In this document: one piece after another, positions 1 through 54,535 of the stretch | Layout: each line of letters starts with the position of its first letter | Position numbering within the stretch: position 1 is the stretch's first letter | Virus record (IMG/VR): IMGVR_UViG_3300043430_000111 | Location: 1-54,535 of that record | Length of the DNA stretch: 54,535 bases | Source: a virus | Reading direction: 5' to 3' (one strand) | Notes under the pieces: generated by a model | Database searches by the model: none | Told to the model about the DNA's origin: nothing | The model's input: only the letters and a program-made list of their open reading frames with translations | Program-made: the position numbers and the translations under genes

Positions 1-178
1 GTGACGTGCTCAGGGCTCAGGGCTCAGGGCTCAGGGCTCAGGGGCTCGGCGTGACGTGCTCAGGGCTCAGGGGCTCAGGGGCTCGGCGTGACGTGCTCAG
101 GGCTCAGGGCTCAGGGGCTCGGCGTGACGTGCTCAGGGCTCAGGGGCTCGGCGTGACGTGCTCAGGGGCTCAGGGGAG
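1..178. repeat. CTCAGGG minisatellite with GTGACGTG units
   Basis: Five copies of GTGACGTGCTCAGGG begin at 1, 51, 88, 124 and 153. Each is followed by a variable number of CTCAGGG heptamers and, except for the last, by GGCTCGGC. The units differ in length by whole heptamers, which fits slippage. The tract is non-coding in any convincing way. It adjoins the terminase end of the genome if the molecule is circular, so a role in packaging or origin function is possible but unproven. Confidence 0.85.
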
Positions 179-281
179 GGGGTATGGTTCAACAAAAGCG
201 CCAAAAACTGACAGAAACGGACAGAAAACCGGCCGGAAGATGCATAGAGTGCTCAATTTTCGAGCAAAAAAGGGGAAAAAA

Positions 282-317
282 TAGGGGTTAACCCCTAGAA
301 AATACCCCCACGGGTAT
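282..317. repeat. Two adjacent palindromes
   Basis: A perfect 16-bp palindrome, TAGGGGTTAACCCCTA, occupies 282-297. It is followed at 302-317 by ATACCC-CCAC-GGGTAT. Neither is followed by a T-run, so they do not look like intrinsic terminators. They lie in the 619-bp non-coding left end and may be protein binding sites. Confidence 0.7.
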
Positions 318-425
318 GAAAAATCACCCACCACGGGAACAAGGCCCCACCACACCCGTCGCTCGAAAAACCACCACCCCCTCGATCCCAGGCTCGCGCC
401 ACCAGCGTACAGCACGCCGCGCAGA

Positions 426-499
426 ACCCTGGGGTACACCCCCTCGCCCGTTCAAATTTTTTCTCCACGCACCCTGGGGTACACCCCCTCGCCCGTTCA
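426..499. repeat. 29-bp direct repeat pair
   Basis: Two identical 29-bp copies lie at 426-454 and 471-499, offset by 45 bp. Each contains the inverted repeat GGGGT-AC-ACCCC. The stretch from 318 to 553 contains no other feature I can support. Paired sites of this kind upstream of a gene often bind regulators; here the target would be the gene at 620. Confidence 0.75.
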
Positions 500-565
500 T
501 TTTGCTACAGGCGATTTCCCCTATGCGTCTGTCCTTTCCCATCCCTCCAACGGGTGATGAGATTT

Positions 566-600
566 GTAACAAATCGCGCGTATCGTGATCGCCTTGTTAC
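566..600 (+). promoter_or_regulatory. Inverted repeat upstream of gene at 620
   Basis: GTAACAA (566-572) and TTGTTAC (594-600) form an inverted repeat with 21 bases between the arms, ending 19 bp before the ATG at 620. The arms also contain GTAAC, related to the GGTAAC cluster at 1816-2055. I infer an operator; no convincing -35/-10 pair was found. Confidence 0.35.
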
Positions 601-619
601 AACTTGCATAGCAGTACCC

Positions 620-883
620 ATGCCATCCGAACTCGAAATACTGACCCGATCCATCGTCAACCAAGAGCCCGAAGCGGATGTGATGCGCGTAGCCTGCGCC
701 GTCACCTTGGCAAAAGCGCACTTCATCACGGTCGGTGTGCACGAACTGATCGACCTGCTGGACAAGAGTGCAGCCCTCTACATCGAGAGCATGAGGCTCC
801 CCCCAGATCGCGTGGAGGCGGCGATCCAAGCCCTACAGCGCGCGTCAGAGACCTACCAGTACCTCCAGAGCCTGCCGGAGTGA
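620..883 (+). CDS. Hypothetical protein, 87 aa
   Basis: I do not recognise this small soluble protein. It begins MPSELEILTRSI and is predicted to be mostly helical, with alternating leucines and acidic residues. The ATG at 620 is preferred because the region upstream holds an inverted repeat and no clear ribosome binding site; a GTG at 554 in the same frame is the alternative. It is an isolated plus-strand gene facing the minus-strand gene that ends at 968, and a stem-loop follows eight bases after its stop. Isolated genes beside the packaging end are often phage accessory genes, but no function can be assigned. Confidence 0.55.
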   Translation: MPSELEILTRSIVNQEPEADVMRVACAVTLAKAHFITVGVHELIDLLDKSAALYIESMRLPPDRVEAAIQALQRASETYQYLQSLPE

Positions 884-890
884 TCGGCGC

Positions 891-910
891 CCCCTGGGAC
901 CGCCCAGGGG
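891..910 (+). terminator. GC-rich stem-loop after the 620-883 gene
   Basis: CCCCTGGG (891-898) pairs with CCCAGGGG (903-910) around the loop ACCG, just after the stop at 883. No T-run follows on either strand, so it is at best a weak terminator or an mRNA 3-prime end stabiliser between two convergent genes. Confidence 0.4.
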
Positions 911-967
911 CCTTGCTGGCGCAGTCTGAGGTCTTTGGTGCAGCACCCCGCCCACTCTACGCCCGCA

Positions 968-1204
968 TCAGTGCAGCGGCGGTCCTCCAACCCCAGCCTC
1001 AACGGCTGCGGAATCGACCACCTCGTTGACAGCACGCCGGACGGCCTCGACCGAAGTCTCGTTGCTTGCCAACAGCAGACTGAACCTGTCCTCGGCGCCT
1101 ACGCGCGCCAGGACCATGAACTTGACCCCTGGGTGCTCATCCATGAGACATGCGAGCGCGGCATCAATCGTGTCGTTGATCTCACCCAGGTCATGCTCGC
1201 CCAT
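968..1204 (-). CDS. Hypothetical protein, 78 aa
   Basis: A small acidic protein of unknown function, starting MGEHDLGEINDTID. Its ATG at 1204 lies inside the 3-prime end of the Mor-like gene (14-bp overlap), so the two are probably translationally coupled. It is the last gene of this minus-strand unit. No motif was recognised; the pattern of hydrophobic residues around VKFMVLARV and FSLLLAS suggests a small alpha/beta fold. Its pairing with a regulator could mean a modulating partner, but that is inference only. Confidence 0.6.
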   Translation of the reverse strand: MGEHDLGEINDTIDAALACLMDEHPGVKFMVLARVGAEDRFSLLLASNETSVEAVRRAVNEVVDSAAVEAGVGGPPLH

Positions 1205-1712
1205 TTTTCACCCCGCTTTTTGCTGCCGATTTTTCACCGGGATTTTTCACCGGGATTTTTCCTGCGGATTCTTCACCCGGATTTTTCGCCCATGCTTTTT
1301 CCAGTGATTTTTCACCATCATTCTTCACAGGCATGTTTTCTGTTCGTTTTTCAACCAATCCGAGTAAGGCCAATTCTTCGATGATCTGTTCCACCCGGCG
1401 AACCGACATGCCCAAGTAGCTCGAAATCTCTCGCTTCTCGAATTTGCACTCGTACAACCTAGCGATCATTCGCTTTCGGGTGCTGACTTCATACGAACTC
1501 AATTTTGGTATTGCCAACCAGTCGCCACCAAACTCCTTGCTCAGGCGCCGAGCGGCCGGCAAGCCGATGAGCCGAGCGATCACCTGCCCTTCCTCGGCCT
1601 GCTCGGGGACGTAGACATTCGAGATGTCCCCGAACCAGGAACTCAGGTTCAGCGTGGCAGTGAAGCCGACCACTGCGGCCACGTCATCGAGCGTGGTGTT
1701 GCGTACTGTCAT
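1191..1712 (-). CDS. Mor-like transcription activator
   Basis: The 173-aa protein resembles the Mor/C activator family of Mu-like phages. The middle has the family layout: a segment around residues 45-70 (QVIARLIGLPAARRLSKEFGG), then IPK, then a C-terminal helix-turn-helix (RKRMIARLYECKFEKREISSYLGMSVRRVEQ in outline, about residues 80-112). Known Mor and C proteins bind dyad sites centred near -43 and activate promoters that lack a good -35 box. The ATG at 1712 is chosen because AAAGGAG lies at the right distance; a GTG at 1715 is too close. The C-terminus (about 125-173) is a lysine-rich run of VKNPGEKS-type repeats, absent from classical Mor. It is the best candidate regulator of the late promoters described below. 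Confidence 0.6.
   Translation of the reverse strand: MTVRNTTLDDVAAVVGFTATLNLSSWFGDISNVYVPEQAEEGQVIARLIGLPAARRLSKEFGGDWLAIPKLSSYEVSTRKRMIARLYECKFEKREISSYLGMSVRRVEQIIEELALLGLVEKRTENMPVKNDGEKSLEKAWAKNPGEESAGKIPVKNPGEKSAAKSGVKNGRA
1205..1330 (-). repeat. In-frame repeat coding Lys-rich tail
   Basis: Imperfect repeats of the minus-strand motif GGTGAAAAATC run through the end of the Mor-like gene and encode repeats such as VKNPGEKS. The reading frame is kept. Similar AAAA-rich basic tails may add non-specific DNA binding, but this is inference. Confidence 0.6.
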
Positions 1713-1726
1713 CACATCTCCTTTCT

Positions 1727-1776
1727 CCCCGAGAGGGGCTGCAAAATTCTTGAGCGTTTTTTGCTCAACTTTTTTC
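1727..1776 (-). promoter_or_regulatory. Leader hairpins of the Mor-like gene
   Basis: In the minus-strand leader, TTGAGC/GCTCAA (1750-1755 and 1763-1768) form a stem, and CCCC-GAGA-GGGG (1727-1738) forms a second stem just ahead of the ribosome binding site. Read on the plus strand, the first stem is followed by CTTTTTT and would act as an intrinsic terminator. It may stop readthrough entering the divergent region. Confidence 0.4.
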
Positions 1777-1815
1777 TTGGGCGTTTTTCGATCAACTTTT
1801 CCGTCCGGCCTCAGA

Positions 1816-2055
1816 GGTAACGGGTAACGGCAGGTAACGGACTTTTCCTATTCCGCTGGCTCCAGCCATATATAAAAAGCGTAGTGTTTCTACTGCGTAT
1901 TTCTCTCTTTTTTCTCCCATTACCTGACGTTTACTACTTCTCTGTTACCCTGTTACCTATAGAGAGAAAGATAAGTAAAATCAACAACTTAGGTCGGTAA
2001 CAGGGCAACCCGACCACCGTTACCTTTGCGGTTACCTTTCAAGGGTGCCGTTACC
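1816..2055. repeat. GGTAAC iteron-like cluster
   Basis: Nine copies of GGTAAC (or GTTACC) lie between the primase-helicase stop and the Mor-like gene: 1816, 1823, 1833, 1944, 1952, 1996, 2019, 2031 and 2050. Three at the left are in direct GGTAACGG tandem, and the right-hand ones share AAAGGTAAC. Between them sits an AT-rich segment with TATATAAAAA near 1868. Iterons flanking AT-rich DNA beside a replication gene suggest a replication origin; an operator array for the Mor-like gene is the alternative. Confidence 0.6.
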
Positions 2056-2058
2056 TTT

Positions 2059-4665
2059 TCAGCCGAACAAATCGCTCACGTCGTCATGGGCGAGCGTTTC
2101 GTCCAGGTGGCACCTCAAAAACCCGTTGGTAACAGATGCCGTCCCGACCGCCACTCCCTTGACCCAAGTGCGCCTCGGCTCGCCCCTCCACTTGATGAGA
2201 TAGGGCACTTTGACCCACCCCATCTTCATGAGCACCTTCGCCACCGAGTACCACTTGACCTCGATTTCCGGGTTGATCTCCCTCACCGCGCGGGTCAGGT
2301 AGGAGGTCACGATCACGTTCTTGCCGATCCCCAAGCCACCTGCTTCCAGGGCTGCGATGACGGCATCTTCCTCGTCGCTCAGGCCCATCGAGATCATGGA
2401 TTTCTTCTCGTCGGTGGCCGGAGCCGAGCCGTTCGGCTTGAAGGATTCGGGGATCGGGAAGTCGAGAAACCACTTACGAATCTCACTACCGAAACACTCA
2501 ATCGCATCAAACAACGCATCGAAGTACGCGCCAGCATCGCCGCCGAGCGCTTCCAGCAACTGCTCCCTATCGGTAAACGGTGTGAACACGATGAACCAAC
2601 GCCGGTCTGTGTCGCCAATCGGCAACGCATCTGAGTGGTTCGTGAAGGCGATGTAGTTCATGGTGTTGACCACGTTGTACTCATCCTTCCCCTTCGCGTG
2701 CACAGGGACGCTGTTGTTTGTCACATACGGTTTGAGCGCATTGAGGATGTCATGCCTGTTGTGGCCGGTGAGCTTTATTTCCTCCAGCACCCCGACACAA
2801 GCCCCGTGTGCCCATCCGGTGAAGTCTGTGCCGAGCACTTTGGGTGAGATGTCCTTGACGTTGGCTTGCCCCAGAGCGGCCACCATGATCCGACCGATGA
2901 CGGTCTTGCCGTCCCCTTCGATCCCCTTGATGAGCGGCGCCCAGCGCACCTTCACACCCGGCTTCTGGACTTGGTGAGCCATCCAGGACAGGATGATCTG
3001 CACAACGTCCGTGCGGCCACCTGCGATGATGTTGAGGTGCCTGCGGATGAGGTTGATGGCGTTTTTGCCACCGGCTGTGAAGGCTTCGGCTGTTTTGGGC
3101 AGGCTCGACGGCTTGAACGAGTTGACGTACTTCACCCCACATGTCTCAAAGAGGCGGTCGGCCCACGGCAGGTACAAGGAGCGCGTCACGGTCTCGATTT
3201 GCACGTCTTCGAGGGCGATCCACGAGGCCGACTTGCTGACCTCACCTTCGTCATTGGCGACGAAGCGGTTGTAGCGCGCGTTGAACGCCTGCATGGTCAG
3301 TCTCTCGTCGGTCTCCAGGTGCACGAACTGATCGCTGTCGGTCTCGTAGACGTAGTTCTCGCACCAACCCGGCGTCTTGCGTTCGGCAGTGAGCCTCACC
3401 GGCGCAACAAGCTGGCGGCAAGCCGCGATGGGCAATTTTTCCCCCAGGCTCAGGAACCGCTCTTTCAGCATCTCCGCAAGAGCGGCCCGGTCCACGTCGG
3501 ACAGCCGCTTGTCCTTGGAGATGCCGTGGCACACCTTCTCTCGCAGTTGAAAGTCATCTGGCGATTCCGCGATGGCTTTTTTCCACGCGGCTTTTGCCTC
3601 GTACTTCTCCAGGGAGCGCACCTCGCGTGCTTGTTCAACCGCAGCCGCAGCCTGCTCGATCACCTCCACTGGCACGTCATCGAAGCCGTCCGCATTGACG
3701 CCGGTGGTGTCTTGCCACCCCGACCTCTCGGCCTGGGCGTAGAGCGTGGCGCGCGTGATGGCACGACCTCGACCTTCGCCACCCTTGATGTAAGGCCACA
3801 CGCGATCTGCAAAGAACTTCTGCTCGTGCTTGGGGTTCTGAGCGGACCACTCGGAGAACAACTCGAAGCCGTCCTCGGAGCCACCAGTGGCTTCGTGCAC
3901 AGCGAACGCGAGGTCGCGCCACTGATCGTAGTCGGGTCCGTTCGCCTCGCTGTCGTTGGGGATGGAGAACAAGGCGTTGCGCACGCGCTCCAGGCTTTCA
4001 CCCCCACCGGTGCCGCTCGCCTCTACGGTGGGGCGCTCCAGCTTGGGGACGGGCTCGCTCGTGGACCAGTCAACCTGAGTAACCCACTCCCGCCCCATTG
4101 GGGTGAGACCGAGCAGTTCGTCCAGCGGCTCGGACTTGCCGGCCAGCGGCAAGATGAACTGGTTGCCATACTCACCAACGGCCACCTCGTCCTGCTTGGG
4201 GAACACCTCAACTTGACCCTTGGCGATGCCACCGGCACCGCTCTTGATGTCGACCGTCGAGAGCACCCCGAACATGGCTTGGCGCACGCAGTAGGCGTCC
4301 TGGGGCTCATCCCACAGCACGTAGATGTGCAAGCCGTTGCCGCCACTGGAGCGAAACGGGATGCCGCGGTAGCCGTCGAGCGTGAGCGCGTCGAGCAGGC
4401 CCTGTGCGACGGTGCACATCTCGTCCCACGGGGTCTGCCCCTTGTGGCTGTCCAGGTCGAACAGCGCCAGCCTCGTCGTGGACTCCCCGGCCTGGATGGG
4501 GCACACGCCACGCGCCGGCCCACCGGTGAGGTGCTGCCGCAAGCGTTCCTTGGTGAGGGGGTCGTTCGTCCAGCGTGATGAGCCGTCTGCGACCTTGACC
4601 GCAGACACGTCCCGTCTGACGCGGGAGAGGATTGGCTTGAGTGCGTCGATGAGGCGGTCTGTCAT
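2059..4665 (-). CDS. Bifunctional primase-helicase
   Basis: An 868-aa replication protein. The N-terminal part (about 1-200) matches archaeo-eukaryotic primases of the type found in TOTE and phage primases: the metal-binding DLDSHKG (69-75), SGGNGLHIYV (107-116) and GNQFILPL (167-174). A PriCT-2-like segment follows at about 225-315 (DYDQWRDLAFAVHEAT). The C-terminal half is a D5/VapE-like superfamily 3 helicase with Walker A GIEGDGKT (581-588), then the acidic VLEEIKL and sensor DRRWFIV. It should synthesise primers and unwind DNA at the fork, working with the polymerase and SSB of the plus-strand operon. ATG 4665 is preferred (GGGAGG upstream) and overlaps the stop of the preceding gene. 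Confidence 0.85.
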   Translation of the reverse strand: MTDRLIDALKPILSRVRRDVSAVKVADGSSRWTNDPLTKERLRQHLTGGPARGVCPIQAGESTTRLALFDLDSHKGQTPWDEMCTVAQGLLDALTLDGYRGIPFRSSGGNGLHIYVLWDEPQDAYCVRQAMFGVLSTVDIKSGAGGIAKGQVEVFPKQDEVAVGEYGNQFILPLAGKSEPLDELLGLTPMGREWVTQVDWSTSEPVPKLERPTVEASGTGGGESLERVRNALFSIPNDSEANGPDYDQWRDLAFAVHEATGGSEDGFELFSEWSAQNPKHEQKFFADRVWPYIKGGEGRGRAITRATLYAQAERSGWQDTTGVNADGFDDVPVEVIEQAAAAVEQAREVRSLEKYEAKAAWKKAIAESPDDFQLREKVCHGISKDKRLSDVDRAALAEMLKERFLSLGEKLPIAACRQLVAPVRLTAERKTPGWCENYVYETDSDQFVHLETDERLTMQAFNARYNRFVANDEGEVSKSASWIALEDVQIETVTRSLYLPWADRLFETCGVKYVNSFKPSSLPKTAEAFTAGGKNAINLIRRHLNIIAGGRTDVVQIILSWMAHQVQKPGVKVRWAPLIKGIEGDGKTVIGRIMVAALGQANVKDISPKVLGTDFTGWAHGACVGVLEEIKLTGHNRHDILNALKPYVTNNSVPVHAKGKDEYNVVNTMNYIAFTNHSDALPIGDTDRRWFIVFTPFTDREQLLEALGGDAGAYFDALFDAIECFGSEIRKWFLDFPIPESFKPNGSAPATDEKKSMISMGLSDEEDAVIAALEAGGLGIGKNVIVTSYLTRAVREINPEIEVKWYSVAKVLMKMGWVKVPYLIKWRGEPRRTWVKGVAVGTASVTNGFLRCHLDETLAHDDVSDLFG

Positions 4666-4844
4666 CCGACCTCCCCCGCCGCACCGTAGCGGCACAGGTA
4701 GAGCTTGGCGCACAGGCGCACAAAGGTGATGTCTTCTCGGTACTTCTCAACAAGCCCATCGTAATCTGGGCTGTTGGGACTGTCGGCCTCGGCCGCAGCG
4801 ATGCGGGTTTCTTCGGCAACGAAGTCTTCAAAGGAAGGTGTCAT
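4662..4844 (-). CDS. Small acidic protein, 60 aa
   Basis: A 60-aa acidic protein (MTPSFEDFVAEETR) with no recognised domain. Its stop overlaps the start of the primase-helicase in an ATGA junction, so it is the first gene of the replication transcript and probably coupled to it. It sits directly downstream of the structured leader at 4875-4940 and the promoter near 4985. It could be a primase accessory factor, but only the position supports this. Confidence 0.65.
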   Translation of the reverse strand: MTPSFEDFVAEETRIAAAEADSPNSPDYDGLVEKYREDITFVRLCAKLYLCRYGAAGEVG

Positions 4845-4874
4845 GGGCTGGCGGGCCTTTGGGTTACGCCCTCT

Positions 4875-4940
4875 GGTGGGGACCGTTCAAAAGCGCCAGC
4901 CCTCCCTCGTGCTCAGAACACGAGGTGAACGGCCCCCACC
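4875..4940 (-). promoter_or_regulatory. Structured leader of the primase operon
   Basis: A nested inverted repeat. The outer arms GGTGGGG-a-CCGTTCA (4875-4889) and TGAACGG-c-CCCCACC (4926-4940) give 14 pairs with one mismatch. The inner arms CCTCGTG (4905-4911) and CACGAGG (4919-4925) close a 7-base loop. A 15-base unpaired bulge remains on one side (4890-4904). It falls between the putative promoter and the first gene, so it would be in the mRNA leader. A replication structure in DNA is the alternative. Confidence 0.7.
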
Positions 4941-4981
4941 GCAGGACTCTGAGGTAGGTGTCTTGTAGGCTGGCTGCGACA

Positions 4982-5010
4982 ATTCTATGTCGCAAACGCC
5001 AAACGCCAGT
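4982..5010 (-). promoter_or_regulatory. Putative promoter of the primase operon
   Basis: On the minus strand a TAGAAT -10 box (4987-4982) follows tandem GTTTGGCG-type motifs; the best -35 match is CTGGCG about 16 bases upstream. The 21 bases at 4984-5004 are repeated exactly at 42597-42617, upstream of the prohead protease gene. The core AAACGCCAAAC (4994-5004, plus strand) recurs at four promoter regions in the window. Confidence 0.5.
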
Positions 5011-5013
5011 TAC

Positions 5014-5283
5014 TTACATCAGAACGCTGTCGTCAATTGGCAACGGGCACATGGTCGCCAATTCTTCGATGCTGATCTTTGGCACTCGCCCGCGTGTGCG
5101 GGCGTGCATGACGGCAATAGCCTCTACGATGCGCAGCCCCTTGAGTAGGGTGGTGCCTGTACGCTCGCATCCCGCGAGTTGGTAGAGGTAGTTGCGCTTT
5201 GTACCCGACATGCGGGCCAACTCGTTCTGTTCATCCACGGTGCACCGACGTAGGACTTCGAGCAGCGGGGTGGGCGTTTTCAT
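5014..5283 (-). CDS. Cro-like HTH regulator
   Basis: An 89-aa protein whose N-terminal half reads as a helix-turn-helix domain (ELARMSGTKRNYLYQLAGCERTGTTLLKGLRIVEAI), of the type seen in phage Cro proteins and YdaS-like antitoxins. The C-terminal part is short, with no oligomerisation or cleavage domain. It diverges from the repressor-like gene at 5377, and its start is 11 bp from a perfect operator-like palindrome. It precedes the primase operon, so it is read with lytic genes. I infer the lytic-side switch protein. Confidence 0.65.
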   Translation of the reverse strand: MKTPTPLLEVLRRCTVDEQNELARMSGTKRNYLYQLAGCERTGTTLLKGLRIVEAIAVMHARTRGRVPKISIEELATMCPLPIDDSVLM

Positions 5284-5293
5284 GCTTTACAGT

Positions 5294-5307
5294 TTCGCAT
5301 TTGCGAA
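5294..5307. promoter_or_regulatory. Switch operator TTCGCA-TT-TGCGAA
   Basis: A perfect inverted repeat with 6-bp arms lies in the gap between the divergent regulators. The same arms with a 2-bp spacer occur at 20947-20960 and 54380-54393. The position is right for a repressor operator controlling the switch. Confidence 0.65.
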
Positions 5308-5312
5308 GCCTA

Positions 5313-5341
5313 TTTACAACCCTGCGCCTAAATGGTAATGT
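5313..5341 (+). promoter_or_regulatory. Putative promoter of the 5377 repressor gene
   Basis: TTTACA (5313-5318) and TAATGT (5336-5341) are separated by 17 bases, giving a transcript start about 25 bases before the ATG. On the opposite strand TTACCA (5338-5333) and TAAATA (5316-5311), 16 bases apart, could drive the 5283 gene face to face. Confidence 0.45.
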
Positions 5342-5376
5342 TGCTGAACACATACGCGCGTAATGGAGAGCACCAA

Positions 5377-5805
5377 ATGGACAACAGACTCATCAACCTT
5401 CGGGAGATCGTGCGACAGCGCGGTGGCGTGTCTCAACTGTCGCGGGACATGGGCTACAGCAACCCTTCGTTCCTGTCGCAAATGCTCGGGCCGAACCCAA
5501 CGCGGCTGGTGACGGAGAAGACGGCTCGCAAGTTCGAGAAGCTGCTAGGCATCCCTCTCGGCACGCTCGACCGCGAACCGGGTGAGGCGGCTCAGGCGCC
5601 GGTTGACGCAAGCGTGCAGCACAGCACCTCGGAGATGGTGGCGCACGTCATCCGTGTGGTCGGCAGAGCGTGCGACGAAGAATCTGCCCAGCCGAACACG
5701 GAGAAGTTCGCCAACGCGGTGGCACTGGCTTACCTAGATGCCGCGGAGCACGGCGGGCAGGTTCGGGAGGATCACGTCAAGCAGTTGGTGCGTCTGCTCA
5801 AGTGA
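5377..5805 (+). CDS. Putative phage repressor (HTH protein)
   Basis: A 142-aa protein. Residues about 5-60 resemble a lambda-repressor-like or YdaS-like HTH (LREIVRQRGGVSQLSRDMGYSNPSFLSQMLG), followed by a Pro/Ala linker and a helical C-terminal domain (EMVAHVIRVVGRACDEE...). There is no S24 peptidase, so it would not be inactivated by self-cleavage. The ATG at 5377 has GGAGAG at a good distance; an upstream in-frame ATG lies inside the promoter. It is the only plus-strand gene among minus-strand operons, which fits a lysogeny regulator. Which of this pair acts as CI and which as Cro is inferred from size and layout. Confidence 0.65.
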   Translation: MDNRLINLREIVRQRGGVSQLSRDMGYSNPSFLSQMLGPNPTRLVTEKTARKFEKLLGIPLGTLDREPGEAAQAPVDASVQHSTSEMVAHVIRVVGRACDEESAQPNTEKFANAVALAYLDAAEHGGQVREDHVKQLVRLLK

Positions 5806-6088
5806 GTCGGCGGATGGCGTTTTCACACTGCCCTACCGGGTACGCACCCACTCGGTCTTGAACGATGGCACCGATACGCTCACATTCGCGCGCTGCGGCA
5901 TCGACACCGGCCTGCCAGCCCCACCACGCCGCGTTGAACATCTGCACACCATAGTTGCCGTTCTCGTCTTTCCAGAACAGAGCATCGGGGGTGCCATCTC
6001 CTTCGGCGTTGTGGTCTGTTTTGCCAGCGGCTTTTCGCTGCAAATAGTGCTCGTATGCGGCCTTCTCGAAGGCTTGTCGGTTGCTCAT
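5798..6088 (-). CDS. Phage hypothetical protein, 96 aa
   Basis: A small protein of a type common in phages and prophages, with the recognisable block LFWKDENGNYGVQMFNAAWWGWQAGVD. Aromatic residues in that block are the conserved part. Function is unknown. Its 3-prime end overlaps the convergent repressor gene by 8 bp, and its start overlaps the stop of the gene upstream. It is the last gene of the long leftward early operon starting at 12838. Confidence 0.7.
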   Translation of the reverse strand: MSNRQAFEKAAYEHYLQRKAAGKTDHNAEGDGTPDALFWKDENGNYGVQMFNAAWWGWQAGVDAAARECERIGAIVQDRVGAYPVGQCENAIRRLT

Positions 6089-6321
6089 ATCTTCTCGCTT
6101 TCAACCTTGAGGATCACGCTTTTTGCTGTCGTGTAAGCCTCCCTCGCCCGATCTAATTTTGTCTCGACGTAGTTGCGACCGTAAGAGCCGGCCTGCTTGA
6201 AGTATTCAGCCTCCACCATTTGGAGTGCCATCTTCAATGCGACAAGCAACTCGTCACGTTGTTGCTGCAACCTAGCGATCCGGCTGCTTTGCTGCTGCGT
6301 GGTTGACATCGGTCTGATCAT
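6085..6321 (-). CDS. Hypothetical coiled-coil protein, 78 aa
   Basis: A 78-aa protein with a glutamine-rich N-terminus and a predicted coiled coil (RIARLQQQRDELLVALKMALQ) followed by a second helix. ATG 6321 is chosen because AGGAGG lies four bases upstream; an internal ATG at 6309 is possible. Both ends overlap neighbouring genes by 4 bp. Function unknown. Confidence 0.65.
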   Translation of the reverse strand: MIRPMSTTQQQSSRIARLQQQRDELLVALKMALQMVEAEYFKQAGSYGRNYVETKLDRAREAYTTAKSVILKVESEKI

Positions 6322-6524
6322 TGGACCTCCTGCGGGTCAAATATCGGCATGGGGTGGTAGTGGGTAAAGAACCCGCTGCTGTCCACAGTGCCGATGGATG
6401 CGCTCTTGGCTTCGCGGTTGATGAGGAAGCACTTCACCCCTCGCGGGGTATCTGAGGTGATCGGCTTCCAGTACGTCTTTGGGTCAACCAAAGCCGTGTG
6501 CGTTGAGTCTAGTTTTTCAGTCAT
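6318..6524 (-). CDS. Hypothetical protein, 68 aa
   Basis: A 68-aa protein containing YWKPITSDTPRGVKCFLINREAKSASIG and an aromatic C-terminal part, a pattern of small phage proteins that I know only as hypothetical. It is joined to both neighbours by ATGA overlaps, which is the main support that it is real. Confidence 0.65.
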   Translation of the reverse strand: MTEKLDSTHTALVDPKTYWKPITSDTPRGVKCFLINREAKSASIGTVDSSGFFTHYHPMPIFDPQEVQ

Positions 6525-6649
6525 GACTGGTTGGGTGTGTAAGGGTGGTCAGGTTCTGGTTGCGGGTATTCTTCCGGCGCATCCAGTTCGTCGTCGCGGT
6601 CGTCTTGCCAGCGGCGGCTCCATGCCGCTTTTGTGTCGGGCTGGCTCAT
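6521..6649 (-). CDS. Small hypothetical protein, 42 aa
   Basis: A 42-codon gene beginning MSQPDTKAAWSRRWQDD, rich in Asp, Glu and Pro toward the end (DAPEEYPQPEPDHPY). It exactly fills the gap between two genes: its ATG (6649) overlaps the upstream stop, and its TGA (6521-6523) overlaps the next ATG. The perfect chaining argues that it is translated. Function unknown. Confidence 0.65.
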   Translation of the reverse strand: MSQPDTKAAWSRRWQDDRDDELDAPEEYPQPEPDHPYTPNQS

Positions 6650-6804
6650 GGCTTCGGCTCCTTCAGAATCTGCGCTTCCAGCCACGTCACCATGCTGCGC
6701 AGATCGTCATGCAGGTAATCGGGGAGTCGGTTTCCGCTGGAAAGGCCCCACGACTCAAGCGCACTCAGCAGGCGCATCTGGGCGAGTATGTATTTTTTGT
6801 CCAT
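6646..6804 (-). CDS. Hypothetical protein, 52 aa
   Basis: A 52-aa helical protein from the ATG at 6804 (MDKKYILAQMRLLSALESWG). An upstream in-frame start at 6840 would run into the degenerate attC-like hairpin, so I prefer 6804. It is the first ordinary operon gene to the left of the cassette-like block. Function unknown. Confidence 0.6.
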   Translation of the reverse strand: MDKKYILAQMRLLSALESWGLSSGNRLPDYLHDDLRSMVTWLEAQILKEPKP

Positions 6805-6841
6805 GTGTGCTTTCTGTGTGGATGGCCCAGTGAGGGCCATC

Positions 6842-6879
6842 GTTATCAGGCGGTTTGTGACGCCTAATAACGGTTAGGC
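6842..6879 (+). repeat. Degenerate attC-like hairpin (left end of array)
   Basis: GTTATcAGGCG (6842-6852) pairs with CGCCTaATAAC (6861-6871) around an 8-base loop, then a GTTAGGC box follows at 6873-6879. The left outer box is poorly conserved. It occupies the place that an attC (or an attI-like target) would have at the left border of the array. The TAA stop of the next gene lies in its GTTAGGC box, as in three of the intact copies. Confidence 0.5.
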
Positions 6880-7179
6880 CCTAACATCCCTGCGCACTGC
6901 GGCACGCATCTGTGCCGCGCCATCGGCAATCGTCACCTCACCAAGGCAGTGAGACAGCGCGCCCGTCAGACCGCTTTGCATGGGCATCGTGAGCATTGCC
7001 ACGCGGGCCAGCAGCTCAGGCAGCGGCACTTCAAAGCCGTCGCCAAGATCAACGATGGATTCACAGGCCTGCTGCGACATCTCGAAGTAGGCGTCATCGT
7101 CACTGCGGATGTGCTCGGGGTACAGCAGGCGCAGCAACTCGTGCATTTCCAGATCGTCAAGTGGGTGCGGTTTCTTCAT
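6874..7179 (-). CDS. Cassette-borne hypothetical protein, 101 aa
   Basis: A 101-aa protein starting MKKPHPLDDLEMHELLRLLYPEH, mostly helical and acidic in the first half. No family recognised. The stop codon TAA is supplied by the GTTAGGC box of the hairpin to its left. Its leader (7180-7208) reads ACAACGACGAGAGG before the ATG on the minus strand and is nearly the same as that of the next unit (7632-7660), so the two units share a translation start region. It is the leftmost gene of the attC-like array. Confidence 0.65.
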   Translation of the reverse strand: MKKPHPLDDLEMHELLRLLYPEHIRSDDDAYFEMSQQACESIVDLGDGFEVPLPELLARVAMLTMPMQSGLTGALSHCLGEVTIADGAAQMRAAVRRDVRA

Positions 7180-7208
7180 GTTGGTCCTCTCGTCGTTGTG
7201 GCTGCATG

Positions 7209-7262
7209 GCCTAACCGTTCGCTCAAGCGGACGCAGAGCGCCGCTTAGCTGTCTGGTTAGGC
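7209..7262 (+). repeat. attC-like site A (54 bp)
   Basis: Outer boxes GCCTAAC (7209-7215) and GTTAGGC (7256-7262). The inner left arm GCTcAAGCGGaCGC and right arm GCGCCGCTTAGC pair except for an unpaired c and a in the left arm, the hallmark asymmetry of attC L''/L'. It differs from site D at two bases near the left box. The top strand of the attC is the plus strand. Confidence 0.8.
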
Positions 7263-7631
7263 CCCAAACGCATCGCGTCGCATCTCTTCATGCCACTCGG
7301 CCCGCCGATCGTCTTGACGGAGCGATGCCGCGTCGGGCTCGTGCAACTCGGGGGGTTGAAGTTGTGCGCTAGACCATTCTTCGGCGTCAAAGTCGGCCAG
7401 TTCTTCGGCGTGTTCTTCGGCGCCATGCGGCCACTCGATGACTTGCGCTTTGCATTGGTCGACGGTCACCGCCCACTGAGACAATTTCTCGGGGTTTTTG
7501 TCGAAGAACCCCTGCATGTCCTTGTTGTGGCGCGCCGCCATGTGTTCGGCCATGGCGCGGCTTGGTGCAGCGTGAAGATCATCAGGACCGGGGATGCGAA
7601 TGCACCAGAGTCCTTCTGTTGTTTGGTTCAT
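7257..7631 (-). CDS. Cassette-borne hypothetical protein, 124 aa
   Basis: A 124-aa acidic protein (MNQTTEGLWCIRIPGPDD). The first half looks like a compact domain with AMAEHMAARHNKDMQGFF; the second half is rich in Glu, Ala and His and probably disordered. I know similar proteins only as phage or prophage hypotheticals. The TAA stop at 7257-7259 is part of the attC-like right box. One gene between two attC-like sites is the typical content of a gene cassette, but the gene points the opposite way. Confidence 0.65.
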   Translation of the reverse strand: MNQTTEGLWCIRIPGPDDLHAAPSRAMAEHMAARHNKDMQGFFDKNPEKLSQWAVTVDQCKAQVIEWPHGAEEHAEELADFDAEEWSSAQLQPPELHEPDAASLRQDDRRAEWHEEMRRDAFGA

Positions 7632-7660
7632 GTCGTTCCTCTCGTCGTTGTGGCCACCAG

Positions 7661-7717
7661 GCCTAACCGGGCGCTCAAGCGGACGCCTTCGGCGCGCGCT
7701 TAGCTGTCTGGTTAGGC
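7661..7717 (+). repeat. attC-like site B (57 bp)
   Basis: Outer boxes GCCTAAC (7661-7667) and GTTAGGC (7711-7717). The left arm is the same as in sites A and D. The tip differs: CGCC-TTCG-GGCG-type pairing extends the stem with a TTCG loop. The outer spacer GCTGTCTG before the right box is also shared with A and D. Confidence 0.8.
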
Positions 7718-7975
7718 GTCACTTGGCTTGCCGCCGCATCGCTCACTCATGCAGTACGTCAAGCGGCCTAGTTCCGTCAAGCCGTAGCCTTCCACGGTGC
7801 AGGGCAACGGTCCATTCATGCGTTCGGACACCTTGCGCAACAGACCATCAGCTACCAACGCATCGGCGCGCTTCTTGGCCTTGGTCTGCATCATGTATAG
7901 CGGGCTCTTGTTCATGGCCGCTTCAACTTCCGCCGAAAACGCCCGTTCAAGAAGGTCAAGGTCTTTGCTGTTCAT
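7712..7975 (-). CDS. Cassette-borne putative winged-helix protein, 87 aa
   Basis: An 87-aa protein (MNSKDLDLLERAFSAEVEAA). The stretch KKRADALVADGLLRKVSERM...GYGLTELGRLTYC reads like a winged-helix end (recognition helix, beta wing, and an LTELGR motif common in MarR/PadR-like folds). The DNA-binding role is an inference from this pattern only. The TAA stop is inside the right box of site B. The leader carries GAAGAGGAAACC before the ATG. Confidence 0.6.
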   Translation of the reverse strand: MNSKDLDLLERAFSAEVEAAMNKSPLYMMQTKAKKRADALVADGLLRKVSERMNGPLPCTVEGYGLTELGRLTYCMSERCGGKPSDA

Positions 7976-8002
7976 CGGTTTCCTCTTCGTTCATCACGTA
8001 AC

Positions 8003-8057
8003 GCCTAACCGCCAGTTCAACCGGACGCCAAGGCGCCGGTTAACTTATTGGTTAGGC
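8003..8057 (+). repeat. attC-like site C (55 bp)
   Basis: Outer boxes GCCTAAC (8003-8009) and GTTAGGC (8051-8057). The left arm GTTcAACCGGaCGC pairs with GCGCCGGTTAAC. Compared with sites A and D both arms have changed together (GCT/AGC to GTT/AAC, and AAGCGG/CCGCTT to AACCGG/CCGGTT), while the unpaired c and a stay in place. This covariation shows that the fold is under selection. Confidence 0.82.
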
Positions 8058-8330
8058 CTCAGGGTCCGTGGCGGGGTTGCTGAAGAAACCGTCATCGCGC
8101 GGGGTCTGGCCCTCCGGCATGATCTTTGTGGGAAAGCCTGCTGCCTGGCACTCAGCGGCCTCATCAAGCGCGTCTTGCGGCGGTTTGGCTGGACATAGAT
8201 GCGCCGAGTTCATTTCCCAGTCGGTGCCCAGTTCCTCGATACCGCAATTGCTGTCAATCCACACCACGAACAGCAAAGGCCTTTCCGGCCGTTTGGTAGT
8301 CGTCGGTTGCTTCTCAATGACGTGGTTCAT
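8052..8330 (-). CDS. Cassette-borne hypothetical protein, 92 aa
   Basis: A 92-aa protein (MNHVIEKQPTTTKRPERPLLFVVWIDSN). A short beta-rich centre (LLFVVWIDSNCGIEELG) is followed by a helix (QDALDEAAECQAAGFPTKIM). No family recognised. The TAA stop lies in the right box of site C. The leader between its ATG and site D is about 100 bp and GC-rich, longer than in the other units. Confidence 0.62.
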   Translation of the reverse strand: MNHVIEKQPTTTKRPERPLLFVVWIDSNCGIEELGTDWEMNSAHLCPAKPPQDALDEAAECQAAGFPTKIMPEGQTPRDDGFFSNPATDPEA

Positions 8331-8430
8331 CTGGCTCCTATCCGGCCCACTCCGTGAGCCTCCGAATCAAACGCTCGGCCTGGCGGCCCAGCTTGGTGTG
8401 GTGCCCACGGTGGGCGGTGTCGGTGGCATG

Positions 8431-8484
8431 GCCTAACCGGGCGCTCAAGCGGACGCAGAGCGCCGCTTAGCTGTCTGGTTAGGC
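8431..8484 (+). repeat. attC-like site D (54 bp)
   Basis: Outer boxes GCCTAAC (8431-8437) and GTTAGGC (8478-8484). The arms and tip are identical to site A, with only CGGGC in place of CGTTC beside the left box. It is the rightmost intact copy; no copy was found to the right of the next gene. Confidence 0.82.
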
Positions 8485-8485
8485 G

Positions 8486-9454
8486 TTACTTGGCTGCGAG
8501 CATGGCGGCGCGGCAGGCGTTCCACCCCTCTGCATAACCTGCGGCCTGACCGGAACAGTAGTCGTACTCTGTGCCATCTTCAACGGGTGAGGCAATAGCG
8601 TCCGGCACGCTCGGCGCTGGGCGGGTGTATAGCTTTGTTCCTGGGGTCAGCAAGAGCCCTGTTTCAATGATGAACCCATCCCTGTCAACATAAGCCACCG
8701 ACGCACCCGTGGCGGGCTGCTGGGCCTCTGCCTGCGTGGCCTGGGCTGGCTGCGGGGTGGTGTAAATCTTGGTGCCAACAGGGGCTTCGTCTGCTCTGAA
8801 GCAGGCCATCGTGAAGCCCGATGTTCCCGGCATCGTGCCTACTTCACCAATAGGCTCACCCTGCACCTGAGAGCAGGCTTGCAGGGCGAAGGCGCACATT
8901 TGGTCGGCAGTGAAGCCTCGCAATGCTTGCGTACCCACAACGATTACGCCTTCAGGCTCTGGCAGCGGCGGCAGTTGGTTGGTGTCTTTCATCTCTCGCA
9001 TCTGGCGTGCAGAGAATGCAGGCTGATTGCTCTTGTCGGTCTTGATGTCGTGGTGGGCTTCTGCTGCCCATACGCCGCGCATGAATGTGCCTCGGTATCC
9101 ATACGACTTGCTCTGCTTCAGGTAGGCTTCACGGCGCTCATCATCTGTCATCGGCACCCGCTCAGGGCGCAGGGCAAGGATGGCGCGGGCGTAAGCACGG
9201 TGCGCCTGAAGCATTACGCCAATTTGTTCACCCCACTGCTCTACAGTTACGGCATCAATATCAGCATCCGTCACCCCTGCCCATTGTGGAGCGGCTGTGA
9301 GTGACAAAGATGCTTGTGAATCAGATTCGGCGTTCTGTGCTCCACAAACCAGCATGGCCTCCCGCATCTGGCGTGCAGAGAATGCAGGCTGATTGCTTAT
9401 ATCCGTCTTGATGTAGCCAAGATCAGGCTCAGGCAATTGGTTGGTGTCGGTCAT
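8486..9454 (-). CDS. Hypothetical protein with internal duplication, 322 aa
   Basis: A 322-aa protein of a type known as hypothetical in phages. Two halves each start with a similar leader: MTDTNQLPEPD... at residue 1 and MKDTNQLPPLPEPEG at about residue 152. Each half is linked to the block SNQPAFSARQMRE. A 35-nt exact DNA repeat (8997-9031 and 9363-9397, 366 bp apart, in frame) underlies this. It looks like a fusion of two related reading frames after a duplication. The C-terminal half has TKIYTTPQP and TKLYTRPAP repeats. Its TAA stop (8486-8488) lies two bases outside site D, unlike the other array genes. It may be the operon gene next to the array or its fifth unit. Confidence 0.65.
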   Translation of the reverse strand: MTDTNQLPEPDLGYIKTDISNQPAFSARQMREAMLVCGAQNAESDSQASLSLTAAPQWAGVTDADIDAVTVEQWGEQIGVMLQAHRAYARAILALRPERVPMTDDERREAYLKQSKSYGYRGTFMRGVWAAEAHHDIKTDKSNQPAFSARQMREMKDTNQLPPLPEPEGVIVVGTQALRGFTADQMCAFALQACSQVQGEPIGEVGTMPGTSGFTMACFRADEAPVGTKIYTTPQPAQATQAEAQQPATGASVAYVDRDGFIIETGLLLTPGTKLYTRPAPSVPDAIASPVEDGTEYDYCSGQAAGYAEGWNACRAAMLAAK

Positions 9455-9455
9455 G

Positions 9456-9653
9456 TCAAGCTCCGTTTGTTAAGTGAATGCCCTGCGGCAATGCCCTGCC
9501 GCGTTTGAGCTTTCCGTCGTCCAGGCGGGAAACCTCACCGTTGAAGGTGCTGAACCTGTGCAGGTTGGCGCACTCGTAGCGGCGGTACGTGCCCGCCTTG
9601 CGCTTGCGTGTCTCCAGCACCTCGACCCAGGCGTTGCACTTCGGGCAGTTCAT
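9456..9653 (-). CDS. NrdR-like zinc-ribbon protein, 65 aa
   Basis: A 65-aa protein starting MNCPKCNAWVEVLETRKR. It has a CPKC knuckle and then RRYECANLHRFST, which copies the N-terminal zinc ribbon of NrdR, but the ATP-cone domain is absent and only three of the four expected cysteines are clear (a His may replace the fourth). The start at 9653 has GGGAG seven bases upstream and overlaps the previous stop. Possibly a small nucleic-acid-binding protein; a role with the nearby thymidylate synthase in nucleotide metabolism is guesswork. Confidence 0.65.
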   Translation of the reverse strand: MNCPKCNAWVEVLETRKRKAGTYRRYECANLHRFSTFNGEVSRLDDGKLKRGRALPQGIHLTNGA

Positions 9654-9895
9654 TGAATACTCCCGACCCACGCCCACAGCCACCCTCGGCCACCTCGCCC
9701 CGTGGGCTCGCGGGTGCCAACGATGCGAACGAGCTTGTGGTTCGACAGCGAGCGCAAGATGCGACCAACGCTGTAGCGGTGCGCGTCGGTGACCGGCAGA
9801 CCGAGATCGGTGCACAACTCAACGATGGTGTGGGGGCCTGTCAGAAGCAGGGTGATGATCCGCGATACGCGGTCGGCGTAACGGTGTTGGCTCAT
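9650..9895 (-). CDS. Winged-helix protein, 81 aa
   Basis: An 81-aa protein with the layout of a winged helix: helix (RVSRIITLLLTG), turn (HTIVELCTDLGLP), recognition helix (HRYSVGRILRSLSNHKLVRIVG) and wing. It overlaps both neighbours by 4 bp. Similar small proteins are found in phages of Burkholderiales. Regulation of the operon is possible but not shown. Confidence 0.6.
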   Translation of the reverse strand: MSQHRYADRVSRIITLLLTGPHTIVELCTDLGLPVTDAHRYSVGRILRSLSNHKLVRIVGTREPTGRGGRGWLWAWVGSIQ

Positions 9896-11223
9896 ACCGC
9901 AACCTCCATCTTCACGAACGGATGGTGGCGGTATCCCTTGATGTGGAAGTCGTCCAACTTGTAGCCGTCGATGTCGGTGTTATCGGTGAGGATCACCAAC
10001 TGGGCCTCGTCACGGATGATGTCGCGCCCCAGAACCTGCCGCATCTTCTCGACGTGGTTTGAGTAGAGGTGCGCGTCACCGATGTCCACCAGCAGGCGGC
10101 GCGGCTTGAGGTTTGCGGCACGGGCGTACAGGTGCGTGAGCAGTGCGTAGGCAGCTACGTTGAACGGCAGGCCAAGAGCCACGTCCGATGAGCGCATGAA
10201 TAGCTTGAGGTCAAGGTGCCCGTCGTTGGACACGTAGCACTGGTGTGTGTGATGACATGGGGGCAGCGCCATGCGATCAAGTTCGCCAACATTCCATGAC
10301 GTGACAATGTGTCGGCGGCCATGGGGGTTGGTGCGAAGACCCTCGATGAGCGTCTTCACTTGGTCGAACTCCTTGCGTAGCGGTGTGCGAGAAACAAACT
10401 CAAAGCCGTCTCGCCTCTTAGCATTCTTGTTGCCGGTCCACAGATCGGAGAAGTTCTTTGGCTCAATTCCATGTTCATCACAGAACTCGCTCACGTTCGT
10501 AAAGGCGAACCCTTCACCATTGCGGCGCACCACGTAGAGCCACTCAGCCTTGGCCGACGCATTCTCTTTGTCACTCACGAAGCAACAGGTCTCAGGTGCA
10601 TACCTGAACCCGTCCCCGAGAATGTCCTTGTCCAAGACCTTGCGATAACGTCCGAGTTCGAGGCAGTAACCGGGCAAGTTGCTAAGGTCTCCTGCAAAGG
10701 CTCGGAACTCAAGCCAGCGGTCACAAACATGAACGCCTCTGGCTCCGTAGCTCTTATAACTGATGTTCTTCGGGTCGTAGCAACGACCCATCATGCCTTC
10801 CCAGGTCTTGCCAAAGCGGCTCTCACCCTTTCCAGCACCGTTGCCAATTCCAAGATAGGTCGCCTCAACGCCATCGCGCAGACGGGGCTTGGGTTGCGGG
10901 ATGTTGTCCGGCCTTGCGCCCCATCGACGCCAGTTGAATCCATACACAGGGCCGAGGTTTCCATTCTCATCAGCCCAGGCATCCCACAGCTTGCTACCGC
11001 GCTCGTTCAGCCACTTGACGTTTGTCTGTCCACTCAGGAAGAACAGCATCTCCAGGAATGCCGTCAGCCACCGCGTCTCCTTGGCCGTCACCAGGGGGAA
11101 GCGTTCGCGCAGGTCGAACTCCAGGTTGGCACCGAAGACGGCGAGGGTGCCGACTCCGGTACGGTCGTCGCGCAGCTCACCTTCCGCCAAGATGCGGGCG
11201 ACGAGGTTAAGGTACTGTTTCAT
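9892..11223 (-). CDS. thyA: Thymidylate synthase with inserted nuclease-like domain
   Basis: A 443-aa protein. Residues 1-103 (MKQYLNLVARIL..., DRTGVGT, LWDAWADENGNLGPVYG) and 281-443 (RRHIVTSWNVGELDRMALPPCHHTHQCYV, DVALGLPFNVAAYALL, DAHLYSNH) are ThyA, which makes dTMP from dUMP; the catalytic Cys is about 323. Between them, about residues 104-280 (DNA 10384-10914) are extra compared with the usual 260-aa enzyme. This insert matches phage HNH/AP2-like endonucleases: KTWEGMMGRCYDPKNISY, YGARGVHVCDRW, VLDKDILGDGFRYAP, then a NUMOD-like helical part (VSEFCDEHGIEPKNF). No stop codon and no intein motifs occur, so it is probably kept in the protein as an insertion beside the active site. An in-frame intron is less likely, given the size. 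Confidence 0.85.
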   Translation of the reverse strand: MKQYLNLVARILAEGELRDDRTGVGTLAVFGANLEFDLRERFPLVTAKETRWLTAFLEMLFFLSGQTNVKWLNERGSKLWDAWADENGNLGPVYGFNWRRWGARPDNIPQPKPRLRDGVEATYLGIGNGAGKGESRFGKTWEGMMGRCYDPKNISYKSYGARGVHVCDRWLEFRAFAGDLSNLPGYCLELGRYRKVLDKDILGDGFRYAPETCCFVSDKENASAKAEWLYVVRRNGEGFAFTNVSEFCDEHGIEPKNFSDLWTGNKNAKRRDGFEFVSRTPLRKEFDQVKTLIEGLRTNPHGRRHIVTSWNVGELDRMALPPCHHTHQCYVSNDGHLDLKLFMRSSDVALGLPFNVAAYALLTHLYARAANLKPRRLLVDIGDAHLYSNHVEKMRQVLGRDIIRDEAQLVILTDNTDIDGYKLDDFHIKGYRHHPFVKMEVAV

Positions 11224-11226
11224 GCT

Positions 11227-11481
11227 TCACTTCGCTTTCTTGAGGGTTATTCGGAATAGGTAGCCTTTGCCACGGGGGCGGGGTAGACGTTCGAGCAGGC
11301 CCGCCGCGTCCAGGGTTTCGGTGTCCTGCCATATCGTGCAGTGCTTCGGGAGCACGCCTGTGATGTACTCGATCTCGGTCATCATGTCGTGGATCGACAG
11401 CGGGCGATCCGCTTGAAGCAGGATGTTGATGAGCAGGCACACGCGCTTGGCCGCTCCGACTGTGCGGTCTTGCTTGCTCAT
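11227..11481 (-). CDS. Winged-helix protein, 84 aa
   Basis: An 84-aa basic protein with a likely winged-helix fold: AAKRVCLLINILLQADRPLSIHDMM, then EIEYITGVLPKHCTIWQDTETLDAAGLLERL and a basic wing (PRPRGKGYLFRI). It ends three bases before the thymidylate synthase start and overlaps the previous gene by 4 bp. Likely a phage DNA-binding protein of unknown target. Confidence 0.6.
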   Translation of the reverse strand: MSKQDRTVGAAKRVCLLINILLQADRPLSIHDMMTEIEYITGVLPKHCTIWQDTETLDAAGLLERLPRPRGKGYLFRITLKKAK

Positions 11482-11948
11482 GCTGCTTTCCCCAAGTTAC
11501 AAACGCCATCTCCGCGGGCAAGCCGCTTCTCTGTGCGGTGCTCGGCGTCTTCAATGAATCGCAGTGCGACGTTCTCGATGACCTGTGCGTACAGTGCGAG
11601 AAGCGCCTGCACAACCTCTTGTTCATCGGCTTCGAGCGCCGTGCGGCCGGTCAGTCTGCGACGACCGATCTCTTTGAGCGTGTCGCTGCTGACGGTGCAG
11701 AAGTCACGCGGCTGACCACCCAGCACACCGGGCATCGCGGACAGCGCCAGGATGAGGTTGTGCACACCGAGCACGGCGCGGAACTGCCCCTGGTCGGCGC
11801 GACCTTCGCACAGCGCATCAAACGCCGGCCGGAGAACAGTGAGCCGAGCAAGCTGGTCGTTGGTGGGCATCAGTGCGCTACCAAGCACAGCCACAGCAAC
11901 CGTGTCTGATCTGATTTGGCGCACCTTGCGGTGGCAGAACTTGCGCAT
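11478..11948 (-). CDS. Hypothetical helical protein, 156 aa
   Basis: A 156-aa protein (MRKFCHRKVRQIRSDTVAVAVLG) that is mostly helical, with a conserved-looking part NDQLARLTVLRPAFDALCEGRADQGQFRAVLGVHNL. This resembles phage hypotheticals of Burkholderiales. The ATG at 11948 has GGAG upstream and forms a TGATG junction with the gene before. No enzymatic motif seen. Confidence 0.62.
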   Translation of the reverse strand: MRKFCHRKVRQIRSDTVAVAVLGSALMPTNDQLARLTVLRPAFDALCEGRADQGQFRAVLGVHNLILALSAMPGVLGGQPRDFCTVSSDTLKEIGRRRLTGRTALEADEQEVVQALLALYAQVIENVALRFIEDAEHRTEKRLARGDGVCNLGKAA

Positions 11949-12157
11949 CACAACCACTCCTGCAACAGGACCAAGCCGCGACCAAACAGATACCCTCCTG
12001 CGAATGCAGCGACCACCTTGAGCCACGTGCGACCACGCGGCGCGTCTTCTTCGAGCGGCCAGCCGAACGTCGAGAAGACGACGTGGTTTTCAACCTTAGT
12101 CGGATGCGGCAGCGGGTGGTTGCGCGCGTCGAGTTGTTCAATGAGTTCGTCGTTCAT
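11948..12157 (-). CDS. Small membrane protein, 69 aa
   Basis: A 69-aa protein with a hydrophilic N-terminus and one predicted membrane segment near the C-terminus (WLKVVAAFAGGYLFGRGLVLL). It would sit in the inner membrane with its N-terminal part in the cytoplasm. It overlaps both neighbours. Early phage membrane proteins can affect host physiology or superinfection, but nothing specific is visible. Confidence 0.6.
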   Translation of the reverse strand: MNDELIEQLDARNHPLPHPTKVENHVVFSTFGWPLEEDAPRGRTWLKVVAAFAGGYLFGRGLVLLQEWL

Positions 12158-12348
12158 TTGAAACTCACCTTCCGTTTACGTTTGGACATGGCCCCCAAGT
12201 CTCCGAGTGCCTGCTTGCGCACGGCCTCATCGCGTGATGCCAACTGCTGTTGGCGTTGAGCTGATCGCTTGGCCGAAATCTGCGCATCGCGCACCACGTC
12301 GGTCATGTCGATCTGCGCTTTGTAGTTCTTGTCAAAGGGGTTGCTCAT
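12154..12348 (-). CDS. Small basic protein, 64 aa
   Basis: A 64-aa protein (MSNPFDKNYKAQIDMTDVVRDAQ) with a helical, Gln-rich middle and a strongly basic end (MSKRKRKVSFK). ATG 12348 has GGAGG eight bases upstream; the longer frame has no such signal. Stop and start overlap its neighbours. Function unknown; the tail suggests nucleic acid contact. Confidence 0.62.
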   Translation of the reverse strand: MSNPFDKNYKAQIDMTDVVRDAQISAKRSAQRQQQLASRDEAVRKQALGDLGAMSKRKRKVSFK

Positions 12349-12653
12349 GCAGCCTCCTGCTTGCGACGTGCACGCAACAGGCGCATACGCTCGGTGTCTG
12401 TCATTGAGGGTCCGGGGCGCTCTGCGTCTGGGGCAGACCCCCAAGCCCACATCGGCACGATCAAGCGACCGGCGCAGTCGGCACCCCACGAGTGGATGTG
12501 CACCTGCTCGCGCATCTGGTTCATCCAGCGGCGGATTGATCGGTCTGGAATGCCGAACATCGCAGAGAGTTCGGTGTAGCTTGTCGGTACTGCCTGGAGG
12601 CGACTCACGATTCCTGCTGAGACCACCAGGGTCATGCGGGTGCGCTGTGTCAT
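12345..12653 (-). CDS. HTH protein, 102 aa
   Basis: A 102-aa protein with a helix-turn-helix (IVSRLQAVPTSYTELSAMFGIPDRSIRRWMNQMRE) followed by a wing-like beta region (VHIHSWGADCAGRLIVPMWAWG) and a basic tail (RMRLLRARRKQ). It is the second gene of the leftward early operon. Probably a regulator of early genes; the target is not identifiable. Confidence 0.62.
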   Translation of the reverse strand: MTQRTRMTLVVSAGIVSRLQAVPTSYTELSAMFGIPDRSIRRWMNQMREQVHIHSWGADCAGRLIVPMWAWGSAPDAERPGPSMTDTERMRLLRARRKQEAA

Positions 12654-12838
12654 GTCCGAGTACCTTTCAACAGAGCATCCAAACGGCGCACACGCGCCAA
12701 GTTGTAGCCCTCCATCTGTGTGTAGAACTCCTTGTTGCTCTGTGCAGTCAGCAGTTCGCGGCGTGCAAGTTCCAATTCGCGCTCGGCCAGTTGCTTTGCA
12801 TCCGGTTGTTTGAACAGTTGTGTCAGTTTGGAAATCAC
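12650..12838 (-). CDS. Hypothetical protein, 62 aa
   Basis: A 62-aa helical protein starting with GTG (12838). AAAGGACAAAAC precedes the start, nearly the same as the AAAGGACGAAACGA ahead of the divergent gene at 12992. First gene of the leftward operon. The sequence LAERELELARRELLTAQSNKEF looks like a coiled coil. Function unknown. Confidence 0.6.
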   Translation of the reverse strand: MISKLTQLFKQPDAKQLAERELELARRELLTAQSNKEFYTQMEGYNLARVRRLDALLKGTRT

Positions 12839-12871
12839 GTTTTGTCCTTTGTTTGATTCGACGCTTACAAG

Positions 12872-12956
12872 TTTATGGCAACAATGCCAAACATTTCAAG
12901 CGTTTTGCTAAAACACAACACTTTGCTGTTGCGAAACGCCAAACGATGTTTACACT
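12872..12956. promoter_or_regulatory. Divergent early promoter region
   Basis: Rightward: TTGCGA (12929-12934), 16 bases, TACACT (12951-12956). Leftward: TTGAAA (12899-12894), 16 bases, CATAAA (12877-12872). A palindrome TGGCA-ACAA-TGCCA (12876-12889) covers the leftward -10 region, and AAACGCCAAAC (12934-12944) lies in the rightward spacer. These could be operators that control both early operons together. Confidence 0.55.
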
Positions 12957-12991
12957 TCGTTTTGTCAACTTTTAGCAAAGGACGAAACGAA

Positions 12992-13660
12992 ATGTCTCTC
13001 GAACAGACCCTTGAACAAACCAACGCACTCTTGCAGCAAGTCATCACGATTTTGCAAACCGGCGTTTCGGCAGCTACTGAACTCGGCGCACCTGAAGTCA
13101 AGCAAACCCGTGCTCGCAAGACCAAGACCGACGAAGCGGTTGCTACTGAATCGACCTACTGGCTGATTGAAAAGCACAACACGGTCTACGAGCAAAAGGC
13201 CGGTGACTTCACACCGAGCATCGAAGGTGCCGTTGCCGTGACCAAGGAGGTGTACGACGCAAAAAAGGCTCAGTTCGCGGCCCTGGTGAAGACGGCTCCT
13301 GCTGCTCAGACCCAAGCCGCCACTGCCCCTACCTCGCCTACTGCCGAGGTGGTGGTGGACGCTGCGCCCGAGAAGACGGAAAGCGCACCGAGCCAAGCTG
13401 TCGCATCTGCGGAAGCCGCACCCCAAGCCTCGACTGCTGTTGACTTCCAGGCTGTCGTCTCTGCGATGACCGCGCTGTCCAAGAGCGACAAGCCCGGTCA
13501 CGGTCGTGACGGCGTACTTGCCATCTTGAAGAAGTACCTGCCCGGTGAAGAACGCCCGGTGGTGACCAAGCTGGCCCCGCTGAACAAGAACGCCGAGATC
13601 GTGGCCGAAGTCAACGCACTGTTGAACGCCGCCGAAGTCGAGTTCGATCCGCTGGGCTAA
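12992..13660 (+). CDS. Early phage protein, 222 aa
   Basis: The first gene of the replication operon. N-terminal helices (MSLEQTLEQTNALLQQVITILQTG) are followed by a small domain (TYWLIEKHNTVYEQKAGD), an Ala/Pro/Thr-rich linker (about 105-160) and a C-terminal helical domain (AVVSAMTALSKSDKPGHGRDGVLAILKKYLPG). Such proteins lead DUF2800/DUF2815 operons in other phages; I do not know a proven function. ATG 12992 has AAAGGAC upstream; the longer frame from 12875 runs through the promoter region and is rejected. Confidence 0.7.
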   Translation: MSLEQTLEQTNALLQQVITILQTGVSAATELGAPEVKQTRARKTKTDEAVATESTYWLIEKHNTVYEQKAGDFTPSIEGAVAVTKEVYDAKKAQFAALVKTAPAAQTQAATAPTSPTAEVVVDAAPEKTESAPSQAVASAEAAPQASTAVDFQAVVSAMTALSKSDKPGHGRDGVLAILKKYLPGEERPVVTKLAPLNKNAEIVAEVNALLNAAEVEFDPLG

Positions 13661-13664
13661 GACG

Positions 13665-15038
13665 ATGGGGCATTACCACGCCGTCCTCAGTCCTTCCAGC
13701 GCAGCGCGTTGGACCGACTGCACCGCAAGTCCCGAGGCCCAACGCGGCCTACCCAACGATTCGTCCCCTGCGGCCCGCCACGGCACCTGCGGCCACCAAC
13801 TCTCGGCTGAGTGTCTGGAGTCCGGTGCCGAGCCTCACAGCTACGTCGGCCGCGTCATGGGGTTCCCCAAGGAAGGCCGCGAGGATTGGGTCGAGGCTTT
13901 CCCAGAAGGCACGCAGTTCGAGCACACAGAGACCGTCACCGAAGAACTGGCAGATGCCTGCGTCAAGTACGTCAACTTCGTTCGCCAGCAAGTTTCGCTG
14001 GCCGCTGACCACGAGTTGATTGTTGAGCAGCAGGTGCCCATCGGTCACATCACCGGCGAGCAAGATGCGCGCGGCACGTCCGACTGCATCCTGATCGCAG
14101 GTGACACCCTGACCGTGATCGACCTCAAGCTCGGTCGCTCCAAGGTCACGGGTTACGAGGTGGTCCAGCCCGCGTACATCGACCCGCTCACCGGCGAGGA
14201 CATCGCGCCGGTCTTGCAGATGAACCTGCAAGCCGCGCTGTATGCCCTGGGCGCATACGAGAAGTTCGGCCTGCTGCACGACATCCAACGTGTATGCGCC
14301 GTCATTGTCCAGCCCTACCTGAACTCGGTGTCCGAGTACGAGTGCAGCCTGGACGAGTTGTTGGCTCTGGGCGACTGGCTCAAAGCACGTGGCGAAGCGA
14401 CGCGCAAGAACCCCGAGTTCAAGCCGAGCAACGACAACTGCTGGTTCTGCAAGGCCCGCTTCTCGTGCCACGCCCGCAACGCTGCCGCTTTGTCGGCTGC
14501 GGTGGACGGCTTCGATGACGTGACCACTGCAAAGCCAAAGCCGCTGCCAGTTCACACGCTTGGCGACTGCTACCGCATGGTCCAGTTCGTTCGCAAGTGG
14601 GCTGACGACGTGGAGCTTGAGGCGCATCGCTGCCTCATGGCCGGTGAGAAGGTCACCGACTCTGAAGGCGTGCAGTACGTGCTCAAGCAAGGTCGCAACA
14701 GCCCCGCCGCCTGGGACAACAACGAGGTTGTCGAGGCTTTGGTCAAGGACTTGAAGATCAAGGAGGACATCGCGTTCACCAAAAAGCTCAAGACCCCCAA
14801 GCAGCTCGAAGACCTCGCTGAGAAGCCTGTAGCCCTGGCCGGCCGCAAGCGCAAGAGCGACGAGCCCAAGAAGCCCATCGGAAAGATCAAGTGGCAGAAG
14901 TTGGCCGAGCACATCAAGCGCGGCTCGCCATCCCCTGTGATCGCACCGAAGTCCGACCCGCGACCCAACTACGTCGTGCCTGACACGACCGGATTCGAGT
15001 CTGTACCGCCCGCTGACAACAGCGACCTTTTCTCCTGA
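13665..15038 (+). CDS. DUF2800 PD-(D/E)XK nuclease
   Basis: A 457-aa protein of the DUF2800 family. It shows the Cas4/RecB-like nuclease core: GTSDCILIAGDTLTVIDLKLG (Asp, then D-L-K as the D-X-K motif), QMNLQAALYALGAYE (the QxxxY-like helix), and a C-terminal cysteine cluster (CWFCKARFSCHARN) that may bind an iron-sulfur cluster. It should process DNA ends during replication or recombination. It lies next to the DUF2815 SSB-like gene, the usual pairing in siphoviruses. The C-terminal 130 residues are lysine-rich and may be disordered. Confidence 0.85.
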   Translation: MGHYHAVLSPSSAARWTDCTASPEAQRGLPNDSSPAARHGTCGHQLSAECLESGAEPHSYVGRVMGFPKEGREDWVEAFPEGTQFEHTETVTEELADACVKYVNFVRQQVSLAADHELIVEQQVPIGHITGEQDARGTSDCILIAGDTLTVIDLKLGRSKVTGYEVVQPAYIDPLTGEDIAPVLQMNLQAALYALGAYEKFGLLHDIQRVCAVIVQPYLNSVSEYECSLDELLALGDWLKARGEATRKNPEFKPSNDNCWFCKARFSCHARNAAALSAAVDGFDDVTTAKPKPLPVHTLGDCYRMVQFVRKWADDVELEAHRCLMAGEKVTDSEGVQYVLKQGRNSPAAWDNNEVVEALVKDLKIKEDIAFTKKLKTPKQLEDLAEKPVALAGRKRKSDEPKKPIGKIKWQKLAEHIKRGSPSPVIAPKSDPRPNYVVPDTTGFESVPPADNSDLFS

Positions 15039-15066
15039 AAAACCGCAATTAAAAAGGAAATTCCAA

Positions 15067-15669
15067 ATGGCTATCGTGATCCTCAAGAACGTCCGTCTCT
15101 CGTACCCAGACCTGCACAAGCCGGGTAAGCCTCTGAACCCCACTGACACCCCCAAGTACGGTGGTCAGTTCATCTTCGCACCCGACTCTGAAGCAGCAGC
15201 CGCTGCCAAGAACGCACTGACCCAAGCGGCACAGGAGGTGTTCGGCGCCAACTGGCAAGCCATCGTCGGTGCGATGGAAAAGAGCAAGAAGTGCCTGCGC
15301 AAAGGTGACGAGAACCTGACCCGCGACGGCGCCGTGCGCGACGGCTACGCCGGCAACCTGTACCTCGTGGCCCGCAACAAGGTCAAGCCTCTCATCATCG
15401 GCCCGCTCAAAGACGCCAGCGGCAACTTCCCTGTGCTGACCGAGGAATCGGGCAAGCCCTACGGTGGCTGCTTCGTCAACGTGAAGGTTGACGTGAAGGC
15501 GATGAAGGCCAAAGAGCAAATCCCCAACCAAGTCTACGCGACGCTGCTGACCGTGCAGTTCGCGGGCGACGGCGAGTCGTTCGGTGCGGCCCCTGGCACT
15601 GCCGAGGGCTTCGATGAGGTCGCGGGCGCCGAAGCCGTTGGCGCATCCGCCGCCGACGATCTGTTCTGA
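15067..15669 (+). CDS. DUF2815 single-strand DNA-binding protein
   Basis: A 200-aa protein of the DUF2815 family, related to the T7 gp2.5-like OB fold. It starts MAIVILKNVRLSYPDL, has the family block KPLIIGPLKDASGNFPVLTEESGKPYGGCFVNV, and ends in an acidic tail with a terminal Phe (SAADDLF), as is usual for SSB proteins that recruit partners. It should coat single strands at the fork for the polymerase and helicase in the same operon. AAAAGGAAA precedes the ATG. Confidence 0.85.
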   Translation: MAIVILKNVRLSYPDLHKPGKPLNPTDTPKYGGQFIFAPDSEAAAAAKNALTQAAQEVFGANWQAIVGAMEKSKKCLRKGDENLTRDGAVRDGYAGNLYLVARNKVKPLIIGPLKDASGNFPVLTEESGKPYGGCFVNVKVDVKAMKAKEQIPNQVYATLLTVQFAGDGESFGAAPGTAEGFDEVAGAEAVGASAADDLF

Positions 15670-15674
15670 CCACC

Positions 15675-15688
15675 GGGGCTTCGGCCCC
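15675..15688 (+). other. GC stem with UUCG loop
   Basis: GGGGC-TTCG-GCCCC sits six bases after the SSB stop and before the next gene. The UUCG tetraloop is very stable. No T-run follows, so I read it as an mRNA stabiliser or partial attenuator that could raise SSB levels. Confidence 0.55.
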
Positions 15689-15710
15689 TTACCAAAAAGG
15701 AAAACCTCCT

Positions 15711-15977
15711 GTGAGCTTCACCATTTACTCCAACGTCGAAATCCCCAAGACCCGCCAAGCCGGCCGCACCAGCAAGTACCCGTTGGGTCAGATGGAAGTC
15801 GGTCAGAGCTTCTTCGTTACGCCAGATGACGACGAAACCGTCGAAAAAGCTGTCTCTCGTGTTGGCGGCAGCACGCAGCGGTTCCGTCTGAAGAACAAGG
15901 ACCACAAGTTCTCCGTGCGCGCCACTGTGCACCCCGAGAACGGCCAAGCCGCTGTCGGCGTTTGGCGCGTCGCGTAA
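15711..15977 (+). CDS. Conserved phage hypothetical, 88 aa
   Basis: An 88-aa protein with a GTG start at 15711. It has the pattern MSFTIYSNVEIPKTRQAGRTSKYPLGQMEVGQSFFV..., known from many phages beside SSB or polymerase genes. The beta-rich C-terminus (RFSVRATVHPENGQAAVGVWRVA in outline) suggests a small beta fold. Its function is not established; nucleic-acid contact is possible. Confidence 0.7.
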   Translation: MSFTIYSNVEIPKTRQAGRTSKYPLGQMEVGQSFFVTPDDDETVEKAVSRVGGSTQRFRLKNKDHKFSVRATVHPENGQAAVGVWRVA

Positions 15978-15995
15978 GCACCCTGGTGTTTTCGC

Positions 15996-16021
15996 AGACG
16001 GCCTTTTTACAGGGGCCGTCT
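15996..16021 (+). other. Stem-loop before the polymerase gene
   Basis: AGACGGCC (15996-16003) pairs with GGCCGTCT (16014-16021) around a 10-base loop. It lies between two genes of one operon and has no T-run after it. Probably an mRNA structure affecting stability or polymerase translation. Confidence 0.55.
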
Positions 16022-16044
16022 CCAAAAACAAACAGACCTTCCGA

Positions 16045-18015
16045 ATGAAAAAAGCCCTCGTCCTTGACCTTGAGGTCTACAAAGACTACTTCCTGTGCAT
16101 GTTCAAGTCGGTGGACAGCGGAGTGGTTCGCGCCTACGAGCAGTACGCTGACCGCCCACTCGAAACGGCTGAGATCAAGCAGATTCTGGCGCGCTACACC
16201 ATCGTCACCTTCAACGGCAACAACTTCGACATACCGTTGCTCATGCTCGCTCTGCGCGGGGCGAAATGTGCCGAACTCAAAGCGATGACCGACTGGATCA
16301 TTGTCGGTGATCACCCAGGTTGGGAGGCTTACGACCACTTCGCACTTGAGCGTCCCGATTGGGTTGACCACATCGACCTCATCGAAGTGGCGTTCGGTCA
16401 AGGTTCTCTGAAGCTCTACGGTGGGCGGCTCCACTCTCGCCGCTTGCAAGACCTCCCCATCGAGCCGAGCGCCAGCATCGCGCCGCAGCAGCGAGCCGAC
16501 CTCTTGCGCTACTGCGAGAACGACCTGGACACGACCATTGACCTCTACAACCACCTGCTCCCGCAGTTGGACCTGCGGGCGGCGATGAGTGAGATGTATG
16601 AGACCGACCTTCGCTCAAAGTCCGACGCACAGATTGCCGAGGCGGTCATCCGAAAGCAGGTTGGGCAGTTGCTCGGTGGGCGTGTGTCTCGACCCAGCAT
16701 CCCCGCGGGAACCACGTTTCGATACAAGCCGCCTGCGTTCCTGAGCTTCAAGACAGAGCAGTTGCGCAACAAGTTGTCCGAGATCGTAGAAGCCGACTTT
16801 GTGACAGCGCCCAGCGGAGCGCCCATCGAACCCTCCGCACTTGAAGGCGCCGTCGTCCGCATCGGAGAAGGTGACTACCGCATGGGCATTGGCGGTCTGC
16901 ACTCCAGCGAGACCTGCGCCGCGCACTTCTCCGACGAAGACACCGTGTTGATGGACGCTGACGTTGCCAGCTACTACCCAAACATTGTTCTGAACTGCAA
17001 CCTCTACCCAAAGCATCTGACCGATGCCTTCCTTTTGGTGTATCGCAACATCGTTCAAAAGCGTTTGGCCGCAAAGAAGGCGGGCGATAAGGTCACAGCG
17101 GATGCGCTAAAGATCACAGCAAACGGATCGTTCGGAAAGCTCGGTTCAAAGTATTCTGTTCTGTACGCACCCGACTTGATGATCCAAGTGACCGTCACAG
17201 GCCAACTGGCCTTGCTCATGCTGATCGAGGCTCTGGAACTGGACGGTCTGAGTGTGGTGTCGGCCAATACGGATGGCATCGTCATCAAGTGCGCCCGCAG
17301 AAGGTTACCGGACGTGCGCGAGCACATTGCAGGCTGGCAGAACGCAACGGGTTTTGAGATGGAGGAAACGCACTACAAGGCGATCTACTCCAGGGATGTC
17401 AACAACTACCTCGCTTTGAAAGCAGAAGGCGGCGTCAAGGGTAAAGGTGCATACGCCAGCGTATCCATCGCAAAGAACCCGCAAAACGCCATCTGCGTCG
17501 ATGCTGTGAAAGCCTTTCTTGAGTACGGCACACCCATCGGCCAAACGATCATCGCGTGCCGCGACATCCGCAAGTTCCTGACCGTGCGAACCGTCAAGGG
17601 TGGCGCGATCAAGATCACGCGAACCAACTACGACGACACGCTAACACCGTCCAAGAAGCGTGACGTGCTGCTGGCGAACGGGATGATGCAACTTGAACCT
17701 GGGCCGTTGAACAAAGCCAAGTTCGACTACATCCCGGACGGCTGCGGATACGACGTGGAGACGGCATACCGGATGCTGTGCGGCGAAGACGAGTTCACCT
17801 ACATCGGCAAGGTTGTCCGCTGGTACTACGCAGTCGGTGAGACGGGCGCTCTGCACTACAAGACGCAGAACAAAAGCGGCAATCGAAACAAGGTGGCGAA
17901 CAGCGACGGTGCCAAGTGCCTGATGGAACTGCCAGATGAGTTCCCGAGCGACGTGGATCACGGGCACTACATCAACGAAGCGAATCAAATTCTCAAAGAC
18001 ATAGGGGCGATGTGA
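16045..18015 (+). CDS. Family B DNA polymerase
   Basis: A 656-aa replicative polymerase. The N-terminal 3'-5' proofreading domain has Exo I LDLE (D8, E10), Exo II FNGNNFD (D62) and Exo III YCEND (156-160). The polymerase motifs are A: DADVASYYPN (D306), B: KITANGSFGKLGS (356-368), and C: SANTDG (406-411), with one of the usual Tyr-x-Asp-Thr-Asp residues replaced by Asn. The protein is short for the family and lacks an obvious large thumb. It follows nuclease and SSB genes and precedes exonuclease and helicase genes, so the phage replicates its own DNA. The ribosome binding site is weak. Confidence 0.88.
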   Translation: MKKALVLDLEVYKDYFLCMFKSVDSGVVRAYEQYADRPLETAEIKQILARYTIVTFNGNNFDIPLLMLALRGAKCAELKAMTDWIIVGDHPGWEAYDHFALERPDWVDHIDLIEVAFGQGSLKLYGGRLHSRRLQDLPIEPSASIAPQQRADLLRYCENDLDTTIDLYNHLLPQLDLRAAMSEMYETDLRSKSDAQIAEAVIRKQVGQLLGGRVSRPSIPAGTTFRYKPPAFLSFKTEQLRNKLSEIVEADFVTAPSGAPIEPSALEGAVVRIGEGDYRMGIGGLHSSETCAAHFSDEDTVLMDADVASYYPNIVLNCNLYPKHLTDAFLLVYRNIVQKRLAAKKAGDKVTADALKITANGSFGKLGSKYSVLYAPDLMIQVTVTGQLALLMLIEALELDGLSVVSANTDGIVIKCARRRLPDVREHIAGWQNATGFEMEETHYKAIYSRDVNNYLALKAEGGVKGKGAYASVSIAKNPQNAICVDAVKAFLEYGTPIGQTIIACRDIRKFLTVRTVKGGAIKITRTNYDDTLTPSKKRDVLLANGMMQLEPGPLNKAKFDYIPDGCGYDVETAYRMLCGEDEFTYIGKVVRWYYAVGETGALHYKTQNKSGNRNKVANSDGAKCLMELPDEFPSDVDHGHYINEANQILKDIGAM

Positions 18016-18278
18016 TGGGCGAAATGGCTGACTTTTGCAACGACCAAATGCAAGACGCATACCCCGACTGGCTACCACCCGGAAACGGGATGCGGGCGTC
18101 GCCTCGCTACAGGCCGAGCGTTTACGGACCGCCATTGGTTTGCAAACACTGTGGGAGCGCAGACGTGTACTGGCAATCGGTCAAAGGCCAACACAAGCTC
18201 TACGACAAGACCGACTTGACACCTCACATCTGCAACAAGCGCAACATGAACACAGAAGGATTTGATGATGTGGATTGA
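18015..18278 (+). CDS. Zinc-ribbon-like protein, 87 aa
   Basis: An 87-aa protein with CKHCGSADVYW as a zinc knuckle, then a histidine and C-N near TPHICNK that could complete the site. The ATG at 18015 overlaps the polymerase stop (TGATG), with AGGGGCG upstream. Similar small zinc proteins are found beside phage exonucleases. Function unknown. Confidence 0.65.
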   Translation: MGEMADFCNDQMQDAYPDWLPPGNGMRASPRYRPSVYGPPLVCKHCGSADVYWQSVKGQHKLYDKTDLTPHICNKRNMNTEGFDDVD

Positions 18279-18807
18279 CTTGATGACTGACCTTGAAACG
18301 ACGGGCCTACCACCGGACGGGGCCATCGTTTCAATCGGCGCGTGTTTCTTCGACATGGAAACATGCACCATCGGCCCGACCTTCAACCGGGTCATCAACC
18401 TCGCCACAGCCGTGCGCGACGGTGGAACGATGAACCCCGCAACGATCATGTGGTGGCTCGGCCAGTCAGACTCCGCGCGCAAGGCGATCCTCTACAGCAC
18501 CGAGGACATCCGCGTCGTGCTGACTGACTTCACGGCGTTCATCGCAGAGCACAGCCGCGTACAGGACGTGCGCCCGTGGGGCAACTCGAACAGCTTTGAC
18601 CTGACGCTGCTCAACGGGGCGTACATGCGGGCCGGCATGAAGACGCCGTGGTCACCGTTCCGCGAGCGCGACTTCCGCACTGTCCGCAACATGTACCCCA
18701 GCGTTGAGTACAACACCGACGCGAAGGGTGACTGCGCGCACAACGCTCTCGAAGACGCCATTTTCCAGGCCAAGCATCTTTTTGCCATCAAGAACCGCAA
18801 CAAATGA
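18268..18807 (+). CDS. DEDDh 3'-5' exonuclease
   Basis: A 179-aa nuclease (MWIDLMTDLETTGLPPDG). Exo I is DLETTG; Exo II is NSFDLTLLNG; Exo III is HNALEDAIFQ with the DEDDh histidine. It resembles the Rv2179c-like/RNase T group common in phages (pattern MNPATIMWWLGQSDSARKAI). It probably trims nucleic acid during replication. The start at 18268 gives the best spacing to GAAGGA; 18265 is also possible. It overlaps the previous gene by 11 bp and the next by 4 bp. Confidence 0.85.
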   Translation: MWIDLMTDLETTGLPPDGAIVSIGACFFDMETCTIGPTFNRVINLATAVRDGGTMNPATIMWWLGQSDSARKAILYSTEDIRVVLTDFTAFIAEHSRVQDVRPWGNSNSFDLTLLNGAYMRAGMKTPWSPFRERDFRTVRNMYPSVEYNTDAKGDCAHNALEDAIFQAKHLFAIKNRNK

Positions 18808-19091
18808 CTGAAACCGTCCGCGAAAGCGTCATCGAAGCGCACCTCGTCAAGCGTGTGAAAGAGCGCGGAGGTATTGCGTACAAGTTTACGAGCCCGTCTC
18901 GCCGCTCCGTGCCCGACCGGCTGTGCGTCATGCCCGGTGGGCGAATCGTCTTTGTCGAGTTGAAGCGCCCAGGCGGAAAGCCGACAGAGCAACAGGCCCG
19001 TGAGCATCAGAGATTGCGCGACCTGGGTTGCGAAGTAGAAGTTTTGGACAACAAAGCGGCCATCGACGCATGGCTTGAAAGGACCGTATGA
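18804..19091 (+). CDS. VRR-NUC domain nuclease
   Basis: A 95-aa stand-alone VRR-NUC protein. Motifs: ESVIEAHLVKRVKERGG (Glu), SVPDRLCVMPGGRIVFVELKRPGG (the PD...ExK core) and EQQAREHQRLRDLGCEVEVLD. Viral members cleave branched DNA and probably resolve replication or recombination intermediates before packaging. It is coupled to both neighbours by 4-bp overlaps. Confidence 0.88.
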   Translation: MTETVRESVIEAHLVKRVKERGGIAYKFTSPSRRSVPDRLCVMPGGRIVFVELKRPGGKPTEQQAREHQRLRDLGCEVEVLDNKAAIDAWLERTV

Positions 19092-19513
19092 CATCCGTTG
19101 ACATCTCCACCATCAAATTGTGGTTTGAGCGCGCCGTTCCGACCCCCACCGACAAGAACCGTGCTGTTCAAATCGGAGTGCATTACGAAGAATCCAGTGA
19201 AATGCTAGACGCCACGGGCGACTCGTTCGATGCCGAAGAACTCCACAGCCTCGCGGGACGATACAAGAGTGGTCGTGAAATCGTAATGGTCCGCGACAAG
19301 CAAGAACTACTCGACTCCCTGTGCGACCAGATCGTCACGGCAATCGGCGTTGCCCACATGTTCGGCTTCGACATCACCGGTGCGCTCAACGAGGTCAATC
19401 GCAGCAACTGGTCGAAGTTCCTCGCTGACGGCACGCCGCTGTTCGATGAGAACGGGAAGATTGCCAAGAACCCGCTGACTTACAGCAAGCCTGATCTGTC
19501 TGCGTTTGTATGA
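19088..19513 (+). CDS. MazG-like NTP pyrophosphohydrolase
   Basis: A 141-aa all-alpha protein. The pattern EESSEMLDATG, then KQELLDSLCDQIVTAIGVAHMFGFD matches the ExxE...ExxD metal-binding layout of MazG/HisE-like NTP-PPases (substituted in places), and the C-terminus GKIAKNPLTYSKPDLSAFV is typical of phage members. It likely hydrolyses NTPs or dNTPs and so shapes the nucleotide pool for the phage polymerase. Confidence 0.75.
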   Translation: MTSVDISTIKLWFERAVPTPTDKNRAVQIGVHYEESSEMLDATGDSFDAEELHSLAGRYKSGREIVMVRDKQELLDSLCDQIVTAIGVAHMFGFDITGALNEVNRSNWSKFLADGTPLFDENGKIAKNPLTYSKPDLSAFV

Positions 19514-20940
19514 CTGCGTTCGTCCCCCGCCCCTACCAACGCCTGATCGAGACCTTCGCACTCAACCACCGCAGGGCGAACATCTTCGCGTCCCCCGGTA
19601 TGGGCAAGACGGGCGCCAGCTACAGCGTCTTCGACACCCTGCGCATGATGGGCGAGGTCAAGCGAGCCCTGGTGTTGGCGCCAAAGCGCGTGGCCGTGTC
19701 CTCGTGGCCGAGGGAGCGGGAGAAGTGGGTGGAGTCGTTCGGCCATCTGAGTGTCGCAGCCGCCATCGGCACGCCGGACCAGCGGCTCGCGGCTCTGCGC
19801 AGCAACGCCGACATCACAGCCATCAACTACGACAATATCGAATGGCTGCTCGAACAGTACGGTGACGAGTTCCCATTCGACATTGTTTTTGCAGACGAGT
19901 CCACACGACTCAAGGGCCTGCGCGTGTCGCTGCAAACGAGTAGCAAGGGCAAGGAGTTCATCAATGGTCAAGGCTCCGGCCGCGCGAAAGCTATCGCCAA
20001 GGTCGCACACTCCAAAGTGCGACATTGGTACAACCTGACCGGCTCACCCGCACCGAACGGAATTGTGGACCTCTGGGGCCAGCAATTTTTCATCGACGGT
20101 GGGCGGCGTCTTGGTTCTTCGTTCACAGCCTTCTCGAACAGGTGGTTCCGATCAGTTCCTGGAGGCGACGGCTACAGCCAGATTGAACCACTGCCGCACG
20201 CACAGCGCGAGATCGAGCAACTGATCGCACAGACCTCTATCACCGTTGAAGCGAAAGACTGGTTCCCACTGGAGCAGGTGATCGAGCGACACATCATGGT
20301 TGACCTACCACCTCGTGCTCGGCAGCAGTACCTGGAGATGGAGAAGGAGTTCTTCACCGAGGCAGAGGGTCACGAAGTCGAGGTCTTCACAGCCGGATCG
20401 AAGTCTCAGAAGTGCCTGCAAATTGCCAGCGGCACGCTGATTCACGACACCGAGAAGCGCCTGTGGGCGAAGGTGCACGATGAGAAGCTGGAGGCGCTGA
20501 AGTCTGTCGTGGAAGAAACCAACGGGGAGAACCTGCTGGTCGCCTACCAGTACAAAGCCGACCTCGAACGCATCCTCAAAGCCTTCCCAAAGGCCAAGTT
20601 CCTCGACGCCAACCCGAAGACCGAAGACGACTGGAACGCCGGCAAGATCAGGATGTTGGTCTGCCACCCGGCCAGTGCCGGCCACGGGCTCAGTCTGCAA
20701 GACGGGGGGCGCATCCTGGTGGACTACTCCAGCAACTACAACCTGGAGTACGACGAGCAGGTCATCGAGCGCATTGGGCCGACCCGCCAGTTCCAGTCCG
20801 GCCACCCTCGCTCGGTGTTCCGCTATCGCATCGTGGCGCGTGACACCCTGGAGGAAACCGCGGTCATCCCCGCTCTACAGCGGAAAATGAGTGTTCAAGA
20901 CTGTATCAAAAACGCGATGAAGGTGCGAAAAACAACTTGA
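19510..20940 (+). CDS. SNF2-type superfamily 2 helicase
   Basis: A 476-aa helicase. Motif I is ASPGMGKTG (27-35), motif II is FADEST (D129-E130), motif III-like is NLTGSPAPNG, and the second RecA domain ends with QVIERIGPTRQFQSG (motif VI). It lacks extra domains, as is usual for phage SNF2 proteins placed after VRR-NUC. It probably remodels or unwinds replication forks. The stop overlaps a perfect TTGACA (20937-20942) that may be the -35 box of a following promoter. Confidence 0.87.
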   Translation: MTAFVPRPYQRLIETFALNHRRANIFASPGMGKTGASYSVFDTLRMMGEVKRALVLAPKRVAVSSWPREREKWVESFGHLSVAAAIGTPDQRLAALRSNADITAINYDNIEWLLEQYGDEFPFDIVFADESTRLKGLRVSLQTSSKGKEFINGQGSGRAKAIAKVAHSKVRHWYNLTGSPAPNGIVDLWGQQFFIDGGRRLGSSFTAFSNRWFRSVPGGDGYSQIEPLPHAQREIEQLIAQTSITVEAKDWFPLEQVIERHIMVDLPPRARQQYLEMEKEFFTEAEGHEVEVFTAGSKSQKCLQIASGTLIHDTEKRLWAKVHDEKLEALKSVVEETNGENLLVAYQYKADLERILKAFPKAKFLDANPKTEDDWNAGKIRMLVCHPASAGHGLSLQDGGRILVDYSSNYNLEYDEQVIERIGPTRQFQSGHPRSVFRYRIVARDTLEETAVIPALQRKMSVQDCIKNAMKVRKTT

Positions 20941-20960
20941 CATGATTTCGCATTTGCGAA
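20937..20960 (+). promoter_or_regulatory. Promoter/operator before DUF3310 gene
   Basis: TTGACA (20937-20942) is followed by the palindrome TTCGCA-TT-TGCGAA (20947-20960), the second copy of the switch operator. A -10 box is weak (AAAACT at 17-bp spacing); alternatively TTGCGA (20954-20959) pairs with TAACAA 17 bases later. Binding here would block the last four genes of the operon. Confidence 0.5.
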
Positions 20961-20999
20961 AAACTGAACGCATTGCTAACAACAAACCGTGGACAGTGT

Positions 21000-21389
21000 A
21001 TGCAAATTGCAGTAGGTCAGAAGTGGAAAACCAGAAGTGGTGAGATCGTAACCGTAGTTCAGAACGACAGGCACGAAGACTATCCGTGGGACTTGTCGAA
21101 CGGCGAATGCGTTACCTTTGAAGGTAGGGTGATCGGGTCCGGCATCGAAAGTAGCAGCGATCTCATTGAGTTGATCGAATCGCCACTGGCCGTCCAAGTC
21201 GGCGGTTCGCACTACAAAGACCTCGCCATCCAGCCGGTCGTGTATTGCCACAAGAACGGTCTCGGAACCTGTGAGTCCAACGTCATCAAGTACGTCACCC
21301 GGTGGAGGGCGAAGAACGGCATTGCCGACTTGCAGAAGGCCCGCCATTACATCGACCTGCTGATCGAGATGGAAGGGGGTGCGGTATGA
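21000..21389 (+). CDS. DUF3310 protein
   Basis: A 129-aa protein whose second half is DUF3310: VQVGGSHYKDLAIQPVVYCHKNGLG, CESNVIKYVTRWRAKNGIADLQKARHYIDLLIE. Family members include the C-terminal part of T7 gp1.7-like nucleotide kinases, so a role in nucleotide metabolism is likely. The N-terminal half (about 1-60) is a small SH3-like region (VGQKWKTRSGEIVTVVQND). ATG 21000 is preferred over an upstream TTG inside the operator region. Confidence 0.75.
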   Translation: MQIAVGQKWKTRSGEIVTVVQNDRHEDYPWDLSNGECVTFEGRVIGSGIESSSDLIELIESPLAVQVGGSHYKDLAIQPVVYCHKNGLGTCESNVIKYVTRWRAKNGIADLQKARHYIDLLIEMEGGAV

Positions 21390-21673
21390 GCTGGCTCGTC
21401 CCATACCTCGTAGGCGGTCTGCTGGGCACCATCTGCATGGCGATGCTCTACGTCTCCCGCAACGCCGAAGACTCGGACGCGGTTCGTCTGGACCACCTCA
21501 CCCGCATCAATGGCTCGCTCACCTCGTTCACCGACGACGCCGGCGTGACATGGTGGTCGGTGGTGCGCAACAATGCTGTCATCGGCTGGAGCAGCAAGAC
21601 CCCGCGCGAGGCTATCGACAGTGCGATGCTGTCTTTTCAGACTGCGAAGCTGAAGGAGGGTGCCAATGGCTGA
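21386..21673 (+). CDS. Membrane-anchored hypothetical, 95 aa
   Basis: A 95-aa protein starting MSWLVPYLVGGLLGTICMAMLYVSR, one N-terminal membrane segment, then a soluble domain (DDAGVTWWSVVRNNAVIGWSSKTPREAIDSAM). Its ATG overlaps the DUF3310 stop and GGAAGGGGG is upstream. Function unknown; it may anchor or face the cytoplasm. Confidence 0.65.
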   Translation: MSWLVPYLVGGLLGTICMAMLYVSRNAEDSDAVRLDHLTRINGSLTSFTDDAGVTWWSVVRNNAVIGWSSKTPREAIDSAMLSFQTAKLKEGANG

Positions 21674-21866
21674 CATCGTTGACATCACCGCTGACCGAGA
21701 AGAACACAACATTGCCCACGCTCTGCGCGCCGCGCGCAAAGTTGAAGCCCCTGCGGCCACCGGGCGGTGCTTCTTCTGCGACGAGATCGTTGCCGACTCG
21801 ATGCGCTTTTGCGACGCGGAGTGTCGGGATATGTGGGACCGTGAGCGGTCTCGCAAGGGGTTTTGA
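21666..21866 (+). CDS. Zinc-finger phage protein (DUF2116-like), 66 aa
   Basis: A 66-aa protein ending in a zinc knuckle, CFFCDEIVADSMRFCDAECRDMWDRE (C-x2-C...C-x3-C), the pattern of small DUF2116-like phage proteins. The N-terminal part is a short helix. It overlaps both neighbours. Probably nucleic-acid binding; role unknown. Confidence 0.7.
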   Translation: MADIVDITADREEHNIAHALRAARKVEAPAATGRCFFCDEIVADSMRFCDAECRDMWDRERSRKGF

Positions 21867-22087
21867 TGGCCCAGCGCAACTACCCTGCGGGCGCACTGGT
21901 CCGGGTCAACGACATCTGCCGCAACCCCAAGACCGGCGCGGCCGGTATCCTACCGCTCGGCCGCTCCACGTGGTATCGCTGGATTCAAGAAGGCAAAGTG
22001 CCCGAGGGTGTCAGCCTCGCGGGCACGGCCACGAAGGTGTGGCCCATCGAGACTGTGCTGGCGCTCGCCGGTCAGGCCGACAACTGA
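21866..22087 (+). CDS. AlpA-like regulator / excisionase candidate
   Basis: A 73-aa protein with a winged-helix pattern of AlpA/MerR-type (VNDICRNPKTGAAGILPLGRSTWYRWIQEGKVPEGVSLAGTATKVWPIETVLALA in outline). The block SxWYRWIxxGKxP is typical of AlpA, which activates phage or element excision. It is convergent with the integrase gene and overlaps it by 16 bp, so an excisionase or integrase regulator role fits the place. Confidence 0.72.
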   Translation: MAQRNYPAGALVRVNDICRNPKTGAAGILPLGRSTWYRWIQEGKVPEGVSLAGTATKVWPIETVLALAGQADN

Positions 22088-23271
22088 TCTATCCGGTCAG
22101 CCAGGAATTGCAGAGCACGCCGACGCTCGTCCGCGTGCTCTGCGTGCGTATAGGCGGCAACAACCGCACTGCGCTCCTGGTGTGACAGCAGCAACTCCAC
22201 CACCTCCCGCGAGAACCCGTGCTCACGCAGCAGCGTCGCCGCGGTGCTGCGCGTACCGTGTGGTGAGAACTGCGGCACCCCGAAGTTCAGCCGCTTGAAC
22301 ATGTGGTTGAGCGTGACTTCTGCGATGGGCCGACCATTGCCGTTCACAAAGCGCGTCGGGAAGACGTACTGACCGTGACCGGTGATCCGCTTGAGGTAGG
22401 TCAGCAACTCGACCGCCTGCCGAGACAGATACACCCGGTGGGGCTTGCCGTTCTTCATCCGTTCCTCGGGGATGTCCCACAACCCCTTGTCCAAGTCGAA
22501 TTCCGGCCACTCGGCCAGCCGCAACTCCGTCTTTCGCACCATCGTCAGCATGAGCAGCTTGGCGGCGTAGACCGTGATGATGGTCGCCTGCCGCTGACGG
22601 TTCAACTCCGTCCAGAACGCACCCAACTCCACCTCGCTCAAGTGCCGGTGGTGGGTGGCGGGCGGCACGGAGATGGCACCGCGTACTGCCGTCGCCGGGT
22701 TGCCGTCAACCAGCAGTTTGCGAATGGCGAAGTTGAAAACCTGCTGGATGAGTGATCGACACCGGTCTGCCGTGGTCGGGATGTGCTTGTTTGACTCCAT
22801 GATGGCGAGCACGTCGCGCGGCTTGACCTCGGTGAGTGCTTTGGCTCCGATGCTCGGGTTGATGTAGGAGTCCAGAAACCGGATGCACTGTGAGCGGTAC
22901 GCCTCCGACCGATAGAACAGCGTCTCCTTCACCCAGGTCTTTGCGAACGCCTCGAAAGTCGGCACGTCCGGCTCCGGCTCGCGCTCGGCCTTTTTCTCGT
23001 CAGCCGGGTCGATGCCGCGCGCCACGTCCGAGCGCAGCCGCTCATGGAGGGTTCGCGCATCCGCGATGCTGATCTGGGGGTACGGGCCGATAGTGAACTT
23101 GGGGCGCCGGCCCGCCAGCCGGTACGTGTACCTCCACACCTTCGAGCCCCCCGGCAGGACTTCCAGGTACAGCCCGCCACCGTCCGTGAGCACATAGGGC
23201 TTGTCTTTTGGCTTGGATGCGTTGATGACGGTCGGCTTGAGTGTGTAGTTGATGTGTCGTTGCTGTCCCAT
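22072..23271 (-). CDS. int: Tyrosine integrase (P4-type)
   Basis: A 399-aa integrase with the N-terminal DUF4102 arm-binding domain (LTDGGGLYLEVLPGGSKVWRYTYRLAGRRPKFTIGPYP in outline), a SAM-like core-binding domain and a catalytic domain. Catalytic residues are R246 (MVRKTELRL), H338-x-x-R341 (HGTR), H364 (LLSHQ) and Y374. It inserts the phage into the host chromosome. Start 23271 (MGQQRHINYTLKP) is the usual P4-type start; the longer frame runs into attP. It has no IntI-specific insert, so it is not an integron integrase. Confidence 0.88.
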   Translation of the reverse strand: MGQQRHINYTLKPTVINASKPKDKPYVLTDGGGLYLEVLPGGSKVWRYTYRLAGRRPKFTIGPYPQISIADARTLHERLRSDVARGIDPADEKKAEREPEPDVPTFEAFAKTWVKETLFYRSEAYRSQCIRFLDSYINPSIGAKALTEVKPRDVLAIMESNKHIPTTADRCRSLIQQVFNFAIRKLLVDGNPATAVRGAISVPPATHHRHLSEVELGAFWTELNRQRQATIITVYAAKLLMLTMVRKTELRLAEWPEFDLDKGLWDIPEERMKNGKPHRVYLSRQAVELLTYLKRITGHGQYVFPTRFVNGNGRPIAEVTLNHMFKRLNFGVPQFSPHGTRSTAATLLREHGFSREVVELLLSHQERSAVVAAYTHAEHADERRRALQFLADRIDQLSA

Positions 23272-23557
23272 TTTTGGCTCCACGATCTTTCCAGAGACCC
23301 CATTGTGGCACCATGCGCGCCGACCGTGGTGCCAACTATGGAGCCTTTGGAGCGGGATGGACATGGATTGTGTGGGACACCCAGGGACAAAAAAGCCAAC
23401 TGGAATCAACAAGTTGGCTCTTAAATGGGACAGTCTGGGATGCTCTGAAACGTCAACCAATGTGCTCGATCATGACATGTAAATTCACGATTTTGCTAGG
23501 AGAGGTTGTCGTTTTGATGCCAAATTACTGCGGCATGGAGCCAATCATGGAGCCATT
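23259..23557. other. Probable attP region
   Basis: This 285-bp gap next to int holds repeated short motifs suited to arm-type sites: GGGACA at 23374, 23383, 23426 and (minus) near 23268, and GGAGCC at 23339, 23537, 23549 and (minus) near 23276. An inverted repeat TGGCACCA...TGGTGCCA lies at about 23306-23334. No core can be fixed without the host attB. Apart from these motifs and the terminator, nothing else is seen here. Confidence 0.45.
23389..23420 (-). terminator. Rho-independent terminator of the late operon
   Basis: On the minus strand AGCCAACT (23419-23412) pairs with AGTTGGCT (23401-23394) and is followed by TTTTTT. It stops leftward late transcription after the last tail gene (23558) and shields int. 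Confidence 0.82.
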
Positions 23558-23776
23558 TCAGACATCAATGATTTCAACCGTCAGCGATGGCGCCGGCCCC
23601 TCAATAGCTCCGTCCCGAACAAATACGCGGTCTCCGACTGTGGCGGCTCCGCGCGCAGGCATGATGCCACCTCCGGGCATCTCAACCTGGGCCACGCCGC
23701 TCGAAATCGAGGTGACGATGCCGATCATCAAGGGGCGCTGCGGCAGCAGCGAGATCAGGCGGGCGTAGGGATTCAT
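23558..23776 (-). CDS. Small tail-module protein, 72 aa
   Basis: The last late gene. A 72-aa beta-rich protein (MNPYARLISLLPQRPLMIGIVTSI) with a short SH3/OB-like part (AQVEMPGGGIMPARGAATVGDRVFV), reminiscent of small domains in baseplate hub or tail-tip genes. It overlaps the large hub-like gene by 4 bp. A tail-tip component is likely from position. Confidence 0.6.
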   Translation of the reverse strand: MNPYARLISLLPQRPLMIGIVTSISSGVAQVEMPGGGIMPARGAATVGDRVFVRDGAIEGPAPSLTVEIIDV

Positions 23777-25758
23777 GCGTGCACCTCCAGGGTGATTGCT
23801 TGGCGGGTGTCAACGGCAGACGCGCCGACTGTCACCTGTGTGGATCGCACGATACCCATGTGCGTGTCGGCACCGTCCACGTAGCGCACGAACTTACCGG
23901 GCTCGATCACGCCTGTGCTCCCCAGGACCGGCAGGCTCAGACCCACCGTGGCGATGCGGCCGGTGTCTCCGAGCACGGCGATACCCCGCTGGCGACCTGC
24001 CGCGGCAGCAGTGATGAGCGGGTCTGTGACCATCTGCGCCACGAGCGAGCCGTCTGAGTCTGCGCGGGTGACTTGACACAGAACCCCTGCCTGCTGACCA
24101 GAGACGAAGACTCGGTTGTAGGCAACCTTGTCGGCCCAAGACATCGACTCGCGCACAGAGACTGCCGACGGGAGTTGGAAGTCGGGAGTTACGGCGCCCC
24201 ACTCCCACGGTGCCACCGGGTACTTCGGCAAGATTCGCAGCGTCGTCCCGGTTCGGTCGGGTTGCAGATAGCCGCCCACCGACTGAGCGATGGCGTTGAG
24301 CGCGGAGATGTGTGTACCCTGGTGGGCGAACACACCTGCCGGCACCAGCCAATCGGTCAGGCCCCACTGCACATCCCAGCCCAGCGAGACACCGTTGTAG
24401 GTCAGCACATCCTCGGCCAGTTGGTTCGCGGTTCTATCTATCGTGTTTGTGAATGCGATAGCCGGAGCATACGGCGCGTCAAGCACGGCGTTGCGACCTC
24501 GGCCGGCGATACGCAGACTGTTCGCGCCGAACGTGCGCTCGCGGCTCATCGACTCCACGATGAGCCTGAACGCATTACCGTTGACGCTCGCCAACAGCTC
24601 CACGTTACCTGAGCCGTTCGGCTCAACGAGCGATTGCGCCTGCATCGGCAGCGTTGCGTCGAACGACCACGCCCACGAGGATGCGTCAAGCGAAAGAGAC
24701 AGGCTCTTTGTCGTGATGGGGGTGCCGTCAGAGACGCGCACCAGGGTGACGGAATTCAGCACAATGTAGACCCTCTGGATTGGTATGACGACAGTCGCGT
24801 CCGGTTGCTCGGTACTGTAGTCGCCACACTGGAAGACCAGATTGCCGCCGATGACGGGCGGGAAGGAAAACAGCAGGTGAGGGTTCGGCGTGTAGCAGGG
24901 CGTTGGGCCGGGTGGGCCGGAGGGCTTGGACGAGACGCCAGGAGGGGGCGGCACACCCTCTTGCCACGCAGACCACCACGCCACAGGAAGGCGCGACGCA
25001 GGCTGGAAGCTCGACCACTGGCGCACGCCCAGGCCGCTTGCTTGCTGCCAGTAGGTGCGGCGTGCCGCCCGCTTCGTGCGGTCGCCATCTTGATGTCGGA
25101 ACAGCGTGTCGTCCTGCACCCGCGATGCGTTCTCGAACGCCGTGTTGAGCACCCTGCGCACAGCCCTGTCAGCGACCTGATGGGCGAACACCTTGCTGTC
25201 GCGCATCGGCGCGGCGTCTTGGTGCTGCGTGGCGGTGCTCACCCGCAAAGGCTTGAGCGTACCCGCCTGCCGATGCTCGACCCCCGGCGTCAGGCCGGTG
25301 GCGCGTTGCCAGAACGCGGCCCACCCGTGCGGGCTTGCCGTCGTATCGTGCTGCCGGTGCTCGGCGCCTGTCGATGTGGGCTGTGCGACTTGGTGGCTTG
25401 AGCGGGTAGCGGCCACGGTGGGGCGCTGGGTGTTGCTGCGGTACTCCACATCCGCCACCACAGTCAGCGGGGAGAAAGTGCCCGTGACCACCACCTTGTC
25501 GATGGACCTGACGCGCACCGAGACGGTAAGAGGCGCGAATGTGCCGGTGATTGCGATCTCAACAACCGCCGGAACTTCCGGCACATCGCCGGGAGCGCCC
25601 CCGAAAACGAGATCGGTGCTTGCGGGTGCTCCCGCCTCGAAGATGAGGTCAGTCGGAGAACCTGGAACTTCTGGTGCCTCATTGTCATCCGAGACCCCAA
25701 ATAGCAGCGATGTTTCGGCGGGTGCCGGAACGGCAAACAGAAGGTCTCGGCTGTCCAC
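23773..25758 (-). CDS. Tail-tip (hub-like) protein, 661 aa
   Basis: A 661-aa late protein. The C-terminal 280 residues (from about GNVELLASVNGNAFRLIVESMSRER) resemble phage tail hub proteins, with ANQLAEDVLTYNGVSLGWDVQWGL, GYLQPDRTGTTLRILPKYPVAPWEW and a closing beta domain. The N-terminal part is Pro/Thr-rich and repetitive (SSHQVAQPTST, HRQAGTLKPLR, AHQVADRAVRR), probably an extended linker. It should lie at the distal end of the tail. It begins three bases after the next gene's stop. Confidence 0.65.
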   Translation of the reverse strand: MDSRDLLFAVPAPAETSLLFGVSDDNEAPEVPGSPTDLIFEAGAPASTDLVFGGAPGDVPEVPAVVEIAITGTFAPLTVSVRVRSIDKVVVTGTFSPLTVVADVEYRSNTQRPTVAATRSSHQVAQPTSTGAEHRQHDTTASPHGWAAFWQRATGLTPGVEHRQAGTLKPLRVSTATQHQDAAPMRDSKVFAHQVADRAVRRVLNTAFENASRVQDDTLFRHQDGDRTKRAARRTYWQQASGLGVRQWSSFQPASRLPVAWWSAWQEGVPPPPGVSSKPSGPPGPTPCYTPNPHLLFSFPPVIGGNLVFQCGDYSTEQPDATVVIPIQRVYIVLNSVTLVRVSDGTPITTKSLSLSLDASSWAWSFDATLPMQAQSLVEPNGSGNVELLASVNGNAFRLIVESMSRERTFGANSLRIAGRGRNAVLDAPYAPAIAFTNTIDRTANQLAEDVLTYNGVSLGWDVQWGLTDWLVPAGVFAHQGTHISALNAIAQSVGGYLQPDRTGTTLRILPKYPVAPWEWGAVTPDFQLPSAVSVRESMSWADKVAYNRVFVSGQQAGVLCQVTRADSDGSLVAQMVTDPLITAAAAGRQRGIAVLGDTGRIATVGLSLPVLGSTGVIEPGKFVRYVDGADTHMGIVRSTQVTVGASAVDTRQAITLEVHA

Positions 25759-25761
25759 GTC

Positions 25762-26160
25762 TCACCCCAGGTAGCAGGATGCAAGGCGCAACAATCCGCC
25801 AGGGTAAAGCGAGGTAGCCTTGAAGATAGCCTCGGCTTCGGAACCTGAGCCCTCCAAGCCCGCATCCAGGTCGAAGCACGGCAGGCCATCCCCGTTGAAC
25901 ACCCGGCACCATGTCGGCAACCCGCCCGCCAGAATCAGCCCGTCCTCAAGCTGCGACAGCGACAGCACGCCAGAGGCGACAGTGCCCGCCGGGGTCGCCA
26001 GCGTGATGATGCACAGGGGCGCACCAGCGGCTGGCGTGGCGATGTTGGACGCCCGTGCTCCCCCGAAGACATACAGCTTCGCAGGGTTTGGCCCTTGGTC
26101 AAGGAACGACACGCGACCGACTAGAGCAGCCTCACGGAATGCGGCGGATTCTTCAATCAC
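25762..26160 (-). CDS. Tail-module protein, 132 aa
   Basis: A 132-aa protein started by GTG at 26160, with GGAG upstream and a GTGA overlap with the beta-propeller gene. It is beta-rich (AALVGRVSFLDQGPNPAKLYVFGG, APLCIITLATPAGTV) and ends in LLRLASCYLG. Similar short proteins sit with tail-tip genes in Burkholderiales phages. Exact role unknown. Confidence 0.6.
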   Translation of the reverse strand: MIEESAAFREAALVGRVSFLDQGPNPAKLYVFGGARASNIATPAAGAPLCIITLATPAGTVASGVLSLSQLEDGLILAGGLPTWCRVFNGDGLPCFDLDAGLEGSGSEAEAIFKATSLYPGGLLRLASCYLG

Positions 26161-27965
26161 GGCATCAGCTCCGGTGTCAGGTTGTCCGCCACCACGCCGC
26201 GATACATGCCGGTGTGGTCGTATGCGAGCACTGTGTAGGTGCGATCCACGGCGATCTCCTTGAACTCGTAGGCGCCCGTGACTGGATCGCTCCATGTTTC
26301 ACGCATGACACGGCTACCCGGCATGGACAGCAGCACCACGCGACGCTTGAGCGGCGTGTTCGCGGGGGTGTTCTTTTCCTTGACCGTGCCCGTGATGCGG
26401 CCCCGGCCACCATCGTAGATGTCGAGCGGGGAAGGTAGTGATGCGGTGACGGGCTGCGTGGAGCCGATGACATCCTCACCGATCAGCGTTGGCTGCGCTT
26501 GTGCGCCACTGCGAAGTGGGGTGGGGTCATAGTTGGCCGGAAGGACACCCGCTCCTGCAACGGAGAATGGCGTCCACGCAACGGTGTACCCCGTGGATGT
26601 TGGGAGGGTCGCGGGGTTCGGCAGCTTGGTGAACGTGTCCCCACTGCGCTCGTACACGGACACGAACGGGGTCGTGCCCTCCGCGACGGCGAGGTGGTTT
26701 CCATCTGGGCTGAACGCCGCCCTGTAGGCGCCACCTGGAGCGTCGAGGTCAGCCAGCAACGCGAATGCACCTCCACTGAGCTTGTAAACGCGCAGACCTC
26801 CAGTTGTGCCGACAGCTAAGTAGGTGCCGTCCACGTCAAAAGCGACATCTAAAGCAATCGAAGAAGGTGGCGATGCAGGATTCGGCAGTTTGGTAAACGT
26901 ATCCCCACTGCGCTCGTAAATTGTCAGGTAGGGCGAAGTCGAATGTGCGCACGCAAGGTATAACCCGTCTGGACTGAACGCAACACCTTGACCCGCACCC
27001 GGAGGCAGCGATGCAGGATTCGGCAGTTTGGTAAACGTATCCCCGCTGCGCTTGTAAATTGTCAGGTAGGGCGAATAGCCGCCTGCGAGAGCAAGATAGG
27101 CCCCATCGGCACTGAACGCAACTTGTTCTGAGTAGGGGGCAGGCTGTTCGCTTCCGTTCGTGAGAAAGGTGTAGGTGCCGCCAGTCTTCTTGAAAACACT
27201 TAGGTATGGAGTGTAGTTGCGAGCAACCGCGAGAAAAACCCCATCGGTGCTAAACGCTACATTCTTTGCATCGCTTAATGCCGAGAGATCAGGGGCACTT
27301 GCACGAAAGAGCTTGTTGCCACTGATGGCGTAGAGGAGCACCTTGCCACCGCCGCTGTAGTCGGCTTCCGAAGCTGCAAGAAAAGCACCATCACTGGAGA
27401 TGTCAACTGAATTCAACCGCCAAGTGGGTTTGGATTCCACAGGCGGTGCCGCACCTAGCGCAGACCCGTCGAAACCGTAGGTGGTCAGGAAGTCGCCCGC
27501 AGCGTGCCCCACAGCCAATCCTCGCCAATTATCACTGGCCATTGCAGCGTCGAGCGTAAAGAACGCCGACGTACCAGGGTACTTCGATGCCACCGGGGTG
27601 CGATACCGCGTCTCCCAGGCCGCGCCGTCGCTGCTGTATTCCAGAGCGAACTTGTGCGCGAATGCGACCTGCCCTGGCCCCGCAACTCCCACGCTCGTCA
27701 CGTCCTTGGTGACGCCTGCGCCGAAGTCCCACACGACAGCGAACCCAGGCAGGCGCACAGCGTCACCGTCCCACCGAGCCGAAGTGCTGAAGCTGGCGTC
27801 GCCAAGGTCGGTCAGCGACCCGCTGACTGGCGCCACGACAGCCGACACCGTAGCGGCCCCATCCACGCGGGTCGCCCCCTCGTAGAGCGCCACCTCTGAC
27901 AGCTCAAGGTCGCCGCCTGCGAAGGTTTCGATTCTGGCGATGCGCCAGTAGCGTGCTGCTGGCAT
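26157..27965 (-). CDS. Tail protein with beta-propeller, 602 aa
   Basis: A 602-aa late protein with three parts. Residues about 1-150 look like a galactose-binding (F5/8 type C-like) sandwich (YWRIARIETFAGGDLELSEVALYEG). Residues about 150-470 hold six clear WD40-like blades and a partial seventh: repeats of VAFSxDGxYLAxAxxxSPYLTIYxRSGDTFTKLPNPASLP. The end (about 510-602) is a carboxypeptidase-regulatory-like Ig fold (RITGTVKEKNTPANTPLKRRVVLLSMPGSRVMRETWSD in outline). Such a layout suits a receptor or sugar-binding tip protein. The blades are recent duplications (see the repeat entry). Confidence 0.65.
   Translation of the reverse strand: MPAARYWRIARIETFAGGDLELSEVALYEGATRVDGAATVSAVVAPVSGSLTDLGDASFSTSARWDGDAVRLPGFAVVWDFGAGVTKDVTSVGVAGPGQVAFAHKFALEYSSDGAAWETRYRTPVASKYPGTSAFFTLDAAMASDNWRGLAVGHAAGDFLTTYGFDGSALGAAPPVESKPTWRLNSVDISSDGAFLAASEADYSGGGKVLLYAISGNKLFRASAPDLSALSDAKNVAFSTDGVFLAVARNYTPYLSVFKKTGGTYTFLTNGSEQPAPYSEQVAFSADGAYLALAGGYSPYLTIYKRSGDTFTKLPNPASLPPGAGQGVAFSPDGLYLACAHSTSPYLTIYERSGDTFTKLPNPASPPSSIALDVAFDVDGTYLAVGTTGGLRVYKLSGGAFALLADLDAPGGAYRAAFSPDGNHLAVAEGTTPFVSVYERSGDTFTKLPNPATLPTSTGYTVAWTPFSVAGAGVLPANYDPTPLRSGAQAQPTLIGEDVIGSTQPVTASLPSPLDIYDGGRGRITGTVKEKNTPANTPLKRRVVLLSMPGSRVMRETWSDPVTGAYEFKEIAVDRTYTVLAYDHTGMYRGVVADNLTPELMP
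26870..27075 (-). repeat. 68-bp duplicated propeller blade segment
   Basis: 26870-26937 and 27008-27075 are 68-bp copies with two mismatches, 138 bp (46 codons) apart and in frame. A third, more divergent copy begins near 26608. This shows recent blade duplication in the tail protein. Confidence 0.85.
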
Positions 27966-27968
27966 GGA

Positions 27969-29135
27969 TCAACCCCACGGGCCGGTAATGTCGAAGAACA
28001 CGACCGCCGCAGACGCCGTGCCGCCAGGATCTCCGCATTTTACAGCCATCAGCTTTCGGCCTGCCATACCGCCCATACCATCAATCTTGTTGCGCCAAGC
28101 AAAGGCTGAGTGGCAGTTCTGTGGCGTTACATACAGGCCCCGCGAGACGCCGCGCAGGGTAGCCCCCCGCTCAACAATCAGTTTCCTGCTGAGAATAAGA
28201 CCGTTGTCCGCGCCGTTCGGGTATTTGGGTGTGATTTCACTACCACCAGCCCCTGACAATACATTTCTTGTAAAATACGCCTCCCCCGCATGGTCGGCAA
28301 ATACTGCGCCGCCAATACCTGTGTACGACCGGGCAACGTATGGCCCTGCTACATTTTCCAGAGCAACAAACTCCGCAGATAAGTTCGAGGGTCCGTAGCC
28401 GCCAGTGATATCAGACAATGCACACGTAAGTTCACATGCGAAGGGGTCCGAAGACTTAAACGAGTCGAAGTCCCCAAACCCCCAAATCGCACCGGAACTA
28501 CCGGGGTTATACGGACTTGCGTGCGTGTGAAGCCAGATCCGTGTGCTGTCGGCCACGACTGTCCAAGCTCTGGCATTGGTAGGCAATGAACTGCTCGCCT
28601 TGGGCCACCACCCAGGATCACCAGAAGGGAACGGCCCAGTACCTGTATCCAGGTCTGACATCGACTCATATCCCTTCACTCGACCGTTGTACACATTTGT
28701 GTCGTCTACGCGCAAGAACATGCGCGTGCCGGTCACATCGGTGGATCGGTACGCGGCCAAGTTCGTTCCTGAGAACGGCTTGGCCCACCCAGCGGGGGCG
28801 ATCTTGAACGTGATCGTGCCCGTCGCGGTGCCGTCAGCGATGTCGGTGGCGTCGAACGTGATCGTGTTGGTGCTGGTAGTCAGCACGCGCTTTTCGCCGT
28901 TCAGGCCGGAAGGCGTTGCGCCTGTAACCAGCGCAATCACGTCAGGCTCGAAGCTGTGCCCGGCGCTGAAGTTGGCCGTGCCGACGCCGCCCGACACGGT
29001 AACGCTGTCAGCGGATTTCAGCCCGAAACCGTCAACCAAGCACGCATCGAGAACCGCGATCAGCGACCCGGCTGTGCCGTTCAGGGTGGGCGCGCCACTC
29101 ATGGCGCTGTGAAAGTGTTTTACGGTTGTGCTCAT
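27969..29135 (-). CDS. Tail structural protein, 388 aa
   Basis: A 388-aa protein (MSTTVKHFHSAMSGAPTLNGTAGSLIAVLDACLVDGFGLK). The N-terminal 170 residues match a tail-associated virion protein type of phages in proteobacteria, including SVTVSGGVGTANFSAGHSFEPDVIALVTGATPSGLNGEKRV in outline and a small beta domain. The rest has no recognised domain. It is coupled to the 1211-aa gene by a 4-bp overlap and is probably part of the tail tip. Confidence 0.65.
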   Translation of the reverse strand: MSTTVKHFHSAMSGAPTLNGTAGSLIAVLDACLVDGFGLKSADSVTVSGGVGTANFSAGHSFEPDVIALVTGATPSGLNGEKRVLTTSTNTITFDATDIADGTATGTITFKIAPAGWAKPFSGTNLAAYRSTDVTGTRMFLRVDDTNVYNGRVKGYESMSDLDTGTGPFPSGDPGWWPKASSSLPTNARAWTVVADSTRIWLHTHASPYNPGSSGAIWGFGDFDSFKSSDPFACELTCALSDITGGYGPSNLSAEFVALENVAGPYVARSYTGIGGAVFADHAGEAYFTRNVLSGAGGSEITPKYPNGADNGLILSRKLIVERGATLRGVSRGLYVTPQNCHSAFAWRNKIDGMGGMAGRKLMAVKCGDPGGTASAAVVFFDITGPWG

Positions 29136-32100
29136 GGTGTGTCCACGTCTCCGCGAATCAAGATGGTGAATGAGTCATCAGGCACGGTTTCCGGCCCTTG
29201 CTGAACGGTGCGGACGACCCACACCGGGAACTCAGCACCGATGGTGTTGAACCGCAGCAGATTGCCGGTGCTCCACCCCAGACCCCAGCCCAGGGCAGGG
29301 ATCGAGAAGTAGGGTGCGCCCGTGTTCGGGTTGAGCGGCGCGCAGTCGGCACTGGTGTTACCCGACGCGATCACACCCACGTTCTCACCGATGACATTGA
29401 ACGATGTGCTGTTGGTGAACTGCACGGCCCATCGCTCTGTCAGCGCACCACGGTTGGTCACCGCGATGGGGTGGGCAACAGCGTTGAAAGTGCCGGTGGC
29501 CGAAGACCCAACGACCGAATCTGTCCACGAGCCGTTCCAGGTGGCTTGATCAAACACCACGCTGGTACGGGCGAAGCGGTCACCGGCCACCAGTGCGCTC
29601 GACACATAGCTGCCCAGCGGGTAGGTGTGGGTCAGAGCGCGGGTGAAGGTGATCTGGCCGGTGATCTGCGCCTCGCGCACCATTGCCATGTCTTCAATTC
29701 GATGCTCAATGGTGACGGGCTGGCTGTACCCTGCCACGTTCGTGAACGTCACCGTGCCCGCTTCCAGGTCGGTGGTGTAGCCGCTGTTGATCACCAAGCC
29801 GTCGGCACCGATCACGCGCACGCGGCTCAGTCGCACCCGAGCGCAGTCGATGGTCTGAGCGTTGCTCACCGTAGCGGTGAGGGACGCCGTGTGCCCCACC
29901 ACGGCAAACTCACCGCTACGGAAAATCGGCACGCGACCGTCCTGTGGCAAGCGCACCGGGTCCAGACCCAGAATGTCCGCATCCAATGGCAGGTAGGTGT
30001 ACGCCGTGGCGTTGTAGCGCAGCGTGTCAGCCAGCGCACCCGCTGCGCCGAACTCGACCTCAACCACGCCGGTCTCGTAGTTGACCGTGCCGGTGACCGT
30101 GGTCGGGTTGGACCAGGAACCCGGAATGCTCAAGGGAAGACCGCTCGGCACCCACTGAGAGTTCACCACGGTGGCATTGATCACCCCCGCAGAGTCTGCC
30201 GTGATGTTGAACGTCTGCCCGCTTTGCATCGTCCCGACCAGCGAAAACGAACCATTGCGGATGGGAGCCACGGCTGTGCGAAACACGATCCGGCTGGTCG
30301 TCTGCGTCACCCCTCCAAGCGGTTGCGTGATCAGGCCCGCGCTGTAAGTGAATGACGGTGCGATCCCAGCCGTCCACTCGGACAGCCTGACGTTGCCGAT
30401 CAGGGAATAGTTGATGTCGTAGGTCCAGTAGGAGGCGATGTACCCCACAACCGTACCGATACCGGTTCCCGGCAAAGGGTCACGCTGGATGTTGTCGCCT
30501 GATGTCACATAGACGCTGCCACCCATCTGGAAGCGACGCCACACACCCTGAGCAAAGATCATCTCAGGCGTGAAAGTCGTCACCTCTGGACCGCCGTCAG
30601 CAGCACCGTACTGAGCCTTCGCCGCAACCGAGAGCTGCCCCGTCCACCATGCCCACGGCGGCGCATTCAAGGCGTCTGCCGGGCCGTTGAGGATGGTCAG
30701 AGTCAGCGTGCGAGTCTCGTCCGACCGCTGAGTCCAGATAGCAGGCTGACCATCATCAATCGGGTTGTAAGCGGTCCAAGTGCGCTGCACGTCCTTGAAG
30801 CCCGCCACCGACTTGACCAGTGTGCAAGCACCCGTGACATAGTTGATCGTGCCGACGACAAGGTTGCCCGTGATGTTGGCAATAACGAGGTTGCCCGTGC
30901 TGTCATCGAACACCCGCAGCACCCGAGGCGTCACGCTGTCGATGTCGGGGAAGTTGCGCACCACATGCTGACCTACGACGGCGAACTCGACGGCCCCGCT
31001 CTGCGCGTAGCCGCCCAGCGAGAACGACCAGTTCGCCCCCGAGTCCGTGAACGTGTTGACATCAACCTGGGTCAGCACCGTGTCCGTGATGGAGACCGTG
31101 ATCTCCGTGCCTTTGGGCGGCAGCGTCGTAGGCGACAGCCGGATCACGCCACCCTGGTAGTTGACATTGCCAACCCCGTACCCGCCGAGCACGCCCAGGC
31201 TGTTGTCCGTGACGGTGCGCTCAGTGCCATCGTTCCAGGTGATCGACAGAGACCCCGGCTTGATCGGGCGCGGCAATGGCCCGTCGCGCAAGGCCAGCGT
31301 GAAGTAGAAGCGGTCCTTGAGCGGGTCCGTCGATCCTGCAATGACTGTGCTGATGGGAGTCGATGACTCCTTCGGCGCCCACCCCAAGATGATCTTGGTG
31401 CCCACATCAGGCAACGCGCCGAGCGTCACCGTCATCGTGCCGCTCCCATAGTTCAGAGTGCCCACGCCGATGCCGGTCGCAGCACCGCTGATCTGGCCGG
31501 TGCCGTTTTCCTTGAGCACGTACCAGCGCCCGCCAGAGCGGTAACTGATGTCCAGGCTACCCGGCGCCGGTGGCGGGTTGAGGGTCACCACGTAGCTCAG
31601 TCGCTGCGTCTCTTGCTCAACCGGGATGCCGAAAGACTTGCTGATGACAGTGGGCGCCTCGGCAGGCGTGAAGGTGACCGTGAACGTCCCGGCACCAGTG
31701 CCCCACACGTTCGTGGTCAGCGACATGACACCGTTGGCATAGTCGCATGTTCCCACCTCGCCCAGGTCAGCGGCATTGATCAGCGCACCGCCCTTGTCAG
31801 TCAGCGTGATCCCGTCGCGCACGACAGAAAGTGACCCCGGCAGGAAGCCCCCGCCGATGAACATGCTCGATGCCGTCGTGAACGCATGGCTGAGTGTCTG
31901 CACCACCGGGCCACCCGAAGCGGTCAGCGCACCCATCTGCTGATTCGTGCGGGCGTCTGCGATGGGCGTCTCCACCTGGGCGCTCGGCACGAGCTGCGTG
32001 TACACACCCGAGGCGTTGATGGTGAAGTCGCCCAGCCCTGCGGCCTCGGTCAGCGGCACAACTCCGAAGTACCTCGCGGCATCGGCCACCACGGTCTCAA

Positions 32101-32767
32101 AGACGCGCGTGCGGTTCGTGTAGCTGATGTTGCTATCGACGAAGTAGGCTTGGTCGTGCCCCGGAAAATCGAAACGCAGGGCGTCGCTGATGTCCACCGT
32201 GATCTGGTTGCGCTTGAACTCGACGGTCTCGGAATGCGTGAACGTGCGCACGGTGGCCGACACCGCTGTCAGGCGCACGTACTGCTCACGCATCGCCCCG
32301 CCCACCGTTGCGCGCAGCACCAGCGTCGTGCCAACCGTCGGCAGGGGCTGAGACTCGCGCCCCAAAAGCGTGATCGTGCGCTGACCGGTGAGGTGGTCAC
32401 CGTACAGGTACTGCTGCATCGGCGGGCCGACTGTCAGGAACGACTCGATGCGCGTGCGTGCGTCGTCTCGGTCATCAAAGGTGCTCTCGGTGCTGAACAG
32501 CGTCACCGACACGCGAGGGTCGGAGGGTGGCTCGGCCACGATGACGTTCGTGCCCATGTAGGTGTCTACGTCGTCGGTGTCCACCTTGGCGAAGACCTTG
32601 CGCAGATTCACGCGGCCACCAGCCCGGTCTAGCTCGGAAACGTCGGGGAAGATGGCGTTGCTCACCCCGTCTGCGATGACGGTGCCGGTGGGGGCGCCGC
32701 CTCCTTCCGGCACGTCGGCCATGACGGCGGATTTCAAGAGTTTCACATCGCCGGATTGGATTGGCAT
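29132..32767 (-). CDS. Large tail protein with repeated beta domains, 1211 aa
   Basis: A 1211-aa late protein. The first 250 residues are unique (MPIQSGDVKLLKSAVMADVPEGGG). From about 280 a beta domain is repeated; each copy ends in a G-x-[VIL]-[ND]-Y-x-x-G-x-[VMA] signature: GTCDYANGVM, GTLNYGSGTM, GNVNYQGGVI, GTINYVTGAC, GTVNYETGVV. It is the longest protein after the tape measure and comes two genes after it, the position of central tail-tip or fibre proteins. It probably forms the tail tip or a rod-like fibre. Confidence 0.68.
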   Translation of the reverse strand: MPIQSGDVKLLKSAVMADVPEGGGAPTGTVIADGVSNAIFPDVSELDRAGGRVNLRKVFAKVDTDDVDTYMGTNVIVAEPPSDPRVSVTLFSTESTFDDRDDARTRIESFLTVGPPMQQYLYGDHLTGQRTITLLGRESQPLPTVGTTLVLRATVGGAMREQYVRLTAVSATVRTFTHSETVEFKRNQITVDISDALRFDFPGHDQAYFVDSNISYTNRTRVFETVVADAARYFGVVPLTEAAGLGDFTINASGVYTQLVPSAQVETPIADARTNQQMGALTASGGPVVQTLSHAFTTASSMFIGGGFLPGSLSVVRDGITLTDKGGALINAADLGEVGTCDYANGVMSLTTNVWGTGAGTFTVTFTPAEAPTVISKSFGIPVEQETQRLSYVVTLNPPPAPGSLDISYRSGGRWYVLKENGTGQISGAATGIGVGTLNYGSGTMTVTLGALPDVGTKIILGWAPKESSTPISTVIAGSTDPLKDRFYFTLALRDGPLPRPIKPGSLSITWNDGTERTVTDNSLGVLGGYGVGNVNYQGGVIRLSPTTLPPKGTEITVSITDTVLTQVDVNTFTDSGANWSFSLGGYAQSGAVEFAVVGQHVVRNFPDIDSVTPRVLRVFDDSTGNLVIANITGNLVVGTINYVTGACTLVKSVAGFKDVQRTWTAYNPIDDGQPAIWTQRSDETRTLTLTILNGPADALNAPPWAWWTGQLSVAAKAQYGAADGGPEVTTFTPEMIFAQGVWRRFQMGGSVYVTSGDNIQRDPLPGTGIGTVVGYIASYWTYDINYSLIGNVRLSEWTAGIAPSFTYSAGLITQPLGGVTQTTSRIVFRTAVAPIRNGSFSLVGTMQSGQTFNITADSAGVINATVVNSQWVPSGLPLSIPGSWSNPTTVTGTVNYETGVVEVEFGAAGALADTLRYNATAYTYLPLDADILGLDPVRLPQDGRVPIFRSGEFAVVGHTASLTATVSNAQTIDCARVRLSRVRVIGADGLVINSGYTTDLEAGTVTFTNVAGYSQPVTIEHRIEDMAMVREAQITGQITFTRALTHTYPLGSYVSSALVAGDRFARTSVVFDQATWNGSWTDSVVGSSATGTFNAVAHPIAVTNRGALTERWAVQFTNSTSFNVIGENVGVIASGNTSADCAPLNPNTGAPYFSIPALGWGLGWSTGNLLRFNTIGAEFPVWVVRTVQQGPETVPDDSFTILIRGDVDTP

Positions 32768-32769
32768 CG

Positions 32770-33168
32770 TCAGACTTCCATGAGTCGAATGGTGCAGCGG
32801 TAGTAGTCCCCTGCTTCCACATCAGAAAAATGCACGACAGGCTCGGCGTCGATGGCGTTGCCGTCGTGATGCCGGAAGATCACAGTCCGGGGTGTCGAAC
32901 GCAGTGTAAGCACCAACTCTTTGGCGGGAACTGCGGCCCAATTTCGCAACTGCTCAACAGTGCTGCGTGGGTGCCACGCGCTCTTGTCGTCTTGCGGCTG
33001 GAGGGTGATCGGCCTGCCGCCGATACGCGCAGCCACGTTAACGATGAGGGCGCCGGTGATCGTGCGCTCGACCGTCTGCTCGACCGGGTGCCACGAGTTC
33101 TCGTCTTCCCAATACAAGTCCGGGTGCAGTGTGACGGTGGTAGTGCCGTCGCTCAGTGTGATGCTCAT
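32770..33168 (-). CDS. Tail protein, 132 aa
   Basis: A 132-aa beta-rich protein (MSITLSDGTTTVTLHPDLYWEDENSWHPVEQTVERT) directly after the tape measure gene. The site and fold suggest a distal-tail-like protein, though it is shorter than classical Dit. It overlaps the tape measure gene by 4 bp. Confidence 0.6.
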   Translation of the reverse strand: MSITLSDGTTTVTLHPDLYWEDENSWHPVEQTVERTITGALIVNVAARIGGRPITLQPQDDKSAWHPRSTVEQLRNWAAVPAKELVLTLRSTPRTVIFRHHDGNAIDAEPVVHFSDVEAGDYYRCTIRLMEV

Positions 33169-36100
33169 GATGCGGTCCCTGCTGCTGACTCAAGCTGCTT
33201 GAAGATGTCGGCCAACTTGTCTGCGTCGGCCTGGGATGCGGTGTTGACGCTAGACGACTTGCTGCCGAACTTGACGACGACTGTGGTGGAGCGCCCGACG
33301 CCGGAGACTTTGCTGCCTCCGGTTGAGCCTCCCGTGGCGTCCATAGCCGCCATCGCAGCGGCGACCATTGCGCGAGTGTCTTGCTGCGCCTGAAGCGAGA
33401 AGGCCGCGGGGTTCAACTTCATCGTCCCCTCCATCCAGTTCTGTGCGGCCAGAGCCTGCTTGTATGCGGCCTGCGCCTGCTCCTTTGTCACGTCACTCAG
33501 CTTCCCTGTGTTGACCGCCTCCAGCACCGCAAACGCTTGGTCAACCGGCAAGTTGTTGTTGAACGTGCCCGCTGCCGACCCGTCTTTGTTGGCGATGAAG
33601 CCATCGCTGGTGTATCCGTATGGCGCGGGGTCTGTTCCACCCCCACCACCTTGCAATTGCCGCCGCCGTCGCATTGCGTCCGTTTCCTTGTCGATGGCCC
33701 CGGCGTTACGCTCTCGGTCGTCTGCCTCCTGGCCTAGTGACCGGCCGAGAGAGTCCGAACTATTTCGGTTTGCGTCTTTCAGCGATGTGCTGTTTTGCAG
33801 CGCCCGAATCTCAGACTCCAATGCCCCGACCGCTTGACCGCGAGCCTTCGCTTCGATGATCTTGGCCTCGGCCAACTTGATGCTGGTCTCCAACTCGATC
33901 TGAGCGGCCTTGTTCAGCGGCTCTGTGCGGCGCAGTTCTTCCAACTTGGCCTTGGCAACCTCAATGATCGACTGCTGTTCGATCATCTGCGCCTGTACCG
34001 TGGCTTTGATGATGGCGATTTCAACGCGCTTTTGCTCGATCTTTGCGTAGCGAACCGCGTTCTCGTCACCCATAGCTTGAGCGGTACGCAACATCGCCTC
34101 GACCTCTGCTTTACGAGCGCCGAGGCTTGCGGTCGCAAGGGTGATGTCGGCCTGCTGAGATTTTGCAGAAACCTCTTGCAGCTTGATCTTGTCCTTGAGC
34201 GCATCGTTGTACAGCGCGACCGCAGCGGCCGCATCCTTCTCTGCCGCAACCCATTCACCTTGCGTGGCGCGACCATTTCGATAGGCTTCGGCCACCTGAG
34301 CGGCGGCTTCTGAAGTAGCGAGCATCGTCTGCCGGTATTGCTCCAGGGACGCCGAGTTGTCTCGGTTCATCTGCTGGTTCAAACGCGCCTGCTCCAGTTG
34401 CAGTTGCGCCGCCATCGCGGCGTTGCGAGACGATGCCGCCTCCGCATCCAACTTCTCAACCTTCTGCTGGATGGCTTGAATCTCAACCTCGCGCCCCTTG
34501 GTGGACCCGTCCTGTGCGATGGCAAGTTTGACCATCTCGGCCAACTGAACGCGCATCACCGCGGCTTCGTTTTCACGCGCGGTTGCGACACGCCCGAGCG
34601 CGCCAGCCTTCATGTCAGATGCGGTCACTGCGGCTTGCAGCGACGCGGTTTCCTGACCGCGCAAACCAGCGAGGCGTTCGATAGCTTGCGACTCCAACTC
34701 GACCGCCTTCGCCTGCTTCTCGGCCACCGTCACGGCTTGCGTTTGCTGGGCTGCGAGTTCCGTCAACCTCCCGGTGAGTGCGACCCAGGAGCCCGTTGAC
34801 GCATCCGCCGATCCTTTGGTGATGCGCTGTGCTTCTGCGAGTGCGAGCGCCCCAGCCTCGGTGGTTCTCGCGGTCTCTCCGTTCTTTGCAATCTCGTCCG
34901 TGTTGAACTTGATGGCGTCTTTTGTTGAATTTGCCGCCGACCCCAGACGACCTTGCGCATTGGCGGCTCGCATCATCGCTGCCGCACCTTCTTCGGTGGG
35001 GTTTACCATCTGCGACATCGCATCGGATACGGCTGCGATTCGCTCCCCGCTCTTTCGAGCTTCCTCGTTGAAGAACCCCCAGGCTTCCTTGAAGTCGCCT
35101 TTGAGCGCTGCGTTCAAGGCCACCAAACCCTTGACCATCAGTTGAATACCCTCGTATGCAGCTACGAGAGTTTGGGCGACCGCCCCAACAATAAATCCGA
35201 AAACCTTAAGAGTCCCGGAGAGTAATGCGAGTGCTCCGTTAGCCTCAGCGGTCTGCGCCGAAACCGTCAGTACGTTCTTGAACCGCTCCCAGGTCTGACG
35301 AACGCCGTCCGTCTCACCTTGTAGCGTCTGCAACCCCTTGGTGAACGCAGGGAAGAAGTCGCGCGCAGCGAGTTGCCCAGACTCCACCAACTTGATAAGT
35401 TGTGCGTCTGTCACACCAAGACCCTGGGCAGTCAAACTCAGCGCGCCTGGAACTGCATCGCCCAACTGCTGCCGCAGTTCTTCCATTGAGACGGTATTGT
35501 GGTGCTCAAAACCTTGCGCATCCAGATACAGGTGGTCTCCGGAAATCAGGAACCCGTAAAAGTCACCTTCGTTTTCGTATGCAACAGAAAACGCAACTTC
35601 ACCAAGATTTGCGTGTCGCAACGAATACTCGGCCTGCGCATGTTGGCTCAACCGCAGGTACTCAGCAACTGTCAATGTCTCGGCCGCGCCCGCGCGGTTC
35701 ACCCGCATCTTGTGTTCTTCGTTCACAACGAAGGATTCACCAACCTGCGGGGCGATGCGGTACATCGCAGACTTACCGTGCGCCAGCATCAGAACTACGC
35801 GCGCTGACCCATCGGGACCGAACAGCGACTCTCCCACACGCACCTGTTCGACCGTCTTGGTCGATCCGTCAGCCATGCGGATTAGAGTGCCGGGGGCGTG
35901 ACAGCCCTTGCTGGCAATCTGCCCCAGAGCATTGAGCGCAAGGCTCGTCTTGTCGGCGCCGAGGCCCAGCGACGACGACGCGCGTGTCAGAGCGGTGAAC
36001 AGCGCATTCGTGTCACCGAGCGGGATGTTCGACGCCTTCGTGGCCGCGGAGAACCGAACGAAGTCGGTTACCAGCCCAGAAATGGAGACGCCGGCCCCGA

Positions 36101-37670
36101 CTGCCGTGCGGCGCAAGAATTCCATCTGCGAAGCGGCGACGGCCGAGTCCTTGTAGATCGCCGTCAGACCCTTGCGCATCGACTCGGCTTGCAAGGTCAC
36201 TTCAATGAACGCGCGGCCCATCGCCTTGACCTTCTCCACCACCGACGCAATACCGTCAGCGATCAGATTGCCTGCCGCGATCTGACCCATCGAGTTCTTG
36301 AGCAGGCCGGCCGCACGGTCAGCCAAGGTGATCTGCCCCGTGGCCGCGCGCATCTCGCGCTCCAACTCTCGAATTTGCACGGAGCCGGACGACATCGCCA
36401 CCTTCAACTCCGCACCGGTCAGACCAGCCTGCGACGAGAGCGTGTCCATCGCCCCGCGCACTTTCTCGATCTCGGCGCGAAGCTCGTTGGCCCCGCGCAT
36501 CCCGACCGTTGAAAAGGCGTTAGTGATCGCCTGGGCGTTCTTGTTGGCACTCTGCTGGATCGCCGCCGTCTTCTCGGCTTCGAGTCGCACTGTCAGTGCC
36601 GCAGCCTCACGCTGGGCTTGGTTCTCGGCGGCGAGAGACTGCCGAGCCTGAATCTCCAAACGCTCACGGGTCTGACGCTGAAGCTCGTATAGCCTGTCCG
36701 ACTCAGCCTGCTCGCGTTTGCGCTCCGCAATGATCGCGTCCGTCTTGGCCTTCTCGATGGCGCGTTCTTCCGCCGCAGCCTTCTCGCGCGCCGCCGCAGC
36801 CTGCTGGCGCAGACGAATCTCAGCATTGAGCGACGCGATTCGCTCGGCTTCGCTCTTGGCTGTGCGCTCGGATTCTTCGCGCGCCTTGCGCTCCGCAGCA
36901 GCAGTATGCTCGATGGCCTGTGACTTATCGCGGGCCGCGGCACCGGTGTTGTTGAACGCCTGGATCAACTGCGCTTGCGTCTGTGCTAAGTCCTGAGTCG
37001 CCAGTCCGGCCTGCTCGGTCTCCGTGCGCGACTTTTCCAACTCCCGACTGGCCTTCGCCAGTTCATCGTTGCGCTTGCCGAGCTGTGTGAGCGAAGCGTT
37101 GTACTGCCGCTCCAGTCGCTTCTCTGCGGCTTCAGCCTCGCTCAGAGACTGGTTGGCTGTGCGCTGTTCGGCCTGGAGCCGCTTGGTCTCCTGCGTCGCT
37201 GCGGTCTTGGCGTCGATCAACTCACGCAGACGAGCCTCGTACTGCTTGGTCCCCTTCTCCGCATCCCCCACGCCACCGCGCAACTTCTGCAACTCACCTG
37301 CGAGGCGCGAGACCTCCTGCTGAGATGCGAGGTATGCGGCGCCCGCCCGCTCTTGGCTGTCTGCGGCGGTCTCGGTCGCGGTGCGCGAGGCGGCGAGCCG
37401 CTGCGCCAGCTCATCGACCTTTGTGGCGGCAAGCCCCTGCTTATCGGCCACCTTCTGCGTAGCGTCGGCCAACTGCTCGAACGCACGCAGCGCCTCGGCC
37501 TGGGAACCCAGGCGACCGATCTCGTCCGCAAGTTTCTGGAACTCCGGTGCGGCATCGCCACCCTCTTGGGCGAGCTTTTGCACCTGATCCTGAAGTTTCT
37601 TGATCTCGTCGGCCCCCAGCGTTTCCACGCTCAGGGTCATCTTCACATCGCGGTTGTTGCCTGCTGCCAT
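33165..37670 (-). CDS. Tape measure protein with intein
   Basis: A 1501-aa precursor. Residues 1-420 are coiled coil with many Ala, Glu and Gln repeats; 430-780 contain the conserved tape measure domain, with LKVAMSSGSVQIRELEREMR, QMEFLRRTAVGAGVSI and LALNALGQIASKG...TVSMEELRQQLGDAVPGAL. It sets tail length and is ejected with DNA. A 136-residue mini-intein (590-725) splits the block between ASKG and TVSMEEL; without it the protein has 1365 residues. Hydrophobic parts (about 840-880) may cross the membrane at ejection. AGGAACC precedes the ATG. Confidence 0.88.
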   Translation of the reverse strand: MAAGNNRDVKMTLSVETLGADEIKKLQDQVQKLAQEGGDAAPEFQKLADEIGRLGSQAEALRAFEQLADATQKVADKQGLAATKVDELAQRLAASRTATETAADSQERAGAAYLASQQEVSRLAGELQKLRGGVGDAEKGTKQYEARLRELIDAKTAATQETKRLQAEQRTANQSLSEAEAAEKRLERQYNASLTQLGKRNDELAKASRELEKSRTETEQAGLATQDLAQTQAQLIQAFNNTGAAARDKSQAIEHTAAAERKAREESERTAKSEAERIASLNAEIRLRQQAAAAREKAAAEERAIEKAKTDAIIAERKREQAESDRLYELQRQTRERLEIQARQSLAAENQAQREAAALTVRLEAEKTAAIQQSANKNAQAITNAFSTVGMRGANELRAEIEKVRGAMDTLSSQAGLTGAELKVAMSSGSVQIRELEREMRAATGQITLADRAAGLLKNSMGQIAAGNLIADGIASVVEKVKAMGRAFIEVTLQAESMRKGLTAIYKDSAVAASQMEFLRRTAVGAGVSISGLVTDFVRFSAATKASNIPLGDTNALFTALTRASSSLGLGADKTSLALNALGQIASKGCHAPGTLIRMADGSTKTVEQVRVGESLFGPDGSARVVLMLAHGKSAMYRIAPQVGESFVVNEEHKMRVNRAGAAETLTVAEYLRLSQHAQAEYSLRHANLGEVAFSVAYENEGDFYGFLISGDHLYLDAQGFEHHNTVSMEELRQQLGDAVPGALSLTAQGLGVTDAQLIKLVESGQLAARDFFPAFTKGLQTLQGETDGVRQTWERFKNVLTVSAQTAEANGALALLSGTLKVFGFIVGAVAQTLVAAYEGIQLMVKGLVALNAALKGDFKEAWGFFNEEARKSGERIAAVSDAMSQMVNPTEEGAAAMMRAANAQGRLGSAANSTKDAIKFNTDEIAKNGETARTTEAGALALAEAQRITKGSADASTGSWVALTGRLTELAAQQTQAVTVAEKQAKAVELESQAIERLAGLRGQETASLQAAVTASDMKAGALGRVATARENEAAVMRVQLAEMVKLAIAQDGSTKGREVEIQAIQQKVEKLDAEAASSRNAAMAAQLQLEQARLNQQMNRDNSASLEQYRQTMLATSEAAAQVAEAYRNGRATQGEWVAAEKDAAAAVALYNDALKDKIKLQEVSAKSQQADITLATASLGARKAEVEAMLRTAQAMGDENAVRYAKIEQKRVEIAIIKATVQAQMIEQQSIIEVAKAKLEELRRTEPLNKAAQIELETSIKLAEAKIIEAKARGQAVGALESEIRALQNSTSLKDANRNSSDSLGRSLGQEADDRERNAGAIDKETDAMRRRRQLQGGGGGTDPAPYGYTSDGFIANKDGSAAGTFNNNLPVDQAFAVLEAVNTGKLSDVTKEQAQAAYKQALAAQNWMEGTMKLNPAAFSLQAQQDTRAMVAAAMAAMDATGGSTGGSKVSGVGRSTTVVVKFGSKSSSVNTASQADADKLADIFKQLESAAGTAS
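35496..35903 (-). other. Mini-intein in the tape measure protein
   Basis: Residues 590-725 of the precursor. Block A is CHAPGTLIRMADGSTKTVEQ with the Cys nucleophile; block B is near SFVVNEEHKMRV; block F is DFYGFLISGDHLYL; block G ends HHN, followed by Thr as +1 residue. There is no homing endonuclease domain (136 aa). It sits in the best-conserved part of the tape measure domain, as inteins usually do. Protein splicing is predicted, not shown. Confidence 0.85.
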
Positions 37671-37684
37671 GTCGGTTCCTGCTC

Positions 37685-37722
37685 AAACAAAAACCCGCCA
37701 AGCCTCTCGGTCATGGCGGGTT
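37685..37722 (-). terminator. Intrinsic terminator between tail tube and tape measure
   Basis: On the minus strand AACCCGCCA (37722-37714) pairs with TGGCGGGTT (37700-37692), followed by TTTTTGTTT. It lies after the tail tube gene and 15 bp before the tape measure start, so it probably cuts down transcription of the tape measure and later genes relative to the abundant tube protein. Confidence 0.8.
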
Positions 37723-37758
37723 CGGTTCGCGGGTTACCCCGCCGCGCCTGCGAAGGGC

Positions 37759-38508
37759 TTACTTCTGGAGCACCACGTTGAAGGGCTCGGTGAAGCCGGC
37801 CGGGGTCTTCATGCGACCGGGCAGCGAGACGCTGGCGAAGTCGTCTTGCAGGAAGTCGAAGGCCGAGTCGGCGGCGATGATCGCCTCGTGCACCGTCACG
37901 GTGTACGGCAGGTCGTCCGCGAAGTTCTTGCCGACCAGCTTGAACTTGGCGCGCAACTGCGCGTTGGTCATACCTTTGATCTCGTCGCCGGTCGTGGTGG
38001 CGTAGGCACCGGACACCTTGATGGTGCCGCCGGCAATCACGCTGTTGTCGTTGGTGGACAGCACCTTGATCCAGCCCAACTGTTTGTCGGTGATGAAGTC
38101 GATACCTTCCGTCAGAACTACGTCGGCGGAAGTATCTGCGGTGATGCTGGTGAAGCTGGCCTTGGACAGCGGAATCCAGGTGTCCAGAGCGGTCACAGTG
38201 ACCACTTCGTCGGTCAAAGTGCCGCCCGTTTGCGACACGGCGGCGACGGTGCCCAGCAGTGCAATCGCCAAAGACTCACGGTTCACTTCCGGCAGGTCAA
38301 CCGTCAAGTCGGCAGGCTGGGGAATAGCAACCGATTCGATCACTTGACCGTAGGTGTTACGACCCTTGGAGGTCATCTCCTTGAGTTCGACGTTCGGTTT
38401 GATCTCGAACTTCGTGCACTCATAGGGGCCTTGCCAAGCCTGTACAACACCACCCGCGTAGCGCGCAATGTAGAGGTCGCCGGCACCCAAAAAGCCGCGT
38501 GCTGCCAT
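37759..38508 (-). CDS. Major tail tube protein
   Basis: A 249-aa protein (MAARGFLGAGDLYIARY) with the pattern of a phage major tail (tube) protein: a beta-rich fold and a second beta domain (TSADVVLTEGIDFITDKQLGWIKVLS). ATG 38508 has a perfect AAAAGGAGAAA. It has its own late promoter-like element (38580) and a terminator after it, in keeping with high expression. Confidence 0.8.
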   Translation of the reverse strand: MAARGFLGAGDLYIARYAGGVVQAWQGPYECTKFEIKPNVELKEMTSKGRNTYGQVIESVAIPQPADLTVDLPEVNRESLAIALLGTVAAVSQTGGTLTDEVVTVTALDTWIPLSKASFTSITADTSADVVLTEGIDFITDKQLGWIKVLSTNDNSVIAGGTIKVSGAYATTTGDEIKGMTNAQLRAKFKLVGKNFADDLPYTVTVHEAIIAADSAFDFLQDDFASVSLPGRMKTPAGFTEPFNVVLQK

Positions 38509-38544
38509 GAATTTCTCCTTTTCAGATGCCGAATGGCCCAATTT

Positions 38545-38596
38545 TGCTAAGAGTCTGCCAACAAAACGCTAAAGCGTTCTGCGGGACAATTTCGCA
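38545..38596 (-). promoter_or_regulatory. Late promoter upstream of tail tube gene
   Basis: The 17-bp element TGCGAAATTGTCCCGCA (38596-38580, minus strand) is one of four. It is followed about 24 bases later by a weak -10 (GACTCT); no -35 box is seen. The element centre would be near -44. Confidence 0.55.
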
Positions 38597-38598
38597 AG

Positions 38599-39063
38599 TC
38601 AAGGGTTGCTCAGGTCTTCTGCGAAAGAGACTTCGATAGCGACGCGCGCCTGCACCAGCGCAACGCCGTCTGCGCGCGGGCCGATGTCCTTACCCTGGTA
38701 GACCACCTCGACCACGGTGCCTCCAAGAGTGCGGCCATCCTTGAAGATGACCTTCTTGATGTCGCGGATCATCGCGTGAGCCTTGTCGTTCGGGTTGTCC
38801 GGGTCGCAGGCGTCGAAGCCGTCGATCAGGTATGGCTGGCGGACCTTCACCAATGCGCTCTGGCTGCGGCCGGCTGTGTCTTCCACGTCGTCGTTACCCT
38901 CAATGAGCACGCAGCAGGGCACCTCATCATCGACAGGCATCTTGCGGCGTCCACGCTTGATGTTCTGGCCGACGTTGGTCTCAAAGCCGTTGGCGACCGA
39001 GATGGTCGAAAGGCGAGCGACGATGGCTGCTGCCACATCGGAGGACTTGACGTACACGGTCAT
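38599..39063 (-). CDS. Tail completion protein, 154 aa
   Basis: A 154-aa protein (MTVYVKSSDVAAAIVARL) located between the gpZ-like and the tube genes, the place of the tail terminator (gpU) in lambda-like phages. Central block RKMPVDDEVPCCVLIEGNDDVED. The assignment rests on order and size. Confidence 0.65.
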   Translation of the reverse strand: MTVYVKSSDVAAAIVARLSTISVANGFETNVGQNIKRGRRKMPVDDEVPCCVLIEGNDDVEDTAGRSQSALVKVRQPYLIDGFDACDPDNPNDKAHAMIRDIKKVIFKDGRTLGGTVVEVVYQGKDIGPRADGVALVQARVAIEVSFAEDLSNP

Positions 39064-39782
39064 TCGATTGCCTTCCTGAGTTCTTCTTCAACTCGGTCAA
39101 CGATGGCGCGTTCGAGTTCGTCACCCACGTCGTCTTGGATGGCCGCGCCAACGGTCTTGAAAAGTTGATAGACGGACGGGCCGTGCAGCGCCTTAACACC
39201 CTGACGTGACTGCTTGCGGTTGCGGTCCATCTTTCCGGAGCCACCGACACCCGTCCCGACGAACAGTACGGGGCTACCGTCGTTGTGCTTTTTACCGGGG
39301 ATGGTGAAGACCGAGCGCATGGTCTTTCTAGACCCGCGCGTCACCGCGACGCTGAAGCCGGCCTGTTTGTCGCCTGCATCAATCCCACGGTCGGCGCCAC
39401 CCTTTCGGTCTTCCCACTTAGGCCACGGGCCGATCTTTCGACCTCGCTCAAGACCGTCTTCCTTATCCCACTTCGACGCTTTGACCTCTTGAAGCGCACC
39501 GTAGTGACCCAAGCCTGTCAGGAAAGGGTTGCCACCCTGGGCGACAATCTCCGCAATAGGCTTACCTGCCGATGCTTCACGCACCCGCATTCTCGACCTG
39601 ACGTAGGCGTCGTCCAGGTTGATCGTCTTGATCATTCGACCTCGCGCAAGCTCGTAGGTCTCGTTCGTGATGCGGTTGATTGTTTCGACCACGGCTCTAC
39701 CGAGGTCTTCCGCGCGGATTGCACCGAGCCGGCCTTGCAGTGCCTCGATCTCGCTCATGTCGAGCTTGATGTCGAACGCCAT
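39060..39782 (-). CDS. Minor tail protein Z-like
   Basis: A 240-aa protein resembling the lambda gpZ family: MAFDIKLDMSEIEALQGRLGAI, ARGRMIKTINLDDAYVRSRMRVREAS, PVLFVGTGVGG and a helical end. gpZ helps complete tails and positions DNA for ejection. It overlaps the gpU-like gene by 4 bp and starts one base after the connector gene's stop. Confidence 0.75.
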   Translation of the reverse strand: MAFDIKLDMSEIEALQGRLGAIRAEDLGRAVVETINRITNETYELARGRMIKTINLDDAYVRSRMRVREASAGKPIAEIVAQGGNPFLTGLGHYGALQEVKASKWDKEDGLERGRKIGPWPKWEDRKGGADRGIDAGDKQAGFSVAVTRGSRKTMRSVFTIPGKKHNDGSPVLFVGTGVGGSGKMDRNRKQSRQGVKALHGPSVYQLFKTVGAAIQDDVGDELERAIVDRVEEELRKAIE

Positions 39783-39783
39783 C

Positions 39784-40083
39784 TCAGACCTTCACGACGA
39801 CAAACCTGCGGATGAATCCGCTGTCAACTACCAGCGCATCGAGCTTGTACTTCGCCCCGTTGACGGTGAGCGCATCGCCCACCTTCGGGTCGAGCGAGGA
39901 TTCGATGCTGGCGATGTCTTGTGTGACCGTCGTGTAGCGTTCGACGGTAGGGTTGAAGTCCAACCCTTCCAAGTGAACACCGCGTTCGATGTTCACTTGG
40001 CAGGGCACACCCCCGCGCAAAAGGGCACCCCCGCCCAGGAGGGCGAGAGCGTCCTTTGCTGCTTGCGCGAAGATGTCGTTCAT
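39784..40083 (-). CDS. Head-tail connector protein (gpFII-like)
   Basis: A 99-aa protein after the capsid gene, the place of lambda gpFII. Beta-rich (VPCQVNIERGVHLEGLDFNPTVERYTTVTQDIA, KYKLDALVVDSGFIRRFVVVKV). ATG 40083 overlaps the capsid gene stop. gpFII joins tails to filled heads. Confidence 0.68.
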   Translation of the reverse strand: MNDIFAQAAKDALALLGGGALLRGGVPCQVNIERGVHLEGLDFNPTVERYTTVTQDIASIESSLDPKVGDALTVNGAKYKLDALVVDSGFIRRFVVVKV

Positions 40084-41096
40084 CAAGAGGCTGCGGCAGA
40101 CAGCTTGATGACGGCTTCAGGCAGGGTGTTCAGGTGAACCGGGTTCGATTGCGACTCCAGCATCACACCCTTGTTGAAGGGCAGAACTTCCTGCTTGGCG
40201 TAGTACGGCAGGCCGTTGGTGTTGACGGTCTCCATGTAGTCGGCCGGAGCGAAGGCGGTTTGGAACATGCCGCGCACGCCTTCTGGGTAGGCGTAGGCGA
40301 AGCCGTCTTCGATGAAGTCCGTGCCACCGACGCCGCCTTCGTAGATGTGGAAGACCACACCGCCGAATTCAAAGTCAGACTCGGACTGGTCGGTGCGACC
40401 GAACTGACCTTGCTGCCACAAGTCCCAAGCCTTCTTCATGTTGGCGTGAGCGATCAGCTTGTCGAAGAAGCCGACCGAGCACTCGACACGCACGCGAGCG
40501 AAAGAGCGTCCGCCCAACTTCTCGCGGATGGCTCGCTTGAGCTTGACACACAGCTCCTTCGGGTCTGCGGTGGTGCCGGTGGTGGCGATGTTCCAGAACT
40601 GCGTCACCTGCGTCATGCCAAACAGCGTGTACAGGTTCAGGATGGTGCTCGAACCATCGGCGTCCAGGATCAGACCCTTCAGGGCACCGACACGCTGGTA
40701 CTCGTGGGTCAGGTCCAGGTTGGCCTTCATCTTGTCCAGACGCTGACGAACCACTTGGCTCATAGCCTGCACTTCGGTCTCGGAACCGAAGGCGCGCACA
40801 CCCTGAACCACATCGGCCAGGATGGAGTCGCGCTGCGGCAGGTGGACCGTCGCCACAGGGATGAGCTTGCGGGTTTCGCTCTCCAGCGTCTGACCAACGC
40901 CGCCGCGCGGAGCGGTGGGCACCAGTTGCAGATTCGAGCCCTTGCGCTCGATCATCATGGTGGTGGTCGTGATGCCGTACTCTTGGAAGATACCAAGATC
41001 ACCCAGGCGAGTGGGCACGCGGGGGATGTCAACGATGGTCTGGGTCAGTTGGCTGACCTGAAACGCATCGTCGTTGAAGATGTCAAACGTAGCCAT
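40083..41096 (-). CDS. Major capsid protein (lambda gpE-like)
   Basis: A 337-aa protein of the Phage_cap_E family: MATFDIFNDDAFQVSQLTQ, LQLVPTAPRGGVGQT, VHLPQRDSILADVVQGVRAFG and SEVEC-SVGFFDKLI-type E-loop and P-domain parts. The end (DYMETVNTNGLPYYAKQEVLPFNKGVMLESQSNPVHL) is typical of the family. It makes the head shell and follows the decoration protein gene, as in lambda. Confidence 0.9.
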   Translation of the reverse strand: MATFDIFNDDAFQVSQLTQTIVDIPRVPTRLGDLGIFQEYGITTTTMMIERKGSNLQLVPTAPRGGVGQTLESETRKLIPVATVHLPQRDSILADVVQGVRAFGSETEVQAMSQVVRQRLDKMKANLDLTHEYQRVGALKGLILDADGSSTILNLYTLFGMTQVTQFWNIATTGTTADPKELCVKLKRAIREKLGGRSFARVRVECSVGFFDKLIAHANMKKAWDLWQQGQFGRTDQSESDFEFGGVVFHIYEGGVGGTDFIEDGFAYAYPEGVRGMFQTAFAPADYMETVNTNGLPYYAKQEVLPFNKGVMLESQSNPVHLNTLPEAVIKLSAAAS

Positions 41097-41127
41097 GTTC
41101 AGTGTGCTCCTGAGTCAATGTGTTGGC

Positions 41128-41523
41128 TCACAGAGCCGGGGTTGCGATACCGGCCGTGTCGATGCCGCGGACCTTGATGCCCAGAGCCAGCAGGTCGGCT
41201 TCACCAGCGGTGTCCAGGCCGGTCAGCTCGAAGCGATTGAACTCGGCGTCCTTGTTCAGGATCACAGACTTCACATCACCAGTCACAGCGTCGGTGGCGC
41301 GGTACAGAACGCCGGCTGCGACTTCAGAGCCGTCAGCGGCGACGTTGCTGTAGGGCTTGTACTTGCCGGAGGCAGTCACCTTGCCCAGCACGGTGCCGGA
41401 CTTGATGACGCTACCTGCGACAATCACAGTCACGTTGTCGCGGCTGCGTTCGCCAGGGGCTTCGGAGAGGATGAACGGCTTGACCTTCGGGCCGTTGTCG
41501 TAGATGTGGCCGGATACGGGCAT
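41128..41523 (-). CDS. Head decoration protein (lambda gpD-like)
   Basis: A 131-aa protein matching the HDPD family: an AGSVIKSGTVLGKVTASGKYKPY block and DAVTGDVKSVILNKDAEFN. It binds to the capsid after expansion and stabilises filled heads. It lies between protease and capsid, as in lambda. Confidence 0.85.
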   Translation of the reverse strand: MPVSGHIYDNGPKVKPFILSEAPGERSRDNVTVIVAGSVIKSGTVLGKVTASGKYKPYSNVAADGSEVAAGVLYRATDAVTGDVKSVILNKDAEFNRFELTGLDTAGEADLLALGIKVRGIDTAGIATPAL

Positions 41524-41532
41524 GGTGGCTCC

Positions 41533-42567
<1,035 letters not shown>

Positions 42568-42594
42568 GAGCGGTTCCTTACCTAATTGGAACGC

Positions 42595-42640
42595 ACTCTA
42601 TGTCGCAAACGCCAAACTACCCCTGCGGGACAATTTCGCA
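42595..42640 (-). promoter_or_regulatory. Late promoter upstream of prohead protease
   Basis: TGCGAAATTGTCCCGCA at 42640-42624, followed by AAACGCCAAAC (plus strand 42607-42617) and a TAGAGT -10 (42600-42595) 24 bases from the end of the element. It overlaps the 3-prime end of the 98-aa gene. Confidence 0.6.
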
Positions 42641-42913
42641 ACGTGTCAGGTCGATTTCATTACCCAATCGGGTTTTGAGATACGCACGAGCGCACGCGGC
42701 GAGTGGGTCAGGGTCGATCCCGGATTTCCACGCGCTCAAACCTGCGATCTTGTAAGGGAGCCTGACGTGGACCACGTAGACCGGCCCCCACCGCTCCATC
42801 ACATCGGCCTCACGCAGGAATAGATGCCACGGGTCAATACCTCGACCCTCTAATTGCGCGACGATCAGATGCAGCATCTCGCTGCTCATGTCGTCAACGC
42901 GGACGGTGGTCAT
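42617..42913 (-). CDS. Hypothetical protein, 98 aa
   Basis: A 98-aa protein (MTTVRVDDMSSEMLHLIVAQLEG) with WGPVYVVHVRLPYKIAGLSAW and a helical C-terminus (LAACARAYLKTRLG). The pattern resembles small DUF2591-like phage proteins, but weakly. It lies after the spanin genes and overlaps the Rz1-like frame by 20 bp. Function unknown. Confidence 0.6.
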   Translation of the reverse strand: MTTVRVDDMSSEMLHLIVAQLEGRGIDPWHLFLREADVMERWGPVYVVHVRLPYKIAGLSAWKSGIDPDPLAACARAYLKTRLGNEIDLTRCEIVPQG

Positions 42914-43217
42914 TTTCTAGGCCAGGATTCGTAGAGCTGGCGGGACTCCGCAGCATGGCGGTCAGCTTGTCGCGCGACTTCTGCACCGCGTTCAGCCATG
43001 CCTCGACCTCGCTCTGCCAAGTCGTTGAGTACGTCTGTGCAGGCGCTGGCGTAGGCTCGAACGCCGGCGTCGGAAGCGGCGTCGATACGCTCGGTGAGAC
43101 CGGCAAAGTCCCCCCGCATCCCGGCAGTAGTGCTGCGAAGATCAAGCAGCACACGCGCGAGTTTGTCGGCCGCTTCGTCGTTGGCGTGCTGCGTGCGCTG
43201 GAACTTGTCGAGAGCAT
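42894..43217 (-). CDS. Outer-membrane spanin Rz1-like, nested
   Basis: A 107-aa frame inside and past the Rz-like gene, in another frame. It has a short hydrophobic part CCLIFAALLPGC ending in a lipobox-like L-P-G-C, then a Pro-rich segment (LPVSPSVSTPLPTPAFEPTPAPAQ), as in Rz1 lipoproteins. The Pro after Leu is unusual in a lipobox. ATG 43217 gives a long N-terminus; a GTG near 43154 would give a more standard signal peptide. It pairs with Rz to fuse the membranes at lysis. Confidence 0.65.
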   Translation of the reverse strand: MLSTSSSARSTPTTKRPTNSRVCCLIFAALLPGCGGTLPVSPSVSTPLPTPAFEPTPAPAQTYSTTWQSEVEAWLNAVQKSRDKLTAMLRSPASSTNPGLENDHRPR

Positions 43218-43407
43218 CGGTCATCCCCTTTTGGTGAGCGACCATCTCAGCGACAGCCGCGTTTGTTGCTGACAACTGCTGACTGGTTTTTCGCTGCTCG
43301 ATGCGTGCGATCTCGGCGCCGAGCCTCCATCCGTTCGCCGCCCAGCCGCCGAGCGCGCCTGTGGCGATTGCCGCGGCAATGGGGATGAGCGTAAAGCGGT
43401 CGATCAC
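42910..43407 (-). CDS. Inner-membrane spanin Rz-like
   Basis: A 165-aa type II membrane protein: N-terminal anchor (LIPIAAAIATGALGGWAANGW), then a long coiled coil with Ala, Glu and Arg, the layout of i-spanins (DUF2514-like). It spans the periplasm and binds Rz1. The Rz1-like frame is nested in its 3-prime half. It overlaps the endolysin gene by 4 bp. Confidence 0.75.
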   Translation of the reverse strand: MIDRFTLIPIAAAIATGALGGWAANGWRLGAEIARIEQRKTSQQLSATNAAVAEMVAHQKGMTDALDKFQRTQHANDEAADKLARVLLDLRSTTAGMRGDFAGLTERIDAASDAGVRAYASACTDVLNDLAERGRGMAERGAEVARQADRHAAESRQLYESWPRK

Positions 43408-43940
43408 GGCTTGACGAACGCCACCGCGGCGTTGTGGTTGCGTTGGAACTTCGAGCGCAACTCTCGGCGCTGCTCATCCGAACCCCGCTCGTGTGCACCT
43501 GGGCGCCAAGTTCGCAGGTACAGGCGCCACGCGCTCTCTGCGTCGGTCGGCATCGGCAGTTCAAGTGGGTCGGTGTAGATCAGCAAGCGGGCGAAAGCGG
43601 CCCCCAGCACATCGTCAAATGCCATGCGCTCCCAGACTGCTCTGCTCTCGGCGTTGACACCACGCGCAGTGCAGATGCGACCGGCGTGGCCGCGGCTGGC
43701 CTTGTGTTGGAGTACACCCAGCACGCCGCCTGCCCGCTCAAACTGCCAGAACGACAGCGCCGGCCCGAGGGTGGTGTTCTTGCCACCCTTCTCCAACTGG
43801 TCGCGGTGCTCGAAGCGCGACTCTTGCATCCCGAAGGTCAGCAGCAGCACGCGGGCGCTCGGCGTGTCCATGACTGATGGCAGCAGAGCCAGAGCAGGCT
43901 CGATGGCCGTCTTGGTGATGTGTTCAAACAGATCGCTCAC
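43404..43940 (-). CDS. Endolysin (lysozyme/transglycosylase-like)
   Basis: A 178-aa soluble protein between holin and spanin genes. It has LLTFGMQESRFEHRDQL (Glu as candidate catalytic residue, as in lytic transglycosylases) and GPALSFWQFERAGGVLGVLQH. There is no signal peptide, so it needs the holin. Overlaps of 4 bp on both sides. The enzyme class is inferred. Confidence 0.7.
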   Translation of the reverse strand: MSDLFEHITKTAIEPALALLPSVMDTPSARVLLLTFGMQESRFEHRDQLEKGGKNTTLGPALSFWQFERAGGVLGVLQHKASRGHAGRICTARGVNAESRAVWERMAFDDVLGAAFARLLIYTDPLELPMPTDAESAWRLYLRTWRPGAHERGSDEQRRELRSKFQRNHNAAVAFVKP

Positions 43941-44227
43941 GAGCGGCCTTTCTTGAGCGTGTAGTCCGGCGCTCCGGTGCGCCAGTCCGACGATGTTGCG
44001 AGTTGGCTGGCGACGAGCGCGGTCAGCAAGATGAGTTGCCCGAGGTCTTCATGACGGGGGAAAAGCCAGGGTGACAGCGCCGAGCAAAAAGCCCCGACGA
44101 ACACAAGCAGGTATCTCAACTGGAAGGCCACACGGGTGTGGCCCATCCTCGATTTGTTGAGGCGACACAGAGACACGTAGCTCAGTGCGAACGAGAAGAT
44201 CGAGATGCCCACGTCTACCGTCGTCAT
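43937..44227 (-). CDS. Holin-like protein, 96 aa
   Basis: A 96-aa protein with three hydrophobic stretches (VGISIFSFALSYVSL, YLLVFVGAFCSALSPWLF, LGQLILLTALVASQLA) and a basic C-terminus (TLKKGRS), the layout of class I holins. ATG 44227 is chosen over GTG 44230. With the next protein it may form a holin/antiholin pair. Confidence 0.65.
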   Translation of the reverse strand: MTTVDVGISIFSFALSYVSLCRLNKSRMGHTRVAFQLRYLLVFVGAFCSALSPWLFPRHEDLGQLILLTALVASQLATSSDWRTGAPDYTLKKGRS

Positions 44228-44610
44228 CACTCACCTCGCTTTGGTAGCATCGCCAGCAATCTCTCAGAGCCCCAGGCGACGACGCGCGGCCAGTCGTGAC
44301 CTATACCTGCGATGGAGACGGAAACCGGAGCCAGGAGCCAGTGCACAGAGTCAAGCTGCGCCCAGATGTTGATGATCTCGGCCACCCCTGTTGTCACCAG
44401 AGAGGACAGCCCGATCATGAGTGTCACAAAGCCGATGGCGCCGAAGCGCGGAAGCTCTTGGATGCGCAAAAGCGCGATACCCGAGCCCACGGCCGCGCCG
44501 ATGATGATGACCGAGTAAGCACCGAGAAAAGTCGCCAGAGTTGGGCCAACGAAGACCGTGAACCCAGCTATCAAGGCACTCACCGGGTCGAGTGAGTTCG
44601 GTTGCTGCAT
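44227..44610 (-). CDS. Second holin-like membrane protein, 127 aa
   Basis: A 127-aa protein with three to four hydrophobic segments (ALIAGFTVFVGPTLATFLGAYSVIIIGAAVGSGIAL, FGAIGFVTLMIGLSSLVTTGVAEI, SVHWLLAPVSVSIAGI). The first gene of the lysis unit, after a late promoter-like element. Probably holin or antiholin. Confidence 0.62.
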   Translation of the reverse strand: MQQPNSLDPVSALIAGFTVFVGPTLATFLGAYSVIIIGAAVGSGIALLRIQELPRFGAIGFVTLMIGLSSLVTTGVAEIINIWAQLDSVHWLLAPVSVSIAGIGHDWPRVVAWGSERLLAMLPKRGE

Positions 44611-44641
44611 AGACTGCTATCCCATTTTCAGGTTTAGCGCA

Positions 44642-44685
44642 TTGTCCGTTGGCAACCTTGATCGTTTATGCGGGACTTTTTCGCA
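44642..44685 (-). promoter_or_regulatory. Late promoter upstream of the lysis genes
   Basis: The variant element TGCGAAAAAGTCCCGCA (44685-44669) differs at two bases from the other three copies. A GACAAT -10 begins 23 bases later (44646-44641 region). It would drive holins, endolysin and spanins. Confidence 0.55.
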
Positions 44686-44696
44686 ATATGCCGCAC

Positions 44697-44780
44697 TCAC
44701 AGTGCTGCGTCCACCTTGGTCTGGATCTGGAAGATGGCTGTCAGCTCGGCGTGCAACTCAGCGCGAACAGCAGCGCGGTT
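44697..44780 (-). pseudogene. 3-prime remnant of a fibre-type gene
   Basis: A 27-codon reading frame ends in TGA at 44699-44697: NRAAVRAELHAELTAIFQIQ and then TKVDAAL. An in-frame TAA lies just upstream and there is no start codon. The sequence looks like the C-terminus of phage fibre-like proteins (RAAVRxELxxEL...). It marks the edge where another fibre module was replaced. Confidence 0.55.
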
Positions 44781-44784
44781 TTAT

Positions 44785-45021
44785 TTATATAATTGAGGCC
44801 AATACCGGCACTGCAACTCCTAATACGTTTGAAGCCATATCCTGCCAACTGGGTTCACCACGTTTGAGATACCAGTCGTGAATAACTTCCTTGGAAGCTG
44901 CAACGATCAAAGTAACGGCAACCGCATAAACCAGAGGAAGCACCAGCATCAGCAGGGTACAGATCACTGCACAGTACAGAGCATGGTTTGCCTTGTCTTG
45001 TGGGAGCTGTGGAAGATTCAT
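44785..45021 (-). CDS. Small membrane protein, 78 aa
   Basis: A 78-aa protein (MNLPQLPQDKANHALYCAVICTLL) with two hydrophobic segments and the motif SKEVIHDWYLKRGEPSWQD, a phage-encoded membrane protein type found after fibre genes. Base use here is more AT-rich than the neighbours. It may be an accessory lysis or superinfection protein. Confidence 0.65.
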   Translation of the reverse strand: MNLPQLPQDKANHALYCAVICTLLMLVLPLVYAVAVTLIVAASKEVIHDWYLKRGEPSWQDMASNVLGVAVPVLASII

Positions 45022-45030
45022 AGGTACTCC

Positions 45031-45336
45031 TTATGCCCAAACTCGGGATGGTGTTGATGGGTAAACAGTGTAGGGCTCAAGGGTTGAGCCATCCTCGTCC
45101 GGCATGAGGAATACGTTGACGTGCCAACCATCGAGCGTCTCCGTGATGGGCTGGCCTTGGTCGTCCATCTCGCCGGTCAGCTTGGTGATCTGGCCGATGG
45201 TGTCGATGTTGCGGAAGTTTGGCGTGCTGTACGCCTCGTTGAGAATATTGCCATCAGCATCCAAGATAGCCAGATGCTCGGTGTATAGGGCTGACTTGGC
45301 TTGAGCTTCGTCAGTGAATTTTAGGCAGATGTTCAT
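45031..45336 (-). CDS. Hypothetical phage protein, 101 aa
   Basis: A 101-aa protein (MNICLKFTDEAQAKSALYTEH) of a type known from fibre regions: NFRNIDTIGQITKLTGEMDDQG and DGWHVNVFLMPDEDG. ATG 45336 has GAGGATC upstream. It probably aids fibre assembly or is a small structural protein, judged by position only. Confidence 0.65.
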   Translation of the reverse strand: MNICLKFTDEAQAKSALYTEHLAILDADGNILNEAYSTPNFRNIDTIGQITKLTGEMDDQGQPITETLDGWHVNVFLMPDEDGSTLEPYTVYPSTPSRVWA

Positions 45337-45344
45337 GATGATCC

Positions 45345-47066
45345 TCATGCTGTAAGGGCTTGCAACTCGGTATTGCTCAGACGCTTAGGGTAGTAAGAGA
45401 GTTTCTTGATTGTCCCATTTAAGCTATAAGAACTTCCCGACAAGATCCCAACACTAAGTGCTGATGCATTTCCATAAGGAGTAGAGAATGAGCCAGCTAC
45501 GGGGATACTCCCAGATAGGGAGATTGAAAGACTTCCACTACCATATGCAGTTGTGATTTTAGCCCCTGGAAAGTACGTCCCCGTGGCAGTTATTTGCGCA
45601 GTATCAAAACAAGATACAGTACCGTTTGGGTTTATAAATGCAATGTGACCATTGCCATCTATTCCAGCAATCCCCCTGACGTTTCCACCATACTCAGCAT
45701 ACGAGTCCATAAAGAATGTACCCTCATCCTGCCGAAACCAGCTACTGAAATTCGCACCCGCCATTACCGCAGCATCAGCAGCACGAGTTACCTGTGCTGC
45801 GGTTGTGGGGATGTAGGAGGTTGGGAAAGCTCCCGCTTCTAATTGAGCACCCCATACATTGAGGGTTTCGCCCCCAGTTGCAACCATTGCACCATTACCA
45901 GATGCATCCGCAAAATACACCACAAAGTAGTCTGTGACAGAGGCTGTTACATAAGTAGACACGCAACGATACCAACCACCACCAATATCAGTAATTGTTG
46001 CGCTGCCTCCAACAACAGTTTTCATGACTGTTCCGTTGGACACATTGAAGGCAGACCCGCCCATGTAAAGGTAACCGTAAGTTCCAGCTCGCGCATACAC
46101 TGAAGCGGTATATTTTGCTCCTGCTGTTACTGTTATGGCTTGGTAATACCCACGGTTTGCCCACGCCCCAGCAGTCGCTTGCAATGTCGTGCCAGCAAGA
46201 ACCCCATCCGGCGCAACAATGTTGTTCGAGTAGCGGGTGACATTGCTCGAAATCCAGCCAGAACCGACTGCGCTCTGAGTAACAAGGTTCGTCCTCTGCT
46301 CCTCAATCAACAGCCCCAGGCTTTCACCCGTCACAGGGTTATGGTCGAAGCGAGGGACGCCAGATGGAGCAGTCTGAAGAACTGGCTGGTACTTGGTGAT
46401 AGGCCGGTCTGTGGTGGGGATGTAGGCTGTTACTTGACTGCGTTGTTCTAGTTGGGCGCCCCAGATGTAGATTCCCGATATGCCGTCACCCGTTACAGAC
46501 TGGTTGGCTACGGTGATAGAGGCAGTTGACGCAAAGATTCGCACTCGGTCACTGCCGCCTGCAACAGCGACGGCGATCCGATGCCAACCACCGCTCATTG
46601 ATGCCGAAGTGACAACGCATCCCGTGCCTTGCAGCGTGACCGTGCCAGTAGAAAGGTCAACACCAGCTAAGACGCCAGTGTTTCCGAGGGACACACCAAG
46701 ATGATTTGCGGTGTTTGCTTTCGCATAGATTGAGAACATCGCAGGAGCTGCAACAGCCGGGATTTGTTGCAAGTACCAGATACCGCTTGAGCCGCTGGCG
46801 GTAACAAGCGAATCAGCAGTAGACGTACCATCTGGCGCGGTGGTTGTGTTGGCCGTGACCGTTACGGACACTTGACCCCAAGCTGCATTATCAAAATCCT
46901 GACTGTACTTCAGCAGGTTCTCTTCAGCCTTCGCCTGCGTCACGCCATCCCAATAAGTTGCCGTGGATGCACGGGTGAACGTGATGCGAGGATCGAGCTG
47001 CTTGGTATTTGCAAAGTCCAGATTCAAACTTGGCTTGATATTCGGAAACTTAGATTTAATACTCAT
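45345..47066 (-). CDS. Tail fibre/spike protein, 573 aa
   Basis: A 573-aa protein (MSIKSKFPNIKPSLNLDFAN...). Two related carbohydrate-binding-like modules begin NLLKYSQDFDNAAWG and TNLVTQSAVGSGWISS; each ends in a WGAQLEQRS/WGAQLEAGAFPTSYIPTT line. The C-terminus is a LamG/concanavalin-like fold (GTFFMDSYAEYGG... GTIKKLSYYPKRLSNTELQALT). Such modules bind sugars on the host surface. Lower GC than flanking genes suggests that it was acquired separately. Confidence 0.78.
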   Translation of the reverse strand: MSIKSKFPNIKPSLNLDFANTKQLDPRITFTRASTATYWDGVTQAKAEENLLKYSQDFDNAAWGQVSVTVTANTTTAPDGTSTADSLVTASGSSGIWYLQQIPAVAAPAMFSIYAKANTANHLGVSLGNTGVLAGVDLSTGTVTLQGTGCVVTSASMSGGWHRIAVAVAGGSDRVRIFASTASITVANQSVTGDGISGIYIWGAQLEQRSQVTAYIPTTDRPITKYQPVLQTAPSGVPRFDHNPVTGESLGLLIEEQRTNLVTQSAVGSGWISSNVTRYSNNIVAPDGVLAGTTLQATAGAWANRGYYQAITVTAGAKYTASVYARAGTYGYLYMGGSAFNVSNGTVMKTVVGGSATITDIGGGWYRCVSTYVTASVTDYFVVYFADASGNGAMVATGGETLNVWGAQLEAGAFPTSYIPTTAAQVTRAADAAVMAGANFSSWFRQDEGTFFMDSYAEYGGNVRGIAGIDGNGHIAFINPNGTVSCFDTAQITATGTYFPGAKITTAYGSGSLSISLSGSIPVAGSFSTPYGNASALSVGILSGSSYSLNGTIKKLSYYPKRLSNTELQALTA

Positions 47067-47075
47067 AGGTATACC

Positions 47076-48812
47076 TTATGCCAGCGTGATGGTTGCCGAG
47101 CGTGTCACCCCATCAGAGCCACGAACCAAGACTTTCAAGCTGGTGTTGCTTTCAAGCTGGAACGACATATCCCCATTGGTGCCAAGCATCGGGGCTGCGG
47201 CAGTTGGTTGGCAAACCATGTTGCCAGATACTTCCAACTTACCCCCGGACGACTTGGTTGATCTACCAACAAGCACGTCACCCGCAAAGTAGTTGATATG
47301 GTCAGCCTTGGTTTGGTAGACCCCGTACTTGTTTGTTACTACTCCAGCTCCTGACACTGTTACGCCATCTAGGTAAGCATCATAATAAGAGCCTACTGTT
47401 TGCGTTCCGGTGGCGTTTCCAATAGTTGCATTGGTGTATAAGCCACGGGCATTTGTAATAACTGCCGTTGTTCCAGCAGCTACCATATTGATGGTTGAGT
47501 AATACCCAGTTGCTTCGACAATTGTTCCAGATTGGTTTGCGATTGTTGAGCTTACGCCAAACGCTTGCCCGGTAGCTACAGTAGATGGTACTGCAATGCT
47601 GTGCTGGACTATAGACCTGAACCCCGCCAAGTAACTAGAGGGATTAGTATTATTCCCTACATCTAGCGCATTGTTTCTCCGCACAATGGCCTGGAAACCG
47701 TTCAAGGCTACTCGACCTCCAGGATCGAGAGTGTAGCCGTTGAGGACGGATTGGTAACCGGTAGCAAACATCGACCCCCCACCAGCAGGGATTCGATCAT
47801 CAACAAAAGTACCGTAGAAGTAGTTACCCGCAGCAGTCTGCGCTGCATTTGCTGATGCCGAGAGCTTAAATTCCGGTGGAAATACAAAGCTACTGATAGG
47901 CACCACAATACCATTCACCACCCTGCTCCCAAAAGGCCCAGTCAGTGACAAACCACTCAGAGTAGGTGAGTCCGTACTGAAAGCCAAAGGCCCAAGATAC
48001 TGATTCAACGGGATCTGGTTCGGCCCTGTGCCAATGTCAGACTGGATCACAGCATCCACACCACCTTCTTGCAGGGTGGTGGGATTGACTGTGCCACCAG
48101 TGATCGTCTTGTTGGTCAGCGTGGCGACTGCTGCGCGCTCTGCAAAAACGTGCGCTGTCGTGGCTATCTGCGTGGTATTGGTGCCAACCGCTGCTGTCGG
48201 GGCGGTCGGTGTGCCAGTCAGCGCGGGTGACGTGAGCGGTGCTTTGAGGACTAGCGCTGTCTGTGTCGCGGTGCTGACGGGCTTGTTCGCATCGCTGGTG
48301 TCGTCCACGTTACCCAGCCCAACGTCACCCTTAGCCAGCGTGACCGCCCCGGTCTTGCCTGCGACGCTTTGCACGGGTGCAGCGGCTGCGGCTTCTGCTG
48401 TGGTGGCGTACTGAGGGTGCGGGTCTGATGCGGCTGTGTGGGCAGTGACTGCGGCGACTGCGGTGCCTGCGGGATCGGCCCCTGCCTGTTCCGCGTCGTG
48501 GGTGTGGGTGCTTGGTGGGAAGGTTGCGGGCTTGCCGGTCACGCCATCCCAAGGCACTGCATCGGCGCTGTCGGCGGCGCCTACTTTTCCGTCTCCGTCG
48601 GCGTCATAGCGGGACGCCAGCATGTCGCCGCGCTGCGCCCACTGCGCGGGGGCAGCAGACACCAGCATCCACTCGCTGTTGTTGTCTTGTTGCAAGCAGT
48701 ATTTGCCCACGTCTTCGGCAAGCACGGCGATGGCCGCGCGTGCTGCGGCGTTGGCTACGCGCCAGTTTTGCGGCGCGTGAATTTCACCCGCAGGGATTTG
48801 TACGTGTTCCAT
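47076..48812 (-). CDS. Tail fibre protein, 578 aa
   Basis: A 578-aa fibre. The N-terminal part (to about 100) is a virion-binding domain with DADGDGKVGAADSADAVPWDGVTGKP, then the classic fibre repeats SVAGKTGAVTLAKGDVGLGNVDDTSDANKPVST and LTSPALTGTPTAPT. The C-terminal half is beta-rich with a switch to lower GC. It likely binds the host receptor. Confidence 0.82.
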   Translation of the reverse strand: MEHVQIPAGEIHAPQNWRVANAAARAAIAVLAEDVGKYCLQQDNNSEWMLVSAAPAQWAQRGDMLASRYDADGDGKVGAADSADAVPWDGVTGKPATFPPSTHTHDAEQAGADPAGTAVAAVTAHTAASDPHPQYATTAEAAAAAPVQSVAGKTGAVTLAKGDVGLGNVDDTSDANKPVSTATQTALVLKAPLTSPALTGTPTAPTAAVGTNTTQIATTAHVFAERAAVATLTNKTITGGTVNPTTLQEGGVDAVIQSDIGTGPNQIPLNQYLGPLAFSTDSPTLSGLSLTGPFGSRVVNGIVVPISSFVFPPEFKLSASANAAQTAAGNYFYGTFVDDRIPAGGGSMFATGYQSVLNGYTLDPGGRVALNGFQAIVRRNNALDVGNNTNPSSYLAGFRSIVQHSIAVPSTVATGQAFGVSSTIANQSGTIVEATGYYSTINMVAAGTTAVITNARGLYTNATIGNATGTQTVGSYYDAYLDGVTVSGAGVVTNKYGVYQTKADHINYFAGDVLVGRSTKSSGGKLEVSGNMVCQPTAAAPMLGTNGDMSFQLESNTSLKVLVRGSDGVTRSATITLA

Positions 48813-48815
48813 TTT

Positions 48816-49406
48816 TCAAGTCACTTTCACATATTCGCCATTCACCATCACGGGCTCGCCGTCCACCGTGACAGAGCCGACTGGCAGGCCGCTCGGGAAC
48901 CACGCTTGCATCTGTGCGTAGCTGGCGCGCGCCCATTGCCCGCTCTGTTGCACCAGGAACTCAGCAGGCACAGCGGATGTGGCGGCGGGCAGGCTGTCAA
49001 TGTCAAACGGCGGCACCGCACCAGCAGCGCCGCCGGCGCCACCAGGGCCACGGTCGCCGCGCGCGCCTTTGGGGCCGCGCAACTCCACCAGATCGCCCCA
49101 GCCGCCTTCGGGCTTTTCAAAGCGCAGCTTGGTGCCCTGCCACTCGTGGGCGGGCATGGGGCCGGTGTCGCCTTTTTCTCCCTTCTCGCCCTTGGCTCCG
49201 CGAGGGCCAACCTCGCCTTGCGGGCCTTGCGCGCCGCGTGCGCCGCGTGCGCCGCGTGCGCCGGGTAGGCCGTCATCCCCGTTGCGGCCATCTTTGCCGT
49301 CTCGCCCCGCAGGACCAGGGTCGCGCGCCAGTTTGTCAAAGCGCGAACGCAGGTCACACAGACCTTTCGTGAGCAGCGCGATGAGGTCCAGGTCAGAGTT
49401 GCGCAT
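48816..49406 (-). CDS. Collagen-like structural protein
   Basis: A 196-aa protein with Gly-X-Y triplets from about residue 32 to 85 (GPAGRDGKDGRNGDDG..., then GARGARGARGAQ and GEKGEKGDTGP) and a second short run GPKGARGDRGPGG. The triplets form collagen triple helices, used in phage fibres and head spikes. The C-terminus has a DIDSLPAATSAVP region and a small domain. It overlaps the portal gene stop. ATG 49421 is an alternative start. Confidence 0.78.
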   Translation of the reverse strand: MRNSDLDLIALLTKGLCDLRSRFDKLARDPGPAGRDGKDGRNGDDGLPGARGARGARGAQGPQGEVGPRGAKGEKGEKGDTGPMPAHEWQGTKLRFEKPEGGWGDLVELRGPKGARGDRGPGGAGGAAGAVPPFDIDSLPAATSAVPAEFLVQQSGQWARASYAQMQAWFPSGLPVGSVTVDGEPVMVNGEYVKVT

Positions 49407-51102
49407 TTCCAACCACCGCATCTACGATGCGCTCAGTCAACGCGAGGCGCTGACGCTCGATGTCGGATGTATCTTTGGGTTCGCGCCGCAAGACTTCGGT
49501 CTGCGCCTCAAGTGCGGCGACCTGAGCGCGCTCCAGCACGTTCGGCGGGGCGCTGTACTCGTCATCATCAATCGCGTCTTCTTCCGGGTCGTCTTGCGGC
49601 TCGGTGGGAGTGCCTGCCGGCACGACTTCCCCTTGAAGCAGGCCGAGTTCTTCTTCGCGCTCGCGGTCGGCCGCGCGTTCCTCGTCCACCATGTCGGGGT
49701 CTTCACCCCGCTCACCGATGACGCTGGAGCGGCTGCGGAAACCTGCATCCACTTCGAGCTTCTTGCCTTGCGGGTCTTGCACCGGGTGAATGTGAGCCCA
49801 GCCGTGCGGCGCCCACTCGACGCGACGCACCGAGTCGGCCTCATCGAGGTCAATCTTGCCCACAAGCACTGCGGCATCGACGCCCCAAACGAGCGTCTTC
49901 TGGCAGAACTGCGGGATGATGATTTGCCACTGTCGCTGCTCTGCGTGGCGCCGGAACTCGTTGATGATGACGCGCAAAGTGCGGTCAGACACATCCTTGA
50001 TGTCGCCCGAAAACACCTCATACGGCAGGCCCGACGCTGCGGCGGTCCCGAGGTGTTGGGTTCGCATGTAGTCGGAGTAGTTCGTACCGGCCTCTGGCGG
50101 GTTACTCCACTCCACCCCTTGCCCGTCATCCAACTCCTGCACCAATCCAGGTTGCAGGCCCACCAATGGGGTGCCGTCGCTGCCGTGATCGAAGGGCTGA
50201 CCTGTCAGACCGTCCAGTTCCTCGTCACCGGTGAGCGCGGGTAGCTTGCGCGTGATGAACGCGACAACGAGGTTCGCCAACTGCTGACGTGTCAGCGTGG
50301 CGTCGTCGTAGTTCTCGATATTGCGCAGACGTGCCAGGATGGGTGCCAGCATCGAGACGCCGCGCAGTTGGCCTGGGCGGATCGGCTCGAAGACGTGGAT
50401 CATGTCGGACGCGGCCACGCGCACCAACTCGTCGGCGCTCACGCTCCCGCCCGTGTTGTCGCCGGGGTGCTCTTTGTAGACCCAATACGCGATGCGTCGG
50501 CCGCGCTTGTTGAACTCGATGCCGGAGCGAATCTTGTTCCCGGCAGGCAAGCCGTTGTAGGTGTCTGCGTCCAGCAGCGGCACCATGTCAGCCTCGATGA
50601 CTTGGTACTGAACCGGCAGTACCAGACCTTCATCTGCGAAGCGCGCACGGCGGCGCACGAACACTTCGCCGCTGTCCAACCAGGAGCGCACGGCGAGCGT
50701 TTGCAGACCGAAGTAGTTGAGCACGCCGTCTGCGTCGCACTCAGCCCAATGGTCGTTCATCAGGTCGATGATTTCCTGCTTGCGCTTCTTGTCGAGCACA
50801 CGCTTGAAACGCGGTGTGATCCCGATGCCGATGAGGTTTGTCGTCCACTTCTGGACACCACTGGCACCGGACCAGTCGTTGCGCGACGAATCGCGTGCAC
50901 GGTTTCTGATGGTCTGAAGTCCGGCGATAGCCCGGTTGGGGCCACTTGCCGGAGGGTTCCAACCTGCCATCCGACGACCGTGCGAGGCTGCGTCGTAGCG
51001 TGCCTTCACATCGGCGGGGGCCTGTTGCCTCTGGAACGCCTCGACGGCAGCACGCGCCACCAACGTCTCGGGCTTCGGCGGGCGACCGCGGCGTGCTGCC
51101 AT
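49393..51102 (-). CDS. Portal protein (lambda gpB-like)
   Basis: A 569-aa portal of the lambda gpB family: MAARRGRPPKPETLVARAAVEAFQ, RRMAGWNPPASGPNRAI, WTTNLIGIGITPRF, DMIHVFEPIRPGQLRGVSMLAPILARL and a final acidic, disordered region. It forms the 12-fold ring through which DNA enters and leaves. The gene overlaps gpW by one base. Confidence 0.88.
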   Translation of the reverse strand: MAARRGRPPKPETLVARAAVEAFQRQQAPADVKARYDAASHGRRMAGWNPPASGPNRAIAGLQTIRNRARDSSRNDWSGASGVQKWTTNLIGIGITPRFKRVLDKKRKQEIIDLMNDHWAECDADGVLNYFGLQTLAVRSWLDSGEVFVRRRARFADEGLVLPVQYQVIEADMVPLLDADTYNGLPAGNKIRSGIEFNKRGRRIAYWVYKEHPGDNTGGSVSADELVRVAASDMIHVFEPIRPGQLRGVSMLAPILARLRNIENYDDATLTRQQLANLVVAFITRKLPALTGDEELDGLTGQPFDHGSDGTPLVGLQPGLVQELDDGQGVEWSNPPEAGTNYSDYMRTQHLGTAAASGLPYEVFSGDIKDVSDRTLRVIINEFRRHAEQRQWQIIIPQFCQKTLVWGVDAAVLVGKIDLDEADSVRRVEWAPHGWAHIHPVQDPQGKKLEVDAGFRSRSSVIGERGEDPDMVDEERAADREREEELGLLQGEVVPAGTPTEPQDDPEEDAIDDDEYSAPPNVLERAQVAALEAQTEVLRREPKDTSDIERQRLALTERIVDAVVGNAQL

Positions 51103-51323
51103 CAGTACCCCCGACCCGTCTGCACGAGGTAGGTCTGCTTCGGACGGCGTTGGCCGGTCGCAGCAGCGTTCTGTGCGTTGAGTTGCGCCTGGAGGTTGTC
51201 GCGTGCGCGGATCAACGACTCCGAGGTGTTGTAGATGACTGTCTGCCCACCGACCGTGACAGAGCGAACTCCGCGCTTAATCGCGTCGTTGAGGTTGTCG
51301 ATGTCGAGTTGGGTCACTGCCAT
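51102..51323 (-). CDS. Head-tail joining protein (gpW-like)
   Basis: A 73-aa protein (MAVTQLDIDNLNDAIKRGVRSVTVGGQTVIY) of the gpW family: two helices and a beta hairpin. It binds the portal. No ribosome binding site precedes ATG 51323, and the predicted transcript start is only three bases upstream, so translation may be nearly leaderless. Confidence 0.8.
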   Translation of the reverse strand: MAVTQLDIDNLNDAIKRGVRSVTVGGQTVIYNTSESLIRARDNLQAQLNAQNAAATGQRRPKQTYLVQTGRGY

Positions 51324-51328
51324 AGTGA

Positions 51329-51378
51329 CGCGAATGTAGCGTTTGGCAGTCCGCAAAGCCCTGCGGGACAATTTCGCA
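51329..51378 (-). promoter_or_regulatory. Late promoter upstream of gpW gene
   Basis: TGCGAAATTGTCCCGCA at 51378-51362, then TACATT (51338-51333) as -10. No -35 box. The centre is at about -44 from the predicted start. It would drive the gpW-portal-fibre genes. Confidence 0.6.
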
Positions 51379-51385
51379 GAAAAAG

Positions 51386-51413
51386 AAAAGGACTTTCTGC
51401 GGAAAGTCCTTTT
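51386..51413 (-). terminator. Perfect 12-bp stem terminator
   Basis: AAAAGGACTTTC (51386-51397) and GAAAGTCCTTTT (51402-51413) pair fully around TGCG. On the minus strand the stem is followed by a T-rich tract. It ends the terminase transcript directly before the late promoter of gpW; it can act on both strands. Confidence 0.85.
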
Positions 51414-51515
51414 GGCGTTTGGCACCGGGGCCGTTGCACCCGGTTCGGTCGTCAGGACTTCCACCTGCCCTTGGTGTGCGGAATTTCACCGCAGCGATAG
51501 CCCTACTGCTTCGGC

Positions 51516-51698
51516 CTATTGGCTCAACGTCTGCCCGGAGGCAACTTCAGACACTCTCACCATCATCTCAGCGGGCCAGATCGTCTGGCCGGGGGCCGCT
51601 ATCGGCGCGTAGCATCCATGCCCCTCGGGTAGCTCACCCGTACACATCGCGTCAGTGCACGCCGCTGAGATGATGGCCCGCTGCAAGCGGTTCATCAT
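51516..51698 (-). CDS. Possible small protein, 60 aa
   Basis: A 60-aa frame (MMNRLQRAIISAACTDAMCT) between the terminase and the terminator, in a 325-bp stretch without another gene. There is no good ribosome binding site, and inverted repeats cover it (51561-51574 with 51662-51675; 51574-51590). It may be a real small gene, or a structured RNA with a chance frame. Confidence 0.35.
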   Translation of the reverse strand: MMNRLQRAIISAACTDAMCTGELPEGHGCYAPIAAPGQTIWPAEMMVRVSEVASGQTLSQ

Positions 51699-51775
51699 CG
51701 TCGGTATTTGGAGCCTTGCCGACTGGCTCACCGTGGGGCTTTGTTGGAGAACGCTGCTGCCACTGGTCAAATGTA

Positions 51776-51790
51776 TGGCAAACGCCAAAC
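51776..51790. promoter_or_regulatory. TGGC-AAAC-GCCA motif after terL
   Basis: TGGCAAACGCCA (51776-51787) and AAACGCCAAAC (51780-51790) share the motif found in other promoter regions. A TACATT lies just downstream on the minus strand. It may be a weak promoter or operator. Confidence 0.4.
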
Positions 51791-53970
51791 TATCGCAAGT
51801 AGGGTGACGGCGCAGAGCGACGCTTTCGCGCAACACCGCGCGGCGGAAGCACCTGTACTTCTTGCTGTTTTTCCTCAACCGCTATGTTGGCCTTCATCTC
51901 GCGTCGGTCTTCGACTGCGATGACCTCGCTGTTCAACTCAAGCGGCGCAATCCAGGCCGGCACGCGGCTCCAGTCGGTCACCTTGTCCAGCCCCAGGCGC
52001 AGCAGCCCCGCGCGGATCATGCGGCACAAGTCGAACGATTCGTTGCGCTTTCTGATCTGACTCCAAGTGCCGTTCGGTTGGCGCACTTCCGATTTCAGTT
52101 CATCGTAGAACGATCCGGGCAACCACCCATCCGGGTTCTTGGTCGGGTGCTTCGCGGGAGGGAAATGGATGTACCCCGGCCCAGGCGTGTCGCGGCGCAG
52201 ACCTGCGTCAACCGCGTCAGACAGCAGGTGAGGGTTGCAAACAAACAGCGGGATGTCAGGCTTGGTCTTGCCACCCCGCGCCCCGACCATCGACTCCTTG
52301 ATGATGGGTGCGCTCTTGAGGCTGGCACCCTTGTAGAGCATCACCCGGCCGGCCATGCCCGCGCGGCGCACGCGGCGATACCACGAGTAGGCGTTGAAGG
52401 TCACGCCGTCTTCGCCACCGGTGTCAACCACCACCAAGCGAGCGCGAATCTCACGACCCTCGACGGGGGTGCGCCACGTGGCCCGCAGCAGCTTCTCGGT
52501 CAGCACGTCCCAATCCTCGGGGTGGGATGCGGGGTCGATGGGTGCAAACTCGTCACCCATCCCCTCGCGCGCAGACCGCTTGATCTCGTGGCGGTCCACC
52601 AGGGCTTGCTCCATATGCGGGCCAACTGCGTGCACCTGGGCGACAAAGCGCGACGTGATGCCGCCCTGCACGTCCACTGAGACGATCACACAGCGCGTCC
52701 ATTCCGGCACCACGTATCGCTCCAGGTCGTCATTGGCCTTGTCCTCAACCGCCCCGCCACGGCTCTGGGACTCGACCAAGTGGCGCGAGATGTACGGCAT
52801 CCCTTGATCGGTGTTGACCGTGGTCTTCAAAGTTTCCTCGCTGCCGGTCAACGAGTAGTCTCGAAGCCCCTGCAAGTACCGCTCCACCAGGGACGACCAC
52901 TTCTGGTAAGTCGCCGCCACCCCGCCGAGCCAATACCCCGCGATGGTGCTGGGTGCGGCATCACCGACGATCTCGCGCTCTGGCGTGAGGCTCTGGCCTT
53001 CGGCCAGCCAGATGCCGCCTTTGTTCAGGTCCGTCTTGTGCTTGGCGTCTATGAGCGACCCGCAATGCGGGCAGACGATTCGTGCGCCCCACTCCGCGGC
53101 CATGCGGGGGATGCTCATGGTGCGAACAGACTCCAACAACTCCTGCTCGGTTGGCAAGTGGAACAGATCGAGCCCTGGTGCGGCCTCGAAGTGGTCGCGG
53201 CAATCTGGGCATTGCCAGTACCACCGGCGTCGGTCGGACCTGTTGTATAGACCGAGGATGCCGGTGACAGGGGGCGCTTCGTGCGGCGTGCTCGGGCGCC
53301 AATTGGGCACCTCAATCTCAATGCCGGGGCTGGACTCGGCCAAGCACATACCTCGGCTCAAGAACGTCGTCGTGCGTTTGCGCGCGAGGTCGAACAGCGG
53401 GCCTTCGCCGTCCACGTTCTCGGCGTTCTCGATTCGGTCCAGGTCGGTGATGGCGACGTAGCGGTAGGTCGAGCCCGAGACGTTGGAAACCGTAGGCCAC
53501 GCGATGCGCAGGAACATCCCATGCCGAAACATCGTATCAAAAGTGTTCGAGTCGATGGCCCGCTTCGACTTCATCGCAGTCACGTTAGGGCTGTTGCGAA
53601 TCGCTCTATCTACGTCCGTCTTTGAGAACTCACGCGCCTTCTCGCGCGACATCTGGATGAACAGCATGTCGCCAGGATCATTGACGACGTTGTGCGCCAT
53701 CCAACCCAACAAAAGCCCCGCAGTTTTGCCGGTGCGCGCCGGACCAACGAAAACAGTAGCTTCGTGCCGCCTACTCGACAGCATGTTCATTGGCTCGACC
53801 ATGTACGGCGTCTCTGCGCTGCTCCACGGACCACCGGGCGCCCCCGGCTGCTTGATCTCAAGGTTGCTCTCGGCACCTTCGGCCACGCTCACCCGCTTGG
53901 GTGGCTTGAGGGCTTGCCAGCCAGAGCACAGGTCGTTGAGTGCGACGACGAAGTGGTCCTGCTCGCTCAT
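51790..53970 (-). CDS. Terminase large subunit (lambda gpA-like)
   Basis: A 726-aa protein of the GpA family. The ATPase has Walker A GPARTGKT (about 77-84), followed by ITDLDRIE; the C-terminal nuclease part includes VVVDTGGEDGVT and a zinc-type CPDC...CPHC pair. It cuts concatemers and powers packaging. The lambda type suggests cos packaging. 4-bp overlap with terS. Confidence 0.9.
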   Translation of the reverse strand: MSEQDHFVVALNDLCSGWQALKPPKRVSVAEGAESNLEIKQPGAPGGPWSSAETPYMVEPMNMLSSRRHEATVFVGPARTGKTAGLLLGWMAHNVVNDPGDMLFIQMSREKAREFSKTDVDRAIRNSPNVTAMKSKRAIDSNTFDTMFRHGMFLRIAWPTVSNVSGSTYRYVAITDLDRIENAENVDGEGPLFDLARKRTTTFLSRGMCLAESSPGIEIEVPNWRPSTPHEAPPVTGILGLYNRSDRRRWYWQCPDCRDHFEAAPGLDLFHLPTEQELLESVRTMSIPRMAAEWGARIVCPHCGSLIDAKHKTDLNKGGIWLAEGQSLTPEREIVGDAAPSTIAGYWLGGVAATYQKWSSLVERYLQGLRDYSLTGSEETLKTTVNTDQGMPYISRHLVESQSRGGAVEDKANDDLERYVVPEWTRCVIVSVDVQGGITSRFVAQVHAVGPHMEQALVDRHEIKRSAREGMGDEFAPIDPASHPEDWDVLTEKLLRATWRTPVEGREIRARLVVVDTGGEDGVTFNAYSWYRRVRRAGMAGRVMLYKGASLKSAPIIKESMVGARGGKTKPDIPLFVCNPHLLSDAVDAGLRRDTPGPGYIHFPPAKHPTKNPDGWLPGSFYDELKSEVRQPNGTWSQIRKRNESFDLCRMIRAGLLRLGLDKVTDWSRVPAWIAPLELNSEVIAVEDRREMKANIAVEEKQQEVQVLPPRGVARKRRSAPSPYLR

Positions 53971-54362
53971 TCGTCGCCCGCCAGCATGTGCAACTCATCG
54001 CCCAGCCCTTCGAGGATCGCGTCAATCTGAAGTCCGATTTCCTCTGCGGCGTCCGGCGAAAGGTTGATCTTGCGTTCCAGGGTGTCCGGGATCGACCGAA
54101 GGGTCTGAGCGATGGATGCCAACATCGTTGCAGCGGCTTGTTGTACGGCCTCGCGGGACACGTACTCGCCCGACTTGACCTTGAAGTCCAGCTCATTGAG
54201 GTCGGCCTTTGCTTTCTCGTTACGGGCCTTCTCGCGCTCGTAATCAACCACCTCCTGCGGCTTCACATAGCCGGCAGGTTTGCGGCCCCCGTTCTCACGG
54301 TAGCCCCCTCGCCCGCTTGGGCGGACGGAGCCGTTGCTGTCCAGGTCGAAGTCTGCGTGCAT
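53967..54362 (-). CDS. Terminase small subunit (DUF1441/Nu1-like)
   Basis: A 131-aa protein (MHADFDLDSNGSVRPSGRGGY) with the pattern of phage Nu1-like small terminases: KPQEVVDYEREKARNEKAKADLNELDFKVKSGEYVSREAV, then a helical oligomerisation part. It recognises packaging DNA. ATG 54362 coincides with the predicted transcript start, giving a leaderless mRNA; no ribosome binding site is seen. Confidence 0.8.
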   Translation of the reverse strand: MHADFDLDSNGSVRPSGRGGYRENGGRKPAGYVKPQEVVDYEREKARNEKAKADLNELDFKVKSGEYVSREAVQQAAATMLASIAQTLRSIPDTLERKINLSPDAAEEIGLQIDAILEGLGDELHMLAGDE

Positions 54363-54368
54363 TTTAGC

Positions 54369-54397
54369 ATTATGCGTCTTTCGCACTTGCGAAACAA
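54369..54397 (-). promoter_or_regulatory. Terminase promoter with switch operator
   Basis: TTGTTT (54397-54392), 17 bases, CATAAT (54374-54369). The palindrome TTCGCA-CT-TGCGAA (54380-54393) lies mostly in the spacer. Twelve bases from the first base of the -10 box is the A of the terS ATG. Confidence 0.6.
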
Positions 54398-54422
54398 GGG
54401 GGCTCCACGCTACTTTTGTCAA

Positions 54423-54535
54423 TATCGTTTAGCTATAAGAAGCGGACGCCTTAATAGCCGCAGGTTATAAGGCGGCGGAATTTGTACCTAAGTTTGAAAT
54501 TTTGCCAATAAGCGTTCCTCGGGCCTCTCCGTCCC
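54423..54535. other. Right-end non-coding region
   Basis: 113 bp with no gene. CGCCTTA (54447-54453) and TAAGGCG (54468-54474) form a hairpin with a 14-base loop. It may belong to the packaging/cos region together with 1-600 if the genome is circular. Nothing else is seen. Confidence 0.4.

Follow-up and report, generated by a model that had tools for sequence, protein, structure and literature searches.

The 6.84–8.49 kb region of the window, by which we mean the whole analysed stretch of 54,535 bases from a virus record, is best read, with a probability of about four in five, as a CALIN-type array that lacks an integrase and belongs to a phage-borne integron system. More broadly, phages have probably evolved integrons of their own, with an IntI lineage, a conserved attI and cassettes with reversed ORFs in the early operon, through which unrelated phages would pool largely counter-defence genes and which integrase-less phages would join in trans. 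This reading rests on sequence comparison, which shows attC identity of the hairpins, reversed polarity of the ORFs, intI and attI in relatives, junctions exact to the box and exchange between unrelated phages. A reversed, phage-encoded integron appears to be new, no description of it or of a phage intI lineage having been found in the searchable open literature, outside which preprints and subscription papers lie.

With its terminase, head and tail genes, lysogeny integrase and replication module, the window is phage DNA. The four attC-type hairpins of the original prediction were confirmed in their positions (Table 1), boxes, arms and two unpaired bases. GCCTAAC and GTTAGGC form the outer boxes of every site, and the inner arms are paired save for two surplus bases of the left arm, a C and an A, at the positions of the extrahelical bases of the aadA1 attC, which was folded alongside. 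Sites A–D show the full attC architecture, namely RYYYAAC...GTTRRRY boxes, paired L''/L' arms and two strand-fixing extrahelical bases. Relative to A and D, site C has compensatory substitutions in the left and right inner arms (AACCGG/CCGGTT versus AAGCGG/CCGCTT), again as predicted. The suggested check with an attC covariance model was run with a model trained only on four plasmid class 1 integron attC sites (aadA1, aadB, catB3 and dfrB1); its strong matches in the window were exactly sites A–D, all on the + strand, at 42–48 bits (E ≤ 2.6e-9). As a yardstick, the established attC of aac(6')-Ib reaches 31–34 bits with the same class 1 model, and on the − strand of the window site A alone reaches 24.1 bits. 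Site B has a mismatched apical stem and failed the strictest stem rule, but passed the covariance model. The strict structural rule, which misses site B, gave no matches in 20 dinucleotide-shuffled versions of the window. Model scores and empty shuffles together show the observation to be genuine and well outside what chance would produce.

Table 1. Features of the attC array and its surroundings (positions of the window; scores and E-values from the class 1 attC model).
Feature	Position	Strand	Evidence or remark
Fixed array end, candidate diverged attI (GCCTAAC, 25-nt spacer, GATAAC)	6839-6885	-	Phage-attI matrix; start of L206 homology
Cassette ORF, 101 aa, last before array end	6874-7179	-	Stop TAA inside GCCTAAC box; no family match
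Leader, 29 nt, with Shine-Dalgarno, between site A and ATG of 101-aa ORF	7180-7208	-	Sequence; repeat family
attC site A	7209-7262	+	47.6 bits, E 6.8e-11; bottom strand, the recombinogenic one, is the operon coding strand
Cassette ORF, 124 aa	7257-7631	-	Stop TAA in R' box of site A; 71% identity over 86 residues to L207
attC site B	7661-7717	+	42.7 bits, E 1.9e-9
Cassette ORF, 87 aa, phrog_2239	7712-7975	-	Stop TAA in R' box of site B
attC site C	8003-8057	+	43.4 bits, E 1.1e-9
Cassette ORF, 92 aa	8052-8330	-	Stop TAA in R' box of site C
Long leader and remnant coding sequence, site D to next start codon	8331-8430	-	130-nt stretch 85% identical in L207
attC site D	8431-8484	+	42.1 bits, E 2.6e-9
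ORF, 322 aa, operon-upstream of site D	8486-9454	-	Stop directly before R' box of site D; weak phrog_5117 match

Four sites within 1.3 kb and no integron integrase among the profile matches of the window proteins correspond to a CALIN (at least two close attC sites, no intI) and not to a complete integron. The sole integrase found in the window is a tyrosine recombinase at 22072–23271, marked as a phage lysogeny integrase by its Arm-DNA-bind_3, Phage_int_M and Phage_integrase matches, which bears out the earlier statement that the window holds no integron integrase. Equally, each of the intervals A–B, B–C and C–D holds exactly one ORF, as had been claimed, with a leader and remnant of about 100 nt added in C–D. 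A hairpin is inserted at each of the four array borders, and other genes of the operon overlap by a few bases. The 29-nt leader next to site A is a near-copy of the leader behind site B (7632–7660), and the 92-aa ORF has homologues of 44% identity in the attC arrays of L011 and L118; the products of the window's own cassette ORFs are uncharacterised. Within the adjoining 322-aa ORF lies a 56-nt internal repeat (8993–9048 and 9359–9414; 91% identical), as if the gene had been built by duplication.

A normal cassette has its ORF on the top strand of the attC site, ending at the R'' box. None of the window ORFs is arranged in this way: all ORFs between the sites are on the − strand, the attC top strand is the + strand, and the stop codons fall within or adjoin the R' box, which in the reverse direction reads GCCTAAC. 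The original description of the region as a cassette cluster without integrase carried by a phage holds for the attC sites, the single-gene borders, the phage contig and the missing integrase; it is not supported as regards ordinary cassettes, as the ORFs are inverted.

A fifth, degenerate attC copy had been proposed at 6842. The stretch 6842–6887 has a single GCCTAAC box (6881–6875 on the − strand), no L arms and an attI-like spacing; it is not an attC site but the fixed end of the array. A phage-attI matrix applied to both window strands gave 6839–6885 as its top match, at 8.8 bits versus −4.2 for the next; a non-redundant attI matrix gave 12.5 bits, which is weak beside background maxima of up to 10.7 in other contigs, and the stretch is also a simple palindrome. 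Homology with L206 begins exactly at 6885, at the box, and the genes before it differ. This fixed end may be a diverged attI.

Complete forms of the system were found in other phages. The array of L159, a contig that also carries head, tail tape measure, major tail and tail fibre genes, includes a full integron integrase (TIGR02249, 428 bits; cut-off 265), which as bait retrieved relatives in 28 viral contigs. The aligned phage IntI proteins retain the catalytic residues and the integron-specific insert, and 15 of 19 form one clade (support 93/91) in a tree that included few bacterial IntI. In most of them a conserved attI, [GCCTAAC]-xTxAATTCGACCGC...CGTAACACC, directly precedes the intI start codon, and the genes preceding this attI are unrelated and differ from phage to phage. 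Upstream of intI, the attC sites occupy the strand opposite to it, which is the normal polarity relative to attI, and of the genes upstream of phage intI 78 are on the intI strand and 10 on the opposite one. As the order of attC and intI/attI is normal, only the ORFs are flipped, and they are read out of the early operon in the direction of attI and intI. Two damaged forms were also seen: a truncated integron-integrase remnant (L011:7621-7983, − strand) at the distal end of a reversed array, the place of the intact intI in other phages, and a phage integron integrase in two overlapping frames, apparently through a frameshift, in L253/L220 (G076:C1:42910-43867).

Relatives of the window were compared for single units, as originally proposed. 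Four backbone relatives (terminase 59–76% identical) have 25–35 genes in common with the window and none of the array ORFs at 6874–8330, and 33 terminase relatives yielded no attC site at E < 0.01. L206, a phage with an unrelated backbone, contains homologues of only four window genes, yet site D (52/52 nt) and the array end recur in it, along with close matches to the other hairpins. The first 46 nt of site B recur unchanged in L132/L008, a contig that also has terminase- and portal-like genes. L135 has a 76% identical homologue of the 87-aa cassette ORF between other hairpins, and nucleotide homology ends at R'+6 in both. Hairpins of the window are matched in L206, L115 and L136; one L136 hairpin is identical in the intI-bearing L229, and L135 has a hairpin 96.5% identical in L234, which also carries intI. 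The window therefore displays what we propose as the marks of a phage-borne reversed integron, namely attC sites in a phage operon, reversed ORFs, and hairpins or cassettes in common with intI phages. With the DNA polymerase as bait, nothing was found in genomes and viral contigs.

Homology between arrays breaks at the boxes. L223 and L234, two of the phages with intI, are 93–97% identical along both array flanks and carry arrays that bear no relation to each other; the shared sequence ends at GCCTAACG (GCCTGACG in L234), after a gene of the backbone, and resumes at the attI box, as it also does in the pairs L223/L233, L233/L234 and L226/L244. For homologous genes in otherwise unrelated phages (13 families), identity is 73% in the 20 nt before the GCCTAAC box and 31% in the next 10 nt. 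The cleanest junction is that of L132/L192, with 96.5% identity over 547 bp and a break directly after GCCTAAC; L128 and L165 both carry ...CCTGATGCCTAACG, after which only one of them has a hairpin. Hairpins (56/56 and 50/50 nt identical) and cassette proteins (99.6% identity) are common to phages with intI and phages lacking it, so that both draw on the same pool.

The complete form in other phages has intI transcribed in the early operon, with attI just before the intI start and attC-bounded cassettes inserted there. The reversed ORFs are read from the phage operon toward intI, with their stops in or next to the R' box, the point of strand exchange (between GCCTAA and C). In the mechanism that we propose, an integron integrase from a co-resident phage or from the host would fold the attC bottom strand, in the window the coding strand, and phages and prophages would trade cassettes at R'; accessory genes of small size, often with a counter-defence role, could in this manner be swapped without breaking the operon. 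The role of IntI as the exchanger, the place and time of exchange and the activity of the window's sites are what we infer here. Bottom-strand exchange by IntI at R' accounts for the 3' junction of a gene but does not predict one further class of junction, as homologous genes part from hairpins equally sharply at the 5' box (R''). This counts against the integron explanation, as do the missing intI and the uncertain attI of the window. Nor does the mechanism account for the one-strand orientation of the ORFs, and homologous recombination between hairpins is a rival for part of the exchange.

The hairpins might instead be dispersed repeats that act as short homologies, at which phage recombinases shuffle genes and no integron integrase takes part. 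Shuffling by homologous recombination has been proposed for other phage intergenic stem-loops. We entertain a REP-like dispersal because the hairpins move alone: 57-nt hairpins are identical in contigs with nothing else in common, and at both boxes genes are uncoupled from their hairpins. It also counts against the integron explanation that the hairpins beside homologous genes are, upstream or downstream, no more alike than random pairs, a comparison without power for polarity. Hairpins away from cassette borders had been named beforehand as evidence that would speak against the integron reading, and identical hairpins without common flanks are partly of this kind, but they stand directly after a gene and have the same boxes. 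Dispersed repeats nevertheless seem unlikely, since the hairpins keep the full attC architecture, including both extrahelical bases and the polarity, since the breaks lie at 7-nt boxes and are not spread across the hairpin arms, and since a cognate integron integrase and a conserved attI stand beside many arrays.

Phage-carried attC clusters are not new in themselves: Qi et al. reported CALINs in 21 phages of scattered kinds in 2023 and proved some of their attC sites to be IntI1-active (PMC9892861). These observations, as well as the attC identity of the hairpins, would suit ordinary cassettes from a chromosomal or mobile integron of the host, merely carried by the phage. Polarity argues against such an origin. 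We surveyed several hundred sites, obtained by two pattern scans of viral contigs and the covariance model, scoring polarity with one simple gene caller and counting sites with identical flanks once; some of the contigs overlap, and because the scan pattern fixed letters of the boxes, box diversity is underestimated. The first set, from 78 viral contigs, gave 155 inverted and 7 canonical sites, 5 scored as both and 80 unscorable; the second added 28 inverted and no canonical sites, apart from contig L195. In total, 183 sites were inverted versus 7 canonical in about 75 other viral contigs, and among the canonical calls are two from L148, an integron in an isolate genome, as well as some that are probably shadow ORFs (L189, L157). 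In the same pipeline, 12 of 13 sites in class 1 arrays were canonical, as were all nine scorable sites of L195, a bacterial-type integron (TIGR02249, 489 bits), so that reversal is a property of the phage arrays and not of the method. L195 and L148 are IMG/VR 'viral' contigs from isolate genomes with the canonical attC order, and served as internal controls. Misassembly or a false ORF strand was ruled out, as the cassette ORFs include known families and bacterial integrons score canonical. Narrow searches also gave no match for site A in the nearest plasmids or named phages, and none for the exact window-like attC pattern in a species-representative genome collection. Ordinary cassettes in transit are accordingly a very improbable explanation. 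With their inverted ORFs, and with relatives that have their own intI and attI, the arrays resemble an integron system that is adapted to phages and exchanges within a pool of its own. The original suggestion that such a phage could move cassettes between integron-bearing hosts is possible in light of the IntI1-active phage sites (PMC9892861); the comparative data show exchange between phages instead.

The arrays described here and those of Qi et al. (PMC9892861) have in common attC clusters without intI in phages and DNA methyltransferase cargo; ORF-versus-attC polarity, phage intI lineages with their own attI and phage–phage exchange, absent from the main text of that paper, are all found here. 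The class 1 model gave no match on fetched parts of TJE1, P12002L and H101, three of the published phage CALINs, which indicates that it misses divergent attC sites. With class 1 and sedentary chromosomal integrons the phage system has in common a TIGR02249 integrase, attI, attC R and L boxes, two extrahelical bases and the polarity of attC and attI; unlike theirs, the phage ORFs are reversed and expressed from the phage operon toward attI, with intI co-directional and downstream of the cassettes. Co-directional intI and cassette genes also characterise the reverse integron of Treponema denticola (PMC4909258, PMC7691350), but there intI is flipped, the cassettes lie 3' of it and the ORF stop is in R'', an arrangement absent from the phage arrays, where the ORF is flipped within the cassette and its stop is in R'. 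The prophage integrons of Vibrio, Shewanella and P1 likewise place an integron integrase in a phage record; they are, however, described as chromosomal or class 1 segments (PMC9892861), and their IntI share 44–57% identity with those of the phages studied here. The named phage Rctr41k (KX853513) resembles our phages in having an integron-integrase-like gene downstream of co-directional small genes, but has no attC match with the narrow model, and its place in the tree is unsure.

Least credible is that the hairpins are functional RNA elements of the operon mRNA, or terminators, and attC-like in appearance only: they do follow stop codons and precede Shine-Dalgarno leaders, and weak terminator activity has been suggested for attC sites (cited in PMC9892861), but they have no Rfam match and no T-run behind them, keep the attC-specific boxes and bulges, and form exact recombination junctions. 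A role as RNA may exist in addition to recombination.

Ninety non-redundant cassette proteins of the phage integron system were scanned against Pfam and PHROGs, and most of them belong to no family. Those named by Pfam are DNA methyltransferases (C5, N6/N4 and Dam), Mom, Lar restriction alleviation protein and Acb3 (anti-CBASS), besides an RNA ligase, a DHH phosphoesterase and a helicase; PHROGs added an HNH endonuclease and a queuine tRNA-ribosyltransferase. Judged by these family matches, anti-defence genes predominate in the identified cargo (methyltransferases, Mom, Lar and Acb3), and this hairpin-delimited company makes the small uncharacterised cassette genes candidates for anti-defence functions. 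If the phage integron reading is true, part of the mosaicism in the early regions of phages would have a site-specific cause, and there would be a route by which counter-defence genes spread among unrelated phages; the reading would also bear on two questions about integrons, the origin of cassettes and the reason why the polarities of ORF and attC are linked.

Leaders between hairpin and ATG in the arrays are mostly 20–39 nt long. Some genes start inside long attC sites (L011:11120-11602, L002:11153-11893 and others) and have N-termini such as GPVERTVRP and LSEGLGP, apparently the attC bottom strand translated in two frames. L170/L174 and L194 carry several near-identical hairpins per phage, recalling the homogeneous attC sites of chromosomal integrons. 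Elsewhere in the window, the tape measure protein (33165–37670, − strand) contains an intein-like insertion (...ASKGCHAPGTLIRMADGSTKTVEQVRVGESL...GFEHHNTVS...), and a thymidylate-synthase-like ORF (9892–11223, − strand) has an in-frame interruption of about 170 residues that resembles an HNH/homing-endonuclease segment.

What the first reader, a model, noticed from the sequence alone, without database searches (positions are those of the whole stretch)
38580..51378. Four late promoters with a dyad element at -44 and no -35 box
TGCGAAATTGTCCCGCA (one copy with two changes) occurs at 51362, 44669, 42624 and 38580, each upstream of a minus-strand late unit: gpW/portal, holins, protease/capsid, tail tube. 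A -10-like box follows 23-25 bases after three or four of them, and no -35 box is visible. The element has TGCG...CGCA ends and its centre falls near -44, the position used by Mor and C activators. The Mor-like gene at 1191-1712 is the obvious candidate activator.
Basis: partly seen in the sequence, partly recalled or inferred. Interest (0 to 1): 0.78.

Follow-up and report, generated by a model that had tools for sequence, protein, structure and literature searches.

The report
Late promoters of a Mor-like phage activator
This phage and about twenty related ones appear to switch on their particle-building genes through a shared promoter design, a 16-base activator site in place of the usual -35 box, most likely read by a distant relative of phage Mu's Mor activator; one of the five promoters in this genome is hidden inside a tail gene.

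Summary
TGCGAAATTGTCCCGCA occurs at the four stated places. A fifth copy (32932-32948) lies inside gene 32770-33168. Related phages carry the element ahead of the same late units: gpW/portal, holin-like, protease/capsid, tail tube, large tail genes. I found 79 sites in 22 records, consensus CG[A/C]AAT-N4-CCGCAG. All 56 non-redundant exact matches have a -10-type hexamer (nAnnnT) 21 or 22 bases downstream; other offsets average 5. There is no -35 box, and the element is centred at about -43/-44, where Mor sits in Mu Pm. The fifth site is under strong DNA-level selection (rare codons frozen in 15-17 of 17 phages). A PHROG-836/Pfam-Mor protein (1191-1712, minus strand) is kept in all seven near-complete relatives examined. 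Stenotrophomonas phages with Mu-like head genes and such a protein carry a TGCGG-N4-CCGCA palindrome at the same promoter position. That the Mor-like protein is the activator is well supported but not shown. The perfect dyad is special to this genome; across relatives the element is asymmetric. Several gpW and terminase mRNAs are predicted to be leaderless. This is a new variant of the Mor/C late-promoter kind.

The parts
51362..51378 (-). Element 1, TGCGAAATTGTCCCGCA, before gpW/portal
   Evidence: Exact; orthologous sites in about 20 related records
51333..51338 (-). -10 hexamer TACATT, 22 nt after CGCAG; gpW ATG at 51323, 9 nt further on (predicted near-leaderless mRNA)
51386..51413 (-). 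Intrinsic terminator-like hairpin with T tail just upstream of promoter 1
   Evidence: pattern match; such matches are not rare in the region
51102..51323 (-). gpW-like head-tail adaptor gene with corrected start
   Evidence: PHROG 2545 match from residue 48 of the called ORF; homology starts there
49393..51102 (-). Portal protein gene, first late unit
   Evidence: PHROG 21, 2e-92
44669..44685 (-). Element 2, TGCGAAAAAGTCCCGCA, before the holin-like unit
   Evidence: Two changes; orthologous sites in ACF1, G021, G011, G022
44641..44646 (-). -10 hexamer GACAAT, 21 nt after the element
44227..44610 (-). Membrane protein gene, about 3 TM-like segments, holin candidate
   Evidence: no holin family match
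42624..42640 (-). Element 3, exact, before the head protease/capsid unit
42595..42600 (-). -10 hexamer TAGAGT, 22 nt after CGCAG; protease ATG 27 nt further on, with AGGA-type site
41533..42567 (-). Head maturation protease gene
   Evidence: PHROG 94, 133
38580..38596 (-). Element 4, exact, before the tail tube gene
38552..38557 (-). -10-like hexamer CAGACT, 21 nt after CGCAG (weakest of the five)
37759..38508 (-). Major tail (tube) protein gene
   Evidence: PHROG 807, 1e-33; ATG 43 nt after the -10, with a GGAG site
32932..32948 (-).
   Evidence: conserved in 17 phages with frozen rare codons
32903..32908 (-). -10 hexamer TACACT, 22 nt after CGCAG, inside codons Leu-Thr-Leu
32770..33168 (-). 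Tail-region gene that contains promoter 5
   Evidence: PHROG 4408, 1e-39
29132..32767 (-). Large tail gene downstream of promoter 5
   Evidence: PHROG 6128
1191..1712 (-). Mor-like protein, candidate activator (173 aa, repetitive C-terminal tail)
   Evidence: Pfam Mor 27.7 bits over cut-off 24.9; PHROG 836, 6e-17; kept in all 7 near-complete relatives

Best explanation
The element is the binding site of a phage activator at five late sigma70-type promoters that have a -10 hexamer but no -35 box. The activator is most likely the Mor-like protein encoded at 1191-1712, probably made from the early minus-strand genes (Cro-like gene, primase, mor). Bound at about -52 to -35, presumably as a dimer, it would take the place of the -35 contact and recruit host RNA polymerase to transcribe the gpW/portal, holin-like, protease/capsid, tail-tube and large-tail units. 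Shown by computation: the element, the fixed 21-22 nt spacing to a -10, the missing -35, conservation at orthologous places, selection on the intragenic copy, and the presence of the Mor-like gene in all near-complete relatives. Inferred: binding by the Mor-like protein, dimer, activation, late timing, use of host sigma70.
For: 79 sites in 22 records at the same late units, consensus CG[A/C]AAT-N4-CCGCAG, no -35. All 56 non-redundant exact matches have nAnnnT at 21 or 22 nt; mean 4.9 at other offsets; an E. coli -10 matrix peaks only there. Centre about -43/-44, as for Mor in Mu Pm. Intragenic copy frozen at synonymous sites with rare codons. Protein matches Pfam Mor and PHROG 836, as Mu Mor and C also do. 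Mor-like gene in 7 of 7 near-complete relatives. Independent lineage with Mu-like head genes: Suso and QH16 have a Mor-like gene and GGTGCGG-N4-CCGCACC centred near -44 at three late places each.
Against: No binding, transcript or activation data. Sequence similarity to Mu Mor itself is weak. A matrix-correlation test did not single out Mor over TerL or g32770 as the partner of the element. The dyad expected for a symmetric dimer is not conserved. G014 has a changed right half-site with a recognition helix like that of phages with CCGCAG sites.
Confidence: 0.8

Rival explanations
1. The sites are activator-dependent late promoters, but another phage protein, such as the conserved product of 5014-5283, binds them.
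For: Gene 5014-5283 is also kept in all seven near-complete relatives, looks HTH-like by eye, and is not excluded by co-occurrence.
Against: It lies beside a divergent repressor-like gene (5332-5805 +), as Cro-like proteins do, and has no element nearby. It matches no activator family. The Suso/QH16 lineage links a Mor-like gene, with different virion genes, to the same promoter geometry.
Confidence: 0.1
2. The element is an operator for a repressor, or a DNA site for another process, rather than an activator site.
For: A conserved site upstream of operons could in principle repress.
Against: The promoters lack a -35, so they should be weak without help. Spacing to the -10 is fixed at 21-22 and the orientation always follows the late genes. 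The position matches an activator site at about -43.5.
Confidence: 0.06
3. The fifth copy (32932) is only a by-product of protein conservation and not a promoter.
For: The encoded peptide LRNxAA...LTL is conserved too.
Against: Synonymous positions are frozen with rare codons over the element and the -10: mean codon-pair identity 0.92 against 0.47 in the rest of the gene, p about 9e-5. Codon choice follows each phage's own intergenic element version: CGC in G007/G009, GTT in PCA1. In G014 and G020, whose elements differ, the R-N and L-T-L residues are gone.
Confidence: 0.05
4. The element is a sigma54 (-24/-12) promoter read from the other strand.
For: The reverse complement of the common variant (GCGGCACAATTTCGC) contains GGCAC; from my own memory, late promoters of Pseudomonas phage YuA depend on sigma54 (no paper was found here to check this).
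Against: It would point away from the late genes, the GG-to-GC distance is 9 and not 10, and relatives keep CG rather than GC at that place. A sigma70-type -10 is present in the right direction.
Confidence: 0.01

Closest known systems
Phage Mu middle promoter Pm and its activator Mor (PMC4390567, PMC4287176)
   Same: -10 hexamer, no -35, activator site centred about -43.5, Pfam Mor/PHROG 836 protein
   Different: Mu Mor serves one middle promoter and binds two 5-bp inverted repeats in 16 bp; here five late promoters share one site that is asymmetric across relatives, and the protein is only distantly similar
Phage Mu late promoters (lys, I, P, mom) and activator C (PMC4461284)
   Same: One Mor-family activator drives several late units
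   Different: Mu first makes C under Mor control; here only one Mor-family gene was detected in the window. In the Mu system the C site lies upstream of or overlaps a non-consensus -35; here no -35 is seen
Acidovorax phage ACF1 and Curvibacter phage PCA1
   Same: Isolated relatives with the same late gene order, Mor-like gene and promoters
   Different: Element variants CCGAAAT-N4-CCGCAG and CGAAAT-N4-CCGTTG; the ACF1 Mor gene is annotated as hypothetical; term searches of their papers found no mention of promoters
Stenotrophomonas phages Suso and vB_SmaS_QH16
   Same: PHROG-836 Mor-like gene, TGCG...CGCA site centred near -44, -10 and several late units
   Different: Perfect palindrome with 6 instead of 9 bases between TGCG and CGCA; Mu-like head genes

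Membership tests
Mor/C transcription activator family (PF08765) | Score above the curated Pfam cut-off | tested here: met
   27.7 bits over 24.9; 8 of 9 relatives also match at E up to 0.1
Mor/C transcription activator family (PF08765) | Shares a family with Mu Mor and C | tested here: met
   The window protein and Mu Mor/C all match PHROG 836 and 532; direct pairwise and profile comparison is too weak alone
Mor/C transcription activator family (PF08765) | Same fold as the solved Mu Mor structure | tested here: inconclusive
   Model pLDDT 79; only general HTH matches listed
Mor/C transcription activator family (PF08765) | Binds DNA as a dimer and activates sigma70 RNA polymerase | not testable with these tools
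   Needs footprinting and transcription assays
Mor/C-type activated promoter | Has a -10 but no -35 hexamer | tested here: met
Mor/C-type activated promoter | Activator site centred at about -43.5 | tested here: met
   17-mer centre at -43 or -44, taking the -10 as -12 to -7
Mor/C-type activated promoter | Dyad symmetry of the activator site | tested here: inconclusive
   4-bp arms are perfect in this window and in Suso/QH16, but the outer T and G are not conserved in close relatives
Sigma54 promoter | GG-N10-GC in the direction of the genes | tested here: not met
   Absent from the conserved columns; only a partial match on the opposite strand with wrong spacing

The most novel reading that the evidence does not exclude
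A widespread branch of Mor-like activators (PHROG 836), outside Mu-type transposing phages, runs whole late regulons through an asymmetric site made of two unlike half-sites (GAAAT and CCGCAG) one helical turn apart. These promoters include one embedded in a tail gene's coding sequence and ones that make leaderless gpW and terminase mRNAs.
Probability: 0.5. Interest if true: 0.7.

Novelty: new variant of a known kind. Interest (0 to 1): 0.62.

Why it matters
Mor and C are, to my knowledge, studied in detail only in Mu. This gives a second, naturally varied set of Mor-type promoters: 22 records, up to five or six sites each, with half-site variants paired to sequenced activators. Activator-DNA recognition and the replacement of the -35 box can be tested comparatively. 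It also proposes a function for genes annotated as hypothetical (ACF1), corrects the gpW start, and offers a clean case of a promoter under selection inside a coding sequence.

Tried and rejected
A single-protein search with the window Mor found no relatives in viral contigs; the portal and then a Mor alignment did. A PDB sequence search gave only a hit of the repetitive tail and generic HTH hits. BLASTP and hhalign to Mu Mor/C were too weak. Foldseek and VIA-align gave only general HTH matches, and Mu Mor was not listed. A partial Mantel test of Mor against element distance was not discriminating: Mor beat capsid, protease, portal and tube but lost to TerL and g32770. The sigma54 reading was rejected. 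A search for the GAAAT...CCG form in Suso and QH16 found nothing; a de novo search found the palindrome instead. Records G002 and G004 show no mor, but they also show no match to the primase that precedes it, so the segment is probably missing from the contigs. The base counts of the -10 are partly conditioned by site selection. No paper found describes these promoters, but most subscription papers are not held.

Full report
OBSERVATION. The 17-mer is present at 51362, 42624 and 38580 exactly and at 44669 with two changes, all on the minus strand; a fifth copy with two changes lies at 32932. None of 100 dinucleotide shuffles gives five matches. The TGCG-N9-CGCA frame by itself is common in this 60% GC genome (6 found, 3.3 expected), so the dyad ends carry little weight; the conserved interior and the placement do. 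The stated units are correct in outline: gpW/portal, a unit starting with a membrane protein of about three TM-like segments, protease/decoration/capsid, and tail tube.

RELATIVES. A portal search found 20 related phage loci, and Acidovorax phage ACF1 and Curvibacter phage PCA1 are isolated relatives. A Mor alignment returned 24 loci, several of them new. The element recurs at the same gene boundaries across these phages. The final set has 79 sites in 22 records, 62 of them outside the intragenic position. Consensus: CG[A/C]AAT-N4-CCGCAG. Two blocks are nearly invariant, separated by four largely free bases. The outer T and G that make the window's dyad perfect vary in relatives. Four relatives (G015-G018) also have an element ahead of the terminase region.

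THE -10 AND THE MISSING -35. All 56 non-redundant exact matches to the element have nAnnnT starting 21 or 22 bases after CCGCAG; at other distances the count averages 4.9, maximum 16. An E. coli-like -10 matrix, scored at every distance over all matches with up to two mismatches, peaks at this distance (mean 3.4; other offsets mean -4.7, sd 1.8), and 2000 random site sets stay far below. In that looser search the three matches that lack the hexamer do not lie at a late unit. No TTGACA-like hexamer is enriched at 16-18 bp. With the -10 at -12 to -7 the window's 17-mer is centred at -43 or -44. Mu Mor binds -51 to -36, centre -43.5, in a promoter with a -10 and no -35 (PMC4390567, PMC4287176).

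THE FIFTH PROMOTER. The copy at 32932 lies inside gene 32770-33168, 165 bp ahead of the 1211-aa tail gene. In 17 phages the codons under the element and its -10 are frozen: Asn AAT 17/17, Thr ACA 17/17, Leu CTT 16/17, Arg CGA 15/17. These codons are uncommon in the same phages; in ACF1 they make up 4, 3, 2 and 4% of their amino acids' codons. Mean codon-pair identity is 0.92 there against 0.47 in the rest of the gene (p about 9e-5; relatedness of the phages is not corrected for). The exceptions follow the phage's own element: G007 and G009, whose intergenic sites read GCAAT, use CGC, and PCA1, whose sites read CCGTTG, changes GCA to GTT and so Ala to Val. In G014 and G020, whose elements differ, the R-N and L-T-L residues are not kept. 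The simplest reading is a promoter under selection inside a coding sequence.

LEADERLESS TRANSCRIPTS (inference). The gpW ATG lies 7-9 nt after the -10 in ten phages including this one, and the first ATG after the terminase-region element lies 6-7 nt after its -10 in four, without an obvious Shine-Dalgarno; protease and tail-tube genes mostly have longer leaders with AGGA- or GGAG-type sites. If transcription starts at the usual distance, the former mRNAs are leaderless or nearly so. The called gpW ORF (GTG at 51464) is therefore probably wrong; the ATG at 51323 matches where homology begins.

THE ACTIVATOR. The protein at 1191-1712 (minus strand) passes the Pfam Mor cut-off and matches PHROG 836, late transcriptional activator. 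Mu Mor and C match PHROG 836 too. It is present in all seven near-complete relatives. The only other conserved gene there that is not obviously structural, packaging or replicative is 5014-5283, a probable Cro-like protein (judged by eye) beside a divergent repressor-like gene. An independent lineage supports the link: Stenotrophomonas phages Suso and QH16, with Mu-like head genes and a PHROG-836 protein, have GGTGCGG-N4-CCGCACC with at most one change at three corresponding late places each, followed by a -10-like hexamer that puts the centre near -44; first-order Markov controls average 0.07 and 0.15 matches against 3 and 3. Phages G014, G019 and G020, with more distant Mor proteins, keep GAAAT but change the right half.

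LIMITS. Binding, dimerisation, activation and timing are inferred. A matrix-correlation test did not single out Mor over control genes, since all genes are inherited together. The structure model gives only a general HTH match. G014 combines a recognition helix like that of other relatives with a changed right half-site, so the two halves may not be read in the same way.

VERDICT. It is a new variant of the known Mor/C promoter kind.

Noticed in passing
L095-L098 (JAFVSK010000026.1, NZ_QPIJ01000089.1, JAFNPO010000100.1, JAFUBE010000634.1): Practically identical phage contigs (99.98-100% over the shared stretch) sit in assemblies of four unrelated bacteria, one an isolate (Vreelandella rituensis) and three ruminant MAGs; contamination is the likely reason.
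   Followed up: partly
window 1191-1330: The Mor-like protein ends in a low-complexity tail with repeats of the form KNPGEKS; relative G009 has a similar repeat.
   Followed up: no
G015:C1:16899, G016:C1:24917, G017:C1:18586, G018:C1:37147: In one clade the same promoter also precedes the terminase region, with an ATG 6-7 nt after the -10; no such site was found in this window.
   Followed up: partly
L154:3393, 10248, 41110; L155:34831, 42150, 27813: Perfect or near-perfect palindromes GGTGCGG-N4-CCGCACC at late places of Suso and QH16, apparently not described.
   Followed up: partly
window 5014-5805: A Cro-like gene and a divergent repressor-like gene suggest a lysogeny switch; relatives ACF1 and PCA1 carry integrases.
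   Followed up: no
window 9892-11223: The phage carries a thymidylate synthase gene (Pfam 1e-92), so modified thymidine in its DNA is possible.
   Followed up: no
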